From positions 26,230-90,229 of IMG/VR virus record IMGVR_UViG_3300032070_000002: a stretch of 64,000 nt of DNA; one strand, 5' to 3'. Origin of the DNA: a virus. Both the position numbers and the translations under genes were made by a program. The notes under the pieces were generated by a model. The model made no database searches, was not told the DNA's origin, and was given only the letters and a program-made list of their open reading frames with translations. Below are positions 1 to 64,000 of the stretch, in pieces (position 1 is the first letter of the stretch; each line of letters opens with the position of its first letter).

Positions 1-135
1 AAAATATACAATATAGGAAGTTTAAGGGTTTCCTATAGTAGAGTAGGAAAAGGAATTTGTATTAAGATTTTTGGTAGTATATTATCTATCTATTTTGATT
101 TAGAATTAAGTCAAGGATGGAACAAATGCGATTAA
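1..135 (+). CDS. C-terminal end of an upstream gene (partial)
   Basis: Frame 1 is open from the first base of the window to a TAA at 133-135, giving 44 codons with a balanced composition; the other two + frames close within about 50 bases. It is probably the tail of a gene starting upstream of the window and overlaps the next start by a few bases, as is usual here. Product unknown. Confidence 0.5.
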   Translation, partial: KIYNIGSLRVSYSRVGKGICIKIFGSILSIYFDLELSQGWNKCD

Positions 136-515
136 CTTTAAAAGAGTTAAAAGAAGAATTATATAGTTACTGGGGAGATGTAGGAAACGGTATAGTAGTT
201 TTCTTTCCGGAAAATAAGTTTTTTAAATTTATAAACGATTCCGGTTTTATAAAAGTTCAATTTAACGACGGTATCCTTTCAAAAGCAAAACTTAAAATGG
301 ACGACTATTATAAAAAATACGGCGCCCGAGTTGCTAATCAAATATGGGAAGAGGAAAATTTAGGAAGTGGTCAATGGCTAAAGAGGTTTGCAGTTATGAG
401 TATAGAGGAATACTTTAATAAGCTTATATGGTCTTACGAAATGGTTCACCCGATATTTAATTTAATAAGACAAATGAAGGAATTAGGCGAGTTAGAGGTG
501 ATAATTGAAAGTTAA
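126..515 (+). CDS. hypothetical protein
   Basis: About 129 residues, unrecognised. An in-frame ATG exists at 117, but AAGGA at 113-117 touches it; the ATG at 126 lies 8 bases after that AAGGA, so 126 is the better start. The protein is mixed alpha/beta and soluble, without a clear motif. It overlaps the next gene by 11 bases, suggesting translational coupling. Confidence 0.6.
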   Translation: MRLTLKELKEELYSYWGDVGNGIVVFFPENKFFKFINDSGFIKVQFNDGILSKAKLKMDDYYKKYGARVANQIWEEENLGSGQWLKRFAVMSIEEYFNKLIWSYEMVHPIFNLIRQMKELGELEVIIES

Positions 516-801
516 ATTTACTTGTAAAAATAGTCATTATTTTGAGAAAACAGAAGAAGAAATAAAAAATACTAATCAGCCTTTTAGATATTGTTTTTGC
601 GGCGAAAAGTTAAGTGTTCAAAATATAGAGGAAATAGTAATTTTAGATATACAAAATTCAATTGTAGAGCATACTACTAATAGAATAGTAAAATTAGGAT
701 TAGAGGGTTTTGTTGAGGCGGTAGAACATTTACAAGACGGAAAAATAAAAGAGTTATATAGGGAAGAATTAAAGAGGAGAGGAATAAAATGGATGAAATA
801 A
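505..801 (+). CDS. hypothetical cysteine-containing protein
   Basis: 98 residues read from a TTG start at 505, four bases after AGAGGTG at 494-500. The N-terminal half has Cys7 and a CFC pair near residues 31-33, which could bind a metal. The family is not recognised. It overlaps its neighbours on both sides, consistent with one operon. Confidence 0.6.
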   Translation: MKVKFTCKNSHYFEKTEEEIKNTNQPFRYCFCGEKLSVQNIEEIVILDIQNSIVEHTTNRIVKLGLEGFVEAVEHLQDGKIKELYREELKRRGIKWMK

Positions 802-1313
802 TTAATACAGAAAAGAAAGAGGAACAAATTATAAAGGAAGAAATTCCCGTTATAGAGCCTGTAGTAGAAACTAAACAACCGGAAGAAGTAAACTATATAG
901 ATAACGGCTGTCTTCATTTTAACTTTTGTAAAAGTGTTATAGTAAAAGGTTTACCGAATAGATGTTGTCATAACCCGTCTTATTTTATGGATAAACTAGG
1001 CAGACAATGTAATTTACTATCTCCCTGGTATCCGCCTAAAGAAGTTAAAAAGATAAAGGATTTAGTAGAGGGAGAAGGAGTAACCACTAATACAAACGTA
1101 CCTACTAATGAAAATAAGGATACTACTATTGTTAATACAATTAAAGATAATAAACCTAAGGTTAGTAGACTAGGAAGGATTAGAGAATTACTAAAGGAAA
1201 ATAAGTTAGACGTAGAAATAGTAGAAATAGTTAAAAAAGAGTTCCCGGATGCATCGCCTTCTATTATAAAAGGGCAGATTTACTTAGCGAGAAAGGCGGC
1301 TAGTAATGGATAA
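789..1313 (+). CDS. cysteine-rich protein with C-terminal SRLGRI-type helical domain
   Basis: 174 residues in three parts: an acidic N-terminal segment; a cysteine-rich core (residues about 41-75 with C-x5-C, CC and a later C, plausible zinc ligands); and a C-terminal domain of about 45 residues beginning SRLGRI. That last domain closely matches the 76-residue protein at 15417-15647, sharing SRLGRI, FPDA and GQIY at the same spacing. The repeated domain is predicted helical and basic at its end, so DNA or RNA binding is possible. Function unknown. Confidence 0.65.
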   Translation: MDEIINTEKKEEQIIKEEIPVIEPVVETKQPEEVNYIDNGCLHFNFCKSVIVKGLPNRCCHNPSYFMDKLGRQCNLLSPWYPPKEVKKIKDLVEGEGVTTNTNVPTNENKDTTIVNTIKDNKPKVSRLGRIRELLKENKLDVEIVEIVKKEFPDASPSIIKGQIYLARKAASNG

Positions 1314-1800
1314 ACTACAATCTTTAGTAAACGAATACTTACAATTTAAAAGTAATGAGTTACTAGAAAAAATTATAATTCTTTTAAAACCCTTTATTAA
1401 ATACAAGGCAAAAAGAATTAGCGACATATCTAAAACAGAATTTAAGGATATAGAGCAGGAGTTATTTATAGTATTATTAAAGAGAATAAAAAGTTATGAT
1501 AAAAATAAAAGTAAGTTTATTACTTACCTATTTAATAGTATGAAGGGAGACCCTACGGGTACGCTACAAAGTTTAACAAGAAAGAAACGAGGAGGTAATG
1601 GAGAGAGGAAATTTTTAATTCCTATCTCTTTAAGTGAAATATTAAATAGGGATTCCGATAATAAAGAAATAAATTTTGAAAATAGTTTACATACTTCTAT
1701 TAACATCCGAGATGAAATAGAGAAAAAAGATATACGTGAGTTAATAGAAAAATACGGATTTAAAAGAGCAAAAGAAATACTACAAGAGGAGATAAAATAA
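1306..1800 (+). CDS. sigma-70 region 2-like protein
   Basis: 164 residues. Residues about 25-75 resemble sigma region 2: a helix with an acidic/aromatic stretch (KDIEQELFIVLLKRI), then a YDKNKSKFITYLF segment matching the usual pattern of a core-binding helix followed by a 'KF.TY' stretch near the -10 recognition helix. No clear region 4 HTH follows, although the basic, charged C-terminus (residues 135-164) could form a degenerate one. It may direct host polymerase to phage promoters. The family call rests on pattern only. The preceding gene overlaps its start by 8 bases. Confidence 0.5.
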   Translation: MDKLQSLVNEYLQFKSNELLEKIIILLKPFIKYKAKRISDISKTEFKDIEQELFIVLLKRIKSYDKNKSKFITYLFNSMKGDPTGTLQSLTRKKRGGNGERKFLIPISLSEILNRDSDNKEINFENSLHTSINIRDEIEKKDIRELIEKYGFKRAKEILQEEIK

Positions 1801-2054
1801 TGGGCGCATTTAAAGATTCTTTTACAACTTCTGCAAAACAGAAGATAGCTGCAATCCATAGTAAAATGGATAAAGATTTAGGATTTAGTGAACCCTCTAA
1901 AGTAGAGAAGAAAAAGATACGGTATGTAAAATCTAATTCTTTAACGCCTTTACAGTGTATGAATTGTAAATATAAACCTACTATGGATTGGGTAAAAAGG
2001 ATTAGGCAACAAGGAGAACATTTTACGTGTAACGATAAGGTAGTTTCTACTTAA
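1800..2054 (+). CDS. small cysteine-containing hypothetical protein
   Basis: 84 residues, basic, with CMNC near residues 53-56 and a later Cys near residue 78. It could be a degenerate zinc ribbon. It shares one base with the upstream stop (TAATG) and is the last gene before the promoter at 2063, so it probably ends this transcription unit. Product unknown. Confidence 0.55.
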   Translation: MGAFKDSFTTSAKQKIAAIHSKMDKDLGFSEPSKVEKKKIRYVKSNSLTPLQCMNCKYKPTMDWVKRIRQQGEHFTCNDKVVST

Positions 2055-2062
2055 AAAATAAG

Positions 2063-2091
2063 TTGACAAACCCTCAAAAATATGTTATACT
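2063..2091 (+). promoter_or_regulatory. sigma70-type promoter with extended -10
   Basis: TTGACA at 2063-2068, a 17-base spacer, and TATACT at 2086-2091 preceded by TG at 2083-2084 (extended -10). It lies in the only sizeable gap nearby, 40 bases before a gene with a GGAGG site. It is the best consensus promoter seen in the window and would be read by host housekeeping polymerase, so the genes after it may be expressed early or independently of phage factors. Confidence 0.85.
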
Positions 2092-2132
2092 ATATATAAG
2101 AGTTAAGGAAGTATAACATAAGGAGGTAAGAA

Positions 2133-2831
2133 ATGAATAACTTCTTTCTACATTATATAGGCTCTCGTTTATATCCCAAAGAAGTCTTTATTAAGGAAGC
2201 CGAGAAATTTGGAGTAAATAGATGCCTTCCTCTAAAGATAATAAAAAAATTCTCCTGGGGAGATAGGATATTATTGGCTACTTTTATACCGCAGAAAGTA
2301 GATATTATTGAACAACAGGTATTGATTAATGGGAAATTAGAAAAATATGATGGTAGAAAAAACAGAAAAGGCGGCAAAGGCGAGGTTTTTGGTTATTTTG
2401 ATATAAGAGGGCTTAATTTAATCGCCTCTAATGAATTTAAGACAGCCTTGACCTCTCAATTAAATATAATAAGCACAAAGGAAGTTAATCAAGGCGTGCA
2501 AAGACAGTGCGGCAGTTATGTTATTTCTTCTGCTCATACTGTTACGGATAGTATAGCGGATATTATTAAGAAGGCAGAAATATTAAGCAAAGAGAAACAA
2601 GAGAAAGTTAAATTTTTTGTAACAGGAAAATTTTATCCTTTAACAGCGATTATTGATAATGCTACTTTTACCAGAACAATTATTGAAGTAGAAATTACAG
2701 AAGAATTAAAACCTGGAGATATAATAAACGAAACTGTTATTGGAATGATTGAGAATTATAATAAGAGGGCATATATTAAGACCCACGAAAAGAGAGGGAG
2801 ACCGAGAAAAAATGAAAATAAAATGCGGTAG
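2133..2831 (+). CDS. hypothetical protein of the promoter-led island
   Basis: 232 residues, unrecognised. The start is firm: AAGGAGG lies 7 bases before the ATG, and the promoter at 2063-2091 is just upstream. The C-terminus is basic, with a KRGRPRKN stretch like an AT-hook (RGRPRK), suggesting DNA contact. Its codon choice is less dominated by A-ending codons than its upstream neighbours, so it may be a recent acquisition. Function not inferred. Confidence 0.7.
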   Translation: MNNFFLHYIGSRLYPKEVFIKEAEKFGVNRCLPLKIIKKFSWGDRILLATFIPQKVDIIEQQVLINGKLEKYDGRKNRKGGKGEVFGYFDIRGLNLIASNEFKTALTSQLNIISTKEVNQGVQRQCGSYVISSAHTVTDSIADIIKKAEILSKEKQEKVKFFVTGKFYPLTAIIDNATFTRTIIEVEITEELKPGDIINETVIGMIENYNKRAYIKTHEKRGRPRKNENKMR

Positions 2832-3054
2832 ACACGAATACGAATTAAAAATCGGAGATTGTATGTTAGATAATGGGGCTTGTTATCAATTTTGTCCCAA
2901 AGACAATTCTGAACTTCCCTGGGGAACTTGGCATCAGTTTTCAAGTGTAAAAATATCTAAAAAAGAATTTAAACGGCTCATTAAATTGTCTAATTGGGAA
3001 ATAAGACAAAGTAAACAATATTCTTTTTGCACTTATTATTATTGGAGAGAATAA
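2812..3054 (+). CDS. hypothetical cysteine-rich protein
   Basis: 80 residues from the ATG at 2812; an in-frame ATG at 2749 would lie deep within the previous gene, so the later start is preferred. It contains CG at residue 5, DC, AC and FC pairs in the first 30 residues, then an aromatic-rich tail ending YYYW. It overlaps the upstream stop by 20 bases. Possibly a small metal-binding protein; family unknown. Confidence 0.55.
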   Translation: MKIKCGRHEYELKIGDCMLDNGACYQFCPKDNSELPWGTWHQFSSVKISKKEFKRLIKLSNWEIRQSKQYSFCTYYYWRE

Positions 3055-3067
3055 AAAGGAGGATTAA

Positions 3068-3970
3068 ATGAAAAAAACAATTTTTTGGTTAGTAATAATT
3101 GGGATATTATTATTTACTTCTTTGGGATATTGTGCTAATTATAATGTGCAAAGTAATATACCACAAAATAATCAAGGATATATTTTTATTAGCACTGGAC
3201 AGAAACAAGGCGGAACGGAAATAGGCACTTGGACAGACCCAACTACAATACCAACTTTAAAGGGCGATAAGGGAGACCAGGGAATTCAAGGTATAGCCGG
3301 AATAGGTATTGATGGAAAGGATGGTTATACTCCTGTTAAGAATATTGATTATTTTGATGGAGTAAATGGGGCAGATGGTTTAAATGGAAAAGATGTTGAC
3401 TCCACTACTGTTACTAATTTACAAAATGAAGATATTACACTTCAAGATAATATAAATATAGAGCAATTTGACCGAATTCAAATGGGAAGTAATTTACAAG
3501 ACAATATCAATATAGTAGATACTGATAGTCAGAATAGGAATATTAGTTTACAAAATAATCTCAATAACGAAACGATTATTAGAAGTAACAAAGATACTCA
3601 ATTACAAAATAATATTAATACTGTTAATTCAAGAGTGGACGAAGTGAGCAATAGAGTATCTAAACTTGAAAGAACTCAATTTGTTTTAGAAACTTCTTTT
3701 AGGATTTTAGATACTAAACGAATAACTTTAAGACCTTTCTTTAGAGAAAATTTAACAAGGAATAAACTTGATATAGTAGGTTTAAAGGTTGATATTAAGT
3801 TAGGGCAAAGCTACGAAGAAAAATTAATTAAAAAGGTAAATGCGAGATTGGATTTATTGGAAAAAGTAATTGGTAATGCTCCGGTAATTGAAAAAGTAAT
3901 AGATAATAAAGGCAATGTTAAATCTATTTCTATTACGGGAAATGGATTAAAGGTTGAGGGAAAGTTTTAA
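3068..3970 (+). CDS. secreted collagen-like coiled-coil protein
   Basis: 300 residues. Residues 1-22 are a signal peptide: MKK, a hydrophobic core, then a small-residue cleavage region around YCA. Residues about 66-110 carry collagen-like Gly-x-y triplets (GDKGDQGIQGIAG, DGKDG, NGADGLNGKD). Residues about 115-210 contain recurrent LQ-N/D-NIN units typical of a trimeric coiled-coil stalk, followed by a charged helical region. The arrangement suggests a trimeric surface fibre exported to the cell envelope. A phage protein with a signal peptide is more likely to alter the host surface than to be in the virion. AAGGAGG precedes the ATG. Confidence 0.7.
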   Translation: MKKTIFWLVIIGILLFTSLGYCANYNVQSNIPQNNQGYIFISTGQKQGGTEIGTWTDPTTIPTLKGDKGDQGIQGIAGIGIDGKDGYTPVKNIDYFDGVNGADGLNGKDVDSTTVTNLQNEDITLQDNINIEQFDRIQMGSNLQDNINIVDTDSQNRNISLQNNLNNETIIRSNKDTQLQNNINTVNSRVDEVSNRVSKLERTQFVLETSFRILDTKRITLRPFFRENLTRNKLDIVGLKVDIKLGQSYEEKLIKKVNARLDLLEKVIGNAPVIEKVIDNKGNVKSISITGNGLKVEGKF

Positions 3971-3997
3971 TTAAAAAATTAGAGGCAGAAATTAAAA

Positions 3998-4570
3998 ATG
4001 AATAAAAAATATAAATTTATCAAGATTAAAGCAAATTATTTAGGAGATAAAGACAATACATATTGGGCTTTATTAGTAGAAAATATGATTGATTTATTTC
4101 GTTATTTTGAAGCAAAAAACCCTCAATTAGTTAAAGCATATTTTGAAATTAAAAAGAAAAAATCTTTTGGGCATTGTATAGGAAATGAACAAGTAGCAGT
4201 AGAAACATTATTTATTGCTGATAATAATAGTAAAACAGTTGCAGACGATATAATCATTATTAGTGATACATTTTCTAAACCAAAAATAAGGGAAATAATA
4301 AATGGAAATAAATTAATAATAAATCCATCCGGTATTGGATTTTGTAGGTTTGATGAAAAATATCACACAATATTACAAACAATAGAGTCGGATGATTTTA
4401 ATTTTCCTTGTAATGTAGATTATGACGATATTATAGTTAAACAATGGCAAAATGGAAAACATTGGTATGTTAGAGTAGGACAATACGATTTACCGGATAA
4501 ATATTTTAGTTACGAATTAGGATTTAAAGCGGGTAAAGAATATTTAGAAAGGAAATTAAATGGCGTTTAA
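3998..4570 (+). CDS. hypothetical protein
   Basis: 190 residues, soluble, rich in aromatic and charged residues, no motif recognised. GAGGCAGA about 12 bases before the ATG is a weak ribosome site. It overlaps the next gene by 11 bases. Probably part of the promoter-led island. Confidence 0.55.
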   Translation: MNKKYKFIKIKANYLGDKDNTYWALLVENMIDLFRYFEAKNPQLVKAYFEIKKKKSFGHCIGNEQVAVETLFIADNNSKTVADDIIIISDTFSKPKIREIINGNKLIINPSGIGFCRFDEKYHTILQTIESDDFNFPCNVDYDDIIVKQWQNGKHWYVRVGQYDLPDKYFSYELGFKAGKEYLERKLNGV

Positions 4571-4742
4571 AGTAGCTTTAGTAACTTATAAATCTGGCGT
4601 AATACCCCTTAAATCTTTTGAGACAAAAGATGAAGCGGATAACTATATTCTTGAAACAGCCGAAAAGGAAGGCGGTGTAAAGACCGGATATATTGAAGAT
4701 ACTGAAACAAAAGAAAAAGAAAAGATAGAGGAACTTAAGTAA
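4560..4742 (+). CDS. small hypothetical protein
   Basis: 60 residues, charged, with a predicted beta-alpha start and a lysine/glutamate-rich end. AAGGAAA precedes the start. No family recognised. Confidence 0.5.
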   Translation: MAFKVALVTYKSGVIPLKSFETKDEADNYILETAEKEGGVKTGYIEDTETKEKEKIEELK

Positions 4743-4903
4743 TGTTAAATAATAATCAAGCGATTTTAATTCATAAATACGTTAAGAAGATAAGATGTAA
4801 TACTTTAGTCACTTTATCAGAAGAAAGAGCAGAAGAATGGATTAAGGAAAATAGCGTAAAAGGAATAACTTATATAAAAGAAGTAGTTTGGTTAATTAAA
4901 TAA
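4742..4903 (+). CDS. small hypothetical protein
   Basis: 53 residues read from an ATG that overlaps the upstream stop (TAATG). Basic N-terminal half, then a helical segment with EERAEEWIKEN. Continuous with its neighbours in spacing and base use. Unknown function. Confidence 0.45.
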   Translation: MLNNNQAILIHKYVKKIRCNTLVTLSEERAEEWIKENSVKGITYIKEVVWLIK

Positions 4904-4931
4904 TGAGTTATAATTAAGATAGAGGCATTTA

Positions 4932-5663
4932 ATGCGTGAATTTTTTGCTATATCTATTTTAGGATTAAATCAAAATGAAATGCTTCTTACTCAACTCCTT
5001 CTTTCTTCTCAAGGAGAAATTCCCGGTAAAAATTTAAGGATATTATTAAATATTAATAAGGACCAATTATTTGAAATATTAGAAAAACTTGTTCAACGAA
5101 ACATAATTGGATATTCTAATAATCCTTCTAACGAAACCCTTACTTATATAAGAGCGGGAGAGGGCGGTTATGTATTAAATAGAAATTATAATATGTGGAT
5201 TCCCGAGGCTAATTCTATCTTTTATAAATTATGTAAACTTTTAGATTACCGATGTAATCAACAATCCTATCAAACTATTTTAAATGATTTTAGTATTAAT
5301 CAAAACTTACCTATTAATATTATTAAAAAGGAAGTAAATCAAATAACTCCTTACGAACTTTTCGGCTTATTTTGTCTTCTATATAAGAAGGTATTAGGTA
5401 AGGAATACAAACCTTTAAATAATGCTAAAGATTTAGCAACATTAAAAAGTATAATTTATGAATTTAGTTATAAGAATATAAAGGATAAATATATTAAGGA
5501 ATTTATTGATTGGGTATTTAGAGTAAAAGCAAGAAGTTTTAAATCGGATTTAATAATTGGTTGGTTACCATTATGTTTGAAAGATTATTTAAGTAGTATG
5601 CCTACTGAAAAAGACGTTCCGGGTTTTGTAAGAGACGAAGAAGGCAGATTACGGAAAGTATGA
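4932..5663 (+). CDS. winged-helix-like replication-associated protein
   Basis: 243 residues. Residues about 8-60 form a probable winged helix (helices MLLTQLLLSS and ILLNINKDQLFEILEKL followed by a beta wing ending TYIRAGEGGY), a fold common in phage replication initiators and helicase loaders. The remainder is alpha-helical, and a basic tail precedes the stop. Its stop overlaps the primase-helicase start (ATGA), pointing to a role with that enzyme, perhaps origin binding or helicase loading. The role is inferred from fold and position. Confidence 0.5.
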   Translation: MREFFAISILGLNQNEMLLTQLLLSSQGEIPGKNLRILLNINKDQLFEILEKLVQRNIIGYSNNPSNETLTYIRAGEGGYVLNRNYNMWIPEANSIFYKLCKLLDYRCNQQSYQTILNDFSINQNLPINIIKKEVNQITPYELFGLFCLLYKKVLGKEYKPLNNAKDLATLKSIIYEFSYKNIKDKYIKEFIDWVFRVKARSFKSDLIIGWLPLCLKDYLSSMPTEKDVPGFVRDEEGRLRKV

Positions 5664-7885
5664 AAGTAAAAAACCTAAATAATGTAATAGAACAATTGAA
5701 ACCTTTCTTAAAGGATTATTTAGAAACCCAAGGAACGGAATTTACGCGTTCTCATTTTACTTGTCCAAATAGGGTATGGCATAAAAATAATGACGCTAAA
5801 CCGTCCTGTGCATTTTACCCGGATGAAAGTTCTTTTCATTGCTTTTCCTGCGGGAAAAACGGATCTATCTTTGATGCAGCTAACTTACTTGAAGGGTTAC
5901 CCTTAGAAGGAAGTGAGTTTATAGAAACCGTAGTAGAATTAGCAAAACGATTTAATATTACCGTAGAGATAGAAGAAGACTCTGTAGATAAATATCAAAC
6001 AAAATTAAAAACATTACTAGAATTAGTAAGGGATGTAGCCTATAAGACTTATTTAAGTAATAATGAAATAAGGGAATACGTAAAGAAAAGAGGCGTAAGT
6101 GAAATAGAAGATAAAGTTAAATTTGGATATCTTAAATACGATTCCTTACTTCCTTTTCTTACTACTAAAGGATATACTGAAAACGATATAAAAGAAGCGG
6201 GTTTATTTAGAGAGTTATTAAATGAAAGATTAATTATACCTATATACGATTCTTTTAATAGATTAGTAGCGTTTGGAAGTAGAAAAATTAAAGAGGATCA
6301 ATCGGAAAGGTATTATTTATCCTCCACTTGTCAAGTATATAAAAAGTCTGAAATTTTATTTAATTTTAATAATTCAAAACAATATGAAACAATTTATATA
6401 GTAGAAGGATTTTTAGATGCCTTTCAATTAATTAAAAATGGTATTCCCAATGTTGTAGCAGTTTGCGGAGATGCTATATCGTATAAACATATAAGGTTAT
6501 TAGTAAAATATAAAGTTAAAAAAGTTATACTTTTATTTGATAGCGATAACGCGGGAAAAGAGGCTACCAAGAGTGCTATATCGGCTTTATCTAAAACCCC
6601 GGAGCTAGAGGTATATATTAAGGAATTATCGGATGCTAAAGACCCGGACGAATATCTATTGAAGTACGGAAAAGATAAGTTTTTACAGCTTCCGGAAAGT
6701 TCTATGTTTGACTATAAACTTAAAAAATATATAGATTCAAACTTAGATAAGAATTTAAAGGAAGACCTTTTACAATTTATTTCGGAAGAACAAAGTTTTA
6801 TTGAAAAAGAACATATGTGTAAAAAGTTAGCAAAGGCGGCTAGTGTAAAAACGGAAACGGTATTGAGTGAAATAGAAAGAATAGAAAAAGTAAAGTTAGG
6901 AGATTACGGAGTAACTACTTCTGATATAGTAAATGAAAAAGATACTTTAAATAAAGAAATATTTTTATTTGAAAGTTGGTCGGAAAGTAGAGGAAAATTA
7001 TTAGGACTAAATATTGCACAATGGCCTATAATGACTGAAAAATTAGACGGTTTTCAAAATGCGTTATTTATAGTTGCAGCGGAAGAGAATACGGGTAAAT
7101 CGGCATTAACTTGTTCGTTATCTTTAAATTTAGCATTATCTAATCCGGGTAAAGTTTTTATATTATATTTTGGATTAGATGTAAGTAATAGAACAATGAT
7201 AGCTAGAATGGTAGCTAATTTATCGGGTCTGCCTATTAATACTGTTTCAAATCCTAAATATAAAATTTTAGAAAATCCTACTATAATAAATAAAGAAGAG
7301 TTAATGAAAATAAGGGAAGAAAAAATAAATCAAATTAGATTATTATCGGATACTATTTCTATTAAGGATGAAAAAACTATAAGATCGATAGAGGATATGG
7401 AAAGATTAATTAAGGTATATTTAAAAGCATATGAAGGAAAACAATTAGTCGTAATAATAGATAGTTTAAATCAAATGCATACAGCGGTTAAAAAAGAGAC
7501 GCGTGATATTTATATGTATATTTCGGATAAACTAAAGGAGTGGACTGTAAAATTTGATATCCCGGTTATAGCTATTTCAGAATTAAGAAAATTAGCACAC
7601 CCGGGAATGAGGCCTACTAATGATGATATAAAGGAAGTAAGCGATTTAAAATATGATGCGGATGTTACGATTTTACTTTATAATGAACTTCATTCAAAAA
7701 GGGATTCTTCTACAAGAACTTTTATAGGAGAAGGAGGCATAGTTTATCCTATAGTAGAATTAATATTTTATAAAAATAAAACGTCGGAATTTAAAGGAAC
7801 ACTCTTTTATAAATTTTATACGGATACAAGTCGCATAGAGGAATGTACTATTGAAGAAATGAGAAAGTATTGGAGTGAAAGATGA
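5660..7885 (+). CDS. bifunctional DNA primase-helicase
   Basis: 741 residues with the order of T7 gp4-type enzymes. A CHC2-type zinc finger (C35, H41, C61, C64) is followed by a TOPRIM primase core with Glu249 in IVEGFLDAF and the DxD at about 294-296 (FDSDNAG). After a linker comes a DnaB/RecA-type helicase with Walker A AEENTGKS at about 474-481 and Walker B VVIIDSLNQM. The downstream AISELRKL is typical of replicative helicases. It would unwind DNA and make primers at the phage fork together with the Pol I-type polymerase at 22159. The start overlaps the upstream stop. Confidence 0.95.
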   Translation: MKVKNLNNVIEQLKPFLKDYLETQGTEFTRSHFTCPNRVWHKNNDAKPSCAFYPDESSFHCFSCGKNGSIFDAANLLEGLPLEGSEFIETVVELAKRFNITVEIEEDSVDKYQTKLKTLLELVRDVAYKTYLSNNEIREYVKKRGVSEIEDKVKFGYLKYDSLLPFLTTKGYTENDIKEAGLFRELLNERLIIPIYDSFNRLVAFGSRKIKEDQSERYYLSSTCQVYKKSEILFNFNNSKQYETIYIVEGFLDAFQLIKNGIPNVVAVCGDAISYKHIRLLVKYKVKKVILLFDSDNAGKEATKSAISALSKTPELEVYIKELSDAKDPDEYLLKYGKDKFLQLPESSMFDYKLKKYIDSNLDKNLKEDLLQFISEEQSFIEKEHMCKKLAKAASVKTETVLSEIERIEKVKLGDYGVTTSDIVNEKDTLNKEIFLFESWSESRGKLLGLNIAQWPIMTEKLDGFQNALFIVAAEENTGKSALTCSLSLNLALSNPGKVFILYFGLDVSNRTMIARMVANLSGLPINTVSNPKYKILENPTIINKEELMKIREEKINQIRLLSDTISIKDEKTIRSIEDMERLIKVYLKAYEGKQLVVIIDSLNQMHTAVKKETRDIYMYISDKLKEWTVKFDIPVIAISELRKLAHPGMRPTNDDIKEVSDLKYDADVTILLYNELHSKRDSSTRTFIGEGGIVYPIVELIFYKNKTSEFKGTLFYKFYTDTSRIEECTIEEMRKYWSER

Positions 7886-8205
7886 TGTGTAATAAGGGAC
7901 AAGAATTTAATGTGACAAATGATATTTGCCTTAAATGTGATAATTTTAGGGAGTGTAGTTTTTTTAAAACATTTAAGGAATTAGAAAATAAGTCTTTAAA
8001 CATTCCAAAAATATTAGGAGTAACGGATAAAGGAAAATTTCAAATAGAGTATACCGAAATAAAAGAAATAGCATTAAGTCAAAATAAAAATTCTAAATAT
8101 TATAAGGGAGATAAAATTACAGAAAATGAAGTAAAAGATTTTCAAATAACATTAGGTTTAGTAAATACGATAGACGATATTATTAACATAATAAGGAGGT
8201 ATTAA
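7882..8205 (+). CDS. hypothetical protein with N-terminal cysteine cluster
   Basis: 107 residues. C3, C16, C19 and C25 (CLKCDNFREC) could bind zinc; the remainder is lysine-rich with beta character. It overlaps the primase-helicase stop (ATGATG). No family recognised. Confidence 0.5.
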   Translation: MMCNKGQEFNVTNDICLKCDNFRECSFFKTFKELENKSLNIPKILGVTDKGKFQIEYTEIKEIALSQNKNSKYYKGDKITENEVKDFQITLGLVNTIDDIINIIRRY

Positions 8206-8406
8206 ATGAAGAAACTTAATAAGTTTGAAAACGTAGCATTTAATTGTTTACGGAAGTTATTCGGATTTAATAAAGCGTTAAATATAATGAGAAAATTTTG
8301 GAGAGGATATTTTAGATTACAATATCTTCCTAAATCGCTATACTATAGCGTAGTAATATTTTATTATAAATCGTGTATTCTTCTTATTAAAAAGGTAGGT
8401 ATATAA
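8206..8406 (+). CDS. small basic hypothetical protein
   Basis: 66 residues, strongly basic and aromatic, with a hydrophobic stretch in the last 25 residues (SVVIFYYKS, ILLIKKVGI) that might be membrane-associated. AAGGAGG precedes its ATG, so translation is likely efficient. Unknown. Confidence 0.5.
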   Translation: MKKLNKFENVAFNCLRKLFGFNKALNIMRKFWRGYFRLQYLPKSLYYSVVIFYYKSCILLIKKVGI

Positions 8407-8407
8407 A

Positions 8408-8569
8408 ATGAAAATACAAATATACTCTATAATGTATAGAAACTTAAAAAATGTATTCACATTTTTACACGGTACGAAGAATGGTAAAGAATGCATAATA
8501 GGAGAGTGTCACGGTTCTTTATGGAATACTATAAAACTTATATTAAAAGTTTGGAGGACGAAAACGTGA
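8408..8569 (+). CDS. small hypothetical protein upstream of queD
   Basis: 53 residues from the ATG one base after the previous stop. Its TGA overlaps the queD GTG start (GTGA), so it may serve mainly to couple translation of queD. Basic, no recognised motif. Confidence 0.4.
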   Translation: MKIQIYSIMYRNLKNVFTFLHGTKNGKECIIGECHGSLWNTIKLILKVWRTKT

Positions 8570-8937
8570 AAATTCAAACAGAAGTAAAATTAGATTCTGC
8601 TCATAGATTACCGAACTATATTGGCAAGTGTGCTAATTTGCACGGGCATACTTGGAAGATAGTAATTACGGTAGATGCAGAAGTTTTAGATATAAACGAA
8701 TTTGCGGTAGATTTTGTAAAGGTAAAAGAAGTAATGAATAAATACGACCACACCTACTTAAATAATTTTATAGAAAATCCTAATGCGGAAAATTTAGCTT
8801 ATAAGTTTGCTAATGAGATAAAGGAATTAGGTAATCAATATATGGAAGGAACCGCAAGTCCGATAGGAAATAGATTTAACTACGTGACAGTTAAAGTGTA
8901 TGAAAGCGAGGTTAGTTTTGCTGAGGTCACAATATAG
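8566..8937 (+). CDS. queD: 6-carboxy-5,6,7,8-tetrahydropterin synthase (QueD)
   Basis: 123 residues, the usual QueD length. It converts dihydroneopterin triphosphate to 6-carboxytetrahydropterin, the second step of preQ0 synthesis. Zinc-binding histidines are in SAHRLP and the LHGH pair, with the catalytic Cys just before LHGH (KCANLHGH). VDF and the DHTYLN segment match the family core, and E in YESEVSFAEV is the late conserved pocket. The start is GTG at 8566, 7 bases after GGAGGA; the longer ATG reading from 8491 would overrun the small gene upstream. It is the first of five 7-deazaguanine genes spread over 12 kb. Confidence 0.92.
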   Translation: MKIQTEVKLDSAHRLPNYIGKCANLHGHTWKIVITVDAEVLDINEFAVDFVKVKEVMNKYDHTYLNNFIENPNAENLAYKFANEIKELGNQYMEGTASPIGNRFNYVTVKVYESEVSFAEVTI

Positions 8938-8949
8938 GGAGGGTAAATA

Positions 8950-9438
8950 ATGAAATACAAACTAACAAATGTAACAAAGGTATGGTGTGGAATAACCTTG
9001 CATCAGATTGAGGCGACTATTTCTTTTGGTGGTATATCTAAAGGCGATAAGGGGGGATATATAGAAAAAGAAAATAATTTAGACCAATCTGGCGACGCTT
9101 GGGTGTCTGACAACGCTCGGGTGTCTGGCAACGCTTGGGTGTATGGCAACGCTCAGGTGTATGGCGACGCTTGGGTGTATGGCAACGCTTGGGTGTCTGA
9201 CAACGCTTGGGTGTCTGACAACGCTCGGGTGTCTGACAACGCTCGGGTGTATGACAACGCTTGGGTGTATGGCAATGCTCAGGTGTATGGCGACGCTTGG
9301 GTGTATGGCAAATTAAAACTTACTTTTGGGTACTTTTTTGGAATACGCTTTAAAAAAGAAAAAATAAAATATGTAAAATTAGATGATAATAATGAGATTA
9401 TTTGTAAGGGGGATATAAAGTTTGAGGAACTTAAATAA
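8950..9438 (+). CDS. pentapeptide/hexapeptide-like repeat protein (left-handed beta-helix)
   Basis: 162 residues. A 45-residue N-terminal part resembles the start found on many phage repeat proteins (W in GITLHQIEA, then GGYIEKE). Residues about 48-119 are twelve six-residue repeats of the form x-N/D-A-W/R/Q-V-S/Y, the pattern of left-handed beta-helices. A short C-terminal domain follows. The repeat DNA is far more GC-rich than its surroundings, which suggests transfer or copying by slippage. Function of such phage proteins is not known. It breaks the dpd cluster between queD and queE. Confidence 0.7.
9091..9306 (+). repeat. twelve 18-bp tandem repeats inside a coding region
   Basis: Consecutive 18-base units close to GACAACGCTTGGGTGTCT, differing at a few fixed positions (GAC/GGC, TGG/CGG/CAG, TCT/TAT). 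The unit keeps frame, so copy-number change by slippage would lengthen or shorten the beta-helix without a frameshift. Confidence 0.9.
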
Positions 9439-9464
9439 CCTATGCCTAACCCCGGAGGCTCACA

Positions 9465-9977
9465 ATGAATGAATTACGGGAAGCGATTGAGGTATTAGAG
9501 CAACTTTATAATATCAGAATGGGGCAATGTGGTTATATGCCACCATACGAAACGAGTAAAGAGGCAAAGGCATTACAGCTTGCTATTTCCTTCCTCCAAG
9601 TTTTAGAGGGCAAGGGGATGCCGGAGTTTCATTCAGTTAAGGATAATTATACTTCTTTTGAAAAATATACCGAATGTGAACATAAGAAGATTGATGCACT
9701 CGGAAATAATTGCCAAGCGTGTGATATTGCCTGGCTTATAGAAAGATGCAAATGTTTAGAAAAAACTATTAAAGAATATAATGTCTACCACGCCAAACTC
9801 CAAGCAGAATGGCGGGAGAAGGCGGGGGTGGAGAAGATAGAGAAAATAATAGAAGAAAATGACGAATTTCCTAATATGTCTATTCAAACATTAAGAGATT
9901 TAAATGTAAATAATTTATTAGCATATAATCCAAAAAGATTAGCCCAAGCCCTATCTGATTACCTGGAGGTAAAGTGA
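9465..9977 (+). CDS. hypothetical protein
   Basis: 170 residues. Helical N-terminus (REAIEVLEQLYN), a central CEHKK...C..C region (residues about 70-105) that may bind metal, and a charged helical end. GGAGG 8 bases before the ATG. Base use is more GC-rich than surrounding genes, as in the repeat gene just upstream, so the two may have arrived together. A similar EALEQLYN-type start is seen in small phage and prophage proteins of unknown role. Confidence 0.55.
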   Translation: MNELREAIEVLEQLYNIRMGQCGYMPPYETSKEAKALQLAISFLQVLEGKGMPEFHSVKDNYTSFEKYTECEHKKIDALGNNCQACDIAWLIERCKCLEKTIKEYNVYHAKLQAEWREKAGVEKIEKIIEENDEFPNMSIQTLRDLNVNNLLAYNPKRLAQALSDYLEVK

Positions 9978-9979
9978 GT

Positions 9980-10123
9980 ATGGAGAATAAAATGATGCAA
10001 TGTAGTATTTGTAAAGAATTTTTTAATCCCGCAATGTTATCAGAAGTATTTGAACACGAACATAGTAATATATCTACAGATAAAGAATACTACGGAAAGA
10101 AAGTAGAAAATGAAAAAAATTAA
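9980..10123 (+). CDS. small C2H2-like zinc-finger protein
   Basis: 47 residues containing CSICKEFFN and, 14 residues later, FEHEH: the spacing of a classical C-x2-C...H-x-H finger. GGAGG at 9965-9969 lies 10 bases before the ATG, and the end overlaps the next gene by 14 bases. Probably nucleic-acid or protein binding. Confidence 0.5.
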   Translation: MENKMMQCSICKEFFNPAMLSEVFEHEHSNISTDKEYYGKKVENEKN

Positions 10124-10541
10124 GTATACTTGGCAAGAATTTGATAAAGATGTAATACTTTTAATTAGAAGGATTAAGTACTCAAAATTTCAGCCGGAAA
10201 CCTTAGTCTGTCTAGCTACAGGCGGTTGCCCTCTAGGTACAAAATTACATAATAGATTAGAAAAACCCCTAACAATTATAAGTGTAAAAAGTTACGAGGA
10301 TACTAAACAGGGTGCGATACTTTTAAATAGTTCCTATACCGTTCCTTTAAGGTCTCCGGTTTTATTATTAGATGATGTGGCGGACTCCGGAAAAACTATA
10401 CAATTAGTAAAATCACATTTAGAGTTGGGAGGAGTAGAAGTAAGGACGGCTACACTGTTTTATAAAGAACATTCTGTAATTAAACCCGATTGGTATATTC
10501 ATAAAATAAGTGAGGAATGGCTAATTTTTCCTTGGGAGTAA
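10110..10541 (+). CDS. purine (xanthine/hypoxanthine-guanine type) phosphoribosyltransferase
   Basis: 143 residues, short PRTase fold. The PRPP-binding signature is VLLLDDVADSGKT (residues about 86-98). An early ATGG loop and the C-terminal IFPWE, characteristic of bacterial/archaeal Gpt-like enzymes, are present. Such enzymes convert guanine, xanthine or hypoxanthine plus PRPP to the nucleoside monophosphate. Its place between queD and queE is suggestive: a DNA transglycosylase of the DpdA type would release free guanine, which this enzyme could return to GMP. That link is inference. Confidence 0.8.
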   Translation: MKKIKYTWQEFDKDVILLIRRIKYSKFQPETLVCLATGGCPLGTKLHNRLEKPLTIISVKSYEDTKQGAILLNSSYTVPLRSPVLLLDDVADSGKTIQLVKSHLELGGVEVRTATLFYKEHSVIKPDWYIHKISEEWLIFPWE

Positions 10542-10542
10542 T

Positions 10543-11700
10543 ATGAATAAAATTTTTATAAATCTTCCAAGTAAATATACTACTATTATGTTAGTAGCAC
10601 CTACGGGATTAGTAAACGAATTTGAAAAATATCCTTACGGTATTTCTCATTTTTTAGAGCATATGCATTTTAAGGGTACAAAGAAAAGAACTACAAAACA
10701 AATAGCTTATGATATAGAAAGATACGGCGGAGATTTAAACGCTTTTACGGATAGTGAAATTACGGGTTATTATGTTAAAATAGCTAATCGTTATATGAAT
10801 AAAGGTTTTGACGTAATTTCAGACCTAGTAGAAAATTGCGTAATCCCGGAAGAGGAAATAGATAAAGAAAGAAAAGTAATATTACAAGAGTTAAAAAGTT
10901 ATGAAGACGATCCTCAAGAGAAAGTTAGTGATTTATTTTATACAAATATGTATAATATTCACTATCCACTTCATTACCCTATTATAGGTTTCCCTTCTAC
11001 TTTAAATCAAATAGGTAGAAAGGAATTATTAAAATATAAAAAGGATAGATATAATCCATTAACTTTAATTATAGTAGGCGATATCGCGGATTGTTTAGAT
11101 ATTAAATTGTGTCCTACCTCTTATCCAAAAGTAAATTTTCTTTCTACTAACAAAGAAAAATTTATAGAGCGAAATAATTTACAACAAGCACAAGTTATTA
11201 TAGGATTTTCTCAATTTTTACCTATTGATGCTACAACTTTATTTTTTACGGTAGCTTTAATAGAATCAATTTTAAACGATATGAGCGGAAGACTATTTAC
11301 GGAAATTAGAGAAAATCATAATTTAGTATACGGTATTAGATTTTCAAGTACTATTTTTGGAAATAATCTATTTCAATGGAAAGTAAGTTTAGGATTAGAA
11401 AAAAATAAAATAAATCAAGCAAAAGAATTAATAATTAAGGAATTAACAAGACCTTTTACTAGCCAAGAAGTTGAAGATGCGGTAATTAAATCTATAGGAG
11501 AGCTAGAATTAAGGACTTCGTCTTTTTTAATTTCTAATATTATCGCAAATAGTATAACGACTAATATAGATTGGCAACGAATAATTTTTAACTATAAAGA
11601 GGAATTTAAGAGAGTAAAAGATTATGTAAATAGTGTGCAAGAATTAATAGATTTTACTAATTATAAAATAGTAGGCCTCATTCCGGGAGATAAAAAGTGA
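10543..11700 (+). CDS. M16 family zinc metallopeptidase
   Basis: 385 residues, the size of single-subunit M16B enzymes. The inverted zinc motif HFLEH is at residues 36-40 (H36, E39 base, H40) in the family context HFLEHMHFKGT, and E116 in VILQEL, 76 residues later, is the third ligand at the usual spacing. The C-terminal half has the second M16 domain, with a GRLFTEIRENHNLVYGI stretch normally involved in substrate contact. These peptidases degrade or process small peptides. It is one base from the PRTase and overlaps queE, so it is co-transcribed with the modification genes. An M16 peptidase is unusual in a phage. Confidence 0.88.
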   Translation: MNKIFINLPSKYTTIMLVAPTGLVNEFEKYPYGISHFLEHMHFKGTKKRTTKQIAYDIERYGGDLNAFTDSEITGYYVKIANRYMNKGFDVISDLVENCVIPEEEIDKERKVILQELKSYEDDPQEKVSDLFYTNMYNIHYPLHYPIIGFPSTLNQIGRKELLKYKKDRYNPLTLIIVGDIADCLDIKLCPTSYPKVNFLSTNKEKFIERNNLQQAQVIIGFSQFLPIDATTLFFTVALIESILNDMSGRLFTEIRENHNLVYGIRFSSTIFGNNLFQWKVSLGLEKNKINQAKELIIKELTRPFTSQEVEDAVIKSIGELELRTSSFLISNIIANSITTNIDWQRIIFNYKEEFKRVKDYVNSVQELIDFTNYKIVGLIPGDKK

Positions 11701-12338
11701 AGATAAATGAAATTTTTAAGAGTATACAGGGTGAAGGAAGATTTCAGGGATATCCTGCATTGTTTATTAGGGTTTCCGGTTGTACAAGAAAGTGTAAATG
11801 GTGCGATTCTAAATACCATATTAACGGGGAAGAATTTACGATAGAAGAATTAGTAAATGAAATTGATGATAGGCCAGAAACGGCTATAGTTGTATTTACT
11901 GGAGGCGAGCCCTTACTATATTTAGAAGAAATAACACACATAATTAGCGAGTTAAAAGGTATTGACGTTAAGTGGCATTTGGAAACGAATAGTGATTTAA
12001 TTAAGACTCAAAAAGATTTTAACGATATAATAAAAACTTTTAACTATATAGTAATTAGTCCAAAGGAATTATCTGTTGTAGAAGAAATAATTAAATTTAA
12101 AAATGCTACCTGTTTTAAGGACTATCTTGAAAGGGTTGAAATAAAAATAGTAACTGACTTAGATAAAATAAATAAAGATTTAGTGCCTTATGCTACTTCT
12201 TTAATGCCCTATACTTCTTATAATAAAAAGAAAGATATAGAAATAAGAAAAAGAGTATGGGCGTATTGCGTAACACATAATTTACATTATAGTGCTAGAT
12301 TACAAGTAATAAATTTTAATAAGAAGAGGGGGGTATAG
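11697..12338 (+). CDS. queE: 7-carboxy-7-deazaguanine synthase (QueE)
   Basis: 213 residues. This radical SAM enzyme rearranges 6-carboxytetrahydropterin to 7-carboxy-7-deazaguanine. The N-terminal SIQGEG substrate motif is followed by the Fe-S cluster motif C29-x3-C33-x2-C36 (CTRKCKWC), the compact QueE loop. FTGGEPLL is the SAM-binding GGE motif, and HLETNSD and ISPKE match later family blocks. It starts by ATGA overlap with the M16 peptidase and ends one base into the RNA ligase start. Confidence 0.93.
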   Translation: MKINEIFKSIQGEGRFQGYPALFIRVSGCTRKCKWCDSKYHINGEEFTIEELVNEIDDRPETAIVVFTGGEPLLYLEEITHIISELKGIDVKWHLETNSDLIKTQKDFNDIIKTFNYIVISPKELSVVEEIIKFKNATCFKDYLERVEIKIVTDLDKINKDLVPYATSLMPYTSYNKKKDIEIRKRVWAYCVTHNLHYSARLQVINFNKKRGV

Positions 12339-12931
12339 TGGATAACTTTCCCGAGTTTAAAGAATTTAAAAAAATACCTAGATTAAGTAGAAAGATTATT
12401 ATTACCGAAAAAATTGACGGCACTAACGGTTTAATTTATATTGACGAAATAAATAATATTTTTGCAGGAAGTAGAAACAGATTTCTTTGGGGATCAATTC
12501 AAGAAGAAATTCATAATGATAATCACGGTTTTGCTCAATGGGTAAAAACTAATAAGGAAGAATTATTAAAATTAGGCAAGGGGTATCATTATGGCGAGTG
12601 GTGGGGAAGCGGAATACAAAGAGGCTATAATTTGCCTAAAGGAGAAAAGAGATTTAGTTTATTTAATACCGATAGATGGATTAAAGATAGAACACAACCC
12701 CTATTAGAAAAACAAGAGTATTGTCCCGAATGTTGTTACGTTGTGCCTATTTTATGGACAGGTATTTTTAATACATCCGACATAGATTCTATTTTAGATA
12801 ATTTAGTATTAAAAGGTAGTAGTGCTTCATTAGGATTTATGCAACCAGAGGGAATTGTAATTTATCATAGGGCGGGTAATTTAATGTTTAAGAAAACGAT
12901 TGAGAAGGATGAAAAAGGAAAAAATGAATAA
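12338..12931 (+). CDS. RNA ligase (T4 Rnl2-like nucleotidyltransferase)
   Basis: 197 residues from GTG at 12338. Nucleotidyltransferase motif I is EKIDGTNG with the adenylated Lys at about residue 30; further motifs are GEWWGSGIQRGY, RFSLFN (motif III), EGIVIY (motif IV) and MFKKT (motif V). It covers the catalytic domain only, shorter than full Rnl2. It would seal RNA nicks using ATP. Together with the polynucleotide-kinase-like protein at 21513 it could repair tRNA or other RNA cut by host defences. Confidence 0.85.
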   Translation: MDNFPEFKEFKKIPRLSRKIIITEKIDGTNGLIYIDEINNIFAGSRNRFLWGSIQEEIHNDNHGFAQWVKTNKEELLKLGKGYHYGEWWGSGIQRGYNLPKGEKRFSLFNTDRWIKDRTQPLLEKQEYCPECCYVVPILWTGIFNTSDIDSILDNLVLKGSSASLGFMQPEGIVIYHRAGNLMFKKTIEKDEKGKNE

Positions 12932-13169
12932 TATTTGGTCTATAAATATTTCAGATTTTTTAGAAATACTAGAAGAGGCAATTAAGTTAGGTAGAGAAAG
13001 AGGTAAAAAAGAGGGCGAAAATATAGAACCGGAATTTTTTGAGATAGCAAAAAAGAAAAATAAAATGCCTAAACATTTAGGCGCAACAGAATTAAATAAA
13101 GAAGAATTACTAGAAGAATATAAATTAAGAAATTTAAAAGTATTAGATTTAACTAAAAAGGAGAAATAA
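12924..13169 (+). CDS. small charged hypothetical protein
   Basis: 81 residues from the ATG at 12924, which follows AAGGA by 4 bases; in-frame ATGs at 12900 and 12909 lack a properly spaced ribosome site. Helical and rich in Lys/Glu. No family recognised. Confidence 0.5.
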   Translation: MNNIWSINISDFLEILEEAIKLGRERGKKEGENIEPEFFEIAKKKNKMPKHLGATELNKEELLEEYKLRNLKVLDLTKKEK

Positions 13170-13424
13170 ATGGAAGAGTTAAAATTATATAACGGGTTAC
13201 GCGTTAAAGTTTGGCAGTTAGGCTGCGGCGAAAATAAATCCGCAGGCGGATATTCTATTTGTAGAGTATATATTTGGAGTGAAAATTTAATTAAGGAGTT
13301 AGGATTAGGGCAGCCCTTTCATTGCGCATATCAAGAAGCTGAAGAGTTAGCGGTTTTAATAGATGCGGAATTAACTTTAAATGGATCAATCGTAAGAAAA
13401 TCTACTAACGGAGAATATAAATGA
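13170..13424 (+). CDS. hypothetical protein
   Basis: 84 residues, mixed alpha/beta, AAAGGAG just before the ATG. The segment QEAEELAVLIDAEL is helical, and no motif is known. It overlaps the next gene by 4 bases. Confidence 0.5.
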   Translation: MEELKLYNGLRVKVWQLGCGENKSAGGYSICRVYIWSENLIKELGLGQPFHCAYQEAEELAVLIDAELTLNGSIVRKSTNGEYK

Positions 13425-13747
13425 AGTGTATAATTTGTAATTTAGAATTAACAGAAGCCGATGAAATAATAACTCAATACGGTTTAGATATGCATAAAAG
13501 TTGTGAAGAAAAATTTATATACTATACTAATCCTACTTATAGAGACTATATAAAATGTTGTAATGTAAAACACGATATAATAGGTTTACTTAAACAGGGT
13601 AAATTTATAGGTATTGGAAAATGTAAAATATGTGGAAAGACTTATATTACTAGTAGACTTCCAAAAAATCCAAAACCTAGAAAACCTAAAGCTCCAGAAA
13701 GATATTCAGACGACGCCGAAAGAAGAAAAATGTTTGGAGTAAAGTAA
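13421..13747 (+). CDS. zinc-ribbon protein with basic tail
   Basis: 108 residues. CIIC at residues 3-6 with a later MHKSC, and a second CKIC further on, suggest two metal sites. The last 40 residues are lysine/proline-rich (KPRKPKAPER), likely nucleic-acid binding. Unknown role. Confidence 0.5.
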   Translation: MKCIICNLELTEADEIITQYGLDMHKSCEEKFIYYTNPTYRDYIKCCNVKHDIIGLLKQGKFIGIGKCKICGKTYITSRLPKNPKPRKPKAPERYSDDAERRKMFGVK

Positions 13748-13748
13748 A

Positions 13749-13814
13749 ATGGTTATTAATTTATTAATAATATATTTAACAATTTTATATATAGTATCAA
13801 GGAGAAGAAAATGA
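13749..13814 (+). CDS. tiny single-span membrane peptide (tentative)
   Basis: 21 residues, hydrophobic for the first 16 and ending SRRRK. The stop overlaps the folE2 start. It might only couple translation or simply be part of the folE2 leader. Confidence 0.25.
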   Translation: MVINLLIIYLTILYIVSRRRK

Positions 13815-14644
13815 AGGACTTACTACCGGATATTCAAAATACGCCTGTTTCTTCTATTCAAATAGATAGAGTAGGAGTAACGGATATTGATTTTCCGCTA
13901 CCCATAAAATTAAAAAACGGTATAATTCAAACTATTTATTCTACCGCACATTTATATGGTTCCTTACCTAAAACAAGAAAAGGAACTAATATGTCTAGGT
14001 ATTTAGAAGTATTATTTCAACAAAAACAACCTTTAAACGTAAGAAAAAATTTAAGAGATTTTCTATATCAATTATTACAAGTAGTAGATACGAAGGATAT
14101 ATATTGTGAAATTAATTTTAAATTATTTATGGAGAAAATAGCTCCGGTTTCAAAAAAGAAAGGTGTGTTAGCATATAATTGTTCTCTTATAGGCAGATTA
14201 CAACAAGGTAAGTATACTTTCTTTAATTATGCATATAAAATTAAAGTTCCCGTTACTTCGGTTTGTCCTTGTTCTAAACAAATAAGTAAGTTCGGCGCAC
14301 ATAATCAAAGAGGCTACGTTGAAGCTACTATAATATTTGAAAAAAATAAATCAATTCCTTTAGAGGATTTAATAAAACTAATAGAAAAACAAGGCTCGTG
14401 TGAACTATATCCTATTTTAAAAAGACCCGATGAGAAATACGTAACCGAAAAGGGCTATAAAAATGCAAAATTTGTAGAGGATATATGTAGAGATGTGGCT
14501 ATTAAGTTGCAAGAGATAAGTGTAATAAAGAAGTTTAAAATTAAGGTTGAAAATTTTGAAAGTATACACGACCATAACGCGGTAGCGTATGTTTTTAGAA
14601 AGAGACGGGGTAAGAGATGGACTTCAGATATACAAATAATTTAA
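13811..14644 (+). CDS. folE2: GTP cyclohydrolase IB (FolE2)
   Basis: 277 residues, close to the usual length. It converts GTP to 7,8-dihydroneopterin triphosphate, the entry step of the preQ0 pathway. The diagnostic block is SVCPCSKQIS (metal Cys at about 152/154) followed by GAHNQRG; a later YPILKRPDEKYVTE block and ESIHDHNA match the family. Most 7-deazaguanine phages that encode this step use FolE (type IA); the zinc-independent type IB works with other metals, perhaps useful when zinc is limited. AAGGAGAAGAAA precedes the ATG. Confidence 0.92.
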   Translation: MKDLLPDIQNTPVSSIQIDRVGVTDIDFPLPIKLKNGIIQTIYSTAHLYGSLPKTRKGTNMSRYLEVLFQQKQPLNVRKNLRDFLYQLLQVVDTKDIYCEINFKLFMEKIAPVSKKKGVLAYNCSLIGRLQQGKYTFFNYAYKIKVPVTSVCPCSKQISKFGAHNQRGYVEATIIFEKNKSIPLEDLIKLIEKQGSCELYPILKRPDEKYVTEKGYKNAKFVEDICRDVAIKLQEISVIKKFKIKVENFESIHDHNAVAYVFRKRRGKRWTSDIQII

Positions 14645-14689
14645 AAAGTGTTCTACATTTGAATTATAATATAGATAAGGAGGAAGTAA

Positions 14690-15052
14690 ATGAGTGCAGA
14701 TAATGGCGTTTATATCTTACATACTAAAGATGGATATCGTGTAACTCAAGCTCAAGCGATAGAGAATATTTATTGGTGGAGAATTTATACGTGTGATTGT
14801 AAAATAGGTAATTCAGAAAGTTGGAGTGAATGTATAAAATGTGGAGCGTTAATTATTAATGAAGAAAGGCCGGAACCAAATCCAATAGTATTAAAAAATT
14901 ATTTCGGATTGTGCAAAGTGTTTAACATAGTAGAAGAAGCGTTAAAAGAAGCGGGTAGAATTTATAATGAAGTAATTAACGATCCTATTTGTCCAATCTG
15001 TGAATACGGTATCGGCGTGCTTGATTGTAGTAAAATAGTATTTCCAAAATAG
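14690..15052 (+). CDS. MSADNG-type phage hypothetical protein
   Basis: 120 residues starting MSADNGVYIL, a start seen on a recurrent group of phage proteins of unknown function. Cys residues at CDC, C..C and CPICEYG could form zinc sites. A strong AAGGAGGAAGTAA lies before the ATG. Confidence 0.55.
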   Translation: MSADNGVYILHTKDGYRVTQAQAIENIYWWRIYTCDCKIGNSESWSECIKCGALIINEERPEPNPIVLKNYFGLCKVFNIVEEALKEAGRIYNEVINDPICPICEYGIGVLDCSKIVFPK

Positions 15053-15060
15053 AGGAATAG

Positions 15061-15210
15061 ATGAAAGTTACTTGTCCGTTATGTGGAACAGAAGTAGAAG
15101 CAAAAGAAATATTTTTACATACCTCGGAATTTAGAATTTTCGGATTATCTTTATCTCAAATAAAGAAAAGATTAGATTTTGCTAGGAGTAAAGATTATGC
15201 GGAGGAATAG
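15061..15210 (+). CDS. small zinc-finger-like protein
   Basis: 49 residues from the ATG 8 bases after the previous stop, with CPLC at residues 5-8 and a His at 20. The GGAGGA near its end forms the ribosome site of the next gene. Unknown function. Confidence 0.45.
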   Translation: MKVTCPLCGTEVEAKEIFLHTSEFRIFGLSLSQIKKRLDFARSKDYAEE

Positions 15211-15211
15211 A

Positions 15212-15412
15212 ATGGAAACACTTTCAGGCCTTTGGAAAAATAAGGGTAAAACAGGCGAATACTTATCCGCTTCTTTAGGTAAGGTAAAAATTTATGTATT
15301 TCCAAATTCCTTTAAACAACTAGGTACTAATCAACCTGATTATTATTTATGTGTAAAAGGAGCCGAAGGTTTATTTAGTAAAATTTTAAATAGAATATTT
15401 AAGAGGAGGTGA
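15212..15412 (+). CDS. small hypothetical protein
   Basis: 66 residues from the ATG at 15212, which has GGAGGA at 15201-15206. The earlier in-frame start at 15179 lies inside the previous gene. Beta-rich (KVKIYVFPN) with a basic tail. Family not recognised; such W-K-N-x-G-K patterns occur in small phage proteins. Confidence 0.5.
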   Translation: METLSGLWKNKGKTGEYLSASLGKVKIYVFPNSFKQLGTNQPDYYLCVKGAEGLFSKILNRIFKRR

Positions 15413-15416
15413 GTAA

Positions 15417-15647
15417 ATGGGCAAGAATAGCAGATTAGGAAGAATCAAAGGTTTATTAGCAGAAGGAAAGACAACCGATGAGATAGTAGAAGTTATAAAG
15501 GCGAAGTTTCCGGATGCAAAGTCTACCGTTGTAAGAGGCCAGATTTATTCCGCGAAGAAAGGTAAGACAGTAAAGGAAACAGCTACAACAGAAGGCGTAG
15601 AAAAACCGGCGGAAGGTACTACTACCGCTCCAACGACAGGCGTTTAA
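15417..15647 (+). CDS. small SRLGRI-domain protein
   Basis: 76 residues. Residues about 5-50 match the C-terminal domain of the protein at 789-1313, with shared SRLGRI, DEIVEV/EIVEIV, FPDA and GQIY. The rest is a Thr/Ala-rich flexible tail. A near-perfect AGGAGGTGA ribosome site suggests abundant production. A small abundant helical basic protein might be a DNA-binding or regulatory factor; that is inference. Confidence 0.65.
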   Translation: MGKNSRLGRIKGLLAEGKTTDEIVEVIKAKFPDAKSTVVRGQIYSAKKGKTVKETATTEGVEKPAEGTTTAPTTGV

Positions 15648-15671
15648 TAAATAATAAAGATCGATAAGGAG

Positions 15672-15710
15672 AGTAAGAGCTATCCGTTAAAGATAGCTCT
15701 TACTTTTATT
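15672..15710 (+). terminator. 13-bp hairpin followed by T-rich tract
   Basis: AGTAAGAGCTATC (15672-15684) pairs perfectly with GATAGCTCTTACT (15692-15704) around a 7-base loop, followed by TTTATT. This fits an intrinsic terminator after the small abundant protein. It also lies between AAGGAG (15666-15671) and the dpdA-like ATG (15717), so it could instead bring that ribosome site close to the start when folded. Confidence 0.7.
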
Positions 15711-15716
15711 AAAATT

Positions 15717-16457
15717 ATGAAATTAGCTTTTATTGTTCCTAGTTCTTATATTAAAGAAGTAGATAAGTATTGTGACTTACACTTATTTCTTTCTCATTTA
15801 CTTTATAATAATTCTTACGCCGCCGCAGTTTTATCAATTAATAAATATAAAATTTTAGATAACGGCGCTTTTGAAACTGGCATACCGGAAGAAGGAAATA
15901 CGCTATTATCAAAAATGGATTTTGTAAAAGCAAATGAAGTAATATGCCCTGATATATTTTACAATACAAAGGAAACCTTAAAAAAAGTTAAAACTTTTAT
16001 ATCTTTTTTAAAGAAGAAAAAGGAATTAAGAAATTATAAATTACAAGCTTCTATTCACGGCAGAACATTAAATGAATTATTATATTGTTATGCAGAATAT
16101 TTAGATATAAAAGAAATAGACGTAATAGGAATAGGCTATACCGCTATAAAATATAGCGGATTTAGTAGGATAGAATTTATACGCGGATTACAAGGAGAAG
16201 GATTATTACAAAAATCCATACATTTGTTAGGGTTAGGAAATAACGGGGGAGAAGAGTTGAAGGAGTTAGGCAAATGTAAATTTATAAGGTCAAATGACAG
16301 TTCTGCAGCGTATGTTTTAGCAAGGGATAATAAATTAATAAGTCCTATAGGAAAATTTGAAAGGAATAAGAAACCTATAGATTTTAATGACGAATATAAA
16401 TTAGAAACATATTTAACTCTAAAGCGAAATATGCAAACTTTAAGAAGGTTAGGATGA
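15717..16457 (+). CDS. dpdA: DpdA-like DNA 7-deazaguanine transglycosylase
   Basis: 246 residues, TGT-like TIM barrel of the short phage type. Family blocks: ILDNGAFE with Asp48, VICPDIF with Asp79, a HLLGLGN strand and RSNDSSAAYVLA near the C-terminus. Phage DpdA enzymes exchange guanine in DNA for preQ0 or a derivative. Its location among queD, queE, folE2 and queC, and the absence of tRNA-type TGT features such as the C-terminal zinc site, support a DNA rather than tRNA substrate. No ribosome site lies immediately upstream; AAGGAG is on the far side of the hairpin at 15672-15704. The stop overlaps the next gene. Confidence 0.85.
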   Translation: MKLAFIVPSSYIKEVDKYCDLHLFLSHLLYNNSYAAAVLSINKYKILDNGAFETGIPEEGNTLLSKMDFVKANEVICPDIFYNTKETLKKVKTFISFLKKKKELRNYKLQASIHGRTLNELLYCYAEYLDIKEIDVIGIGYTAIKYSGFSRIEFIRGLQGEGLLQKSIHLLGLGNNGGEELKELGKCKFIRSNDSSAAYVLARDNKLISPIGKFERNKKPIDFNDEYKLETYLTLKRNMQTLRRLG

Positions 16458-17200
16458 AATATTTTGAGCGCTGGTCAGAAAAGGAACTTAAAGAATTAGA
16501 AGAATATATGAAACAAAAGTTAACTAGCGAAGAAATTGCTAAACTTTTAGATAGAACAGAAAATACGGTAAGAATACATATGAGAAGATTAAGAACTAAA
16601 ACTTCTACCTATGGAAATAAGGGAGGTAGAAGATATAAAAGAGAATTAGATACCGAATTTATTAATTTAATTAAACCTAAAGATATACTAGACGGTTATT
16701 GCGGTAGTGAAACACATTATCCAAAAGAAATAACAATAACAAATGATATAAATAAATCTTTTAATACCTCTTATCACTTACCGATTTTTAAACTTTTAGC
16801 AAAATTTACATATGAAAATAAGAAATTTGATTTAATAGATTTAGACCCTTGGGGTTCTGCATACGATAGTTTATATTTAGCAATTTATTTAGCTAATAAA
16901 GGTTTAGTAGTTTCTTACGGCGAATGTTACTTAAAAAGATTTAAGCGTATAGATTTTGCGGCAGAAAAATACGGTTTGTATTTTGATAAATACGGTTTTA
17001 GTACAAAGATGTTAGTTGAATATACAAAACATTTAGGAATGATTTGCCGAAAAAAATTAGAAGTATATAAGGATTATGATTTAGGGCACTTTAGTAGAGT
17101 ATACTATATAATAAAACCTTTAAAAACATTAAAAGTTGTCCAAAGTTGGAATACTATTAGAGAAAGAAAAGAAGAGTATGCTAAAAAAGCAGTTACATAA
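16454..17200 (+). CDS. HTH-methyltransferase-like fusion (Trm1-like motif)
   Basis: 248 residues. Residues 1-50 form a SANT/Myb-like or sigma-like helix-turn-helix (W-x2-EL...LTSEEIAKLL...TVRIHMRRL). Residues about 75-230 look like a class I SAM methyltransferase: motif I ILDGYCGSE, an acidic TNDIN after motif II, and motif IV LIDLDPWGS at about 127-135. DLDP-aromatic-G is the motif of Trm1-type guanine-N2 methyltransferases. Directly after dpdA by ATGA overlap, it may modify the inserted 7-deazaguanine or its DNA context. Activity is not proven. Confidence 0.6.
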   Translation: MKYFERWSEKELKELEEYMKQKLTSEEIAKLLDRTENTVRIHMRRLRTKTSTYGNKGGRRYKRELDTEFINLIKPKDILDGYCGSETHYPKEITITNDINKSFNTSYHLPIFKLLAKFTYENKKFDLIDLDPWGSAYDSLYLAIYLANKGLVVSYGECYLKRFKRIDFAAEKYGLYFDKYGFSTKMLVEYTKHLGMICRKKLEVYKDYDLGHFSRVYYIIKPLKTLKVVQSWNTIRERKEEYAKKAVT

Positions 17201-17621
17201 AAAACATCTTAATTATTGGCGTAAACGTAAAAGATGTATTATTTGTAAAGTAATATTAACTAGAAAAAATTTACGCCCTTGGATGAAAAGGTGTTACAGA
17301 TATATTTGTAATATATGTGAAAGAAAAGGGTCTATATCTTACTATAGGGAACATCAATTGTCTTCTGGAAATAAGTATTTTTCTAATATTAATAAACGGT
17401 CCTATCCTAAAGACGGTAAATGCGAAATTTGTAAAAGGAATAAAACCCTTAAAGGTAAATCTATTAGATTAGTTTACCACCACTGGAATAATAAAGACTT
17501 TTTGAAAGGTATTTGGACGTGCGTATATTGTCACGCTATGATGGAGTGTATAGAAAAAGGGCGTCATTTAGTTTATTTTAAACTTAAAAAATTAATAGAA
17601 AAATTAGAAGGTAAAAAATGA
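17178..17621 (+). CDS. HNH endonuclease-like zinc protein
   Basis: 147 residues from the ATG at 17178; an upstream TTG at 17136 lies further inside the preceding gene. A first Cys pair (CIIC) and ICNICER are followed by CEICKR, then YHHWNN and WTCVYCHAMME: the order of an HNH nuclease with zinc-binding cysteines. The N-terminus is highly basic. It sits between two methyltransferase-like genes and may be a free-standing homing endonuclease or a partner nuclease. Confidence 0.6.
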   Translation: MLKKQLHKKHLNYWRKRKRCIICKVILTRKNLRPWMKRCYRYICNICERKGSISYYREHQLSSGNKYFSNINKRSYPKDGKCEICKRNKTLKGKSIRLVYHHWNNKDFLKGIWTCVYCHAMMECIEKGRHLVYFKLKKLIEKLEGKK

Positions 17622-18499
17622 GTAAACCCCGGGCGGAAGCTAGAAATTTGTGGATAGAACGTTTCAAAAACTATTTAAAAACTCTAAAAAAAGAAGAATT
17701 AGAGTTAATAAAAAAAGAAGTGTTGCCTACCTCTAAAGTAAATAATTTAGAAGTTTTTAATTCTGGAATAATGGGAAGTCAAAGATTAATATATAAAGAG
17801 ATAACAAATAATATTCCTAAGGATGTAAAAACGATAGCCGTTCCTTTTGCTTGCGGTTTAGATTTAACTTATTATTTAACTAAAAAGGGTTATGTAGTTT
17901 ATTCTTGTGATAGAATGGAATGCGTAAGAATATTAACAGAAGTATTAAAAGATTTTATAACGGATACGGATTTAGTAAAAGCTTCAAATATTTTATGTTT
18001 TACAACGGGAAAATCTTTTGGTTGGGAAGACTATATCAAAATTATGCGGTTAAAATTATTTGTAGGTGATAAGTATAGGAATTGGTTTCATTGGCAAGAA
18101 GATGCTTTTGAGTGGCTACCTAGAATGATGGCGGCCCTGAATGTGGATTTAGTATATTTAGGTACGCCCACTATAATGGAAAATAATAAGAAATTCTATC
18201 AAAGATATGTAAAGTTAGAAAAGGAGTTAGGTAACGAAATTTCGGACGATTGGAATAGAGATAACGAAATGTTAAGGTTCCGTAAATTAGTGGAAATATG
18301 CAAGTCCAAAGCCGTTAAATACGTATACGCTGGCCACGGTAGTGGAGTCTCTAAAGTAGAAGAAAAAGAAAGTATATTAAAAGAATACTATAAGTATGTC
18401 TATACACTTTTTAAGCCGTATGATACCTTTAATGATTACGTGTTGTTTGCAAGTGAAGTACCCTTAAGGATTGATAGGAGACTATGGTATGAGAGATAA
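17618..18499 (+). CDS. D12 (Dam)-type methyltransferase-like protein with altered catalytic motif
   Basis: 293 residues. GSQRLIYKEI at 53-62 resembles motif X (GxK/R) and AVPFACGLDLTYYL at 74-87 resembles motif I (PFxGxG) of D12-class adenine methyltransferases; YSCDRM at 95-100 fits the acidic SAM-ribose position. Where DPPY is expected, VDLVYLGTPT (177-185) is found, so adenine methylation as usual is doubtful. It may be a repurposed or inactive member, possibly acting on the 7-deazaguanine base or in DNA recognition. Overlaps the HNH gene by 4 bases. Confidence 0.5.
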   Translation: MSKPRAEARNLWIERFKNYLKTLKKEELELIKKEVLPTSKVNNLEVFNSGIMGSQRLIYKEITNNIPKDVKTIAVPFACGLDLTYYLTKKGYVVYSCDRMECVRILTEVLKDFITDTDLVKASNILCFTTGKSFGWEDYIKIMRLKLFVGDKYRNWFHWQEDAFEWLPRMMAALNVDLVYLGTPTIMENNKKFYQRYVKLEKELGNEISDDWNRDNEMLRFRKLVEICKSKAVKYVYAGHGSGVSKVEEKESILKEYYKYVYTLFKPYDTFNDYVLFASEVPLRIDRRLWYER

Positions 18500-18653
18500 G
18501 TGTAAAAGTTGTAAGTTTAGAATAAGATTTAAGGGCTATTTTTCGGAGAGATATAATTATAGTTGCGTATATAATAGACGAAAGGAAAATTGGAATAAAG
18601 AATTAAGGTGTAATAAAGAAAACGGTTATTACGCATATCAGGGGAAGAAATGA
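18489..18653 (+). CDS. small cysteine-rich protein
   Basis: 54 residues from ATG 18489, with AGGAG 8 bases upstream. C4-x2-C7 and two later cysteines suggest a zinc knuckle; the protein is basic and aromatic. Overlaps the queC start. Confidence 0.5.
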   Translation: MRDKCKSCKFRIRFKGYFSERYNYSCVYNRRKENWNKELRCNKENGYYAYQGKK

Positions 18654-20497
18654 AAGATAAAGTATTTGTGCTATTTTCAGGAGGAGTAGATTCAGCGGGA
18701 CTATTATTTAACCTTCTTGAAAAAGGTTTTGAGTGTTTTCCCATATATTTCAAATGGCGGACTTGTAACGTAGCTATAAAAGAAGTAAAAATTATAAATT
18801 GGTTCTATGAAATGTATAAAGATAAATACCCGTTATTTCATAAACCGGAAATTCATTTTGAAAGAGAAATAGCAGAAACAATAGATACTAAAGAAAACAT
18901 TATGAGTAGAAATAGAATATTCCTTAAATGGTTGATAGATAGATGTATTAAAGAAAATATACATAACATAGGAATGGGCGAATACTCTTTTAAAAAAGCA
19001 CCCGATATTTGGCAAGAGAATGATGGCAAAAATTGTTGGATTTATTATTGGGGTCCTCCAAATGTTGATTGTGACGCAAACGACTTACAAGGCTTTATAA
19101 ATAAAAATAATCCTAAGGATTTTAAAATTAAACTTTGGACATTAGACGACTTCGGAATTGCTACCTTTAAACACCATAGAGTAGAAATAGGAAGAAAAGT
19201 TATAGGCTATGATATGTTTAAAACAACTTGCCTTTTAAAAGGTACTCAAATACTGATGGAAAATTACTCAATTAAATTTATTGAAGATATCGTAGTAGGC
19301 GATATTATTTTAGGATTACGGGGAAGTAAACTTATACCTTCTAGAGTTATAAGGTTATTTAAAAGGACTTCTAGCGTAGGCTCTTTAAAATATAATAAAA
19401 AAGAATTATTATCTATTACCGATAATCATAAGATATTACAAGTAGCAAAAGATTCTGAAAAAACGTATGTAATTCCTTCTGAATTAGTGAGTACAATTAG
19501 GGTATACGATATTAATAATAGTCGTTTTTTAGATGATTGGTATACGGGTTGGTTAGCGGGTTATACCGAAGGAGACGGTTGTTTGCGGCAATTACCTAAT
19601 AATTACGTATTAAGTTACCATTCAAAAGATATTCAATTATTAGAATTTGTAAATGGTTGTTTAACTCAATTTGGTATACCTAAATTAAATATTAAAATAT
19701 ATGCTACATATAGAGGGCATAATTTATATAAAATGGCTACCTGGAAAAAATCTACAATAAATAAAGTAAAAGAAGTTATTTCTTTTATAGATACGAAAGA
19801 TTATATGAGAGGCTATTTAGCGGGTATATATGATGCGGAAGGTTCCAATCAAAATACTTGTAAACATATTTGTATAAGTAATTCTAATCCGGTAATACTA
19901 AGTAAAATAGAAAAGTTTTTGAAGTGTTTAAAGTATTCGTATAAAAAGAGGTTAGGGCATCCAAAAGGAACGGGTAATTTATTCAGTAATAACGGTAAAA
20001 GATATTTATCTAAAAGAGATTTATACTTAATTTGTATGCCAAATTATATTAAATTTAATATAGAGTGTAAACCGGTGTTAAAAAGAAAAATTAAATATAC
20101 TTCTACTACTTGGAAATTGAAAGATCGAATTTGCAATTTTAAATACATAAACAATATAAAGGATAATCAAGTTGTTTACAATTTAGAAACAGAAACTGGA
20201 AATTATATAGCAAATGGTATAATTGTACATAATTGTTGCGGTAAAGGAGGAAACGGCCCCGATTGTGGAGGCCTATATCAGCAGGATTATTTATGCGCAG
20301 AAAGACACGTAGCAATGTTAAAAGTTTTTGGATATGACAACACATTTTATTTAAAGGATCCTAAATTTAATCCTTACTTTATTGAGTATTGTGTTCAAAT
20401 GAATTATTTACCGGGTATTCTTTGGACACTTAAAAATAATAAAAAGGCTTTAAGAATTTCAAAATTAAATTTAATTAAAATATTAAAAGAATATTAA
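18650..20497 (+). CDS. queC: QueC-like 7-cyano-7-deazaguanine synthase interrupted by an intein
   Basis: 615 residues, of which 194-528 are an intein; the spliced protein would be 280 residues, longer than the usual ~225. The PP-loop ATP-pyrophosphatase motif SGGVDS is at 10-15. The C-extein holds Cys529, 530, 539 and 549, the expected zinc-binding region, though spacing differs from typical QueC. The reaction is ATP-dependent conversion of 7-carboxy-7-deazaguanine plus ammonia to preQ0. The intein splits KTT from CCGKGG, directly ahead of the zinc cysteines, so only spliced protein can be active. A divergent PP-loop relative cannot be excluded. Confidence 0.78.
   Translation: MKDKVFVLFSGGVDSAGLLFNLLEKGFECFPIYFKWRTCNVAIKEVKIINWFYEMYKDKYPLFHKPEIHFEREIAETIDTKENIMSRNRIFLKWLIDRCIKENIHNIGMGEYSFKKAPDIWQENDGKNCWIYYWGPPNVDCDANDLQGFINKNNPKDFKIKLWTLDDFGIATFKHHRVEIGRKVIGYDMFKTTCLLKGTQILMENYSIKFIEDIVVGDIILGLRGSKLIPSRVIRLFKRTSSVGSLKYNKKELLSITDNHKILQVAKDSEKTYVIPSELVSTIRVYDINNSRFLDDWYTGWLAGYTEGDGCLRQLPNNYVLSYHSKDIQLLEFVNGCLTQFGIPKLNIKIYATYRGHNLYKMATWKKSTINKVKEVISFIDTKDYMRGYLAGIYDAEGSNQNTCKHICISNSNPVILSKIEKFLKCLKYSYKKRLGHPKGTGNLFSNNGKRYLSKRDLYLICMPNYIKFNIECKPVLKRKIKYTSTTWKLKDRICNFKYINNIKDNQVVYNLETETGNYIANGIIVHNCCGKGGNGPDCGGLYQQDYLCAERHVAMLKVFGYDNTFYLKDPKFNPYFIEYCVQMNYLPGILWTLKNNKKALRISKLNLIKILKEY
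19229..20233 (+). mobile_element. intein with LAGLIDADG homing endonuclease in QueC
   Basis: 335 residues (C194-N528 of the precursor). Block A starts CLLKGTQI, block B has TDNHKIL, two LAGLIDADG helices read GWLAGYTEGDG and GYLAGIYDAEG, and it ends IIVHN followed by Cys+1. All splice residues (Cys1, His-Asn, Cys+1) and both endonuclease acidic residues are present, so splicing and homing both look intact. Confidence 0.93.
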
Positions 20498-20500
20498 AAT

Positions 20501-20587
20501 ATGGATACGTTACTCATAATAATAGTTATCGTAATAATTTTTGTAGTAGCTACTTATCCTAGAAGGAGTAAAAATGAAAATAAATAG
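20501..20587 (+). CDS. tiny membrane peptide (tentative)
   Basis: 28 residues: one hydrophobic span (LLIIIVIVIIFVV) followed by a basic end. Its 3' end contains the AAGGAG ribosome site of the next gene. Short, so uncertain. Confidence 0.3.
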   Translation: MDTLLIIIVIVIIFVVATYPRRSKNENK

Positions 20588-20822
20588 TTTTGACGAAAAA
20601 GAATTAAGAAAGTTTACAAAATGGGTTATTGAAGGAAATAGATTAGGAAAGAAAAAATATGCTAAGGATAACTTTACTAGGGATAATATGTTTGAGTACC
20701 TCTACTCTGAATTACGAGATAGCGTAAACTATTTATTCTTCTTATATTTAAAGATTAAATTATTAGAAAAGAATATAATAAAATATTTACCCGAAGTTAA
20801 GGGCGTAAAAAAATTAAGATGA
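20574..20822 (+). CDS. hypothetical helical protein
   Basis: 82 residues, lysine-rich and helical, after AGAAGGAG. It overlaps the next gene by 4 bases. No motif recognised. Confidence 0.5.
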   Translation: MKINSFDEKELRKFTKWVIEGNRLGKKKYAKDNFTRDNMFEYLYSELRDSVNYLFFLYLKIKLLEKNIIKYLPEVKGVKKLR

Positions 20823-21064
20823 AAACTGAATATAAATATATTCAATTTGATTTAGTAGAACAAGATGAAACAAAGAAGACTCAAGCATATACCGTAAGAA
20901 ACATAAGTCTTCAGATAATATTAGGTTATATAAAACGGTATGGCGCTTGGAGACAATATTGTTTCTTTCCAATGATAGGAACAATCTATGGCGAAGGATG
21001 TTTAAAAGATGTTGCAGATTTTGTAAAACAATTAATGGAAGATAGGAAGAAGGGAGGAACTTAA
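20819..21064 (+). CDS. hypothetical protein
   Basis: 81 residues, beta-strand start then a central aromatic region (WRQYCFFPMIGTIYGEGCL) and a terminal helix. It resembles small phage proteins seen near dUTPase genes, but the family is not identified. Confidence 0.5.
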   Translation: MKTEYKYIQFDLVEQDETKKTQAYTVRNISLQIILGYIKRYGAWRQYCFFPMIGTIYGEGCLKDVADFVKQLMEDRKKGGT

Positions 21065-21511
21065 ATGTTTACTAATATAAGATTCCAAGGATTCTTAAAA
21101 TATAAAAAAGTAGTTTCCGATGCAAAAATTGATATGCCGGTATTTAGAGGAGATGTAGGATATGATATTCATTCTATAGAAGACAAACTAATAAAAGCTA
21201 AAAGTTCTGAAATCGTAAGAACCGGTTTAGCTTTTGAAGTTAGTGAGGATTATTGGTTAGAATTAAGAACTAGAAGCGGCCACGGAGTAAAAAATTGTTT
21301 ACAAATTCATATGGGAACCATTGATTCGGGATATAGAGAAGAGGTAACTATAAAAATATATAACCACGGTAATCAGGATTATCAAATAAAGAAAGGAGAT
21401 AAAATTTGTCAATTAGTTATTCACCCGAGAATTGTTTTACCCGCTAAAGAAGAAAAATATTTAAAGTCCTCGGATAGAGGTTTAAAGGGATTAGGGTCTA
21501 CGGGAGGATAA
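21065..21511 (+). CDS. dut: dUTP diphosphatase
   Basis: 148 residues, trimeric dUTPase type. Five motifs in order: RGDVGYDIHS (1), RTRSGHG (2), GTIDSGYREEV with catalytic Asp (3), KGDKICQLVI (4) and the glycine-rich C-terminal arm RGLKGLGSTGG (5). It hydrolyses dUTP to dUMP, limiting uracil in phage DNA and feeding dTMP synthesis; this matches the uracil glycosylase domain on the polymerase encoded 650 bases downstream. Confidence 0.95.
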   Translation: MFTNIRFQGFLKYKKVVSDAKIDMPVFRGDVGYDIHSIEDKLIKAKSSEIVRTGLAFEVSEDYWLELRTRSGHGVKNCLQIHMGTIDSGYREEVTIKIYNHGNQDYQIKKGDKICQLVIHPRIVLPAKEEKYLKSSDRGLKGLGSTGG

Positions 21512-21512
21512 A

Positions 21513-22007
21513 ATGAAGAAAGTATTAACCGTAATGGTAGGTAATATAGGCTCGGGTAAATCAACAATAATAAAGAAATTAAGGTTACTTCCGCCCGGCT
21601 ATGTAGTAATTTGCAGAGATAGTTTAAGATATATGATAGGCGGCGGCGATTATGTTTTTAATCCAAAGTTAGAGCCAACCATATTTAGGTCAGAAAAAAG
21701 TATTTTAGAAAACTTTATGGAACAATGTGAAAATGTAATAGTAGATGAAGTAGGAATAAGTAAAAGTATGAGAAGGCCGTATATAGATTTAGCGATAGAT
21801 TATGGTTATCAAGCAGTAGCAATTGTAATGCCTAAGTTAACTATGGAAGAATCTGTAAATAGAAGAATGAATAAACCCCACGGTACTCCTAGAAAAACGT
21901 GGTATGAAGTTTGGAAAAAGTTTGACGAGTTATATGAAGAACCTACTAAAAGAGAAGGATTTAGAGATATAATTAAAATAGGAAGAGAAGAAGTAGGGTT
22001 AAAATGA
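21513..22007 (+). CDS. P-loop kinase, polynucleotide 5'-kinase-like
   Basis: 164 residues. Walker A is GNIGSGKST near the N-terminus, followed by CRDSLRYM, which is placed like the Asp-Arg substrate motif of T4 polynucleotide kinase. A VIVDE strand and a basic lid with RRMNKPHG follow. No phosphatase domain is attached. It likely phosphorylates 5'-OH ends of RNA or DNA, fitting RNA repair with the ligase at 12338. A different small-molecule kinase is possible. Confidence 0.7.
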   Translation: MKKVLTVMVGNIGSGKSTIIKKLRLLPPGYVVICRDSLRYMIGGGDYVFNPKLEPTIFRSEKSILENFMEQCENVIVDEVGISKSMRRPYIDLAIDYGYQAVAIVMPKLTMEESVNRRMNKPHGTPRKTWYEVWKKFDELYEEPTKREGFRDIIKIGREEVGLK

Positions 22008-22174
22008 ATTTAAACGAACAATTATTACAAGAGGTACAAATTTCTATAGATAAAGTAAATCATATTATGGCGGATGATGAACTTACTCCTTCCGCTAAAC
22101 AGTTTCTTTTAAAAGAAGAATTTAAAAAACAAAGAAACTTAAGTAAGATGAGAGAAGAATGGAACAAGACATAA
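22004..22174 (+). CDS. small helical hypothetical protein
   Basis: 56 residues overlapping the upstream stop (ATGA) and ending 16 bases into the polymerase gene. Acidic to basic helix; perhaps translationally coupled to the polymerase. Unknown. Confidence 0.45.
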   Translation: MNLNEQLLQEVQISIDKVNHIMADDELTPSAKQFLLKEEFKKQRNLSKMREEWNKT

Positions 22175-25100
22175 AACCGGATAATTGTATTAAGTGCGGC
22201 CTTTGGAAGACTAGTTGTGTAGTAAACTATCAAGGACAATTCTTTGCATATAGAGTTATGGGAACCGGTCCTCAAAATGCTAAAGTTATATTTATAGGAG
22301 AAGCTTTAGGACAAGCCGAAACAATTAATCAAAAACCGTTTGTAGGAGATGCGGGCGATACTCTAAATATCGCCTTAAAAGAAGCTAATATAAATAGGGA
22401 AGACGTTTATATAACAAATACTTGTAAGTGTTTTTACAGTCCTAATGTATTAGTATTTACTTCAAAAGGATGGAAAATGCTTGGAAAGATACGTAAGGAC
22501 GATTTAGTATTAACTCATAAAGGACGATTTAGAAGAGTTATAGCCCCTTTAAAAATAAAGGTACATCCGGACACTACTTTTTTTACTTGTTATCTTAAGT
22601 CTAACGGCGGTAATCCCTATAAAATTACCGTTACCGGAGATCATAAATTTTTAACAAATAAGGAATGGACTAAAGTTAGCGACTTACGAATAGGGGATAG
22701 GGTAAGAGTTCTTGCACAAAAATGTATTCAATGCGGTTCCTTATTTTATTCGGATTATAGGCAAACTCAACTTTGCTCCTTAGAATGTACTAAGAAATGG
22801 AACGGTATTAGAGGTGCCCGTCAAAACAGAGTTCAAAATATTAGAGATAATATTTCTAAAAGTATGAAAGAATTATATAAAAAAGGAATAAGAAACGGAT
22901 TTAAAGATACTATTAATTTTCGTAGAAAATTAGACGGTAGCTTAAATGTTATAGGTAGAAACGGGGTAGGCGAAAAAGAACTATACGAATTATTAACTAA
23001 GAATAGGTACGAAGTAAAGCGCCAAAAATTAATAGCGGATAGATATTTTGCAGATTTTTATTTACCTAAATTGAATATAGTAATAGAGGTGTGGAATAGT
23101 AGTTATAGAAGTATGATAGATAAAAGAATATGGTATGAACAAAGAGGTTATAAATTTTTAGATTATCATTATTCAATAATTTTTAGATATCCGGAAGTAA
23201 TTTTAACGGAAATTAGAAATTTAGAAAAAAATGATAATCACGAATTTAACTTTATAGATACCTTATTAATAGATAAAAAAGGGATTACGCCGAGACGAAA
23301 AAGCGTATTTTCTTTATCGGTAGTAGAAGACGAATCTTTTATAGCAGGGGGTTTAGTTTCGCATAACTGTCGTCCTCCTGAAAATAGGCCGCCTAAAACA
23401 ATGGAAATAAAATGCTGTCTTCCTTTTTTATTAGAAGAAATTAGAAATATAAGCCCAAAAATTATATGTACTTTAGGAAGTGTAGCGTTAGAAGCAATAT
23501 TAAAACGTAAAGGAATATCAAATATTAGAGGTAATATATACGAAACCGAAATAGAGGGATTAAAAGTTAAAGTTATTCCTACCTATCATCCGGCCTATGT
23601 TTTAAGACGTCCCGAATATCCTAATTTAAAAGTAGACTTTCATAAAGATATAAAGTTAGTTAAAGAAGTAAGCGATAATTTAGATTATAAAAAAGAAAAG
23701 CTTCCTACCTATTACTGTACTACTCCTAAGGTAGAAGATATTTTAATATATATAGATAAAATTAAAAAAGTAGGCTTATTTGGGTACGATATAGAAACGG
23801 AAGGTTTTAACTTTTTAAAAGATAGAATCATATCTATAGCCTTAAGTTGCGTCGTACAAGAAGCTATAGCTTTTTATTTGATAGATTATACCCCGGATGA
23901 ACAAGATAAAATATTTGCGGGATTAAAAGAAATATTAGAATCAAAAGAACTTCTTAAAATAGGTCAAAATTTAAAATTTGATAATAAGTTTTTTAAAACA
24001 TACGGTATTGAAGTTAAACTACCCTTATTTGATACTATGTTAGCACATTTTTTAATAGACGAAAATAGTTCTCACGGTTTAAAAGATTTAGCTTATAAAT
24101 ATACGGATATGGGTGGATATGAAGAAAACTTTGAAAATATATTTAAAGAATTAAAAGGTAAAATGAAAAAAGATTTAATAGAAAGTTTAAAAGAAACAAA
24201 GAAAAACTCTTTAGAAGTATATACTAAATTATTACAAGAAGGATTAGAAAAGATAGATAATTTTTCTATAGTACCTAAAGAAGTTTTATTACCGTATAAC
24301 GCCTCTGATGTTGATTGTACTTTAAGGATTTATTATGCATTAAAAGATTTAATAGAAAAAGAAGAATTGACTAAAGTATACTATTATATTATGATACCTT
24401 TACTAATAGTATTAACGGAAACGGAATATAGCGGTATTCAAATAGATACTAACTACCTTAATATTTTATCAAAAGATTTACAAGATAGAATAGAAGATAT
24501 ACAATTTCAAATAAATAGTAGGCCGGAAATAAAAAAAGTAGAAGAACTTTTACCTAGTTTAATTAAAAGTAAAAAAATAGAAGATATTAAATTTAATATT
24601 AATTCTCCTAAACACCTTCAAGTCTTATTGTATAAAGTTTGTAATTTACAACCTATTAAACAAATAAAAACCGGTTATTCAACGGATGAGGCTACTTTAA
24701 AAACATTACAAGAAAAAAGTGAAATAGTAAAGTTAATTATGCAATATAGAACGATCAATCACGATTTTACTACGTATGTAGAACAATTAAGAAGTAGTTT
24801 AGATGAAAACGGAAAATGTCATACGGATTATATGCAACACGGCGCTGTTAGCGGTAGAGTAATTTCTCATAAACCTAACTTACAAAATATTCCTAGGGAT
24901 TCTAATATTAAAAAATTATTTATACCGGATAAAGGGTGCGTAATAATATCTGCGGACTATGCTCAAATTGAGTACAAAGTATGGGCTAACTATTCTAATG
25001 ATCCTCAAATGTTAGAGGATATTAGAAATGGGTTAGATATCCATTCGGAAGTTTGTTGTTTAGTGTGGCCTCACTTATATAAAAAAGTAGGCGACAAACA

Positions 25101-25746
25101 ATATTTACATATTCTTACGGGAGAAATAAAAAGTAAAGTAAGCGCGGAACATAGAGTAAAAGCTAAACAAGTGGTATTTGGATTAATATACGGTAGAGGA
25201 ATACCTAGTTTAGTAAAGGATTTAGGAATAACGGAATTAGAAGCTATAGCAATTGTTAATTACGTGTTAGGAAAATATCCTAAAGCTAAATTATGGCTAG
25301 AAAATCAAAAGAAGGATGTAAAGAAGTATAAACGAGTAAAAGATTTATTTGGTAGAATTAGAAGGTTACCGGAAATAGATAGTAAGGATAATGAAAGAGT
25401 AGCAGAAGTTATTAGACAATGTTGTAACGCACCTGTTCAAGGCGGCGCAGCGGATATTACTAGTATAGCTACTATTAGAGTATATAACTTAATTAAAAAA
25501 TTAGAAATGTTAATGAGATTAATTTTAACTATACACGATTCTTTAAAATATTCTACACCAGTAAAAGAAATAGATAAGGGTATAGAATGTATGAAAAAAG
25601 GAATGTGTTCTAGCATTCCGGGAGTAACTTTTCCGCTAGAAATAGAAATAGAGATAGGACCAAATTGGTATGATTTAATTTCTTTAGAAGAATTTAATAA
25701 AGATAGAAATAAATACTTAAAGGAATGGAACTTACTTGAAGTATAA
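22159..25746 (+). CDS. uracil-DNA glycosylase / 3'-5' exonuclease / Pol I-type DNA polymerase fusion with intein
   Basis: 1195 residues, 313 of them intein (91-403). The N-terminal part is family 4 UDG: C10 and C13, IFIGEALGQ, PFVGDAG, ITNTCK then CRPPENRPP after the intein, with a fourth Cys in EIKCC, giving the 4Fe-4S set. Residues about 540-735 are a DnaQ-like proofreading domain: Asp544-x-Glu, NLKFDNKFF and YNASD. Pol I motifs A (SADYAQIEYK, Asp933), B (RVKAKQVVFGLIYG) and C (TIHDS, Asp1127) follow. No 5'-nuclease is seen. It is presumably the replicative polymerase; motif C has Ser where HDE is usual. Confidence 0.93.
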   Translation: MEQDIKPDNCIKCGLWKTSCVVNYQGQFFAYRVMGTGPQNAKVIFIGEALGQAETINQKPFVGDAGDTLNIALKEANINREDVYITNTCKCFYSPNVLVFTSKGWKMLGKIRKDDLVLTHKGRFRRVIAPLKIKVHPDTTFFTCYLKSNGGNPYKITVTGDHKFLTNKEWTKVSDLRIGDRVRVLAQKCIQCGSLFYSDYRQTQLCSLECTKKWNGIRGARQNRVQNIRDNISKSMKELYKKGIRNGFKDTINFRRKLDGSLNVIGRNGVGEKELYELLTKNRYEVKRQKLIADRYFADFYLPKLNIVIEVWNSSYRSMIDKRIWYEQRGYKFLDYHYSIIFRYPEVILTEIRNLEKNDNHEFNFIDTLLIDKKGITPRRKSVFSLSVVEDESFIAGGLVSHNCRPPENRPPKTMEIKCCLPFLLEEIRNISPKIICTLGSVALEAILKRKGISNIRGNIYETEIEGLKVKVIPTYHPAYVLRRPEYPNLKVDFHKDIKLVKEVSDNLDYKKEKLPTYYCTTPKVEDILIYIDKIKKVGLFGYDIETEGFNFLKDRIISIALSCVVQEAIAFYLIDYTPDEQDKIFAGLKEILESKELLKIGQNLKFDNKFFKTYGIEVKLPLFDTMLAHFLIDENSSHGLKDLAYKYTDMGGYEENFENIFKELKGKMKKDLIESLKETKKNSLEVYTKLLQEGLEKIDNFSIVPKEVLLPYNASDVDCTLRIYYALKDLIEKEELTKVYYYIMIPLLIVLTETEYSGIQIDTNYLNILSKDLQDRIEDIQFQINSRPEIKKVEELLPSLIKSKKIEDIKFNINSPKHLQVLLYKVCNLQPIKQIKTGYSTDEATLKTLQEKSEIVKLIMQYRTINHDFTTYVEQLRSSLDENGKCHTDYMQHGAVSGRVISHKPNLQNIPRDSNIKKLFIPDKGCVIISADYAQIEYKVWANYSNDPQMLEDIRNGLDIHSEVCCLVWPHLYKKVGDKQYLHILTGEIKSKVSAEHRVKAKQVVFGLIYGRGIPSLVKDLGITELEAIAIVNYVLGKYPKAKLWLENQKKDVKKYKRVKDLFGRIRRLPEIDSKDNERVAEVIRQCCNAPVQGGAADITSIATIRVYNLIKKLEMLMRLILTIHDSLKYSTPVKEIDKGIECMKKGMCSSIPGVTFPLEIEIEIGPNWYDLISLEEFNKDRNKYLKEWNLLEV
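22429..23367 (+). mobile_element. intein with Vsr/EDxHD-like nuclease in the UDG domain
   Basis: 313 residues. Begins CFYSPNVLVF, has block B VTGDHKF, and ends GLVSHN followed by Cys+1. The insert between splicing blocks has a zinc-type cysteine set (CIQC...CSLEC) and a nuclease-like core ADFYLP...IVIEVW resembling Vsr/DUF559 (PD-(D/E)xK-related) folds rather than LAGLIDADG. It splits the Fe-S cysteine motif KCRPP. Confidence 0.88.
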
Positions 25747-25756
25747 TTATAATAGA

Positions 25757-25891
25757 ATGAAAATTAAAAAGTGTATAAGAGAACTAGTTTGTCTTCTACT
25801 TTTATTTGGACACGAATATATTAAGCGTGGTAATCAATACGGTACTCAGTTAATTTGTAGAAAGTGCGATAAAAATTTAGGGAGAGTATAG
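25757..25891 (+). CDS. small cysteine-containing protein
   Basis: 44 residues, basic, with hydrophobic LVCLLLLFG and a C-terminal CRKCDKNLG zinc-knuckle-like end preceded by a His near residue 19. Similar HEY...C.xC proteins are common tiny phage zinc proteins. It overlaps the neighbouring start region. Confidence 0.45.
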   Translation: MKIKKCIRELVCLLLLFGHEYIKRGNQYGTQLICRKCDKNLGRV

Positions 25892-25892
25892 A

Positions 25893-26222
25893 GTGGAAAA
25901 TATAGGTATAAGTACTACAATTCAATTAGTATGTGATAAATTAGATATTCCCTATACTTCTCCTAATCCTAGTCATTTTCAATTCTATAAAGACGCTAGT
26001 AGAGTATATAGGATAATAGAAGAATTAAAAATAATAGAAACGGAATTAAGCGAAATAGAGAAAAGACATAAAATAAGTGGACTATCAAAAGCAATAGAAG
26101 TATGTAGAAATCAATTACATAATACGGAACACGACTTAGTTAAATTAACAAGAGATATATTAAAGGAGAAGAAAAATGGAACAATACGACTTAGATCCTC
26201 AAGTAAAAGAAGTAATAGATAA
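25893..26222 (+). CDS. helical hypothetical protein
   Basis: 109 residues from GTG 25893 after GGGAGAG. Central helices with coiled-coil character (IIEELKIIETELSEIEKRHK). The Ser/Arg-rich end overlaps the next gene by 47 bases, which may have extended this frame secondarily. It lies in the replication block; function unknown. Confidence 0.5.
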   Translation: MENIGISTTIQLVCDKLDIPYTSPNPSHFQFYKDASRVYRIIEELKIIETELSEIEKRHKISGLSKAIEVCRNQLHNTEHDLVKLTRDILKEKKNGTIRLRSSSKRSNR

Positions 26223-26580
26223 AATAGAAGAAATAGGCAAAGCTTTAAGAACAGATGCAATATCTAAAAGTTTTAGTCCTAGAGCAGAATATTTAAAAAT
26301 GTTAGATATAGCAACCGGTTGTTATATGTTTCTTGCTCCAGAGTACAAAAGGTACCGTGCTATAAAAGAAAATAATGAGGTTGCAAAATATGTAACCCTT
26401 AAAAACGAACAAATTACTAAATTTGTTTCTGCTTCTGCAGAACGAGAAGCTAGTACTTTCGTATCTAAGGAAAGATATATAAGAGATGTATTAGAGGGTT
26501 GGTTAATGGCTGCAGAGCAGGCAATTTATACACTAAAGAAACATTTAGGTGACGATAAAAAAGAAGAGAGCCTTTCTTAA
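26176..26580 (+). CDS. replication-block hypothetical protein
   Basis: 134 residues, mostly helical, with AAGGAGAAGAAAA before the ATG. Immediately upstream of the single-strand binding protein. Its size and place would suit a recombination or replication mediator, but no motif supports that. Confidence 0.5.
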   Translation: MEQYDLDPQVKEVIDKIEEIGKALRTDAISKSFSPRAEYLKMLDIATGCYMFLAPEYKRYRAIKENNEVAKYVTLKNEQITKFVSASAEREASTFVSKERYIRDVLEGWLMAAEQAIYTLKKHLGDDKKEESLS

Positions 26581-26591
26581 AGGAGGAACAA

Positions 26592-27191
26592 ATGGACGAA
26601 CACGGTTGGAAAGATAGCGAACAAGAGCAGGGTATTTTTAGCGGAGAATATGGAAATATATTAAAGCTAAAAATGGTAGAAAAAACTTATACTATTAGAA
26701 TTTTAGGAAAGTATAAGTTTTTCAGATTTCATTGGTTTCAAAATATTCAACGTTCTGCAATTTGTGATAGTGTTAACTGTCCTATATGCGCACAAGGTAG
26801 TAAAGGTCAATTGAAGTATGTTGTAAACATTATAGACAGAGCAGACGGTAAAGTAAAGTTATGGGAATTCGGAAGACGCGTAAAAACAGCTATTGAAAGT
26901 ATAGCAGATTTATATGGGACACCGGATAAATACGATTTAATTGTAACAAGAAAAGGAATGAAGCAAGATGATACCGTTTATACAATTATTCCTGCAAGAG
27001 AAGAAAAAGCTTTAACAGAAGAAGAGCAAAAGTTAGTAAAATTTGATTTAGATAAACTTTATATTGCAACGCCTAAAGAAAAAGTAGATGCTTATTTAAA
27101 AGGTATAGTGCCGCCTAGAACCGAAAAAAAAGTGGAGCCGGCAATAGAACCCGACCATAGTAGTGATTCTGATTTACCGACTTTAGGATAA
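26592..27191 (+). CDS. gp32-like single-stranded DNA-binding protein
   Basis: 199 residues. An OB-type core with a zinc site made of H47, C58, C63 and C66 (ICDSVNCPIC) parallels the His-Cys3 site of T4 gp32. KVKLWEFGRRV is close to the gp32 block that follows the zinc site. The C-terminus is acidic (EPDHSSDSDLP), the part that recruits partners in this class. It would coat single-stranded DNA during replication and recombination. AAAGGAGGAAC precedes the ATG. Confidence 0.85.
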   Translation: MDEHGWKDSEQEQGIFSGEYGNILKLKMVEKTYTIRILGKYKFFRFHWFQNIQRSAICDSVNCPICAQGSKGQLKYVVNIIDRADGKVKLWEFGRRVKTAIESIADLYGTPDKYDLIVTRKGMKQDDTVYTIIPAREEKALTEEEQKLVKFDLDKLYIATPKEKVDAYLKGIVPPRTEKKVEPAIEPDHSSDSDLPTLG

Positions 27192-27219
27192 ATAACTATT
27201 TAGTAGTTCGTTAATAAAA

Positions 27220-27828
27220 ATGCAAACTATAAAAATTGAAGAAGTAGAAAAACTCCTCAGCAAAAAAATAAGAAAAGAAGCTATTTCAATAGGTTTTGAT
27301 GTAGCTGAGGAGTTTACGGGTGTTTGTATTTTAAAAACAGACAATGATAATATTTATATTGAGGATTTACAAAAAATAGTAACAAATAAAAAAGACGATA
27401 TTAAACATAGGATAGACTATTTTATAGATGCTTTAAAAAAGTTTAAACAAGATTTAGAGAAATATAAAGATAATTATAAAATAGTAATAGTAGAACAACC
27501 GTGGCTTGGATTAAATCCAAAGGTTTTTGAAGCGTTAGTTACTTTTAAAACATTAACATATGTCTCTTTTAAAAAGGAGTGTGATTATATTGATTTTGTT
27601 TCTGCTTCAACTGCTAGAGCAGAAATAGCCTTTAATAAAAATAAACAAATAGAAGTAGGTAATGTAGTAATAGAAAAAATTAGTAGGGGTAAAAATAAAG
27701 GAAAACCTAAAAAAGTAGACATTAAAAAGTTAGTTAAGGATTATTTAAAAACCGCTCTTAGTATTGAAATAGAAGATAGTGATAAAGCGGATGGTTTTGT
27801 TTTAGCCTTATACGGGTTATTGAAGTAA
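27220..27828 (+). CDS. RuvC-like Holliday junction resolvase
   Basis: 202 residues with the RNase H-type active site: Asp27 in IGFDVAEEFTG, Glu92 in IVIVEQPW, and D188/D191 in DSDKADGFVLAL. Basic GKNKGKPKK loop before the last helix. It would cut four-way junctions before packaging. Sits between SSB and RecA genes. Confidence 0.78.
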   Translation: MQTIKIEEVEKLLSKKIRKEAISIGFDVAEEFTGVCILKTDNDNIYIEDLQKIVTNKKDDIKHRIDYFIDALKKFKQDLEKYKDNYKIVIVEQPWLGLNPKVFEALVTFKTLTYVSFKKECDYIDFVSASTARAEIAFNKNKQIEVGNVVIEKISRGKNKGKPKKVDIKKLVKDYLKTALSIEIEDSDKADGFVLALYGLLK

Positions 27829-27837
27829 GGAGATTAA

Positions 27838-28857
27838 ATGGAAGAAAAAGAAAATACTAATAATGTTGTAAAGGCCCTTAATAAGATGTTCGGAAAAACG
27901 ATAATACAGCCTGCTAGTCAAATGAAGGGATTAGAGATAGAAAGAACACTTACCGGCATTATTCCTTTAGATATAGAAATGGGCGGCGGTTTACCGAGAG
28001 GTAGAATGGTAGAAATATACGGCCCGGAAAGTTCTGCAAAAACTTATATATGTTTATGTTCTGTTGCAAACGAGCAAAAACTATTTAAAAAGCCTTGTTT
28101 GTGGATCGATCAGGAAGGCGTTTTCGATCCGGTCTGGTCTCAAAAAGTAGGCGTAAACTTAGACTTGTTAGATATTGCTAAACCGGAAACGGCAGAACAA
28201 GCGGGAACAATATTAGATTCCGCTACTCGGTCGGGAGATTATGCAATAATTGTGTTAGATTCCGTCGCTGCTATGTTACCCGAAGAAGATTTAGATAAAT
28301 CTATGGATGATGCAGAAAGAATAGGTAATAGGGCAATGGTAAATAATAGAATAGTAAGAAAATTACAATCTGCTTTAAATACTAGGGAAGATGACTCTAT
28401 ACCAAACGGAACAATAGTTTTATTTATTAATCAAATAAGAATGAAAATAGGACAATATGGAAACCCGGAAGATACGCCGGGCGGTAAAGGTATTAGATTT
28501 ATGGCTTCAATTAGGTTAGAATTACGTCGCGGTGATTTAATTAAAGAAAAAGAAGAGGGCGAGGATATAGTAACTGCGGTAACTATAAAATTTAAAACAG
28601 TTAAAAACAAAACGTTTACGCCATTTAGAACAGGTCAATTTATTCTAAATACCTTAGGAGATAAAGCGGGTACTATAGATATTTCTGAATCAATAATTAG
28701 ATATGCAATTTTATCCGGAGTAATAAAACACGAGGGTCACTCTTATTATATAGGTGACGATAAGGTATTAGGAATAGAAAATCTAAAACAATATTTAAAT
28801 GAAAAGCCGGAATTAATAAGTAAACTTTATGAAGAAGTAAAAAAGGTATACAAATGA
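27838..28857 (+). CDS. recA: RecA-type recombinase
   Basis: 339 residues covering the ATPase core and a C-terminal domain. The Walker A segment at 62-69 reads GPESSAKT, with Ala in place of the Gly before Lys-Thr found in most RecA. Walker B is IIVLDSVAAMLP, loop region PGGKGIRFMASIRLEL, and LFINQIRMKIG matches the conserved RecA block. It directs strand exchange and probably recombination-dependent replication. AAGGAG before the ATG; the next gene starts by ATGA overlap. Confidence 0.93.
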   Translation: MEEKENTNNVVKALNKMFGKTIIQPASQMKGLEIERTLTGIIPLDIEMGGGLPRGRMVEIYGPESSAKTYICLCSVANEQKLFKKPCLWIDQEGVFDPVWSQKVGVNLDLLDIAKPETAEQAGTILDSATRSGDYAIIVLDSVAAMLPEEDLDKSMDDAERIGNRAMVNNRIVRKLQSALNTREDDSIPNGTIVLFINQIRMKIGQYGNPEDTPGGKGIRFMASIRLELRRGDLIKEKEEGEDIVTAVTIKFKTVKNKTFTPFRTGQFILNTLGDKAGTIDISESIIRYAILSGVIKHEGHSYYIGDDKVLGIENLKQYLNEKPELISKLYEEVKKVYK

Positions 28858-29240
28858 TAAAAACAATTGAGGAAAAATTTATAGCATACGTAATTTCGGA
28901 AGGCGTAATAAAAAGTATTATTGGCGAAATTAAAAATAAACAAGGTATTATTTTATGTAATAAATGTAATGGAGAAATAAGAAGTCATACGGATGAGTCG
29001 GGAACAAATTATCAATGCCTTAAATGCAGAGAATTAATGTATTGTTATAATTATCGTGAAAAAACGCATAAACCGGACTTAAAAAGAAGTGACTTAAAAA
29101 GAATTCAAGAAGAAGTATTTTATTATGCAACCCACGAAGGTCATTTTGACTTCTTAAAAGATAATGATTATCCGACTTTACAATTTAGTTATATAAAAGA
29201 TTTATTAGATAGTAAAGTAAAGGAAATATTTTTAAAATGA
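28854..29240 (+). CDS. zinc-ribbon hypothetical protein
   Basis: 128 residues. CNKC (about 36-39) and CLKC (about 55-58) form a plausible zinc ribbon; the last third is helical. Coupled to recA by overlap. No family known. Confidence 0.55.
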   Translation: MIKTIEEKFIAYVISEGVIKSIIGEIKNKQGIILCNKCNGEIRSHTDESGTNYQCLKCRELMYCYNYREKTHKPDLKRSDLKRIQEEVFYYATHEGHFDFLKDNDYPTLQFSYIKDLLDSKVKEIFLK

Positions 29241-29293
29241 GTCCACTTGATTTAGTAATTATTACCGTATTAAGCTTATTTAGTAGGATATAA
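29237..29293 (+). CDS. tiny hydrophobic peptide (tentative)
   Basis: 18 residues, almost wholly hydrophobic, overlapping the previous stop (ATGA). Might be a leader or a chance frame. Confidence 0.2.
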   Translation: MSPLDLVIITVLSLFSRI

Positions 29294-29308
29294 TGAAGGA
29301 AAGAGGAA

Positions 29309-29614
29309 ATGAGCCTTCCAAAATATTTAATCGAAGAAAAATCTGTAAAAAAACAATCTCTTAAACAAGAGAAAAGAGTAAGAAGGCAATTAGCTTCGGG
29401 AGCGTTAGCTTTTTATAAAGGCGACTTAGTTGACTTAGATAGTAATAAAATGTATGAATTAAAGTTAGCGGCGAAAGGAAAACAAGTAATAGTAAAAAGA
29501 GATATGTTAGAAAAAATATTTAAGGAAGCAAAACAAGATGGAAAACTCCCGGTAATGTTTATAGAAATAGGCGAGTATATATTAATAGGAGAAGTAATTA
29601 AAAAAAGGAGTTAG
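29309..29614 (+). CDS. PD-(D/E)xK nuclease, Hjc/RecB-nuclease-like
   Basis: 101 residues. Pattern: basic helix KRVRRQLASGAL, KGDLVD with the first Asp, then YELKLAAKGK with the E-x-K pair, then a helix and PVMFIEIG strand. The block SGAL...KGD...(E)xK matches small Holliday-junction and archaeal Hjc-like nucleases found in phages. With a separate RuvC-like enzyme present, the two may cut different structures. Strong GAAAGAGGA ribosome site. Confidence 0.65.
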   Translation: MSLPKYLIEEKSVKKQSLKQEKRVRRQLASGALAFYKGDLVDLDSNKMYELKLAAKGKQVIVKRDMLEKIFKEAKQDGKLPVMFIEIGEYILIGEVIKKRS

Positions 29615-29618
29615 TAAA

Positions 29619-30278
29619 ATGAGAAAACTATATTTAATAATAATAATATTAGTAGCTATTATAGGTTTTATATTAGGTTATACAATTCCGGTTAAAGCGG
29701 AAACTGCAACCTTCCCGGGAATAGAAAAACATTCTGTTCGTTTATTTTCTATCGGTTATGGAGGTATAGGTGGATGCACGGGAACTGTATTATCTAACGA
29801 TGAAACAAAGGCTACCGTTTTAACTTGTAAACATTGCATAAGTATTGATGAGGAATTATTTGTTGAAGATAAAAAAGTAATAAAAATTATAACTGCACCA
29901 GATAATGATTTAGCTTATTTAATAGTGGAAGGAAAATTAAAGAATAAAAAGCCTGCTAAAATAGCAAATAAAAACGAAGAAACGGGTTCTAAAGTATTAA
30001 TGTACGGTAAGCCCGGTTTAACTATAAATTATACGAAAACGGGCTCAGTATTAGTTTATACGCGTCATTGGGCTTTTGCAAAATTAGAATTAATAGGAGG
30101 TTGTTCCGGTTCCGGACTATTTAATTTACAAGGCGAATTAGTAGGTACAGTTTGGGGTTCGTATAAAGAAGGAGGTACCGGCGGTACTTTATTTACAGAG
30201 CCCGTAGGAGGTACGCCTATAGGAATATTTGAACCTTTAACGGATATTAAAAAGTTTCTGGAAGAAGTAAAAAAATGA
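29619..30278 (+). CDS. membrane-anchored or secreted trypsin-like serine protease
   Basis: 219 residues. Residues 5-25 are a hydrophobic signal/anchor (LYLIIIILVAIIGFILGY) with a possible cleavage near VKAET. The catalytic triad fits His72 (LTCKHC), Asp97 (PDNDLAY) and Ser163 (GGCSGSG). The fold is the two-barrel chymotrypsin type, short version. It would act outside the cytoplasm. It lies oddly between recombination genes. A virion or host-surface role is possible. Confidence 0.8.
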   Translation: MRKLYLIIIILVAIIGFILGYTIPVKAETATFPGIEKHSVRLFSIGYGGIGGCTGTVLSNDETKATVLTCKHCISIDEELFVEDKKVIKIITAPDNDLAYLIVEGKLKNKKPAKIANKNEETGSKVLMYGKPGLTINYTKTGSVLVYTRHWAFAKLELIGGCSGSGLFNLQGELVGTVWGSYKEGGTGGTLFTEPVGGTPIGIFEPLTDIKKFLEEVKK

Positions 30279-31234
30279 AAGAATACGATATAACTTATAC
30301 GTCCGATTTTCAATTAGATTTAGATAATAGAATAGACGATTTTATAAAATCCCTAAATCAAATAAAAGAAATTGCTAATAAGGGCAAACTTTTAATTATA
30401 GGCGGGGATATTTATAGAGATAGAAGGCCGCACCCTAAAGAGATGAATATATTCCGAGATTTTATAAAGAATATAAGCGTCCCAGTAGAAATAGTAATAG
30501 GTAATCACGACGAAAATTTAGATGTTACTACATTAGATGAATTCTTAAAATTTAATATAAAAGAAGTAACCTTACATAGACCTCCTTTTATATTAAAATA
30601 TAGCGGGTTAAATATATATTTAGACCATACTATTATTGAAGGGGCTAAAATGGGCCCTTCGGACTTTATATTAAATAATAAAAGGGTAAAACCGCTTAAA
30701 AATATATTGGATAATAAATGTGATTTTTATTTAATAGGGGATATACATAAAGCTCAAGTAGTAAATAAAGAACCTCCGGTTCTATATGCGGGTAGTATAG
30801 AAAGAGAAGATTTTGGAGAACGAAATGAAGGTAAATATGTTATACTAATAAATTCTAATACGAAGGAATACGTTTATAAGCCATTAAATATTAGGCCTAT
30901 GTATCAAATAAATTTAGATTTATCTTCGAGTAATGAGCAATTTAAAGAAGGAAAAATAGTTCCTCCCCAAGTAGAAAATGCAATAGTAAAAGTAGTTATT
31001 ACGGGAACTAAAGAACAAATAGAAAAATATAATGAAGCTAATTTAAAAGAAAGTTTAAATAAAACTTTTTCTTACAAAATACAGTATAATGTCTTAAAGG
31101 AAATAAAAAGTAGAAATACTAATATAAACGAAGGAAGATCGATAGAGGATTGTTTTAAGGAATATGCAAAAGAGCATAAATTTAACGAATACGAGTTAGA
31201 AAAAGGAATGGAAATACTAAGCTATGAATGTTAA
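30275..31234 (+). CDS. sbcD: SbcD/Mre11-type nuclease subunit
   Basis: 319 residues, counterpart of T4 gp47. Metallophosphoesterase blocks: SDFQLD (10-15), GGDIYRDRRP, GNHDEN, DIHKAQ and AGSIERE. In the first block a Gln stands where the DxH metal ligand His is normal. The C-terminal third would form the DNA-binding cap and the helix contacting SbcC. It overlaps the split sbcC gene, the usual pairing. Confidence 0.85.
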   Translation: MKEYDITYTSDFQLDLDNRIDDFIKSLNQIKEIANKGKLLIIGGDIYRDRRPHPKEMNIFRDFIKNISVPVEIVIGNHDENLDVTTLDEFLKFNIKEVTLHRPPFILKYSGLNIYLDHTIIEGAKMGPSDFILNNKRVKPLKNILDNKCDFYLIGDIHKAQVVNKEPPVLYAGSIEREDFGERNEGKYVILINSNTKEYVYKPLNIRPMYQINLDLSSSNEQFKEGKIVPPQVENAIVKVVITGTKEQIEKYNEANLKESLNKTFSYKIQYNVLKEIKSRNTNINEGRSIEDCFKEYAKEHKFNEYELEKGMEILSYEC

Positions 31235-31541
31235 AAGATTGATTCTTCATAATTTTTTAAGTCATAAAGAAGTGGATATAGATTTATCTAAGGAAGGTAT
31301 TTACAATATTATTGGAAAAACGGGTGCGGGAAAGAGTGCTATTAGGGATGCACTTACATATACGCTATTTGGAAAAGGCAGGTATGATGACCAAGAAAAG
31401 TATATTTCTGATTATGAAAAAGAAATGTTTGTAGTTGTAGAATTTGAACAAAATGAAAAAACTTTTAGAGTAACAAGAAAAAAGGTTAAGGGAGAAACTA
31501 CTAAGTTAGAAGTAGAGGAATTAAATGAAATTCGGAAATAG
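31224..31541 (+). CDS. sbcC: SbcC N-terminal part (split gene, Walker A half)
   Basis: 105 residues starting like SbcC/Rad50: LILHNFLSHKEVDIDL and Walker A GKTGAGKS (31-38), then ALTYTLFGKGR. It stops after a beta region (KVKGETTKLEVEELN) where intact proteins continue into the Q-loop and coiled coil. The remainder is encoded at 31969-33213. AAGCT separates it from sbcD, which it overlaps by 11 bases. Confidence 0.85.
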   Translation: MNVKRLILHNFLSHKEVDIDLSKEGIYNIIGKTGAGKSAIRDALTYTLFGKGRYDDQEKYISDYEKEMFVVVEFEQNEKTFRVTRKKVKGETTKLEVEELNEIRK

Positions 31542-31707
31542 GGTAAAAGTTATAATTTTTTATGGAAAAAATCAAAAAGATAAATTTGAAATTAACGCAG
31601 AATTAGCAGAAATTCGTTGGGATAAAAATAGTTTTCAAATTCGGGGATTATTTAACCCAGATGTAATAAAAGTAGAAAAGGAAAATCTAAATGGAAAAAC
31701 TCCTTAA
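31525..31707 (+). CDS. small protein inserted in the split sbcC gene (1)
   Basis: 60 residues, basic, beta-rich (RVKVIIFYGKN, FQIRGLFNPDVIKV). AGAGGAATTAA precedes its ATG, inside the end of the SbcC N-terminal frame. With the next gene it fills the gap between the SbcC halves. Not recognised. Confidence 0.55.
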   Translation: MKFGNRVKVIIFYGKNQKDKFEINAELAEIRWDKNSFQIRGLFNPDVIKVEKENLNGKTP

Positions 31708-31981
31708 TGAAATTTTAGATAAATTAAATTTTTTAATGGCTAATACCTATTTAATGATAGGAAAGGATTTAAAAACCGTAATGGATTTATATAGTGAAAG
31801 AAAAAAATTAGAACGGCCTACGCCTACTGAAATAGAATTAAAATATTCGGAAGATATCGCCGCGGTAAAGAAACACGCTTTTAGCAACAATCAATTTAAA
31901 ATTAGTGAAGATAGAAAATGGGTTATAGTAGAAGATAAGTATCATATTTATAAAATACCCTACGAATTATGGATAAGATAG
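31691..31981 (+). CDS. small protein inserted in the split sbcC gene (2)
   Basis: 96 residues, helical first half and a C-terminal beta region. It overlaps both its neighbours (17 bases upstream, 13 downstream). No similarity to nucleases or SbcC is visible, so the insert is not an obvious homing element. Confidence 0.55.
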   Translation: MEKLLNEILDKLNFLMANTYLMIGKDLKTVMDLYSERKKLERPTPTEIELKYSEDIAAVKKHAFSNNQFKISEDRKWVIVEDKYHIYKIPYELWIR

Positions 31982-33213
31982 GAAATACTCTAAAGGAAAC
32001 GCAGGAAGCGCTAAATAAACTTATAGGTTTTGATTACGATACTTTTAGGTGTTCCGCGTGTTTTGAACAAGGCGAATCTAATAGTTTTTCAAAGTTAACT
32101 CCTAAAGAATCTAAACAAGTAGTTATGAAAATTTTACAATTAGGTAAATTAGAAATAAGAGAACAATTATGTAAAGATAAAGTAACTACTTTTTCTATGG
32201 AGTATAATAATATTTTTAAGGAATTAGAAGTAACAAAAACTTTAGAAGAAGTTATTGAGGATGATACGCCTATTAAGGAAAGAATAAGTATATTAGAAAA
32301 ATTAATAACTAATATACAAGTAGAAATAGAGAAAGCAAAAAAAAGTATACCTTACGAAATAAAATTAAACGAATTAGAAACAAGTATGGAAAGATTTGAT
32401 AAACTAGATAAATGTCCGACTTGTTTACAATCTATTAATGAAAATCATAAAAAAGAAATCCTACAAAAATATAAAGAAGCTATTCGTATTACAAAAAATT
32501 CTTTTAATTATGAAATTAGTCCTAGTCTATTTATAGATAATCAAAATCCAAGGCTATCTAAATTGAATTATGAATTAGGAGAATTGAAAAATAAATTAAA
32601 AAATATTGAGGAAAAGAAATTAAAGCGTACTAAATTAAATACTAAAAAGGAAGAGTTACAAAATAAGTTATATGCTTTAAAAAGGGACATAGATACGTAT
32701 AAAAAACTATCGGAAGCTTTTGGTAGAAATGGAATTCCTACAAATATTATAGAAAATACTCTTCCTGAGATAGAAAGTATAGTTAATGAATTATTAGAAT
32801 TATTAGATATAGATATGCAAATAAAAATAGATACCCAAAAAGAATTAAAAAGTGGCGGCCTATCAGATACTTTAGATATTAACATAGTTACTAATAATAT
32901 AGTTAGGCCATACTTTGGATTTTCAGGAGGAGAAAGATTTATTATAGATTTATCTTTAAGAGTTGCCTTAAGCGTAATTTTACTTAGACGAAAAGGATTA
33001 AATAATAGTACGTTAATAATAGACGAAGGAATGGGATCATTAGATGAGGCTGGCAGAAATAGGGTAGTAAAATTAATTAAAGTAATAAAAGATAAATTTG
33101 GATTTAAAAAGATTTTAGTTATTTCACATATGTTAGATGTTCGGGATAATATAGAAAATAAAATAGTAGTAGAAAAGATAAACGGTATTAGTAAATTGAC
33201 TTATAATTTATAA
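31969..33213 (+). CDS. sbcC: SbcC C-terminal part (zinc hook, signature and Walker B half)
   Basis: 414 residues. It begins with LKETQEALNKLIGFDYDTF, the segment that precedes the Q-loop (here FEQGE) in SbcC. The zinc hook CPTC has Cys149 and Cys152 between coiled-coil arms. The ABC signature FSGGERF is followed by Walker B STLIIDEGMGSLD and an HMLD switch region. The ATPase needs the Walker A half at 31224, so function requires the two polypeptides to assemble. Start ATG 31969 lies inside the upstream small gene. Confidence 0.88.
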   Translation: MDKIGNTLKETQEALNKLIGFDYDTFRCSACFEQGESNSFSKLTPKESKQVVMKILQLGKLEIREQLCKDKVTTFSMEYNNIFKELEVTKTLEEVIEDDTPIKERISILEKLITNIQVEIEKAKKSIPYEIKLNELETSMERFDKLDKCPTCLQSINENHKKEILQKYKEAIRITKNSFNYEISPSLFIDNQNPRLSKLNYELGELKNKLKNIEEKKLKRTKLNTKKEELQNKLYALKRDIDTYKKLSEAFGRNGIPTNIIENTLPEIESIVNELLELLDIDMQIKIDTQKELKSGGLSDTLDINIVTNNIVRPYFGFSGGERFIIDLSLRVALSVILLRRKGLNNSTLIIDEGMGSLDEAGRNRVVKLIKVIKDKFGFKKILVISHMLDVRDNIENKIVVEKINGISKLTYNL

Positions 33214-33231
33214 TAGAGAGGAGATTAATAA

Positions 33232-34368
33232 ATGAGAAATTCTTGGAATTTAAAAGATATTGACAATCTTAAAAAAATGATGAAACAAAATATTCATCCA
33301 ATAGAAATAGCGAAAACATTACAGCGGTCTTATGATTCAGTATGTGGAAAAATAAAATCAATTAAAAGAGAAGAAAAAATAGGAATTAAACCATATGAAA
33401 AAACAGAAGGAAAATTCAAGAACGAAGAAATAGTAGAAGAAACCAAAAAATATTTTGAGGCTGCAAAAGGCATTATTCATAAATATGATGATTTATATAA
33501 AAATATTAAATTAAAGACCTCTTTTTCATCTGCAAAACAAACAGAAGACCAGGTATTATTATTTTCTGATATGCACACTGGTATGATTAACAAAGCCCCT
33601 ATTACCGGAGAAATAACATATAATCCAGAAATTCAGAAAAAAGAATTACAAACTTTAATGGAAGGATTATATAGATTTTATCAATTATATAAACCTTCTT
33701 ATAATATAGAAACTTTTTATATTTTTTCTTTAGGAGATTTAATTACCAATGATAGAATTTATGAAGGACAGAAAATGGAAATCGCTTTTGGCGTAGGTAT
33801 ACAAATTACAGAAACATTAGAATATGTTAGTGATATGATTAGAAAATTATTGGAAATTTATCCCAGAATAGTTTATATTAATATAGTCGGAAATCACGGC
33901 AGAACTACGCCTCAGCCCATTAGCGAAGATGCTACGAGCAATTTTGAATATTTATTGGGAATATCATTAAAAGAAAGATTTGCTGGCAATAAAAGAGTAG
34001 AAATAATCCTCCCAGACGATTATTCTTATTCTTATACTATAAAAAATCATAGATATTTATTAGCTCACGGAAATACTATTAGTGGTTCAACATTAAATTC
34101 AATAGAAAGGGCGGCAAAAGATATTGCTAATTTAGTAGAAAGAGATTATTATGATGTTATTACAATTGGGCATTTTCATAGTTGTTATGAATTGCCGAGT
34201 ATTTCTCCTTCAACTACTCTTTTAGTTAATGGATGTTTTATTTATAAAGATGATTATGCCTATACCAAATTAAGAAAACATTCTACTGCTAAACAGTATT
34301 TATTTAATGTTTCAAAAAAATCAGCAATGCACAATTTACAGAAGGTGGATTTAAGGTGGAATAAATGA
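33232..34368 (+). CDS. HTH-calcineurin-like phosphoesterase
   Basis: 378 residues. Residues 1-50 form a SANT/HTH-like domain (W-x2-KDI...HPIEIAKTLQRSYDSV). From residue ~107 come metallophosphoesterase blocks FSDMHTG, SLGDLITN, VGNHGR, LLAHGNT and GHFHSC. It is unlike SbcD and belongs to a group of phage phosphoesterases of unknown substrate. AGAGGAGATTAATAA precedes the ATG. Codon choice looks less A-biased than in the sbc genes, hinting at separate origin. Confidence 0.75.
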   Translation: MRNSWNLKDIDNLKKMMKQNIHPIEIAKTLQRSYDSVCGKIKSIKREEKIGIKPYEKTEGKFKNEEIVEETKKYFEAAKGIIHKYDDLYKNIKLKTSFSSAKQTEDQVLLFSDMHTGMINKAPITGEITYNPEIQKKELQTLMEGLYRFYQLYKPSYNIETFYIFSLGDLITNDRIYEGQKMEIAFGVGIQITETLEYVSDMIRKLLEIYPRIVYINIVGNHGRTTPQPISEDATSNFEYLLGISLKERFAGNKRVEIILPDDYSYSYTIKNHRYLLAHGNTISGSTLNSIERAAKDIANLVERDYYDVITIGHFHSCYELPSISPSTTLLVNGCFIYKDDYAYTKLRKHSTAKQYLFNVSKKSAMHNLQKVDLRWNK

Positions 34369-34514
34369 AAGAAATAGAAATTCTACGATGTAGAGGCCGG
34401 GGTATTGTAGTAAAGGGAATTAAATCCATTCGTGAACGGGAATATATAATTGATAAGATTATGCGAGCTTCATTGGCTTATAGAAAATTATATAAATTAA
34501 GAAACGCAATATAA
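34365..34514 (+). CDS. small basic hypothetical protein
   Basis: 49 residues, arginine/lysine-rich (RCRGRGIVVKGIK), overlapping the upstream stop. Possible nucleic-acid binder; no family. Confidence 0.45.
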   Translation: MKEIEILRCRGRGIVVKGIKSIREREYIIDKIMRASLAYRKLYKLRNAI

Positions 34515-34519
34515 ATAAA

Positions 34520-34717
34520 ATGGAAAAGAAAAGATTTTGTTTAAAAAATATGTTTAACGTAGATGAAAACGTTACTTGTAAAAAATGTAATTATTATATT
34601 GATGCATCGGGTAGTTTTGAACCTTCGGAATGTACTTATAGTAATATAAAAAATAAAAAAGAAAATAGGGACGATTTTGGAAGAGGTTTTAACGGTTTAA
34701 GAGAAAGGGATTATTAA
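34520..34717 (+). CDS. small zinc-finger-like protein
   Basis: 65 residues with C7, CKKC at about 20-23 and a later Cys near residue 38, then an acidic/basic tail. Likely zinc-binding; unknown role. Confidence 0.45.
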   Translation: MEKKRFCLKNMFNVDENVTCKKCNYYIDASGSFEPSECTYSNIKNKKENRDDFGRGFNGLRERDY

Positions 34718-34718
34718 A

Positions 34719-35375
34719 ATGATAGAAAAGTTTTTAGAAAGTACTAATTTAAGTGAAAAAGCAAATTGGAAAGATATAAGGGATTTTGTAAAAGAAGCTA
34801 ATGAATTAAATGTTTTAGGAGTTTGTACATACATATATTGGAGCGGTATAGTAGATAAATATTTAAAGGAAGGGATAAAGAAAATTTACGTTATAGGATT
34901 TTATACGGGTTCAAAAGAGTTAATAGAAAGAGATTTATCCTTAGTTTCGGATACTAAAGCAGATGAATATGATGTTGTTTTACCTTTAGCTTATTTTAGC
35001 GTAGGAAATATTTCAAAAACAGAAGAACTTTTATTAAAGGTAAGAAAAGCTACAAAGGATAAAGTATTAAAAGTAATCATAGAAACAAATATTTTAAGGG
35101 AAGACCCTAAACCGGAAGAAAAAATAAAGAGTGCCGTTGAATTAGTAAAAGAAATAGGCGCAGATTTTATAAAAACTAATACCGGCCGATTTCCAAGAAA
35201 GATCGATATAGTAGAGGATATTAGGTTGATTAAAAAGTTTACTAAATTGCCTATTAAGGCCGCGGGCGGTATTAAAACGTATGAACAAGTAAAACAATTA
35301 ATTGATTTAGGAGTTAGTAGAATAGGCACCTCTACCGCAAAACAAATTATAGAGGAAGAAAATGGAATCCAATAA
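34719..35375 (+). CDS. deoC: deoxyribose-phosphate aldolase
   Basis: 218 residues, class I TIM-barrel aldolase. ADEYDVVLPL, KVIIET, the Schiff-base Lys152 in ADFIKTNTGR and the second Lys180 in IKAAGGIKT, then SRIGTSTA phosphate-binding end, all match DeoC. It splits 2-deoxyribose-5-phosphate to acetaldehyde and glyceraldehyde-3-phosphate. It overlaps a deoxyribosyltransferase-like gene, suggesting joint handling of deoxyribose from host DNA. Confidence 0.92.
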   Translation: MIEKFLESTNLSEKANWKDIRDFVKEANELNVLGVCTYIYWSGIVDKYLKEGIKKIYVIGFYTGSKELIERDLSLVSDTKADEYDVVLPLAYFSVGNISKTEELLLKVRKATKDKVLKVIIETNILREDPKPEEKIKSAVELVKEIGADFIKTNTGRFPRKIDIVEDIRLIKKFTKLPIKAAGGIKTYEQVKQLIDLGVSRIGTSTAKQIIEEENGIQ

Positions 35376-35964
35376 TCCCGAAAATAAGCCGGTTGAAATA
35401 GAAGATAATTATCCTTACATTACATATCTTATAGGCGCAATGGAGAAAACCGCTGAGAAAGATGATGGTTCTGCTAAAAGGGAAGATGTAGAAAGAGAAT
35501 TATTATTAAGAAATGTATATCCTATTAATCCCGTAAAACTAGAAGCATTTAAAACGAATATGAGTGTTGAAGAATCTAAAGAAAAAATGATAGGCTGGAT
35601 TGCTTCCGGTAATAGAGAACTTTTAAAAGAGAAATCCGTTGCTATTTGGTTTGGAATAGATTACGTCGCGGAAAACGGTCAACTAATACATATCCCGGGC
35701 GATTTTGATTATGTAAGAATGAGCGATTGGATTACTTTAGTTATAAATAGGGGCGATAAACCTTGCGGTAGTTTTGGAGAAAGTGCATACGGCGCTATTT
35801 TAGGAAAACCTCTTTACATTATTTCTGAAATGCCTAAAAAGGAATTACCTAAAAGTTTATTTCAATGGATGTGTATAGTTGACGGAGAACATTTTGAAAA
35901 TCTTTCTCAGTATTTAAAATATATTGATGAACAATATAAACTTAAAAGAAAAGAAGAAAAATGA
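35362..35964 (+). CDS. nucleoside 2-deoxyribosyltransferase-like protein
   Basis: 200 residues. YPYITYLIGAME near the start and GESAYGAILGKPLYII near residue 145 resemble the substrate and nucleotide-end blocks of the deoxyribosyltransferase/DUF4406 fold. An extended insert lies between. Such enzymes exchange or remove bases from deoxynucleosides or deoxynucleotides. It starts within deoC. Family call is moderate because the catalytic Glu cannot be placed firmly (candidate E in FGESAYG). Confidence 0.55.
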   Translation: MESNNPENKPVEIEDNYPYITYLIGAMEKTAEKDDGSAKREDVERELLLRNVYPINPVKLEAFKTNMSVEESKEKMIGWIASGNRELLKEKSVAIWFGIDYVAENGQLIHIPGDFDYVRMSDWITLVINRGDKPCGSFGESAYGAILGKPLYIISEMPKKELPKSLFQWMCIVDGEHFENLSQYLKYIDEQYKLKRKEEK

Positions 35965-36293
35965 TTAAAGTTAAGGTTACTTTAATACAGGCGGATATAT
36001 TAGTAGTAGGTAAGTATTCTATTTCCGAAGAGGCTTGTTTAGGAATGATAAAAAGGTTTAAAGAAAATACTGAACCTGTTTTAGTTAGATTAGGTAAAAC
36101 TCCTTTAGTAATAGGTAAGTTAGTAGGTTTAGAATATAATAAAGAGAAAAAGGAATTATTAGGTGTTATTGATTTATATATGGATTTTAATGCAGGCGCA
36201 CAAATATTACAACAATTAGATACGCCCGACGGAATCAGAATATTAGATAGTAAAATAAAGGAAATTACAATGACCCCGGGAGGAAAAGGATGA
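35961..36293 (+). CDS. hypothetical protein
   Basis: 110 residues, beta-rich, with VLVRLGKTPLVIGKLVGLEY. Overlaps both neighbours by 4 bases. No family recognised. Confidence 0.5.
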   Translation: MIKVKVTLIQADILVVGKYSISEEACLGMIKRFKENTEPVLVRLGKTPLVIGKLVGLEYNKEKKELLGVIDLYMDFNAGAQILQQLDTPDGIRILDSKIKEITMTPGGKG

Positions 36294-36661
36294 GATTATC
36301 GGATAAACAAAAAGAAGAATTAAAAAATCAATTTGAAGAGGTAATAAATAACTTTAAAGGGCATACGGATTTTCCTTATATATTACTTCAAATGATGAAG
36401 GTGCATAGTGATAAAAGTAATGACTATGCCCAAGATGAAAGCCCCTTTTCTAATATAGAACTTTGCGAACGCGCGGGTTTTGAAGCGTGGAAGGGCGTCG
36501 TTATAAGATTGGGGGATAAATATAGTAGACTATTGAATGCATTAGCGGGTAAGTTATTTAAGTGCGAAGGAATAGAAGATGCTTTTATAGATAATGCAAA
36601 TTATTCGGTAATAGGACTTATTGAATATCGGAAGGTAAAAGAAACCAATGGATCTAAATAA
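36290..36661 (+). CDS. DUF1599-type (nucleotide-modification-associated) protein
   Basis: 123 residues, all-helical. Conserved blocks HSDKSNDYAQDESPFSNIE, RLGDKYSRL and EDAFIDNANYSVIGLIEY match the DUF1599/Nmad1 family as I recall it, which often occurs in phages with modified nucleotides. E/D-rich helices suggest a MazG-like metal site, so a nucleotide pyrophosphatase or binding role is plausible. In this phage it may serve dNTP pool control. Confidence 0.65.
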   Translation: MRLSDKQKEELKNQFEEVINNFKGHTDFPYILLQMMKVHSDKSNDYAQDESPFSNIELCERAGFEAWKGVVIRLGDKYSRLLNALAGKLFKCEGIEDAFIDNANYSVIGLIEYRKVKETNGSK

Positions 36662-36839
36662 ATCGTGGTTAAAACTCATAGAGTTTTGCAAACGCGAACG
36701 TTACGGCGAGCTTAAGGTAAAAATTCAAGATGGGGTACCGGTATCTTTACCCGCTCAAATTATAAAAAGAGAAAACTTAGATGGATCAATCACTACTACG
36801 GAAATATCAAAGCCGATAGATTTGACGAAGGAGGAATAG
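36648..36839 (+). CDS. small hypothetical protein
   Basis: 63 residues beginning helical (WLKLIEFCKRERYGEL), then beta (VPVSLPAQII, SITTTEIS). It overlaps its neighbours. Unknown. Confidence 0.5.
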   Translation: MDLNKSWLKLIEFCKRERYGELKVKIQDGVPVSLPAQIIKRENLDGSITTTEISKPIDLTKEE

Positions 36840-37012
36840 TGTATTTCAGAAAAGAAAAATTTACGGAGGTAATAATATTAAAAAGATATAGTAGTGATAT
36901 ACTATCGGATGATATTAAAGAATTAGCAAAAGATAATATAATAGTAGATTTACAATTTACGGGCGACGGAAAGAATACATTTAATGCTTTAATACTTTAT
37001 AGGAAAAAATAA
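36839..37012 (+). CDS. small hypothetical protein
   Basis: 57 residues from GTG 36839, 4 bases after GAGGA and sharing one base with the upstream stop. Alpha/beta composition, no motif. Confidence 0.4.
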   Translation: MYFRKEKFTEVIILKRYSSDILSDDIKELAKDNIIVDLQFTGDGKNTFNALILYRKK

Positions 37013-37013
37013 A

Positions 37014-37598
37014 ATGGAAAAATACGAAACATTTAATAATGAAATAAATTTAATCAAATCTGAAACAATAAAAGACTATGTTATAAAGACTCTTAAAGAA
37101 ACGCCAGAAATATTTTGGAAAATACCCGCTTCCTCTACCGGAAAATATCATCCCGAATGTACAAATAAAGAAGGAGGTTTAATTATACACGTAAAAAGGG
37201 TAGTATATATTTGCGATAGATTATCTTTCGGCTGGAACATAACCGACCTTAATAGAGATATGGTAATAGCCTCAAGTATTCTACACGACATAGCTAAGTG
37301 TGGAAAAGATAGCGGTATCTATGAAAATTATGTTAATCATCCTATAACTGCGGCTAATATGTTTAAGAAAACCGTAAACTTTAATAGTCAAGATATAACA
37401 CCTATAAATAAAACTATTATTATTAGGATAGCAAATTGTATTAATTATCATATGGGACTTTGGACTCCTAAATCTATAGTAAAACCCTTATCTCAATATA
37501 CATCCTTAGAATTATTGGTTTATACTTCAGATTATATGGCTTCTACTAAAACGTTAGTTACTCCGGTAGATGGAAGTTATACTGTAAAGGATATATAA
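37014..37598 (+). CDS. HD-domain phosphohydrolase
   Basis: 194 residues. Metal residues fit IIHVKRV (His), ILHDIAKCGK (HD pair), NHPITAANMF (His) and YTSDYMAST (late Asp). HD proteins of this size in phages usually act on nucleotides. With deoC, the deoxyribosyltransferase-like and DUF1599 genes it completes a nucleotide-metabolism group. Confidence 0.8.
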   Translation: MEKYETFNNEINLIKSETIKDYVIKTLKETPEIFWKIPASSTGKYHPECTNKEGGLIIHVKRVVYICDRLSFGWNITDLNRDMVIASSILHDIAKCGKDSGIYENYVNHPITAANMFKKTVNFNSQDITPINKTIIIRIANCINYHMGLWTPKSIVKPLSQYTSLELLVYTSDYMASTKTLVTPVDGSYTVKDI

Positions 37599-37828
37599 TG
37601 AATACCCTAATTAAAATATTTGATATTTTAGCTTCTATACTTACTGTTTTAAGCTTATATTTAATTTCTAAGTCTTATAAATGGTGGATACTTTATTGTT
37701 TTTCTAGCATACTTTTTACTATTGTTTGCTTTTATAATAAAATATACGGTTTAACATTAATGGGAGTATGCTTGTTTTTTACCGGGATAAATAATTATAG
37801 AATAGGTAAGAAGAATGATAAGAAGTGA
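37598..37828 (+). CDS. small membrane protein
   Basis: 76 residues with three hydrophobic spans (near 4-22, 30-46 and 51-65) and a lysine-rich end. Resembles small PnuC-like or inner membrane proteins in composition only. Shares bases with neighbours on both sides. Confidence 0.5.
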   Translation: MNTLIKIFDILASILTVLSLYLISKSYKWWILYCFSSILFTIVCFYNKIYGLTLMGVCLFFTGINNYRIGKKNDKK

Positions 37829-38183
37829 TATAGTTAGAATTTTAGGATTTGCGTTAATTATTAGCGGACTTATTAACGGTATTAGATATAGATGGTCAGC
37901 TTTAAAAATTCAAGAAGCAAAAATAGCTAGAGGACATTCTAGAAAATCTATGAATACAGGTATTATAGATGATATTATTAAATTACTTTATGGAATTGTT
38001 AAAATGGATTTATATTTAGTTGGTTCAGCGATAGCTTGTCTTACGTTTATGATATATAAATGGTTTATAATATATTTATATTACCCTTATAGAAAAAGGG
38101 GCTTACTAAATTTTAAGAGACCTAGTATTATAAAATATACAATTAATAGTTTAATACCTAATAAGTATAGGAAAAGATTATGA
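37815..38183 (+). CDS. membrane protein
   Basis: 122 residues, hydrophobic spans near 8-22 and 60-95, and a basic tail. It overlaps both neighbouring membrane-protein genes, suggesting the three act together in the envelope. Not recognised. Confidence 0.5.
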   Translation: MIRSDIVRILGFALIISGLINGIRYRWSALKIQEAKIARGHSRKSMNTGIIDDIIKLLYGIVKMDLYLVGSAIACLTFMIYKWFIIYLYYPYRKRGLLNFKRPSIIKYTINSLIPNKYRKRL

Positions 38184-38491
38184 TTATATATTTTGTAATT
38201 ATTTTAGTCGGTTTAATAGAAGCATTTTGTAGCACTTTAAATTCTAAATTTAGACAAAAAAGTAAAAGAATATTAACATTTGTTACTTCATTTATAAATA
38301 TCTTTGTTTGGTATTGTTTACTTCGTATGGTTATAGAAAATATAGCTAATATAAATTTAGCGATAGTTTATGGAATAGCTTATGCTTTAGGGGACGTATT
38401 AGGATTACTGTTTGACACTTATTTAGAAAAAATAGCAAAATTTAGAGGTATTAAATATAGAAGAAGGGCGTCAAGTAAAAGGAAAAGATGA
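38180..38491 (+). CDS. UPF0316/DUF5698-like membrane protein
   Basis: 103 residues. Starts with hydrophobic IIYFVIILVGLIEAFCSTL, has a second span with FVWYCLLRMVIENI and a third with VYGIAYALGDVLGLLFD, followed by LEKIAKFRG and a very basic tail. The order resembles the membrane half of UPF0316 proteins. These bacterial proteins are of unknown function and unexpected in a phage. Confidence 0.5.
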   Translation: MIIYFVIILVGLIEAFCSTLNSKFRQKSKRILTFVTSFINIFVWYCLLRMVIENIANINLAIVYGIAYALGDVLGLLFDTYLEKIAKFRGIKYRRRASSKRKR

Positions 38492-38640
38492 AATACCTTA
38501 ATAAATCATTTTCGGTTTTTATGGGAAGTAAAGATTACGAAAAAAACTACGATAATATTTTTAAAAAATCGTTAAAAGAAAAAATTAAGAATTTTATAGA
38601 TAAAATATTATTTAATTTATTTATTAAGGAAATAAAGTAA
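38488..38640 (+). CDS. small basic hypothetical protein
   Basis: 50 residues, lysine/phenylalanine-rich, possibly amphipathic helix in its last half. Overlaps the upstream stop (ATGA). Last gene of this unit before the non-coding hairpin region. Confidence 0.45.
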   Translation: MKYLNKSFSVFMGSKDYEKNYDNIFKKSLKEKIKNFIDKILFNLFIKEIK

Positions 38641-38745
38641 TAATTGCCTAACTTACAAATCTGAGGCCTTAATAGGCTAACAGTCAATAAGAGGGCTAGA
38701 GTAGGAAAATAATTTCTGAAATAGCCCTTTTATATTGGTTTAAAA
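38641..38745 (+). other. short non-coding region with hairpin, between gene modules
   Basis: About 105 bases without a convincing frame. AGGGCTA (38692-38698) pairs with TAGCCCT (38722-38728), followed by TTTA; inside the 23-base loop GAAA/TTTC can pair. A smaller GCCT/AGGC hairpin lies upstream. It could be a weak terminator or a small structured RNA marking the switch from nucleotide-metabolism to late genes. Confidence 0.45.
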
Positions 38746-38865
38746 ATGGAAAACTTCTTATTTTTAATAGTGGGATTAAGTATTTGTTATATAGATTTTA
38801 TTATCATAGGACTTTATAAACTTTATAAAAGGATAAAATTAAGAATAATGAATAGTAAAAAATAA
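38746..38865 (+). CDS. small single-span membrane protein
   Basis: 39 residues, hydrophobic for residues 4-24 then basic. No obvious ribosome site (TTTAAAA). Tentative. Confidence 0.35.
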   Translation: MENFLFLIVGLSICYIDFIIIGLYKLYKRIKLRIMNSKK

Positions 38866-38891
38866 TTTATTAAAACTGAAAGGAGTAACAA

Positions 38892-39155
38892 ATGAATATT
38901 GAAGAATTATTAAAAAAATTGGAATCCCAAATAAAATACTTATCTAATAATTTTAAGATTCCGGGAATGACAAATAAGGATATTGCACAAGAATTAAACT
39001 TAATGATAATTGAGGACTTTAAAAAATATTCCTCGGATACGTATGATAAGGGATGGTGGTTTAAAAGATTAAAGTGGCATATTCAAAATAAAGCAATGAA
39101 AGAATCCAAAGAACCGGTAAATAGATCGATAAGAATACACACCTTTGGAGAATAA
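38892..39155 (+). CDS. sigma factor region 2-like protein (split sigma, N-terminal part)
   Basis: 87 residues. Residues about 20-70 read like sigma region 2: PGMTNKDIAQELNLMIIEDFKKY, then YDKGWWFKRLKWHIQNKA, where the aromatic/basic helix is the -10 recognition element. It ends before region 3. The next gene, with no gap, provides region 4. AAAGGAGTAAC lies before the ATG. Confidence 0.6.
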   Translation: MNIEELLKKLESQIKYLSNNFKIPGMTNKDIAQELNLMIIEDFKKYSSDTYDKGWWFKRLKWHIQNKAMKESKEPVNRSIRIHTFGE

Positions 39156-39548
39156 ATGAGTAATCGTGAAGAACAAGATATAGGTAAAATTTTAGATAGT
39201 TTAGTAGATTCTAGTACTAAGGATCAAATAGAGTTACTTTTATTAGTAGAAAAACTATCTGAAAAATTAGATAGACGACAAGCGTTAATTGTAAGATTAT
39301 TATTATTAGATAATTCTCAAGCGGATATAGCAAAAATATTAGGCTATAGTGCACCGACGATTAGTATAAGTATTAAAAAAATTAGAAAAGCTTTATGTGA
39401 TACGATACAAGAAGAATGGGGCGTTCTCCCTAATAAATTATATAAAAAATTAAAAATAAAATCAAAGAAAGAAACAAATACAACTGTTTTTAATTTAGAA
39501 GGAGATAAGTCTAATGGAGTTAAGGGATCTAAAGGCGGTAGAACGTAG
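39156..39548 (+). CDS. sigma factor region 4-like protein (split sigma, C-terminal part)
   Basis: 130 residues. Residues about 37-80 form the region 4 HTH: LDRRQALIVRLLLLDNSQADIAKILGYSAPTISISIKKIRKAL. It starts at the base after the previous stop and ends 35 bases into the small terminase gene. Together the two proteins could replace one sigma factor and switch on the structural genes that follow. Alternatively it is a stand-alone regulator. Confidence 0.6.
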   Translation: MSNREEQDIGKILDSLVDSSTKDQIELLLLVEKLSEKLDRRQALIVRLLLLDNSQADIAKILGYSAPTISISIKKIRKALCDTIQEEWGVLPNKLYKKLKIKSKKETNTTVFNLEGDKSNGVKGSKGGRT

Positions 39549-40026
39549 AAAAATAGTAAGAAAATACATACGTCAAAATTTAACCGAAGTAGAAATGGCT
39601 AAGCGTTTAAGCGTAAATGTTAGTACCATTTGTGAAGACGTTTCTATTATAAGGGATGAAAATTCTCAGCGAATTTTAGCTAATAAAAATTTAATAGATA
39701 AGGATATAGATGCATTATTGAAAGCGTTATATAATATAAGTGAGGTAGATGAGGAATCTTGGAAAATATATTATGAAGCAAAAGACGATCAAACAAAATT
39801 GCAAGCTTTAGAGAAAATAAGACAAAATAATTTAGACCGTGCAAAATTACTTAAACTATTAAATCCTTCGCAAGTTAGTATAGAAAAATTGGTATATATA
39901 CAAAATTTAATACCTATAATGGTAGAAAAAATTGTAAATATTGCAATAAATTATATTACCGATAAGGATAAACAAATTGAATTTTTAGGTAGGGTAAAAG
40001 ATACTGATATAGAAGGAGAAAATTAA
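39514..40026 (+). CDS. probable terminase small subunit
   Basis: 170 residues. N-terminal HTH (LTEVEMAKRLSVNVSTICEDVSII), then helices suited to oligomerisation. An HTH protein of this size shortly before TerL is the normal form of TerS, which binds the packaging site. The TerL gene is 1.7 kb downstream rather than adjacent, so the call is by fold and position. Confidence 0.6.
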   Translation: MELRDLKAVERRKIVRKYIRQNLTEVEMAKRLSVNVSTICEDVSIIRDENSQRILANKNLIDKDIDALLKALYNISEVDEESWKIYYEAKDDQTKLQALEKIRQNNLDRAKLLKLLNPSQVSIEKLVYIQNLIPIMVEKIVNIAINYITDKDKQIEFLGRVKDTDIEGEN

Positions 40027-40692
40027 ATGGAAGATAAAGAAATGACCTCTCAGGAAATTGATACGGAAATACAAAAGCTTTTAGAGTTAAAGAAAAAACG
40101 TGAAACAAAAATAAACGATTATAATTATAAACCGTTAAGAAGTAAATTAGCTTATGATTTACAGCCTATAAAAATATTAACCGGCGGCCTTAAAACTTTA
40201 ATAGTTATTTTATTAATAGGCGGTGCCCTTGTTATGTACGGTTATTGGAAAGGTAAACACGGCAAACCTATAATGGTAGATATGAAAGATTTTCAAGCTA
40301 AAGTTTCTTGTACTTACGATAAAGGAAAAGAACATACTATAGCTGTTAAAAATTATCAAATGTATTTTGATGAAAATCCTATAACGGAAGGGGACATACC
40401 TAAATTAAAACCCTATGGAATAAGTCTTAAACCGGCTTTGTTTGCAGGCTTAGGAACTAAAGGCCCGGCTATAGGCGCAGGCTTTGAATTAGCACATTTC
40501 TACAAATTAAATTTAGATGCATTTTTAATGAGTGATAAAGCTATTTATGCGGGGTTAAGTTACGATTTAAGTATAGATAGTAAAACAACAATAAATTGGT
40601 TTCAAAATAGTAGCGTAGGTTTAGCTTTAGGAAAAGGATTTGATAATCCAAATGATACAAGAGTAATGATATATTTTAAGGTAAAATTTTAA
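40027..40692 (+). CDS. membrane-anchored protein with beta-rich C-terminal domain
   Basis: 221 residues. Acidic/helical start, one membrane span near 57-75 (TLIVILLIGGALVMYG), then a C-terminal domain of alternating strands (LFAGLGTKGPAIGAGFEL, AIYAGLSYDLS, SVGLALGKGF, VMIYFKVKF) resembling a small antiparallel barrel. It might sit in the envelope with the domain outside. Similar proteins appear in some tailed phages without known function. Confidence 0.5.
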   Translation: MEDKEMTSQEIDTEIQKLLELKKKRETKINDYNYKPLRSKLAYDLQPIKILTGGLKTLIVILLIGGALVMYGYWKGKHGKPIMVDMKDFQAKVSCTYDKGKEHTIAVKNYQMYFDENPITEGDIPKLKPYGISLKPALFAGLGTKGPAIGAGFELAHFYKLNLDAFLMSDKAIYAGLSYDLSIDSKTTINWFQNSSVGLALGKGFDNPNDTRVMIYFKVKF

Positions 40693-40703
40693 AGGGGGCA
40701 ACG

Positions 40704-41207
40704 GTGGATAAAAATAATATAAATCCTAATGAATTTGATGCAAACAAAATGGATATATGGACAAGACAATTAGAGGCGTCTGTACATTTATTAGAATACT
40801 TATATGGTATCCTTTATACGTATAAACAAAAAGGTGTTACGTTATATAGTATGGCCTATTTAATAGATTTAATTTGTGCTCATTTAATGCACTTTTACGG
40901 TGGTGATATTTCTAAAATAAAAGAAATTAAAGAAGAAGCGAAAAAAGAATTAGACACTTATAAAGAACAAGAACAAAGGGATGGATCGACGGAAATAGAA
41001 AAGGTAACTAAGGAACTAAAAGATTTAGGGATAAATTTTAAAGTTTTATACGATCCTAAAATGAAAAAAGCTTATCCTAATATAGATATTAGTAAATTTG
41101 TAACTAAGGAAATGATAGACGATTGGATGTTAAAAAATATGGATAAAGTGTTAGATAACTATTTGGAGAAGAAAAAACAAAAAGAGAGTAAAAATGATAG
41201 TATGTGA
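40704..41207 (+). CDS. hypothetical helical protein
   Basis: 167 residues from GTG 40704 after AAAGGGGG. Helical, acidic, lysine-rich tail. Position next to packaging genes could mean a virion or assembly role, but nothing specific is seen. Confidence 0.5.
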   Translation: MDKNNINPNEFDANKMDIWTRQLEASVHLLEYLYGILYTYKQKGVTLYSMAYLIDLICAHLMHFYGGDISKIKEIKEEAKKELDTYKEQEQRDGSTEIEKVTKELKDLGINFKVLYDPKMKKAYPNIDISKFVTKEMIDDWMLKNMDKVLDNYLEKKKQKESKNDSM

Positions 41208-41640
41208 AAATTGTAAACAAGAAGTAGACTATTTAAAAGAAATAGAAGTTTGTATGGGCGCAATATTATGTCCTCATTGTAATGTTATAATAAATCAAGA
41301 CGGTACAATTTTAGAGGATCGATCGGAATTAGAAAAGTTGTGTAAAAGATGCGGAATGTGCTGTCATAGTAAAGTAAAAATAAATAATGAAGTTTGTATA
41401 TTTTTAAATAATCCTTGTACTCATTTGACATATGAAGAAGATGAAAAAGGATATACAAGAGCAAAGTGTTTAGTATATGAAAAAAGATTTAATAGAGAAG
41501 AAATAGGCATAATTTGTATACCTATTGATATAGCAATAAAGAAAGGAATTCTTCCTGAAGGATGCGGATATTTAAAGATAGTACCAAAGAATTATATTCC
41601 TGCAAAAGTAGTAAGTAAGTTAACAGATATTTCCCTATGA
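41194..41640 (+). CDS. CxxCxxCC (YkgJ-like) metal-cluster protein
   Basis: 148 residues. An N-terminal zinc ribbon (CENC and CPHC, residues 4-29) is followed by CKRCGMCC, then CIFL, PCTHL and CLVYEKR, the cysteine order of the YkgJ-type cluster family (PF03692). These proteins probably bind zinc or iron. Fusion to a separate zinc ribbon is unusual. It overlaps the upstream gene by 14 bases. Confidence 0.7.
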   Translation: MIVCENCKQEVDYLKEIEVCMGAILCPHCNVIINQDGTILEDRSELEKLCKRCGMCCHSKVKINNEVCIFLNNPCTHLTYEEDEKGYTRAKCLVYEKRFNREEIGIICIPIDIAIKKGILPEGCGYLKIVPKNYIPAKVVSKLTDISL

Positions 41641-41709
41641 GGTATGCAGAAGCAGTAAGGAAAAAGTTATAAAGATATAAGTAATTGATATCTATAAAGA
41701 TAAAAGAGA

Positions 41710-44418
41710 ATGGATAAACCTTTAAGAAGCCAAGATAGACAATTAGATTACAAACAAAAGATAAGGGAAATGATCGATAGAAAAATATTCCTACTAACAG
41801 ACGATTCAATATATGATGAAAAACCCGTCACTCCTTCTGTGTTTTTTAGCGATTGGATGAAACAACCCTTATTTCCCTTACAACAAATAGCCGTAAATGA
41901 TATATTAGTAGAACTGGATAATGAGGGTAATTCACAATGGAATACTAAGTACGAGGAAGCGTATCTATTATGGGGCGAAGGTTGCATTGACGGAGGTACT
42001 TTAATTAAGGATACGGTAACAAAAGAAGCGCATACTTTAAGGTCTTGGTATAGATTAAATAAATCATTTAATGTAATAGCTTATGATTTTGAAAATTCGT
42101 CTTTTGTAATAACAAAAGCAGATGTACCTTATTTAAAAGGTAGTACTTCTTTGTATGAAGTAGTAACCTTGGCAGATTCCGGAAAATATATTAGAAGAAT
42201 AGTTTGTACAAAGGAACATAAATTTTTTACTAAAGAAGGTTGGAAACAGTTAAAAGATATTAAGGAAGGAGATAATATAGCCTATTATGACCACGGTAAT
42301 GCTATTTTACAAATAAAACAACAACCGCCTTGGAATAAGAATAAAAAGTGGAATGTATTAAATAAACAGCATATTAGTTACGGAGTAAAAAATTCAGTTA
42401 AATATAAAACTTACTTAAGTTCGGATAAACGGAAAGAGTGGCTTAAAACTATAGGGGCTAAGTTATCCGAACAATTTAGAAAAACTCCTTGGAAGTTTAT
42501 TTCTAAAGGGGGAAGGTGTAAAATAGTAAAATATAAAAATACCTATGTTCAAGGTAACGATGAATACCGATTTGTAAAGCTATTAGATGAATTAGACATA
42601 CCTTGGGAAAGATGTAAACAGTGGTTTAAGTATACCTATGAAGGAAAAGAACATAATTATCAACCTGATTTTGTAGTCAATCTTAACGGTAACAAAATAT
42701 TATATGAAATTAAGGGTTGGTTAAGGCCCGTTGATGAAGTAAAATTAAATGCGGTAAGAAACTCAAATAGACCTATAGTGTTAGTAACAAGCGATAAATT
42801 AGAATTAATGTTGAAAAATAAAAATATAATTACTAATCATACAAAATTAAAGTTTACAAAAATAGTATCTATTAAGTATAAAAAAGAAGGCGACTACTAT
42901 GACTTTAACGTGCCCGTATATCACAATTACTTATTAAAAGGATTATTACACCATAATAGCGGAAAAGATTTTACCGTAAGTAGGATATGGACTTATACAA
43001 TTTATTGGTTATTATGTTTAAAGAATCCTCAAATGTACTTTAGGTTAGGAGGAGATACAGAACCGATAGATTTAGTAAACGTATCTTTTGATGAGGAACA
43101 AGCTCAACACGTATTTTTTAAGAAGTTTAAAAGTGCATTAGGAAGTGTAGTAAATCCTGCAACAGGAAAGAAATGGTTTGAGGAAAAAGGAATGGTAATA
43201 AAGGAAACAAGTAAAGCTCAGATAATAGAATTTCCTAAACACATAACCACATACAGTTTGAATAGTAAGGAATATAAGGCAGAAGGGAAAAACGTTTTAA
43301 TGGCTTTGTTTGATGAAATGGCTGTATTTAAAGTAGATAAGGCAGATGAGTTGTATAAGAACCTTAAGGGAAGTATGCGTTCAAGATTTCCTAAACAACA
43401 CAAATTTATAGCTATAAGTTACAAACGAGATGATTATGATTATATGATGATAAGGTGGGAGAAAACAAAAGATAATGAAAGGATATATAGAAGCGGGCCC
43501 CTTGCTACCTGGGAAGTAAACAAATTAAAAACCCGAGAAGACTTTAACGAAGCTTACGTTACTGACCCCGAAGATTCCGAACGTAGGTACGAATGTAAGG
43601 GTAGTACAAGTAAGGGAGGTTACTTTAAATTTAAAGAAAAGATTGTAGAGAATATAAACAAAAACAGAACCTCACCCGTATTAGATGAAACTATTCCAAT
43701 ACGTGATATCTTGGGAATAAGATTTAAAAATGATTTTATAGGTAAAGAAAATTATAAGTACCGAATACAAATTGACTTAGCTAAAGGAAAGGATTTAGAA
43801 AATTCAAAAGCAGATTGTGCAGGATTTGCATTAGGGCATCTTGAACCTACTGAGGAAGAAGATAAACCTAAAGTAATAGTTGACTTAATGATGCAATTAA
43901 AATCAGAGCCGGGCAAGGAAATACAATTTGAGCATATACGACAACTCATTTATGATTTAATTGTAAAAAGAAATTTTAGTATAGGTAAGGTAACCCTTGA
44001 CGGATATCAATCAACTGACTTTATGCAACTATTAAGTAATAAAGGAATAGAGTGCGAATTATTATCCGTAGATAAAGATACAAGCGCCTACGATACAATG
44101 AAGGGTTTAATATATACTGGAAGGTTAGACTACTACGGACATAAAGTTTTTATTAGAGAGTGTGAAGAAGTAAGGTTAATAAACGGAAAGGTAGACCATC
44201 CTGACTTATCTCGTAGGCGAGCCTTTGAAGAAAAAGATGAAAGAGGTAGTAAGGATGTAAGTGACGCTGTTGCAGGGTTATGTAAAAGTTTAATAGGCGA
44301 TAGGCCTACTACTACAAAATGGTTAGGTATGAATGAACCCGACGAGGAAAACAAAGACGGCGCAAACAAAAGGGAATACGGTGATAATTATAAAATAGAG
44401 GATGAAGACGATGATTAA
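41710..44418 (+). CDS. terL: terminase large subunit with intein
   Basis: 902 residues, 577 after removal of the intein (92-416). Splicing rebuilds the Walker A: WGEG from the N-extein joins SGKD of the C-extein. Walker B is MALFDEMAV. The nuclease domain shows RIQIDLAKGKD, KVTLDGYQSTDF and KDVSDAVAGL with the expected acidic residues. It packages DNA into proheads and cuts it. Unspliced protein cannot bind ATP, so packaging depends on splicing. The spacing to portal (16 kb) is unusually large. Confidence 0.93.
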   Translation: MDKPLRSQDRQLDYKQKIREMIDRKIFLLTDDSIYDEKPVTPSVFFSDWMKQPLFPLQQIAVNDILVELDNEGNSQWNTKYEEAYLLWGEGCIDGGTLIKDTVTKEAHTLRSWYRLNKSFNVIAYDFENSSFVITKADVPYLKGSTSLYEVVTLADSGKYIRRIVCTKEHKFFTKEGWKQLKDIKEGDNIAYYDHGNAILQIKQQPPWNKNKKWNVLNKQHISYGVKNSVKYKTYLSSDKRKEWLKTIGAKLSEQFRKTPWKFISKGGRCKIVKYKNTYVQGNDEYRFVKLLDELDIPWERCKQWFKYTYEGKEHNYQPDFVVNLNGNKILYEIKGWLRPVDEVKLNAVRNSNRPIVLVTSDKLELMLKNKNIITNHTKLKFTKIVSIKYKKEGDYYDFNVPVYHNYLLKGLLHHNSGKDFTVSRIWTYTIYWLLCLKNPQMYFRLGGDTEPIDLVNVSFDEEQAQHVFFKKFKSALGSVVNPATGKKWFEEKGMVIKETSKAQIIEFPKHITTYSLNSKEYKAEGKNVLMALFDEMAVFKVDKADELYKNLKGSMRSRFPKQHKFIAISYKRDDYDYMMIRWEKTKDNERIYRSGPLATWEVNKLKTREDFNEAYVTDPEDSERRYECKGSTSKGGYFKFKEKIVENINKNRTSPVLDETIPIRDILGIRFKNDFIGKENYKYRIQIDLAKGKDLENSKADCAGFALGHLEPTEEEDKPKVIVDLMMQLKSEPGKEIQFEHIRQLIYDLIVKRNFSIGKVTLDGYQSTDFMQLLSNKGIECELLSVDKDTSAYDTMKGLIYTGRLDYYGHKVFIRECEEVRLINGKVDHPDLSRRRAFEEKDERGSKDVSDAVAGLCKSLIGDRPTTTKWLGMNEPDEENKDGANKREYGDNYKIEDEDDD
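41983..42957 (+). mobile_element. intein with PD-(D/E)xK-type nuclease in TerL Walker A
   Basis: 325 residues. Starts CIDGGTLI, block B VCTKEHKFF, ends LLHHN followed by Ser+1. The central domain contains YQPDFVV...ILYEIKGW, a clear PD-(D/E)xK core, so homing would use a different nuclease fold from the QueC intein. Insertion in the P-loop is a favoured intein site. Confidence 0.92.
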
Positions 44419-44737
44419 TACGGATATTAATTCAAAAACTTTACAGGAACTACTTAAACTTAAAGGCGCAAATGCGGTAGGAGTAGAAAGAAGTTTAGTA
44501 AGAGATGTAATGATATTTACCTTTATATATAAAAATGATAAAATAAAACACTATGAATTAGCTTTTGAAGAATTAGAAGATACCAAAGGATTAGGTATAT
44601 TATCACATATGCCAATTAATTGTGCATACTTTATAAATAGTAAATTACTTGAGATAGATGAAAAGAAAATATATCACGCTATTACTTGTAATTGTTATGA
44701 TTGTAGAAAGGGTATTTCTTTAAAAGCAAAAGATTAA
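44411..44737 (+). CDS. hypothetical protein
   Basis: 108 residues from ATG 44411 (GAGG at 44398-44401 is 9 bases upstream; the ATG at 44402 is too close). It ends with CNCYDCRKG, a possible metal site. It overlaps the terL stop. Unknown. Confidence 0.5.
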   Translation: MINTDINSKTLQELLKLKGANAVGVERSLVRDVMIFTFIYKNDKIKHYELAFEELEDTKGLGILSHMPINCAYFINSKLLEIDEKKIYHAITCNCYDCRKGISLKAKD

Positions 44738-44750
44738 TAGGAGATAAAAA

Positions 44751-44855
44751 ATGAAATATTGTTCTCATTGCGAAAGAGTATTTGAAGATAGTTATGAAAA
44801 GTGTCCGGAGTGTAAAGGCGAATTAGTTACGATAGATAATACTATGGTAGTATAA
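44751..44855 (+). CDS. tiny zinc-ribbon protein
   Basis: 34 residues: CSHC at 4-7 and CPEC at 18-21, a compact rubredoxin-like/zinc-ribbon pair. TAGGAGATAAAAA before the ATG. Confidence 0.5.
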   Translation: MKYCSHCERVFEDSYEKCPECKGELVTIDNTMVV

Positions 44856-44881
44856 AATGAAACCTACTCCCGGAGGATAAA

Positions 44882-44968
44882 ATGAATTTAATACTAGGAA
44901 TAGTTTTATGTTGTATGGGACACCCTATTATAGGTATATTAGTAATACTATGTACAGATAGTATTTAA
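44882..44968 (+). CDS. tiny hydrophobic membrane peptide
   Basis: 28 residues, hydrophobic throughout, with a good CGGAGGATAAA ribosome site. Probably spans the membrane once. Unknown. Confidence 0.4.
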   Translation: MNLILGIVLCCMGHPIIGILVILCTDSI

Positions 44969-44977
44969 GAGGTAACT

Positions 44978-45340
44978 ATGCCTATCTATGTTTACGAGTG
45001 TAATAAGTGTAAAAGAACCTTCGAAGTGTTCCAGAAAATAACGGATTTAGCATTGACTAGCCATTTAGATTGTAACGAGGGCCACGAAGGATTAGCAGTC
45101 CCTTGCGACGGTAAAATAGGGAGGCTAATACAGCCCTGTGCAGTAATATTTAAAGGTTCAGGTTGGACACCTAAACACTTTACTAAGACAGGGCATAAGC
45201 AAAAGAAAGTAGATGATGCACTTAAACGAATGGGTGTAGAAGATGCTTCTGAAGGGTGGAGTAAAACATCTGATAAAGATGTAAAGGTAAAAGGAAAAAG
45301 AAAACGAGCAAAGAAGTTAGGCTATTTAAAGCTAGATTAA
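44978..45340 (+). CDS. FmdB-type zinc-ribbon protein
   Basis: 120 residues. Start MPIYVYECNKCKRTFEVFQKI and later the PCAVIFKGSGWTPK block match the FmdB regulatory-protein family. The second Cys pair is spread by an insert (DCNEGHE...PC). Tail basic. Such proteins occur commonly near phage late genes; function unknown. Confidence 0.75.
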   Translation: MPIYVYECNKCKRTFEVFQKITDLALTSHLDCNEGHEGLAVPCDGKIGRLIQPCAVIFKGSGWTPKHFTKTGHKQKKVDDALKRMGVEDASEGWSKTSDKDVKVKGKRKRAKKLGYLKLD

Positions 45341-45352
45341 GAGGAGGATAAA

Positions 45353-45652
45353 ATGGGCGATGAAGTAAAGAAAGATAAAAAAGAAGAATTAGTAGACGGT
45401 AAACCTAAAGAAGAAAAGGTAACTTCTGAAAAGGAAAATCCTAAAGAAAATAATGGCGAGAAGAGTCAACCCGTACCTACCCCGGAACAAGAAATGTTAC
45501 AAAAGGAAATAGCTTTGTTACAAGAAAAAGCAAAATTAATGAGAGGAAGGATGGAAGGAGCCTCGAAAGAGATAAATGAAGTACTTAAGAAGTATGGTCT
45601 AGAAATAAGGGTAGTACACGAAATAAAATTTGTTCCGTTAAAAAACGAATAA
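45353..45652 (+). CDS. charged coiled-coil protein
   Basis: 99 residues: disordered Lys/Glu-rich first half, then a helix (EMLQKEIALLQEKAKLM) and a beta end. Strong AGAGGAGGATAAA site. Could be a scaffold or assembly factor, not shown. Confidence 0.5.
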   Translation: MGDEVKKDKKEELVDGKPKEEKVTSEKENPKENNGEKSQPVPTPEQEMLQKEIALLQEKAKLMRGRMEGASKEINEVLKKYGLEIRVVHEIKFVPLKNE

Positions 45653-45669
45653 GGTTAAGGAGGTAGAAT

Positions 45670-46059
45670 ATGTTTAATAGACATATGCGTAGAGCATTGC
45701 CTAAGATTGCAGCTAAGGAAAAACGCGCTTCAGATAAAATAAGTAAACGAGGTCCGGTGTGTATTATATCTTTAAAGGTATTTGAAAAGTTTAATGAGTT
45801 AACGCCTAGGATGGTAGAATACCTAGGAGACGTAAGAAAAAAGATAACAAATGAGTTGACTAAAAAGAGAATAGATACTATTCTACAAAAACCTCATTTA
45901 AACAGAGATCCTATCCTTGACTTTGATACTTCGGTAAAACCTAGATATAGTGATAGGAAGTATAGAGAGTTAGGATATGAATCGGAAGAAGATTTTAAGA
46001 TTAAGAATGAAGTAAAAGAATTAGTAACTAGTTTAAAAGGAAAGGGAGTAATAAAATGA
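45670..46059 (+). CDS. hypothetical basic protein
   Basis: 129 residues, lysine/arginine-rich. AAGGAGGTAGAATA upstream. No family recognised; may be a virion-associated DNA-contacting protein. Confidence 0.5.
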   Translation: MFNRHMRRALPKIAAKEKRASDKISKRGPVCIISLKVFEKFNELTPRMVEYLGDVRKKITNELTKKRIDTILQKPHLNRDPILDFDTSVKPRYSDRKYRELGYESEEDFKIKNEVKELVTSLKGKGVIK

Positions 46060-46223
46060 ATCCAATAATTTATGTTTGCGGTATTTGTAATCCTAGCGGA
46101 GAAATGAAAGTACTTAAAGCATTCTTTGTTAGGGAAGAAGCGGAAATGTTTAGAGAGGAATATGTTCCTGAACCAAACGAGTTAAGAGGTACAATAACTA
46201 TAAAAGAAGTTGAGTTAGAATAA
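46056..46223 (+). CDS. small hypothetical protein
   Basis: 55 residues overlapping the previous stop (ATGA), with CGIC at 8-11 and an acidic second half. Unknown. Confidence 0.5.
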   Translation: MNPIIYVCGICNPSGEMKVLKAFFVREEAEMFREEYVPEPNELRGTITIKEVELE

Positions 46224-46234
46224 GGAGGATTAAT

Positions 46235-46348
46235 ATGATGGACTGAGGTGAAACAATAAAAGGTACGTTAATTAATTTATTAACAGTTCTTATAATATTA
46301 GGTATTTGGAAATTGATAGAGATAATAATTTTAGCATTTAAAAAATAG
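46235..46348 (+). pseudogene. small membrane ORF with in-frame TGA at codon 4
   Basis: TAAGGAGGATTAAT gives a strong ribosome site for ATG 46235, but the frame meets TGA at 46244-46246 after Met-Met-Asp, then stays open for 33 codons with a membrane span (TLINLLTVLIILGIW) to TAG 46346. Either the gene is broken, TGA is read through, or a non-standard start after GAGGTGA is used. Confidence 0.4.
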
Positions 46349-46358
46349 GGAGATAAAA

Positions 46359-46546
46359 ATGAAAGAACTACTTATAGTTGCGATAGAGAGGGATGTACTT
46401 TTGAGACTACGGATAAGAAAATGTTAATGACGGTTATTAAGTATAACATAACTACAAGTAAAAGAGGTAAAGCAAAAGCTATCAGAATAGAGAAACATTA
46501 TTGTTCTGATACGTGTTTAAAAAAGGCTAACGGCTATGGCGATTAA
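46359..46546 (+). pseudogene. small zinc-finger gene with apparent frameshift near the start
   Basis: ATG 46359 follows GGGAGATAAA, but its frame ends after 22 codons. The frame one base earlier reads YSCDREGCTFETT, then HYCSDTCLKK to TAA 46544: a coherent four-cysteine zinc protein of about 60 residues with no start of its own ahead of the first Cys pair. One extra A in the AAA after ATG would join them. Probably a one-base deletion or a sequence error. Confidence 0.5.
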
Positions 46547-46579
46547 GATTAAGATTGATAGAAAGGCGTTAGAAAAGTA

Positions 46580-46798
46580 ATGAACGAAAAACTACAAAGA
46601 ACATATTATATAGTAGGAATAATTCAAAGGTTAAGTATGGTAGCACTAACCTTCGGAATGATGGTTGCGTCATATAAGATTTATGAATTATCAATAAAGT
46701 CATTAGAGTTAATTCAAAGTTATGGAATAGAGATAAAGGAAATTCATAAATTACTTGAAACAATTTATACGATGTTACACAAATCGTGGTTCTTTTAA
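46580..46798 (+). CDS. small membrane protein
   Basis: 72 residues: one hydrophobic segment (MVALTFGMMVASYKI) followed by an amphipathic helix. Holin- or chaperone-like in size, but no support for lysis. Single copy. Confidence 0.45.
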   Translation: MNEKLQRTYYIVGIIQRLSMVALTFGMMVASYKIYELSIKSLELIQSYGIEIKEIHKLLETIYTMLHKSWFF

Positions 46799-46810
46799 AG
46801 GAGAAATAAA

Positions 46811-46912
46811 ATGTTTGAAGCATTAAGATTTATTAAGGATGTAATAGCTATAACAATATGCACTATAGGCGGCGCGATTTACGACGTAGGCTATTTTATA
46901 GGAAATTTATAA
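46811..46912 (+). CDS. small membrane peptide
   Basis: 33 residues with a span through IAITICTIGGAIY. AAAGGAGAAATAAA site. Next gene starts by overlap. Confidence 0.4.
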   Translation: MFEALRFIKDVIAITICTIGGAIYDVGYFIGNL

Positions 46913-47038
46913 ATGTTTACCTCAATATGTATCACGGCGTTAATTTTATTTTGTATCTTAGTAATAAGAAAATGGTATAAAGATTATCACGGTAAAATAA
47001 AAGATATTGGTAGAGACGATTGGATGATGGAAGATTAA
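46913..47038 (+). CDS. small single-span membrane protein
   Basis: 41 residues; hydrophobic ITALILFCILVI then a charged cytoplasmic-type tail. It forms a pair with the preceding small membrane gene. A two-component lysis role is possible but unproven. Confidence 0.4.
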   Translation: MFTSICITALILFCILVIRKWYKDYHGKIKDIGRDDWMMED

Positions 47039-47039
47039 A

Positions 47040-47192
47040 ATGGATAACGATGTTGAAACAAAAAATCACTATTTAAAGTGTTGCGGTGAAGTTATGTTAA
47101 ATTATTATATAAAGCCTGACGGCGATTGTATAAGGGAATATTGGCGATGTAATAAATGTTTAACGTTAATAGAGGTAAGTATATTAAAATGA
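47040..47192 (+). CDS. small zinc-ribbon protein
   Basis: 50 residues with CC near 14-15, then C30 and WRCNKC (37-40). Typical four-Cys ribbon. Overlaps the peptidase start. Confidence 0.5.
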   Translation: MDNDVETKNHYLKCCGEVMLNYYIKPDGDCIREYWRCNKCLTLIEVSILK

Positions 47193-47668
47193 AAATAACA
47201 GAAAGTCAATTAATAAGAAAGATAAGGTATTGGGCAAAGAAGTTTGGTATAAATAAGCTACATATTTGTACGGATAATAAAACAAGGTATCAAGGTTATG
47301 TTATGGAAATAAGCGGAGAGCCCTATTTTTATTTTAATATAAATGTTGTAAATAAAAGTAAGAAGGGTTTTACAGAAGCTTTTATTTTTCACGAGTTAGG
47401 ACACATACTTTATAAAACATATTGGTATGATAAACGGGAAAAAATAAATAGAATAAAAAGTGAATATTTAGCAGAAAAGTTTGCTTATGAAATGATAGAA
47501 AAGTATTTTCCAAATAAATTAAAAAGGGTAATAAGTGTTACGTTAAAATATATTTATAATAATAAATGGCAAAAGAAATATCCAATACATACAATAGCAT
47601 TTACAAAATTATATTTAGAAAAGACGAGGCATAGAGATGCGATTATATACAGCGGATACTCATTTTAA
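47189..47668 (+). CDS. HExxH zinc metallopeptidase (ImmA/IrrE-like)
   Basis: 159 residues from ATG 47189 (AGAGGTAAG upstream; earlier starts lie in the previous gene). Zinc motif FIFHELGH at residues 65-72 (H68, E69, H72), with EYLAEKFAYEM about 20 residues later supplying a Glu ligand, as in ImmA/IrrE-type peptidases. Those enzymes usually cleave repressors or regulators in the cytoplasm. No cognate repressor is obvious nearby. Confidence 0.65.
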   Translation: MKITESQLIRKIRYWAKKFGINKLHICTDNKTRYQGYVMEISGEPYFYFNINVVNKSKKGFTEAFIFHELGHILYKTYWYDKREKINRIKSEYLAEKFAYEMIEKYFPNKLKRVISVTLKYIYNNKWQKKYPIHTIAFTKLYLEKTRHRDAIIYSGYSF

Positions 47669-48200
47669 TCATAAGTTAATTGCAGATATAAGAAGTTATT
47701 CAGGCGGAATGGGATTTAAGTCTACCCAAGAACACGACGAATTTATTATAAAGACTTGGAATAATTATGTAGGAAAAAAAGATGAGGTTTGGCATCTCGG
47801 CGATTTTTGTTTTGGAAGTCACGAAATTGTAAGAAGTATAAGAGCAAGATTAAATGGAAAGATTCATTTAGTATTAGGCAATCACGATTATGCAAACAAG
47901 CTATTTAATATTAAAGGATGTTTTACATCGTTTAATGATATTAAAGAAATAAAATTAGGAGGCGGAAGAGTTGTAATTTTATGTCATTATGCTATGAGAG
48001 TATGGAGTAGGTCGCATTATAATTCCGGGCAACTATACGGCCACTCTCACGGCCGTTTAAAAGGATTAGGTAAACAGTGGGATGTAGGATTAGATAATAA
48101 TGGATTTAGATTGTTGACGGATAGAGATATTATAGAGATAATGAGAAAACTACCGGACAACGTAAATTTAATAAAAGATAAAGAAGGAATTAAGTGGTAG
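47637..48200 (+). CDS. calcineurin-like metallophosphoesterase
   Basis: 187 residues. Blocks TADTHFNH, HLGDFCFG, VLGNHDY, LCHYAMRVW and YGHSHGRL carry all metal ligands. Matches small phage phosphoesterases (YfcE/MPE-like). Substrate unknown. Overlaps the peptidase by 32 bases. Confidence 0.85.
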   Translation: MRLYTADTHFNHKLIADIRSYSGGMGFKSTQEHDEFIIKTWNNYVGKKDEVWHLGDFCFGSHEIVRSIRARLNGKIHLVLGNHDYANKLFNIKGCFTSFNDIKEIKLGGGRVVILCHYAMRVWSRSHYNSGQLYGHSHGRLKGLGKQWDVGLDNNGFRLLTDRDIIEIMRKLPDNVNLIKDKEGIKW

Positions 48201-48217
48201 TATATAAGGAGGATAAA

Positions 48218-48421
48218 ATGATATATAAAGGCAAATTCGGCGCAGATAAAATAAAATACAAAGATGGCGTAGGTTGTTGTATTTGGCAAATCATAAATAA
48301 AATAGACCCGGATACCGGGCTTTGTTGGGATTTTAGTTATAAAGATATAGATACGATAATAAATCTATTGCAAGAATTAAAAAAAATTAAACCAATTATT
48401 TTCAAGGAGAATAAAAAATGA
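48218..48421 (+). CDS. small hypothetical protein
   Basis: 67 residues from ATG 48218, which has AAGGAGGATAAA directly upstream. Short beta strands followed by a helix with IINLLQELKKI. Unknown. Confidence 0.5.
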   Translation: MIYKGKFGADKIKYKDGVGCCIWQIINKIDPDTGLCWDFSYKDIDTIINLLQELKKIKPIIFKENKK

Positions 48422-48747
48422 AAACAATTTCAGGACAACCGTTTAATTCTGAGAAAGAACAAAGGCCGGATATGGGCGAAATGATTATAGCCAATATGAA
48501 AGCTAATTGTGATGCTTGCATAGTTAAAAAGAACTTAGGAGAGTGTGAATTTAAAAAGAATACTTTAAAATGTTTAATAGCACAAAGGCGTGTAAAGAAA
48601 GTATTAGCAGAAGAAAATGATGGCGAAGAAGAGAAAGAAGATAGGGGTTTAGTTGATGAACAAAACAAGGGAATAAAAAGTTTATTAGACTTAGCCGTAG
48701 AAGAAGACGATGATAAAGAAGAAGAAGAAAAGGAGGAAGACGATTAA
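48418..48747 (+). CDS. acidic-tailed cysteine protein
   Basis: 109 residues: Cys residues C-x2-C, C and C in residues 31-52, then a strongly acidic tail (EEDDDKEEEEKEEDD). The tail may mimic DNA or mediate binding to basic proteins. Unknown. Confidence 0.5.
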   Translation: MKTISGQPFNSEKEQRPDMGEMIIANMKANCDACIVKKNLGECEFKKNTLKCLIAQRRVKKVLAEENDGEEEKEDRGLVDEQNKGIKSLLDLAVEEDDDKEEEEKEEDD

Positions 48748-48748
48748 A

Positions 48749-48919
48749 ATGAGTTATGTATTATTCTTTAAAGTAGAAAGTCAAAAAGATAGTAGATGTT
48801 CTTTTGCGAAACAAATTAATACCTTAGAGGAAGCTTTAATAGAACGTGAAATACTAATCCGAAACGGATATCGGGACGAAAAGGTAATACATACTAGATT
48901 GATAGAGGGTAGAATATAA
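48749..48919 (+). CDS. small hypothetical protein
   Basis: 56 residues from ATG 48749 after AGGAGGAAGACG; the in-frame ATG at 48710 is inside the acidic gene. Alpha/beta, no motif. Confidence 0.5.
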   Translation: MSYVLFFKVESQKDSRCSFAKQINTLEEALIEREILIRNGYRDEKVIHTRLIEGRI

Positions 48920-48920
48920 G

Positions 48921-51185
48921 ATGTTAGAAGTAAACTTAAATAAAAAAGTAAAAATAATTACTTCTGAGGAAATAACAGAAACGGATAAGTTTTTTGTATA
49001 CGGTAAACCTATTCAGCTTTTGTTTACGGATTCTACCGATATTTCTATATTATCTAGGAAGAAAAAAATATTAGAAGCAAATTGTAATTTAATTGTAGTA
49101 ACACAATTAGCAGAAAAGTATTTAAGAGATAGTAAGTTAACATACCTTATTGTAGATAGAGCAGATTTTAATGAAAAATTATTTAAGGAAATACCCTCGG
49201 TAGATATGATTAGTTATTACGGAAGTATATCAAGAGATATAGTAGAAAGTATAGTATCAAAATATAATATAAGGTTAGTATATGGAGCAGAGGATACTTT
49301 AAATTTTGTAAAAAGATTTAGTGTTAGTAAGGAAGAATATAAATCAACTACAGAAGAAATTAATAAAATAAATGAGATAGTAGAAAAAGATTTAGATAAG
49401 GATTTAGACTTAAGTAAGAAATTATTAATATACCGAGATGATTGCGGTTTAGGAGATTTGTTAATGATTACCGCGTGTTTAAAATCCTTAAAGGAATATT
49501 ATAAGGATTGGAAAATAGTAATAGGTTGTAACAAAAAATATCATACTTTATTTGAAAACAACTCGTATGTAGATAAGGTAATAAGTAATTTTAATGAAAA
49601 AGATTATGATAAAGTATTTAATTTAACAAGATTTTTTGAACACGAAAACTATCCTATGGACGGATGGAAAGCTAATCATAAAAGTAGAGTAGATTTATTA
49701 TATGAAGATGCTTTTAAAATACCCGCTATAGATAGAAGACTTTTGTATTATATAACTGAAGACGAACAAAAATGGGCAAAGGCATATTTAAGTAAATATG
49801 AAAAAGGAGAATATTTAGTAGGATTCTCAATAGATGCCGCGGGAATGAGTAGAAATTGGCCTATTAATTATTTTTTTGAATGTCAACACATATTAAAAGA
49901 TAAAAAAGTTACTTCTATTTTATTTGGGAATAGAATAGGCACACAAAATAAATATGATTATGCGGGAATATTTAGAGAAGGAATGATTAATGCAACAGGG
50001 CTTACTTTAAGAGAAACCGCTGCTTTAATAAATGAAGTAGATTTAATGGTATGCGTAGATTCGGGACTATTACATTTAAGTGCTGCTTTAGAAAAGAAAA
50101 CAATAGCCTTATTTGGAAACATACGGCCATTAAATAGAATACTATATTACGATACGGTAGAAGAACTTTATTCTGTAGGAGAATTAGATTGTATACCGTG
50201 TAATGATGCTCTTTATATAAATAAATGTATGAAGGTTTGTAATGATTTATCGGAATATAGGCAACCGGCAATGTGTATGTGGAGGTTAACAGTTGATAAA
50301 GTATTAACTAAAATCTTAATGGATTTAGGATTGCTAAAAAGTAAATCTGTAAAGTATAGGCCAAAGTTATCATTCGCTATGATGACTCATAACGAGGAAG
50401 CGTGGATAGGACAATGTTTAGACAGAATTAATGAAGTAGCAGATGAGATAGTAATAATAGATGATTCTAAAGACGATACGCGTAAAATAGCAAAAAAATA
50501 TAATAACGTAAAAATATATAACGTAAAAGACTTACCTTGTCCTAAAGAATGTAACTTTTGTAAAAAGAATAATATAGATATAGAAAAAATAGGCCGGCCC
50601 TGTAGCGCAAAATTAAGGCAACAATCATTTGAAGCGTGTACAGGTAATTGGATATTTAGAATAGATGCAGATGAGGTAATAAGAAAGGAAGATACAATAA
50701 AATTACGATATTTAGTAGATTATGCAGATGACTTATTTCCAAGTATAAAAATATTTTGGTTTACTACGGTTAATTTCTTTTTAGATGAAAATCATTATAA
50801 AGTAGGAACCCAAGGTCACGCTTGGTTTCCGGATGTTCATAAAAGGCTTCAAAAGAATGATGAAAGTTTACACAAATGGACATTACCCGCCCACGAACGA
50901 ATGATAGGAATTACAAGAAGAGGACAAGTAGAATTTTTAGATAATCAAAAAGAATTTAATTTTCAACATATGAGTAATTGGTTTTACGTATACCATTACG
51001 GTTATTTACAACCGAGAAAAGAAAGGGTAGTAGATAGTATTAAGTACGAAAAAATGAAAGTATTATTACATACCTTAGATAATAAAAATATAGAACCCTG
51101 GGTTTGGAAAAAACCTACTAAAGTAATTCTACCTCCCGAATGGGGAACAGGTATTTGTGAATATGAAGAAGGAGAAAAAGGATGA
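48921..51185 (+). CDS. GT9-GT2 glycosyltransferase fusion
   Basis: 754 residues. Residues 1-150: undefined N-terminal region. Residues about 165-460: GT9/heptosyltransferase-like GT-B fold with DCGLGDLLMITACLKSL and VCVDSGLLHLSAALEKKTIALFGN. Residues about 485-754: GT2-type GT-A domain with SFAMMTHNEEAWIGQCL, EIVIIDDSKDD and the metal-binding RIDADEV. It would build or decorate a glycan, either on virions or the host surface. It heads the surface cluster. Confidence 0.85.
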   Translation: MLEVNLNKKVKIITSEEITETDKFFVYGKPIQLLFTDSTDISILSRKKKILEANCNLIVVTQLAEKYLRDSKLTYLIVDRADFNEKLFKEIPSVDMISYYGSISRDIVESIVSKYNIRLVYGAEDTLNFVKRFSVSKEEYKSTTEEINKINEIVEKDLDKDLDLSKKLLIYRDDCGLGDLLMITACLKSLKEYYKDWKIVIGCNKKYHTLFENNSYVDKVISNFNEKDYDKVFNLTRFFEHENYPMDGWKANHKSRVDLLYEDAFKIPAIDRRLLYYITEDEQKWAKAYLSKYEKGEYLVGFSIDAAGMSRNWPINYFFECQHILKDKKVTSILFGNRIGTQNKYDYAGIFREGMINATGLTLRETAALINEVDLMVCVDSGLLHLSAALEKKTIALFGNIRPLNRILYYDTVEELYSVGELDCIPCNDALYINKCMKVCNDLSEYRQPAMCMWRLTVDKVLTKILMDLGLLKSKSVKYRPKLSFAMMTHNEEAWIGQCLDRINEVADEIVIIDDSKDDTRKIAKKYNNVKIYNVKDLPCPKECNFCKKNNIDIEKIGRPCSAKLRQQSFEACTGNWIFRIDADEVIRKEDTIKLRYLVDYADDLFPSIKIFWFTTVNFFLDENHYKVGTQGHAWFPDVHKRLQKNDESLHKWTLPAHERMIGITRRGQVEFLDNQKEFNFQHMSNWFYVYHYGYLQPRKERVVDSIKYEKMKVLLHTLDNKNIEPWVWKKPTKVILPPEWGTGICEYEEGEKG

Positions 51186-51289
51186 AACTAAAGTATAAAA
51201 TAGGTTATTGTATATGGAAAGTATTGATAAAACTTAAATTATTTGATAGTGTAATGAGAGCGCTTATTTGGATAGAAAGGCATATTTAA
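51182..51289 (+). CDS. tiny basic peptide
   Basis: 35 residues overlapping the upstream stop, amphipathic and basic. Possibly only a coupling frame. Confidence 0.35.
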   Translation: MKLKYKIGYCIWKVLIKLKLFDSVMRALIWIERHI

Positions 51290-51290
51290 A

Positions 51291-51554
51291 ATGAGTTTAG
51301 GCGAAAAAATAAATCAACTTATTCAAGCTAATATTAAAACTTGGCATAAAGATACAATTCTTAAGGATAGACATAACAATTTAAGAACCGATTTAGATAT
51401 GTCAAGTGAAGAAAGAGCAAAAGTGTTTTTAGATGCTAGAAAATTTAATAGAGAAAGAGCAAAAGTTAAGGATGAAATAGATACTATATGCGGAGAACAA
51501 ACGTTTTCCGAAAAGGTAAACTATTATAATGAACCCAAGACAAATAATAATTAA
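51291..51554 (+). CDS. DUF4254-like small helical protein
   Basis: 87 residues. LGEKINQLIQANIKTWHKD and FNRERAKVKDEID resemble the helical DUF4254 family often found among glycosyltransferase genes. A related pattern occurs in the gene at 52075. Exact role unknown. It overlaps the methyltransferase start. Confidence 0.5.
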   Translation: MSLGEKINQLIQANIKTWHKDTILKDRHNNLRTDLDMSSEERAKVFLDARKFNRERAKVKDEIDTICGEQTFSEKVNYYNEPKTNNN

Positions 51555-52074
51555 CATAAAACATACTGGGGAAATACATAAAATAGAAGAGGAAGTAAAG
51601 AAATTTATTACTCCTGAAATGAATGGTATAGATATAGGTAGCGGCGGAGTTCCAATACTATTACAAACTATTTCAATAGACCAATGTTTTCCAGGTCAGT
51701 ATTCCGAATATGTACATTTAAAAGGTGACGCAAGAAAACTAATTTGGTTTAAAGATAATTGCTTAGACTACGTATTTAGTAGTCATTGTTTTGAGGATTT
51801 TGATATACCTGAAAAAGTAGAAGTATTTAAAGAATGGATAAGAGTATTAAAAGTAGGCGGATTACTTTTGCTATATTTACCTAATGAACAATTATATAGA
51901 GAGTATTGTAAAAAGGTAGGCAATAAAGCAAATGTTTCGCATAAGGATGCTAATTTTAATGTAGAAACCGTTTTAGAAATAGCAAAGGAAGTAGGAAAGG
52001 TAGCGGAAATATATTCAATAATTAATCACGGGGACTATTGTTTTTTTATAGTATTTAAAAAAGTAGAGGAATAA
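51529..52074 (+). CDS. class I SAM-dependent methyltransferase
   Basis: 181 residues. Motif I GIDIGSGGVP; FKDNCLDYVFSSHCFEDF is the typical strand-4 region; WIRVLKVGGLLLLYLP is the conserved 'L.pGG.l' block. Similar to methyltransferases of surface-glycan clusters, so a sugar or phosphate-linked acceptor is likely. Confidence 0.75.
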   Translation: MNPRQIIINIKHTGEIHKIEEEVKKFITPEMNGIDIGSGGVPILLQTISIDQCFPGQYSEYVHLKGDARKLIWFKDNCLDYVFSSHCFEDFDIPEKVEVFKEWIRVLKVGGLLLLYLPNEQLYREYCKKVGNKANVSHKDANFNVETVLEIAKEVGKVAEIYSIINHGDYCFFIVFKKVEE

Positions 52075-52278
52075 ATGTTAGAATATACTATAGGGGAAGT
52101 TATAGATAGACTTTGTATAACTAACTTAAAAATGTGGCATTTGGAAGAGCAAATGGCTGACCCTAAAATTAGTTTAAATGATAAGGGTAAGATAAGCGAA
52201 CAAATAATTAAATTAAACGATTTAAGAATGAAATGTATAAAATCAATAGACGAATATTTTGAAGGGATAAAGAAATGA
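52075..52278 (+). CDS. DUF4254-like small helical protein
   Basis: 67 residues: TIGEVIDRLCITNLKMWHLEEQM and IIKLNDLRMKCIKSIDEYF share the W-H and L-N-x-x-R...ID pattern with the gene at 51291. The two copies flank the methyltransferase. Confidence 0.5.
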   Translation: MLEYTIGEVIDRLCITNLKMWHLEEQMADPKISLNDKGKISEQIIKLNDLRMKCIKSIDEYFEGIKK

Positions 52279-52886
52279 AAATATATGAAGGATGGGAATA
52301 CGATATAGTAAATAAGGAATTTGAACTTTTCCCTCTTAAATATGCTACTTTAGTAGATGTAGGCGCAAAAGGCAACTACGGCGTAGTTCCTAGACTATTA
52401 AAAAGAAATTGGAATGGCGTACTATACGAACCGCATCCTGAAAGTTATAAAGAATTAATAAAACTATATGAAAACAATATTTTAGTTAAAGTACTAAATA
52501 ACGCAGTATCAAATGAAACCGGTAGAATGATTTTTCTATTACACCCTAGTCCTGAATTAAGTTCCTTAGCTCCAAACGTAACTTGGTTTAAGGAAGATAC
52601 TAAAGTAACAAAGATAGAAGTAGAAGTAGTAAAACTTCACGAAAGTTTACAAGAACATAATATAAGTATTCCAAAAGATTTTGATTTTTTAAAGGTAGAT
52701 GCGGAAGGTTTTGACTATAGAATTTTAGAATGTATGTTTAAAGAAAGTTTTTATAGGCCAAGAATAATTATGCACGAAATACAACATCCGGGACCTAAAG
52801 AGTTTGAGAAATTATTAAATTTACAAGGATATGAATTAATAAATAAAGAACCAGAACATAATATGATATATAGGAAAAAAGAATGA
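52275..52886 (+). CDS. FkbM-type methyltransferase
   Basis: 203 residues. LVDVGAKGNYG (SAM loop), LYEPHPESY, the NNAVSNETG block and FLKVDAEGFDYRIL are the FkbM signature. These enzymes O-methylate sugars in surface polymers. Joined by ATGA overlap on both sides in the cluster. Confidence 0.85.
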   Translation: MKIYEGWEYDIVNKEFELFPLKYATLVDVGAKGNYGVVPRLLKRNWNGVLYEPHPESYKELIKLYENNILVKVLNNAVSNETGRMIFLLHPSPELSSLAPNVTWFKEDTKVTKIEVEVVKLHESLQEHNISIPKDFDFLKVDAEGFDYRILECMFKESFYRPRIIMHEIQHPGPKEFEKLLNLQGYELINKEPEHNMIYRKKE

Positions 52887-53899
52887 AGGTATTACTTTTA
52901 TCTTTAGGCCTAGGACAATACTATTGTAATTATCCTATAGAAGAAGAGTTAATAAATAGGGGATATCAAACGTATTCCATATGCCTTTCTGCATTTGACT
53001 TATACAAAGAATATAATGAAATGGAAATAGAAAAGTATGGCGTAGTTATAGTAAATGATTTAAAGTTTGCGGAAGACTTTAAGAGATTAAATATTAAATC
53101 AAATTACTTAGTAAGCGGTATACATACCCTTGCCCCTAAGGATGAACATTGGATAAGAAGGATGGTTGAAGCGGGAGTAGATTTAGATATAGAAGCAGGT
53201 AAGTATAGTTTACTAACCTTAGGAAACGATTTGAAATCAAATAGAAATAAAATAGTAATAGGCGGTTTTCCTAAAATGGATTATGTAATAAGGAATAAGG
53301 ATAAAAGAACCTTTTACAAAAAAGCTTTATTAGATAGGTTTAAATTTAATAAAGGATGGCCTATAATATTATATGCTTCAACATATTCTACCGGTCAACA
53401 CGCGGGAGGCACCTTTACTTATTGTGAAAGAATATTAGATAGCCTAAAAGGTCAAAAGTTAAATCTAATAGTAGGCCCGCACCCGGGCGATCATAAATTA
53501 TTAACGAATAGTATGGTAATAAAAAATTACAATAATGTTAGGGTATGCTTGGACTTTAATAAAAATGATTTAATATTAGGAAGTGATTTAGTAATAAGTG
53601 ATAATTCTTCAATAATTTTAGAAGCTAGTTTAGCAGATGTACAGGTAATGCAATTATTTAAGGAGGAAGGAAAAGAATCTCAATATTTATATAGTAACCC
53701 AAATATGAATAAATTTATTATAGCTCAAACAGTAGAAGTGCCTACGGAATTAGATATCCTTCCGAAAAGAATTTTTAGAAGTATAGACTATAATCCAATG
53801 GAAAAGGAAAAGGAATACTGGTTAAATGAATTATGTTCCGGAGTAACGGGTAATGATGCAAAGAAATATGTTGACGAAATAGAAAGGAGGTTAAGATGA
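52883..53899 (+). CDS. CDP-glycerol glycerophosphotransferase-like (TagF/TagB type) GT-B protein
   Basis: 338 residues. N-terminal Rossmann half, then GWPIILYASTYSTG, LIVGPHPGD, SDLVISDNSSIILEASL, the order of TagB/TagF and related polyol-phosphate transferases. The next gene encodes a matching cytidylyltransferase, which supports polymerising or adding a polyol phosphate. Acceptor unknown. A reduced GT without transferase activity is the alternative. Confidence 0.65.
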   Translation: MKVLLLSLGLGQYYCNYPIEEELINRGYQTYSICLSAFDLYKEYNEMEIEKYGVVIVNDLKFAEDFKRLNIKSNYLVSGIHTLAPKDEHWIRRMVEAGVDLDIEAGKYSLLTLGNDLKSNRNKIVIGGFPKMDYVIRNKDKRTFYKKALLDRFKFNKGWPIILYASTYSTGQHAGGTFTYCERILDSLKGQKLNLIVGPHPGDHKLLTNSMVIKNYNNVRVCLDFNKNDLILGSDLVISDNSSIILEASLADVQVMQLFKEEGKESQYLYSNPNMNKFIIAQTVEVPTELDILPKRIFRSIDYNPMEKEKEYWLNELCSGVTGNDAKKYVDEIERRLR

Positions 53900-54339
53900 A
53901 AATAGTATATACATACGGCGTATTTGATATATTACATCCAGGACATATAAGCCTTTTAGAGCGTGCAAAAGCGTTAGGAGATTACTTAATTGTAGGAATA
54001 GTATGTGATGAAGCGGTTAGAGAAAGAAAAGGAAAAGGAAGACCTATACAAAATCAATATGATAGAGCAAGAATAGTAGGTGCCTTAAAGTGTGTAGACG
54101 AAGTAGTTATACAGGGTATGTTTAATCCTTGCGGAGTATTGTTTGCAAAACATTTTTTAGGACAAACCGTAAGTATACTTTGTAAGGGAGATGATTGGAA
54201 ATATATTCCCGGTAAAGATGCTATAGAAATGTTAGGAGGTAAGTTAGTAAAGTTACCTTATTCAAAGGAATGGTCTACTAGTAAAATAATCAAAGATGTT
54301 AGGAGTAAAAGTGTTTTTATTATCAGAGATAAGAGGTAA
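53896..54339 (+). CDS. cytidylyltransferase (TagD / glycerol-3-phosphate cytidylyltransferase-like)
   Basis: 147 residues. YGVFDILHPGH carries the HxGH nucleotide-binding motif; later KGDDWKY and the STSKII end are conserved in TagD/RfaE-C enzymes. It makes a CDP- or ADP-activated polyol/sugar from CTP or ATP. Overlap with the TagF-like gene suggests CDP-glycerol. Family clear, exact substrate inferred. Confidence 0.85.
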   Translation: MKIVYTYGVFDILHPGHISLLERAKALGDYLIVGIVCDEAVRERKGKGRPIQNQYDRARIVGALKCVDEVVIQGMFNPCGVLFAKHFLGQTVSILCKGDDWKYIPGKDAIEMLGGKLVKLPYSKEWSTSKIIKDVRSKSVFIIRDKR

Positions 54340-54342
54340 GTA

Positions 54343-54870
54343 ATGATAGTATACTCAAGTCACTTATGTAAGTATAATATAAAACTTAACGGTGTTATTA
54401 GAATAAACGTTGCGTGGATTAAAAGTTATTCGGATTTATTAGAAATTTTAGATAATACAAAACAAGATATATTTTTAGATTATCCTAAGGGCAGAACAAA
54501 ACCGCCTCGGCCAACTATGCATTGGAAAACAATATTAACATTATTAAAATCTAATAAATATCTACAAATAAAATATTTTGCTATTTCTAACGTAGAAAGT
54601 GTAGGAAGAATATCTACTATACGAAAAGTAATTCCTACTAATATTCAATTAGTTCCAAAAATAGAAACGGTAATAGGCGTTAAAAGAGTAGTAGAACTTT
54701 GTAAAGCGTGTAAGACAAATTTAATAATGTTAGATAAAGAAGATTTATATACGGATACAAATCGTAATCAGAAATTATTTGAAGGATGTATTCAATTTTG
54801 TAAAGAGTTATGTAAAAAGAATAATATAAAAATACTTGAACTAAAAGGTGTAGTATTTATAGATGAGTAA
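54343..54870 (+). CDS. pyruvate kinase/HpcH-like TIM-barrel fragment protein
   Basis: 175 residues. LVPKIETVIGV and LIMLDKEDLYTD resemble the PKIE...G and the metal-binding block of PEP/pyruvate TIM barrels (HpcH/HpaI aldolases, pyruvate kinase). DIFLDYPKGRTKPP matches a loop near the start of such domains. It is too short for a complete barrel of eight strands with caps, yet covers most. May supply a three-carbon unit for the surface glycan. Moderate call. Confidence 0.45.
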   Translation: MIVYSSHLCKYNIKLNGVIRINVAWIKSYSDLLEILDNTKQDIFLDYPKGRTKPPRPTMHWKTILTLLKSNKYLQIKYFAISNVESVGRISTIRKVIPTNIQLVPKIETVIGVKRVVELCKACKTNLIMLDKEDLYTDTNRNQKLFEGCIQFCKELCKKNNIKILELKGVVFIDE

Positions 54871-55006
54871 ACAAGTTAAAAAAGAAAAAGTAAATTCGGA
54901 ACTTACTAAAAAGATAGAGATAGCGAGGGCTCGTTATCAAAGTTGTAAGTGTAACGAATGTAAAAAAGTTCTAAAGAATTTACTTAAAAGGAGGAATAAA
55001 TGCTAG
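54863..55006 (+). CDS. small basic cysteine protein
   Basis: 47 residues, lysine/arginine-rich, with CKCNEC near 28-33 and a final Cys. Contains the AGGAGG site of the next gene at its end. Confidence 0.45.
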   Translation: MSKQVKKEKVNSELTKKIEIARARYQSCKCNECKKVLKNLLKRRNKC

Positions 55007-55302
55007 CATTATTAAGGGTAATTGATTTAACAATATCTATATATATGTTTCCTCTTGATTTACTAAGAGGATATTTAAGGTTAATAATTAATTTTAAGGT
55101 ACAACAAAAGTTAGCAAAGAAGTATGAAGGAAAGTCTAATGAGGAAATTTTAAAAGAGTTATACGGTATTACAAGTATTAAACAAGAGGAAACTACTATT
55201 ACAAAAACTAGGAAGAAAAAACTAGCCGTATGTAAAGAATGCGGTACGGGAATATATAATTTAAGTATAGGTTGTAAAAAGTGTAATAAGGTAGGTAAGT
55301 AA
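55000..55302 (+). CDS. membrane protein with C-terminal zinc ribbon
   Basis: 100 residues: hydrophobic N-terminus (LRVIDLTISIYMFPLDLL), basic helix, and C-terminal CKEC...CKKC ribbon. AAGGAGGAATAA before the ATG. Unknown. Confidence 0.5.
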   Translation: MLALLRVIDLTISIYMFPLDLLRGYLRLIINFKVQQKLAKKYEGKSNEEILKELYGITSIKQEETTITKTRKKKLAVCKECGTGIYNLSIGCKKCNKVGK

Positions 55303-55303
55303 A

Positions 55304-55522
55304 ATGGAAGATAAAAATAACTATACCATTAAAATTGAATGCGATAATTGTAAACACGCGTGGGATGAGACGGTATTGAAAGGGCATAAGGTAATTAACA
55401 TTTCTTGTTTAGGTGCGAAAGTAGTAGAAGATAATGATACAAAGGAAACTCAAAATTATATTAAAGAAATAGGCTGTCCAAACTGCGGTTGCAAAACCGA
55501 AACAAAAAGGAGTAACAAATGA
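55304..55522 (+). CDS. zinc-ribbon protein
   Basis: 72 residues with CDNC near 13-16 and CPNCGC near 58-63: a two-knuckle ribbon with a long insert. The end overlaps the next start. Confidence 0.5.
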   Translation: MEDKNNYTIKIECDNCKHAWDETVLKGHKVINISCLGAKVVEDNDTKETQNYIKEIGCPNCGCKTETKRSNK

Positions 55523-55677
55523 ATAATCAAACCTTAGGAATGTATTTAAAGATAGGCGGAATTGTAGAGGGCGTGGTTATAGCTATATTACTATTAAAAT
55601 GGCATCCGGTTTTAGTAATTTTATTAGCATTAGGCGCAGGAATATATTTTGTAGGAGATTATATTTCAAAAAAATAA
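55519..55677 (+). CDS. small two-span membrane protein
   Basis: 52 residues with two hydrophobic segments (IVEGVVIAILLLK and VLVILLALGAGIYFV) separated by a short WHP turn. Size and topology resemble class II holins, without proof. AAGGAGTAACAA before ATG. Confidence 0.45.
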   Translation: MNNQTLGMYLKIGGIVEGVVIAILLLKWHPVLVILLALGAGIYFVGDYISKK

Positions 55678-55695
55678 TAAAAGGAGACCAATACA

Positions 55696-55890
55696 ATGGA
55701 TAAGATAACTTACCCAAATATAGCAAAAGCGTTAATAAATGATAGTAGGGAAGTTAAAACAGGCGCACATTTTGATTTTAGTAGTATAGAAAATTTATCA
55801 AAGCAGTTAGAAAATTTATTTGTAATAAGGTGGGGCAAAGAACAAAAGAACCTATTAAAAAATGTAGCGGAATACGTTAAGAAACTTTAA
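55696..55890 (+). CDS. small hypothetical protein
   Basis: 64 residues, helical C-terminus, AAAGGAGACC upstream. Not recognised. Confidence 0.5.
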   Translation: MDKITYPNIAKALINDSREVKTGAHFDFSSIENLSKQLENLFVIRWGKEQKNLLKNVAEYVKKL

Positions 55891-56072
55891 TGTTAACGAA
55901 TATACAAAAGGAAGAAGTATTTTGTTTTTGGTGCAATAAATGGATAGACGCACACCTAGTTTTAATTGACGTTTTATATGAAGGAAGTATTACTTGTGAT
56001 AAGGAACATTTAATAGGTAATAAGCAAGATTTAGAATGGCAAACAATGTTTGGAGTAGAAGAAAGTGATTAA
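55890..56072 (+). CDS. small cysteine-containing protein
   Basis: 60 residues; CFWCNKW (12-18) and a later TC. Could be a zinc finger with His residues between. Shares one base with the upstream stop. Confidence 0.45.
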   Translation: MLTNIQKEEVFCFWCNKWIDAHLVLIDVLYEGSITCDKEHLIGNKQDLEWQTMFGVEESD

Positions 56073-56508
56073 AATAATTATATTCTTAATAGTTTTAGCA
56101 TTTATTCACGCTAAATGGGAAGTTCAAATAGAAGGAAAAGACGGATGGGCTGCTAAATTACCTTGTTGGAGGCTTAATGTATTTTTTAGAAAACTATTAG
56201 GCGAGAAACCTATAACGGGTTATCATACTTGGATGATAATATTATTTCAAATGATGTTTCATAGTACTTTTATATTTATTGACTGGTCTATAAGTAGGGA
56301 GTTATTATTACAAGGAGTATTTTTATGGTATACAATAATTGAAGACGTTATTTGGTTTATAGTAAATCCTCACTATACAATAAAGAAATTTAAGAAGCAC
56401 CAAATAGAATGGCATAAGAGATGGCTTTATGGATTACCGTTAAGTTATTGGTTATTTGGAATAATAGGTAGCTGTTTAATATGGTTAAGTAAAAAATGTT
56501 ACTTTTAA
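56065..56508 (+). CDS. polytopic membrane protein
   Basis: 147 residues from GTG 56065. A first span (IIIFLIVLAFIH) leads to KWEVQIEGKDGWAAKLPCWR, then two to three further spans, ending just inside the M50 gene. The KDGWAAKLPCWR block belongs to membrane proteins seen in bacteria and archaea whose function I do not know. Overlap with the site-2 protease suggests a shared membrane task. Confidence 0.55.
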   Translation: MIKIIIFLIVLAFIHAKWEVQIEGKDGWAAKLPCWRLNVFFRKLLGEKPITGYHTWMIILFQMMFHSTFIFIDWSISRELLLQGVFLWYTIIEDVIWFIVNPHYTIKKFKKHQIEWHKRWLYGLPLSYWLFGIIGSCLIWLSKKCYF

Positions 56509-57077
56509 TTTATATAATGAGTTTAACGGTTGCAGTATTATTACACGAGACAGCTCATTTTTTAATAGCAAGAGCTTGTAAATGTAAGGTAGAAGTATAT
56601 TCCTTAGGATTTGGAAAAGTGTTATATAAAAGAAAAATAGGTAAGACAATATATCAATTTGCATTATTACCTATCGGAGGGTATTGTAAATTATTAGGAG
56701 AGTTAGAGTATAGTAAAAGTAAATATGCTTTATGTAATTTAATATATACGAAAAAATTACTAATAGCACTTGCGGGCGTAGTAGTAAATTTAATAATTGG
56801 AAGTATATTAGTTTATATAGGTTTAAAAACTAATAATTTTATTACTTATAATATTGGATTTGCTAATGTTATTTTAGGAGTAATAAATACCCTTCCTATC
56901 CCGGGTTTTGACGGCTGGTACCCGCTCTTTTTATTAACAGAGAAAAGAATAGGTAAGAAAAAATGTTGTAAGATGTTATATAAAATGAATAGAATAATTG
57001 TAATAGTATTTACAATACTAAATATACTATTGGTTATGATATATTGGAAACAATTTATAATATTAATTAAATCGTAA
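56496..57077 (+). CDS. M50 (site-2) intramembrane metalloprotease
   Basis: 193 residues. HETAH at 17-21 within the first membrane helix gives the two His ligands and Glu. FALLPIGGYCKL is the family's second block, and NTLPIPGFDGW supplies the Asp ligand late in the sequence. Two more spans follow. No PDZ domain. These proteases cut transmembrane segments of regulators or signal remnants. A phage-encoded one could release an anti-sigma factor or disable a membrane receptor. Confidence 0.85.
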   Translation: MLLLIYIMSLTVAVLLHETAHFLIARACKCKVEVYSLGFGKVLYKRKIGKTIYQFALLPIGGYCKLLGELEYSKSKYALCNLIYTKKLLIALAGVVVNLIIGSILVYIGLKTNNFITYNIGFANVILGVINTLPIPGFDGWYPLFLLTEKRIGKKKCCKMLYKMNRIIVIVFTILNILLVMIYWKQFIILIKS

Positions 57078-57085
57078 GGAGCGCT

Positions 57086-57325
57086 ATGAGAAAAACCGCT
57101 TTGAAAACGGTAAAAGTAATTAAGATATTAAAAAAGTATTGGGAAGAATATAAAGAAGCAGAAGCAGAATTTAGACATAGTGTTATAAAAATAGAAGAGA
57201 GAATGCAAAAAGAATTAAAGAAACCCTTATCGGAATTCTTTTATGATAAGAATACGTGTATAGGAATAAGTATAGAACTTAGTACAAATAAGAAAAAATT
57301 AATACGGAAAGAAGATATTGAATAA
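57086..57325 (+). CDS. small helical hypothetical protein
   Basis: 79 residues, amphipathic and charged helix (VIKILKKYWEEYKEAEAEF). TAAGGAGCGCT upstream. Unknown. Confidence 0.5.
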   Translation: MRKTALKTVKVIKILKKYWEEYKEAEAEFRHSVIKIEERMQKELKKPLSEFFYDKNTCIGISIELSTNKKKLIRKEDIE

Positions 57326-57327
57326 AA

Positions 57328-57744
57328 ATGGAAAATAACGTCCTTTCTATAAAGGGTATAAAACAGCTTAGTTTACACTGTGGCCCTGCTTGTATAGAAA
57401 TGGTTTTAAGGTATTTTGGCTATAATAATATTAAACAAAGACGAATAGGTAAAGATATAAAGGTTAACCTTAAAGAGGGTTGTTATACGATAGATATAAT
57501 TAGATATTTAAAAAGGTATAATATAATTACGGAATTTAGAAAGGGAAAAAACGTTTTAAAAAGTTTAACTATTACACATCCGATAGTAATATGTACTAGG
57601 TCTCATTTTATGTTACTAGTAGGAAAAGAAAATGAAAAATATATTATTATAAATCCGGCTTCGGGTAATCATATTAAAAAAGATATAGACTTTTTTAAAA
57701 AAGAAATTGTAGGATATATTATAGTAAGGGAGGTAATTAAATGA
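57328..57744 (+). CDS. C39-type cysteine peptidase
   Basis: 138 residues: peptidase C39 domain only. QLSLHCGPACIEMVLRYFG holds the oxyanion Gln13 and catalytic Cys18; His93 lies in RSHFMLLVGK. The third triad position, normally Asp in a DPA-like turn, is Asn109 in INPASG. C39 peptidases cut double-glycine leaders of bacteriocins and related peptides, usually as part of an ABC exporter, which is absent here. It may be a free protease or a leader-binding relative. Confidence 0.75.
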   Translation: MENNVLSIKGIKQLSLHCGPACIEMVLRYFGYNNIKQRRIGKDIKVNLKEGCYTIDIIRYLKRYNIITEFRKGKNVLKSLTITHPIVICTRSHFMLLVGKENEKYIIINPASGNHIKKDIDFFKKEIVGYIIVREVIK

Positions 57745-57995
57745 CTCGTATAAAAGGTAGTAGTAAGGATGTAATATTAAAAGATATTTTAGAGAGATTA
57801 AATAAGTTAGATAGTAGACTAGATAACATAGAACAAGAAATTGAAGGCGTAAAAAAAGCAGTAAAATTAGTTATGTGGATAATAAAAGGTGTAGGCGCAA
57901 TAGGTACACTTTTAACCGCTGTTTATAAAATATGGCCTTGGATACCTAAAGGTAAAGGAGCCGAAAGTGTGCAAAAAAATATTCGTAAAAAATAG
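57741..57995 (+). CDS. coiled coil plus one membrane span, XhlA-like
   Basis: 84 residues. A coiled coil (LKDILERLNKLDSRLDNIEQEI) leads into one hydrophobic span (LVMWIIKGVGAIGTLLTAVY) and a basic tail: the plan of XhlA-type lysis accessory proteins. AGGGAGGTAATTAA upstream. No endolysin was recognised next to it. Role uncertain. Confidence 0.5.
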   Translation: MTRIKGSSKDVILKDILERLNKLDSRLDNIEQEIEGVKKAVKLVMWIIKGVGAIGTLLTAVYKIWPWIPKGKGAESVQKNIRKK

Positions 57996-58146
57996 TTCTT
58001 CCGATATAAATTTTGGTTATTATGACGTAGAGATTATTGTTAGAACAGATGGCGGAAGACTTTATTTAAGTAAAGAGTATGGTGCTAAACTTGAAGTAGA
58101 CGAAAAAACTAATAAGTTAAAAGTTATACTTTGTGAAAAACCTTAA
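57967..58146 (+). CDS. small hypothetical protein
   Basis: 59 residues from GTG 57967, 6 bases after GGAG (57957-57960), overlapping the previous stop. Beta-rich (YYDVEIIVRTDGGRLYLSKEYG) with a clean continuous reading. Family unknown. Confidence 0.5.
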   Translation: MCKKIFVKNSSSDINFGYYDVEIIVRTDGGRLYLSKEYGAKLEVDEKTNKLKVILCEKP

Positions 58147-58157
58147 GGAGGATAAAA

Positions 58158-58988
58158 ATGGCTGATAAGAATACTTGTAGAGATCGTGACGGAAAAGAAC
58201 ATTTTGGCGAATATGGTTGGTATGACGGATATATAGGATCTATAGGTAATTGCAGATGCGGATTAAATTCAAGGGGCGGCGCTTGTAAAGATGTAGATTT
58301 ATGTATTGAGGAAAGTCATAACAAGATAGCAAACGGTCAACTAAATACTAACATAGTTTCTTATAATTTAGATAGTATGGTTGCAGGCGAGAAGCAAAAG
58401 GAAAAAGAAAGAAAAGAAGATAAGGAAATGGAAGATATCCGGCGGCAAAAAGAAAAGGAAGAAGCGGAAAAGATAAAACAAGAGAAAGAATTAGGCGGAA
58501 AAACAATAAAAGAAGTTAAAGATGATAAAGGGGCATCTATTAAGATTTGTCCTTATTGTGATAAACCTATTGAAAATGATTTAGTAATCGGGGAAGACGG
58601 TAAAACATATCATAAACCGTGTATAGGCAAAGGGCCGATTATTTTAACTGAACCCAAAAAAGAAGAATCTAAAAAAGAGGAAAAGAAAGAAGAAAAGGTA
58701 GAGCCTTTAGATGAAGAAAAAGAAACCGAATTAATGGAAAGAAAAGAGTATGACCATAAGTGTTCTCACTGTGGTAAGACTATAGGAGAAAAAGAAATAG
58801 TAGATAAAGGAGACGGTAAGACTAGACATCGTAGCTGCGGCGGAGTAATTAAGTTTAAGGAAGCACCTAAAAAGGAAGAACCTAAAAAAGAGGCTAAAGA
58901 AGAGGTGAAAATTGAAGAGGATAAAAATAAAGAGACACCTAAAATTGAACCCGCAAAAGAAGAAATTAAACAAGAAGAAAAGAAATAA
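58158..58988 (+). CDS. charged multi-zinc-ribbon protein
   Basis: 276 residues. An N-terminal cysteine set (C7, CRCG, C43, C49) is followed by a Lys/Glu-rich coiled coil at about 76-110, then two similar LIM/ribbon-like units (CPYCDK...HKPC and CSHCGK...HRSC), each followed by a lysine/glutamate-rich low-complexity arm. Probably an elongated scaffold or adaptor. No enzymatic motif. AAGGAGGATAAAA before ATG. Confidence 0.6.
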   Translation: MADKNTCRDRDGKEHFGEYGWYDGYIGSIGNCRCGLNSRGGACKDVDLCIEESHNKIANGQLNTNIVSYNLDSMVAGEKQKEKERKEDKEMEDIRRQKEKEEAEKIKQEKELGGKTIKEVKDDKGASIKICPYCDKPIENDLVIGEDGKTYHKPCIGKGPIILTEPKKEESKKEEKKEEKVEPLDEEKETELMERKEYDHKCSHCGKTIGEKEIVDKGDGKTRHRSCGGVIKFKEAPKKEEPKKEAKEEVKIEEDKNKETPKIEPAKEEIKQEEKK

Positions 58989-59082
58989 AAGTATTTTACT
59001 TAATTCAAAGGTTTATAAGGAATGCAATATTTGTAACGGAACTGGTGAAATAGATACGGGTTTAGTAGTAAAAAAATTATGA
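58945..59082 (+). CDS. small CxxCxGxG-type protein with uncertain start
   Basis: A frame ending in ECNICNGTGEIDTG (one DnaJ-like CxxCxG knuckle) and TGA 59080 overlaps the next ATG as in other genuine junctions. No ATG exists; TTG 58945 is the nearest in-frame candidate but lacks a ribosome site. The real start may be a rare codon around 58993. Confidence 0.35.
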   Translation: MNPQKKKLNKKKRNKSILLNSKVYKECNICNGTGEIDTGLVVKKL

Positions 59083-60314
59083 TTATAAAATTAACTATTC
59101 CCGTAGAGGGAAACAATTATATAATAACAAACAGTGAAACTATTCTTTTGGTTTTTGTAGATACTATAACCCACGAAGTAAGAGAATTTTTAGATGCTGT
59201 AAGTAAAGAAAATGTTTACGCTATAGTATTTACTTCTACAAGAGAAATAGATACTGTGTTATATAAGGGCACCATTTTATATTTAGAAGACTATAGCTTT
59301 ATAGAGGATATAGTAGAAGAACCCTATCAAATTAGGTTTGTAATAGGGTTTGGAGACGAAGGGAAAAATATTGCAATTAGATTTTCTCAAAAAAATAAAG
59401 GAATTGTTTATTTACAAGATATAAATAGTTTCAAAAATATTTATAAGAATTTAGGTAATACTGTTTTAATACAAATGAGTGAAGGTATAGGAGATTTGTT
59501 AATGACATTACCTGTCGCTCGTTATTATTTTAAACAAGGTTATAAGGTAGATATACTAACAAATCTCGGATATGAAGAAATTTTAAATAGTATAAATTAT
59601 ATAAACAAAGTTTATACGTTTGAAAAAAATATAGACTATTCTAAGTATAGACTTAGATATAATCCAAGTGGAAAATTATCTAATTACGATAAAGAGTATT
59701 GTAAACAACATAGAGTTTTTACTATTGCAAATTTATGCGGACTAGATAACGATAAAGTAGAAAATGATATGTTACCGGATTTAGTAATAACTGAAGATGA
59801 AAAGGTTTGGGCTCAAAGATTATTAAAAGGATATTCAAAAACCGTAGCTTTAACATTAGATTCGGTTCATTCTAAGCATAGAAGTTTACCCCCAGAATGT
59901 CAACAGGATTTAATTAATAAATTAAAAGTTAATGGTTTTAATCCTATTATATTACATTCAAAATTACAACCTTATATAAACTGTTTAAATCTATCAACGA
60001 AATTATCTTTAAGGCAATTTTTTGCTATTTTAGCAGTAAGTGAATATATAGTTACCGTAGATACGTGTACTGTTCAAATAGCTGCAGCCTTAAATAAGTC
60101 AATTGTATTAATTCCTAGTATAGTTAATTATAAATGGCGTATATATAAAGAAAGAGAAGTACGTTTAATAAAATTAAATACGGATTGTTATCCCTGTAAT
60201 GAAAAATATTGGAATAATTCAGAAGATATACTCTGTGGCCAATTGTTAGAAGAATACCCTAAGTGTATGAAGAGTATAAATATAGATGAGATAGTACAAA
60301 ATTTAATTAAATAA
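59079..60314 (+). CDS. GT9 (heptosyltransferase-like) glycosyltransferase
   Basis: 411 residues. From about residue 127: TVLIQMSEGIGDLLMTLPVARYYF and later YIVTVDTCTVQIAAALNKSIVLI, the two conserved GT9 blocks. Both CYPCNE and the final cysteines resemble the equivalent part of the fusion enzyme at 48921, so the two are distant paralogs. The N-terminal 125 residues are undefined, again as in the paralog. Probable role: adding a sugar to a phage or host surface glycan. Confidence 0.75.
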   Translation: MIIKLTIPVEGNNYIITNSETILLVFVDTITHEVREFLDAVSKENVYAIVFTSTREIDTVLYKGTILYLEDYSFIEDIVEEPYQIRFVIGFGDEGKNIAIRFSQKNKGIVYLQDINSFKNIYKNLGNTVLIQMSEGIGDLLMTLPVARYYFKQGYKVDILTNLGYEEILNSINYINKVYTFEKNIDYSKYRLRYNPSGKLSNYDKEYCKQHRVFTIANLCGLDNDKVENDMLPDLVITEDEKVWAQRLLKGYSKTVALTLDSVHSKHRSLPPECQQDLINKLKVNGFNPIILHSKLQPYINCLNLSTKLSLRQFFAILAVSEYIVTVDTCTVQIAAALNKSIVLIPSIVNYKWRIYKEREVRLIKLNTDCYPCNEKYWNNSEDILCGQLLEEYPKCMKSINIDEIVQNLIK

Positions 60315-60376
60315 TAATAATAATTAGGTGTTTTAATTTATGAGAGAGAAAATAACCATTAAACTGAGAGGATAAA

Positions 60377-61948
60377 ATGTTTTTCTTTACAAAAAAAAGA
60401 TTTGAAAAGGCAGTAGCAGAAGCAGCTTCAAAAAGGATTGAAGCAAAATCTTTAATAGAAGACGAAAGAACTAGAGACGGTAAATATGTAGAAAGAACCC
60501 TTCAAGTATCTTACGAAGAGATGTGGTTGATGTATTTAAGAAACGAATGGGTAAGAGGTTGCGTAGATAAAATTACTAAATCGGCTACAAATAGTAATTT
60601 ATTTGCTGAAGCTATAACGGATGAAACAGAAAGTATCTCTCCGGAAACAAAGGCTCATATAGAAGAGATTAATACGTTATTAGAAGATCCTAATACGGGT
60701 TTAGAGTCTTGGAAAGATATAAGAAGAGAGTATTTAAGAGATATTTTAATATACGATGCTGGCGGATTAGAGATAGTTTATGATACTAACGGCGTTCCCG
60801 TTGAATTATATTCTTTACCTGGACAAAAGATAAGATTAAACGTAGGTAAACACGGCACATTTATGTCGGAGGAAGAAGCTTATTATCTTCAAGGAGGTTA
60901 CTGGGGAGGCAGAAAAGTAGAAGATATTCCTTTTGCAAGAAAGGAAGTAATTTATTTAGTAGCTAATCCTAAGACAGGCTCCGTATATGGGCTATCTCCG
61001 TTAGAAACCCTCTATCAGTCGGTGGCTTCGGACTTATTCGCTGCTAAGTATAACTCTGACTTCTTTAAGAATCACGCGGAAGCTTCCGGTATGTTAGGAG
61101 TAGAAGGAATGTCGGAGCCAGATTTAAAAAGATTTAGAACCTATTGGAAAGCCGAAGTAAAAGGTCAACCGCATAAAATGGTTATAGTAAATGGAAAAGT
61201 AAATTGGATTCCAATGAACGTATCTAATAAGGATATGCAATTTTTAGAATATCAGAAATGGTTACTATGTAAAATAATGACGGTATATTCTATGCAACCT
61301 ATAGTATTAGGTATAATAGATCCTACTACTGGTAAGTTAAATTCAAAGGAACAATTAACTGCTTATAAAGAGGAAGCAATAAAGCCTTTATTAGAGATGG
61401 AAACTTATCAATTAACAAAAGTATTAGTTCAGCAAGGCTTTGGATATAGTGATGTAAAAATAAGTTATAAGTCTATTGATGTTAAAGATGAAGTTTCCGA
61501 TGCTTCTGTTGCGGTTCAAGTTGTAAGTGGACGTATTATGACTCCTAATGAAGCAAGAAAGAAATATTTTGATATGAAAGAAATTGAGGGCGGAGATACT
61601 TTATCCGGAGGTCTTGGAGATATCTTTCCGCAGCCTGAACAAACTTCTATGACAGAAGAAGAAGTAAAAAGTAATTTAGATGAAAATAAAATTACCGAAG
61701 AACAAGTAAAAAGTTTCGGAGAAACATTTATTATGGAATCTCCTATATATGATTATAACTGGATAGAAAAGAAAGTTGTTAAGAGAGGTAATAAGTGGTG
61801 TGTAATTCACGCACATCCTCAAAAAACCGGTTCTAAAACTGATAAACCACTGGGAAGTGTAATAAAATGTTTTCCTACTAAACAACAGGCAGTAAAAATG
61901 CATACCGCAATTGTAATATCTCAAGCAAGAGCTGCGGGAAAAATATAA
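60377..61948 (+). CDS. portal protein with C-terminal extension
   Basis: 523 residues. Portal-type features: LMYLRNEWVRGCVDKIT, a GLEIVYDTNGVPVELYSL strand region, VYGLSPLETLYQSVASDLFAAKYNSDFFKN, and IVLGIIDPTTGKLNSKEQ, matching HK97-type portals. Residues about 460-523 form a separate small domain (KRGNKWCVIHAHPQ...FPTKQQAVKMHTAI) seen appended to other phage proteins. The dodecameric ring is the DNA gate for TerL. Good GAGAGGATAAA site. Confidence 0.88.
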   Translation: MFFFTKKRFEKAVAEAASKRIEAKSLIEDERTRDGKYVERTLQVSYEEMWLMYLRNEWVRGCVDKITKSATNSNLFAEAITDETESISPETKAHIEEINTLLEDPNTGLESWKDIRREYLRDILIYDAGGLEIVYDTNGVPVELYSLPGQKIRLNVGKHGTFMSEEEAYYLQGGYWGGRKVEDIPFARKEVIYLVANPKTGSVYGLSPLETLYQSVASDLFAAKYNSDFFKNHAEASGMLGVEGMSEPDLKRFRTYWKAEVKGQPHKMVIVNGKVNWIPMNVSNKDMQFLEYQKWLLCKIMTVYSMQPIVLGIIDPTTGKLNSKEQLTAYKEEAIKPLLEMETYQLTKVLVQQGFGYSDVKISYKSIDVKDEVSDASVAVQVVSGRIMTPNEARKKYFDMKEIEGGDTLSGGLGDIFPQPEQTSMTEEEVKSNLDENKITEEQVKSFGETFIMESPIYDYNWIEKKVVKRGNKWCVIHAHPQKTGSKTDKPLGSVIKCFPTKQQAVKMHTAIVISQARAAGKI

Positions 61949-61962
61949 TAAGGAGAAAATAA

Positions 61963-62262
61963 ATGGGAAATGCTTATTCTAGAACTTTAACAGATGTAGT
62001 TAGTTATGGAAATACTTTTACAGAAGTAACTTTAGTCTCCGGAGTAGATTTTGAAGCGTTACTTTTTGATAATAGAGGCAGTTATAATGTAGAGGTAAGA
62101 ATTAATCAAGGCTCTGAAAATCCTTTTACAATTAAGTTAGAATCAGGTATGTATATTGATTTACTTATTCAAAATTTAAGTAAGTTAGAAATAAGGTGTT
62201 CGGATACCGGACATAATAGTAACGTATTTTATATGTTACAGGGAGACAAAGTAATCTCTTAA
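61963..62262 (+). CDS. small beta-rich structural-type protein
   Basis: 99 residues, mostly strands, without charged extremes. AAGGAGAAAATAA before ATG. Sits between portal and fibre; may be a virion decoration or head/neck protein. No family recognised. Confidence 0.55.
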   Translation: MGNAYSRTLTDVVSYGNTFTEVTLVSGVDFEALLFDNRGSYNVEVRINQGSENPFTIKLESGMYIDLLIQNLSKLEIRCSDTGHNSNVFYMLQGDKVIS

Positions 62263-62281
62263 TAAATTAAAGGCGTAAAAA

Positions 62282-63871
62282 ATGGGTTACGGTATAACTA
62301 AAAAATATGTAGATGATAAAGTTGCAGAAGTAACTACACAATTTCACGTAAAGGATCCTGTTGCTAATTATAGTAGTTTACCTATAACCGGCAATGGTGA
62401 AAACGATATAAGGTTTGTAAAAGATACGGATAAAGGCTATGTTTGGTCAATAGCTTCTCCCACGGGAAGTTTAACGGATTGGAAAGAGATAGGATTAACA
62501 TCCGTGGATTGGAGTTTAATAACTGGAAAACCATCTTCAAGTGTTACTAATATTGATGATGCAGTTACTTTAAAACATACTAAAAATGCTGATACTATAC
62601 TTGATGAAGGCGGCGTTAATGAAATTGGAGTAGCAAAAATAACGCCTAGATTAACTGAAAATATTAATTATTATATTAATCCAGATACGGGCAGTAATGA
62701 TAACCCCGGAACGTCCGCATTACCTTTTGCAACAATTCAAAAAGCTATTAATTTATTACCTAAAAATTTAGGTTATAAATCTGCGGTAATATATTTACAA
62801 TCAAGTTTAAACTACACGGGAAAAACAGAAATTTTAGGTTTTTATGGCGGAGAATTAAGAATTAGAGGAGTTACTACTACACCTGCAAACGCTTTAATTA
62901 CTAGTAGCGATGATGGCTTTTATATAAGAAATTGTTATGCTTATATAAGAATAGACTATCTTAGTATAAAAGTTACAGCAAATAGTAAGAAATGTATCAA
63001 TGTAGTCGGAAGTTTTAGGATACGGATAGATACAGTAAAATATTCAGATAACAATAATATTGGAACTATAGGAGTTTATGGGGATAATAGTATAATTAGA
63101 GTCCTTAATAGTTCTGATTATGATGATAAAAAAGTAGCAGAAGGAATTAAAAACAATCTGGGGTATATTACTCCCGACGGTTCAGAGTTTGGAGACCAAT
63201 GGTTAAGTTTAGCTTCTTCAGGAATAATCAGTGATGATAATAAAGGGGTTGTATTTAATGGAATAGATACTATTAAAGCAGTTTACGAGTCAGAAGAGGA
63301 TTTAAAATATTTGAATATAGGAGAACCTTCTTCCGGAGGTTTCATTCGTTTATTTAAAAAAGGCGGAATTTATGTCGCCAGAGGTTCGGTTGAATTTCAA
63401 GCGGATTATTCTGAAAATGATGAAGATGCAGCAAGATTTGGATTTTGGACTTATAATGGAGAAGAAGGTACTGATAGCATATTACTTATGGAATTATTTA
63501 AAAATGGCAAAGTTTATGTGCCAGGCTTTATATTAGTTGAAGGGAGAATCAATGTAGGCGGAAATATTCTATTACACGGTAATTTAACGGATGGAGATGA
63601 AGAAAATGCAACCTCTCCCGCAGAATTAAAAGACGCCGTAAATAAAAAGCATTCTAATTCTTTAGACCATACCCAAAATACGGATACGGGAACTTCTCAG
63701 AATTTTGACGTAGTTGGAGAAGTATCAATAAAAGTTTATTCTCAAAATGAAGAACCTACTTTAGGCGCAAATAATAGAATGGCGATATGGGTTGATACAA
63801 ACGATTCCAATAGAGTTTATTTACTTTTTAAAAGAGGAACCGGTGACCAAGTATTAGTTGAATTATCATAA
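62282..63871 (+). CDS. tail fibre/spike-like protein with beta-helix
   Basis: 529 residues. The N-terminus is a fibre-like region with ITGKPSSS and similar short repeats. Residues about 140-280 form a right-handed beta-helix of the DUF1565/pectin-lyase type, starting YYINPDTGSNDNPGTSALP, FATIQKAI. The rest is beta-rich with a C-terminal domain containing RMAIWVDTND and LLFKRGTGDQ, common on phage receptor-binding proteins. It likely binds or degrades host surface polymer. Confidence 0.78.
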   Translation: MGYGITKKYVDDKVAEVTTQFHVKDPVANYSSLPITGNGENDIRFVKDTDKGYVWSIASPTGSLTDWKEIGLTSVDWSLITGKPSSSVTNIDDAVTLKHTKNADTILDEGGVNEIGVAKITPRLTENINYYINPDTGSNDNPGTSALPFATIQKAINLLPKNLGYKSAVIYLQSSLNYTGKTEILGFYGGELRIRGVTTTPANALITSSDDGFYIRNCYAYIRIDYLSIKVTANSKKCINVVGSFRIRIDTVKYSDNNNIGTIGVYGDNSIIRVLNSSDYDDKKVAEGIKNNLGYITPDGSEFGDQWLSLASSGIISDDNKGVVFNGIDTIKAVYESEEDLKYLNIGEPSSGGFIRLFKKGGIYVARGSVEFQADYSENDEDAARFGFWTYNGEEGTDSILLMELFKNGKVYVPGFILVEGRINVGGNILLHGNLTDGDEENATSPAELKDAVNKKHSNSLDHTQNTDTGTSQNFDVVGEVSIKVYSQNEEPTLGANNRMAIWVDTNDSNRVYLLFKRGTGDQVLVELS

Positions 63872-63916
63872 AGGAATTTAAAATGAAGAAACAATTATAT
63901 CAGCGTAGGGGGGGTA

Positions 63917-64000
63917 ATGGCAGGTCATATAAGACCACAATGTAAAGTTGGTTATTTTATTAATCCATTAATTATAGGATTATACGTAATAACTGAATTA
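63917..64000 (+). CDS. start of a gene running off the window (partial)
   Basis: ATG 63917 follows AGGGGGGG by two bases and stays open to the window edge for 28 codons. A 20-codon frame from ATG 63883 with AAGGAAT upstream ends at 63945 in another frame; dropping one G of the run at 63908-63914 would join the two. The true start is therefore uncertain. Confidence 0.4.
   Translation, partial: MAGHIRPQCKVGYFINPLIIGLYVITEL

Follow-up and report, generated by a model that had tools for sequence, protein, structure and literature searches.

The replacement of guanine with a deazaguanine in phage DNA, as protection against restriction, is already known. The locus described here raises the question of which deazaguanine its phage would make and insert. 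Initial annotation of the window, the whole 64,000-nucleotide stretch analyzed (bases 26230-90229 of a linear, 90,229-bp IMG/VR virus record), described a complete route from GTP to preQ0 and on into DNA, encoded by genes for QueD, QueE, FolE2, a DpdA-like protein, and QueC. All five genes were located on the plus strand as annotated, with the refinements given below. The part of the route leading from GTP to 7-carboxy-7-deazaguanine (CDG) and the DNA-type transglycosylase withstood closer analysis; the preQ0 step did not, the QueC being altered. What is new here is the combination of FolE2, a CP220-type DpdA, and a remodeled, intein-bearing QueC. A deazaguanine-modifying phage with a changed base-finishing enzyme points to a different modified base.

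Genome setting and the genes for CDG synthesis

The remaining 26 kb of the record was also examined. The presence of portal, primase-helicase, RecA, and UDG-PolA domains and of a terminase-like frame indicates that this is a tailed-phage genome; its GC content is ca. 29%. Sugar-related genes, encoding GT9 and GT2 glycosyltransferases, an FkbM methyltransferase, and a cytidylyltransferase-like protein at 53896, lie at window positions 48921-54339.

QueD (6-carboxytetrahydropterin synthase; 8521..8937, plus strand) matched PF01242 (E = 5e-23) and the TIGR03367 equivalog model (E = 9e-24, 83.7 bits, slightly below the cutoff of 89.25). The previously annotated start at 8566 was not retained, because the open frame begins at 8521 or, alternatively, 8491. 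The protein has every residue that is conserved in at least 90% of its relatives (sequences from DpdA loci). These are H38, C47, H51, H53, D86, H87, E100, and E138 in the numbering of the 8491 start, and the zinc-binding His triad, the catalytic Cys, the Asp-His pair, and the Glu are all kept. QueE (7-carboxy-7-deazaguanine synthase, a radical SAM protein; 11697..12338, plus strand, GTG start) matched phrog_2076 (E = 3e-32) and keeps the CX3CX2C cluster motif (C29, C33, and C36) and GGEP. It deviates from its relatives in DpdA loci at two non-cluster positions conserved at the same level of at least 90%. A second small radical SAM protein is encoded upstream of the window (L003:11303-11890). 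FolE2 (GTP cyclohydrolase IB; 13811..14644, plus strand) matched PF02649 (E = 3e-79, 266.5 bits) and exceeded the NF010200 cutoff of 215 with 239.1 bits. Its C152 and H164 are invariant among relatives, and its one deviation at a conserved position is outside the named motifs. The predicted conversion of GTP to CDG by FolE2, QueD, and QueE is well supported by these intact conserved residues.

The use of FolE2 rather than FolE had been singled out in the initial annotation, and it is indeed unusual in this pathway. FolE2 was detected by tblastn in 3 of 50,697 phage records, none annotated as such, and FolE2 within this pathway is nearly absent from deposited phage records. Among the 83 DpdA loci described below, FolE was found in 60 and FolE2 in 10, with both together in none; FolE2 replaces FolE in 9 of the 76 distinct loci. 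The genes of the pathway were correctly described as scattered in the window rather than forming a compact operon. That description does not extend to phage IMGVR_UViG_3300033147_000359 (L013), the one relative with the same altered QueC, in which the order is partly compact.

The DpdA-like transglycosylase

The DpdA-like protein (246 amino acids; 15717..16457, plus strand) was assigned to the CP220-type family of DNA guanine transglycosylases, the subfamily that we take to be named DpdA3. As a single sequence it had no match in Pfam or NCBIfam and matched solely PHROG 20335, a family of unknown function; its identity rests on a family profile, a predicted model, and the gene neighborhood. tblastn matches came from Bacillus and Weizmannia phages, where they fell within QueD-QueE-FolE clusters. 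Scanning viral contigs with an alignment of these matches yielded 79 loci, whereas the single-sequence scan found nothing. Three phage records and the window itself brought the family to 83 loci. These were selected by DpdA alone, and at least one preQ0 gene was within 10 kb in 76 of them (69 of 76 after the removal of near copies). PHROG families 20335 and 19058, both of unknown function, are tied in this way to DNA guanine transglycosylation in dozens of viruses. PolA is encoded close to DpdA in 64 of 75 distinct loci, frequently with an N-terminal UDG-like motif.

The family profile scored 131 bits with CP220 (E = 2e-38), 161 with immuto, and 146 with phi13:1, compared with 15.5 for the DpdA2 of nt-1, 5.5 for Escherichia coli tRNA-TGT, and 5.1 for the DpdA1 of 9g. 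The sole significant sequence match of the profile in the PDB was 7ui4, a bacterial DNA-guanine transglycosylase (E = 2e-4). The AF2 model of the protein (pLDDT, 96.7) had the TGT fold in its top Foldseek matches. DNA and tRNA enzymes are not separable by this fold, because the Foldseek matches shown are tRNA-TGT structures; as judged from the profile scores, the sequence does separate from the tRNA enzymes. Clustering with tRNA-acting enzymes had been proposed as evidence against a DNA enzyme, and no such grouping was found. A tree grouped the window DpdA with CP220, immuto, and every FolE2 locus except one; support for this grouping was weak.

D48, E53, G172, and D194 are invariant in the family (among 83 relatives for D48 and D194), and the window protein deviates at one or two conserved positions outside the named motifs. 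Probabilities were low when single sequences were compared by hhalign with nt-1, HVTV-1, 9g, and E. coli TGT; in such low-probability alignments, D48 aligned with the Asp of LDSGAF in 9g DpdA and D194 with the Asp of FDC in E. coli TGT. Fold, residues, and neighborhood together suggest that the protein exchanges bases in DNA, with the invariant aspartates cutting the glycosidic bond of guanine and a deazaguanine being inserted.

Phages that have preQ0 genes and lack DpdA have been suggested to raise the level of the host queuosine precursor (PMC6884629). A similar contribution to tRNA, with the phage DNA left unmodified, is highly improbable in this phage, which has a DNA-type transglycosylase whose family profile barely registers E. 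coli tRNA-TGT, an altered QueC, and, in its whole record, neither QueF (PF14489) nor a PF01702 TGT (no match at E ≤ 10; the control search was positive in all 14 genomes).

The initial annotation had reported no QueF, ArcS, or amidotransferase in the window and had proposed searching the rest of the genome for tailoring genes. For QueF and DUF5591 (PF17884, taken as ArcS-type), absence was confirmed across the 90,229-bp record, the ends of which are not closed, so that tailoring genes could lie outside it. For amidotransferases the scope is narrower: no glutamine amidotransferase domain was noticed among the proteins scanned. The gene for a methyltransferase-like protein with an HTH (16454-17200) overlaps the stop of the DpdA-like gene, and searches of both phage records and viral contigs gave no relatives of it. 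This protein was considered as a tailoring enzyme and rejected because its TRM match was too weak (E = 0.014).

The QueC-like protein and the identity of the base

The frame annotated as QueC (18650..20497, plus strand; 615 amino acids) encodes a QueC-like PP-loop ATPase. It is interrupted by an intein that the initial annotation did not mention (335 amino acids, LAGLIDADG; 19229..20233, plus strand; PF14528, PF14890, and TIGR01443). The intein has Cys1, TDNH (TxxH), and an HN|C junction and is inserted immediately before the zinc-site cysteines. The spliced protein of 280 amino acids aligns along QueC with distant likeness only. It matched no NCBIfam family at E ≤ 0.01, and when its whole record was searched with the QueC equivalog model TIGR00364 it scored 11.5 bits, compared with a cutoff of 150.3.

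The ATP loop SGGxDS is kept (SGGVDS at residue 10), as is the conserved Lys of QueC. The other canonical motifs are lost wholly or in part. YxQxHxxE is replaced by FKWRTCNVAIKE, with Y changed to W and both Q and H gone; VPxRN reads IMSRN, with RN kept and VP lost; YPDC reads NVDC, with DC kept and the aromatic residue lost; and the zinc motif C(x)8CxxCxxC reads CGKGGNGPDCGGLYQQDYLC, without the third Cys and the Tyr after the first Cys. The L013 protein also lacks this Tyr and keeps all four zinc cysteines. In E. coli QueC, Ala substitution of Y35, Y131, and Y189 abolished queuosine formation, and in canonical QueC the R of VPxRN is essential and an aromatic residue is needed in YPDC (PMC13329287). 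When fragments and a short second QueC-like frame of L062 are set aside, the window and L013 are the only DpdA loci whose QueC has lost all three essential Tyr positions.

Both of these proteins are intact frames (45% identity), and the remodeling that they share is therefore not the decay of one copy. The altered QueC, represented by these two sequences only, had no tblastn match in the 50,697 phage records and no relative in genome contigs. QatC and Cap9 are QueC-like proteins that likewise have the QueC scaffold with the ATP loop kept, and QatC is also without the canonical QueC motifs (PMC13329287). However, none of the five QatC patterns looked for (D(x)4R(x)7WxR and related motifs) was found in the window protein, which had only one short Cap9 pattern, at an unrelated position, and has a phage DNA modification context, unlike QatC and Cap9.

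From these changes we infer that the reaction of the QueC-like protein has changed. The loss of conserved residues is not proof that preQ0 synthesis is lost, because compensating changes are possible. Nevertheless, a complete pathway with preQ0 as its product is not supported by the sequence, because the QueC-like protein fails the equivalog model and is without three tyrosines and one zinc cysteine. For the same reason the default product of the initial annotation, 2'-deoxy-7-cyano-7-deazaguanosine (dPreQ0), appears doubtful. It is conceivable, with a limited chance of being correct, that the protein is a diverged, working QueC and that the DNA carries dPreQ0. The retained SGGxDS loop, RN, DC, and Lys and the four zinc cysteines of L013 speak for such an enzyme, and related phages have QueC in the same neighborhood. 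Furthermore, preQ0 or ADG has been predicted for DpdA phages without an amidotransferase (PMC6884629). These points have to be set against the missing equivalents of Y35, Y131, and Y189, at which Ala inactivates E. coli QueC (PMC13329287), the missing Q and H of YxQxHxxE, and the failure of the spliced protein to match any NCBIfam family.

Production of CDG needs only FolE2, QueD, and QueE. The QueC-like protein might then not act on the DNA base at all, with DpdA inserting CDG to give 2'-deoxy-7-carboxy-7-deazaguanosine (dCDG). The phi13:1 and immuto regions combine a CP220-type DpdA with QueD, QueE, and FolE, with QueC absent within about 12 kb, and a 2023 NAR study reportedly found dCDG in phages. 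However, we consider dCDG decidedly unlikely here, since the reading frame of the QueC-like gene has stayed open, its intein is splice competent, and its conservation in L013 exceeds that of the backbone genes.

On balance, and with modest confidence, we favor a phage that makes a 7-deazaguanine base and exchanges guanine for it in its own DNA, the base being the product of the altered QueC rather than preQ0. After the intein is spliced out, the QueC-like enzyme, with its ATP loop kept and its substrate pocket remodeled, would activate the carboxylate of CDG and form an amide, which could be 7-amido-7-deazaguanine or a substituted amide. A more specific proposal, which we regard as rather unlikely, is that the enzyme, perhaps with protein X (see below), couples CDG to an amine other than ammonia, yielding a deazaguanine derivative undescribed in DNA. 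The modification would most likely block host restriction enzymes, as suggested by phages with such modifications (PMC6884629).

Other QueC proteins and other inteins were also observed. All four zinc cysteines are replaced and the signature tyrosines kept in the QueC of L015, L017, L021, L022, L044, and L055; FolE2 is used in L015, L017, L021, and L022 (a near copy of L021). A zinc-sparing pathway, considered because FolE2 loci L015, L017, and L021 have a QueC without zinc cysteines, was rejected because L013 and L068 keep them. The QueC of another DpdA phage bears an intein ahead of the zinc region (L055:12030-14045; TIGR01443 and TIGR01445). Elsewhere in the window, one intein (22429-23367) lies in the UDG domain of a UDG-PolA fusion (22159-25746) and another, the third in this phage, at residues 117-416 of the terminase-like ORF (41710-44418; PF14890, E = 2e-12).

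Known systems and the neighboring module genes

Campylobacter phage CP220 has a transglycosylase of the same family, QueC, a QueD-like protein, a purine phosphoribosyltransferase, and an RNA ligase. Unlike the window it has FolE, and VPxRN, FPDC, SCY, and the full set of four zinc cysteines are present in its QueC. CP220 is presumably one of the Campylobacter phages with dADG in their DNA. The genomes of such phages, which have preQ0 genes but had no DpdA recognized at that time, are highly dADG modified according to a report cited in PMC6884629. The Group 2 phages of Hutinet et al. 2019, such as CAjan and Rosebush, have DpdA and preQ0 genes without an amidotransferase and share with the window the genes from GTP to a 7-deazaguanine and a transglycosylase (PMC6884629). 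Their DpdA is different, as seen in the scores of 9g DpdA1 (5 bits) and nt-1 DpdA2 (15.5 bits) with the window-family profile, and the altered QueC and FolE2 set the window apart. Bacillus phages BSP7 and BSTP8 and Weizmannia phage Youna2 have a DpdA of the window family, unnamed in their records, within QueD-QueE-FolE clusters; in BSP7 and Youna2 a QueC is also annotated. These phages differ from the window in having FolE and a compact cluster, and the QueC of BSP7 and Youna2 is canonical.

In phage L013 the sole other altered QueC and protein X were found, together with FolE2, a phosphoribosyltransferase, a MazG-like protein, QueE, and DpdA, with QueD elsewhere in the record; it differs in that its QueC is without an intein. 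The window counterparts of three of these are a purine phosphoribosyltransferase (XPRT/HGPRT-like; 10110..10541, plus strand; PF00156, E = 6e-19, PRPP motif DDVADSGKT); protein X (17618..18499, plus strand), of unknown function and encoded directly before the QueC-like gene in both phages; and a small MazG-like protein (20574..20822, plus strand), recognized by its motifs and without a Pfam match. Window and L013 proteins were 51% identical for the phosphoribosyltransferase, 45% for QueE, 51% for FolE2, about 48-49% for X, 45% for the QueC-like protein, and 72% for the MazG-like protein, compared with backbone identities of 33% (primase), 32% (PolA), 36% (dUTPase), and 31% (RecA). In L013, FolE2, the phosphoribosyltransferase, the MazG-like protein, and X are thus better conserved than the replication genes, which gives them the appearance of a single module. 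DpdA, at 31%, is at the backbone level.

Protein X had no tblastn match in the 50,697 phage records. The match of its L013 copy to D12 adenine methyltransferase was weak and did not reach the cutoff (E = 4e-4), no DPPY was seen, and the model predicted from the two sequences had a pLDDT of 39. The phosphoribosyltransferase would probably turn the guanine set free by the transglycosylase back into GMP, a renewed supply for FolE2. It was present in 5 of 9 FolE2 loci and 3 of 67 other DpdA loci (P = 3e-4, for a comparison chosen post hoc and uncorrected for kinship or incomplete contigs). The MazG-like gene adjoins DpdA in other phages, and in most other DpdA loci that carry it, it is close upstream of the DpdA start or overlaps it.
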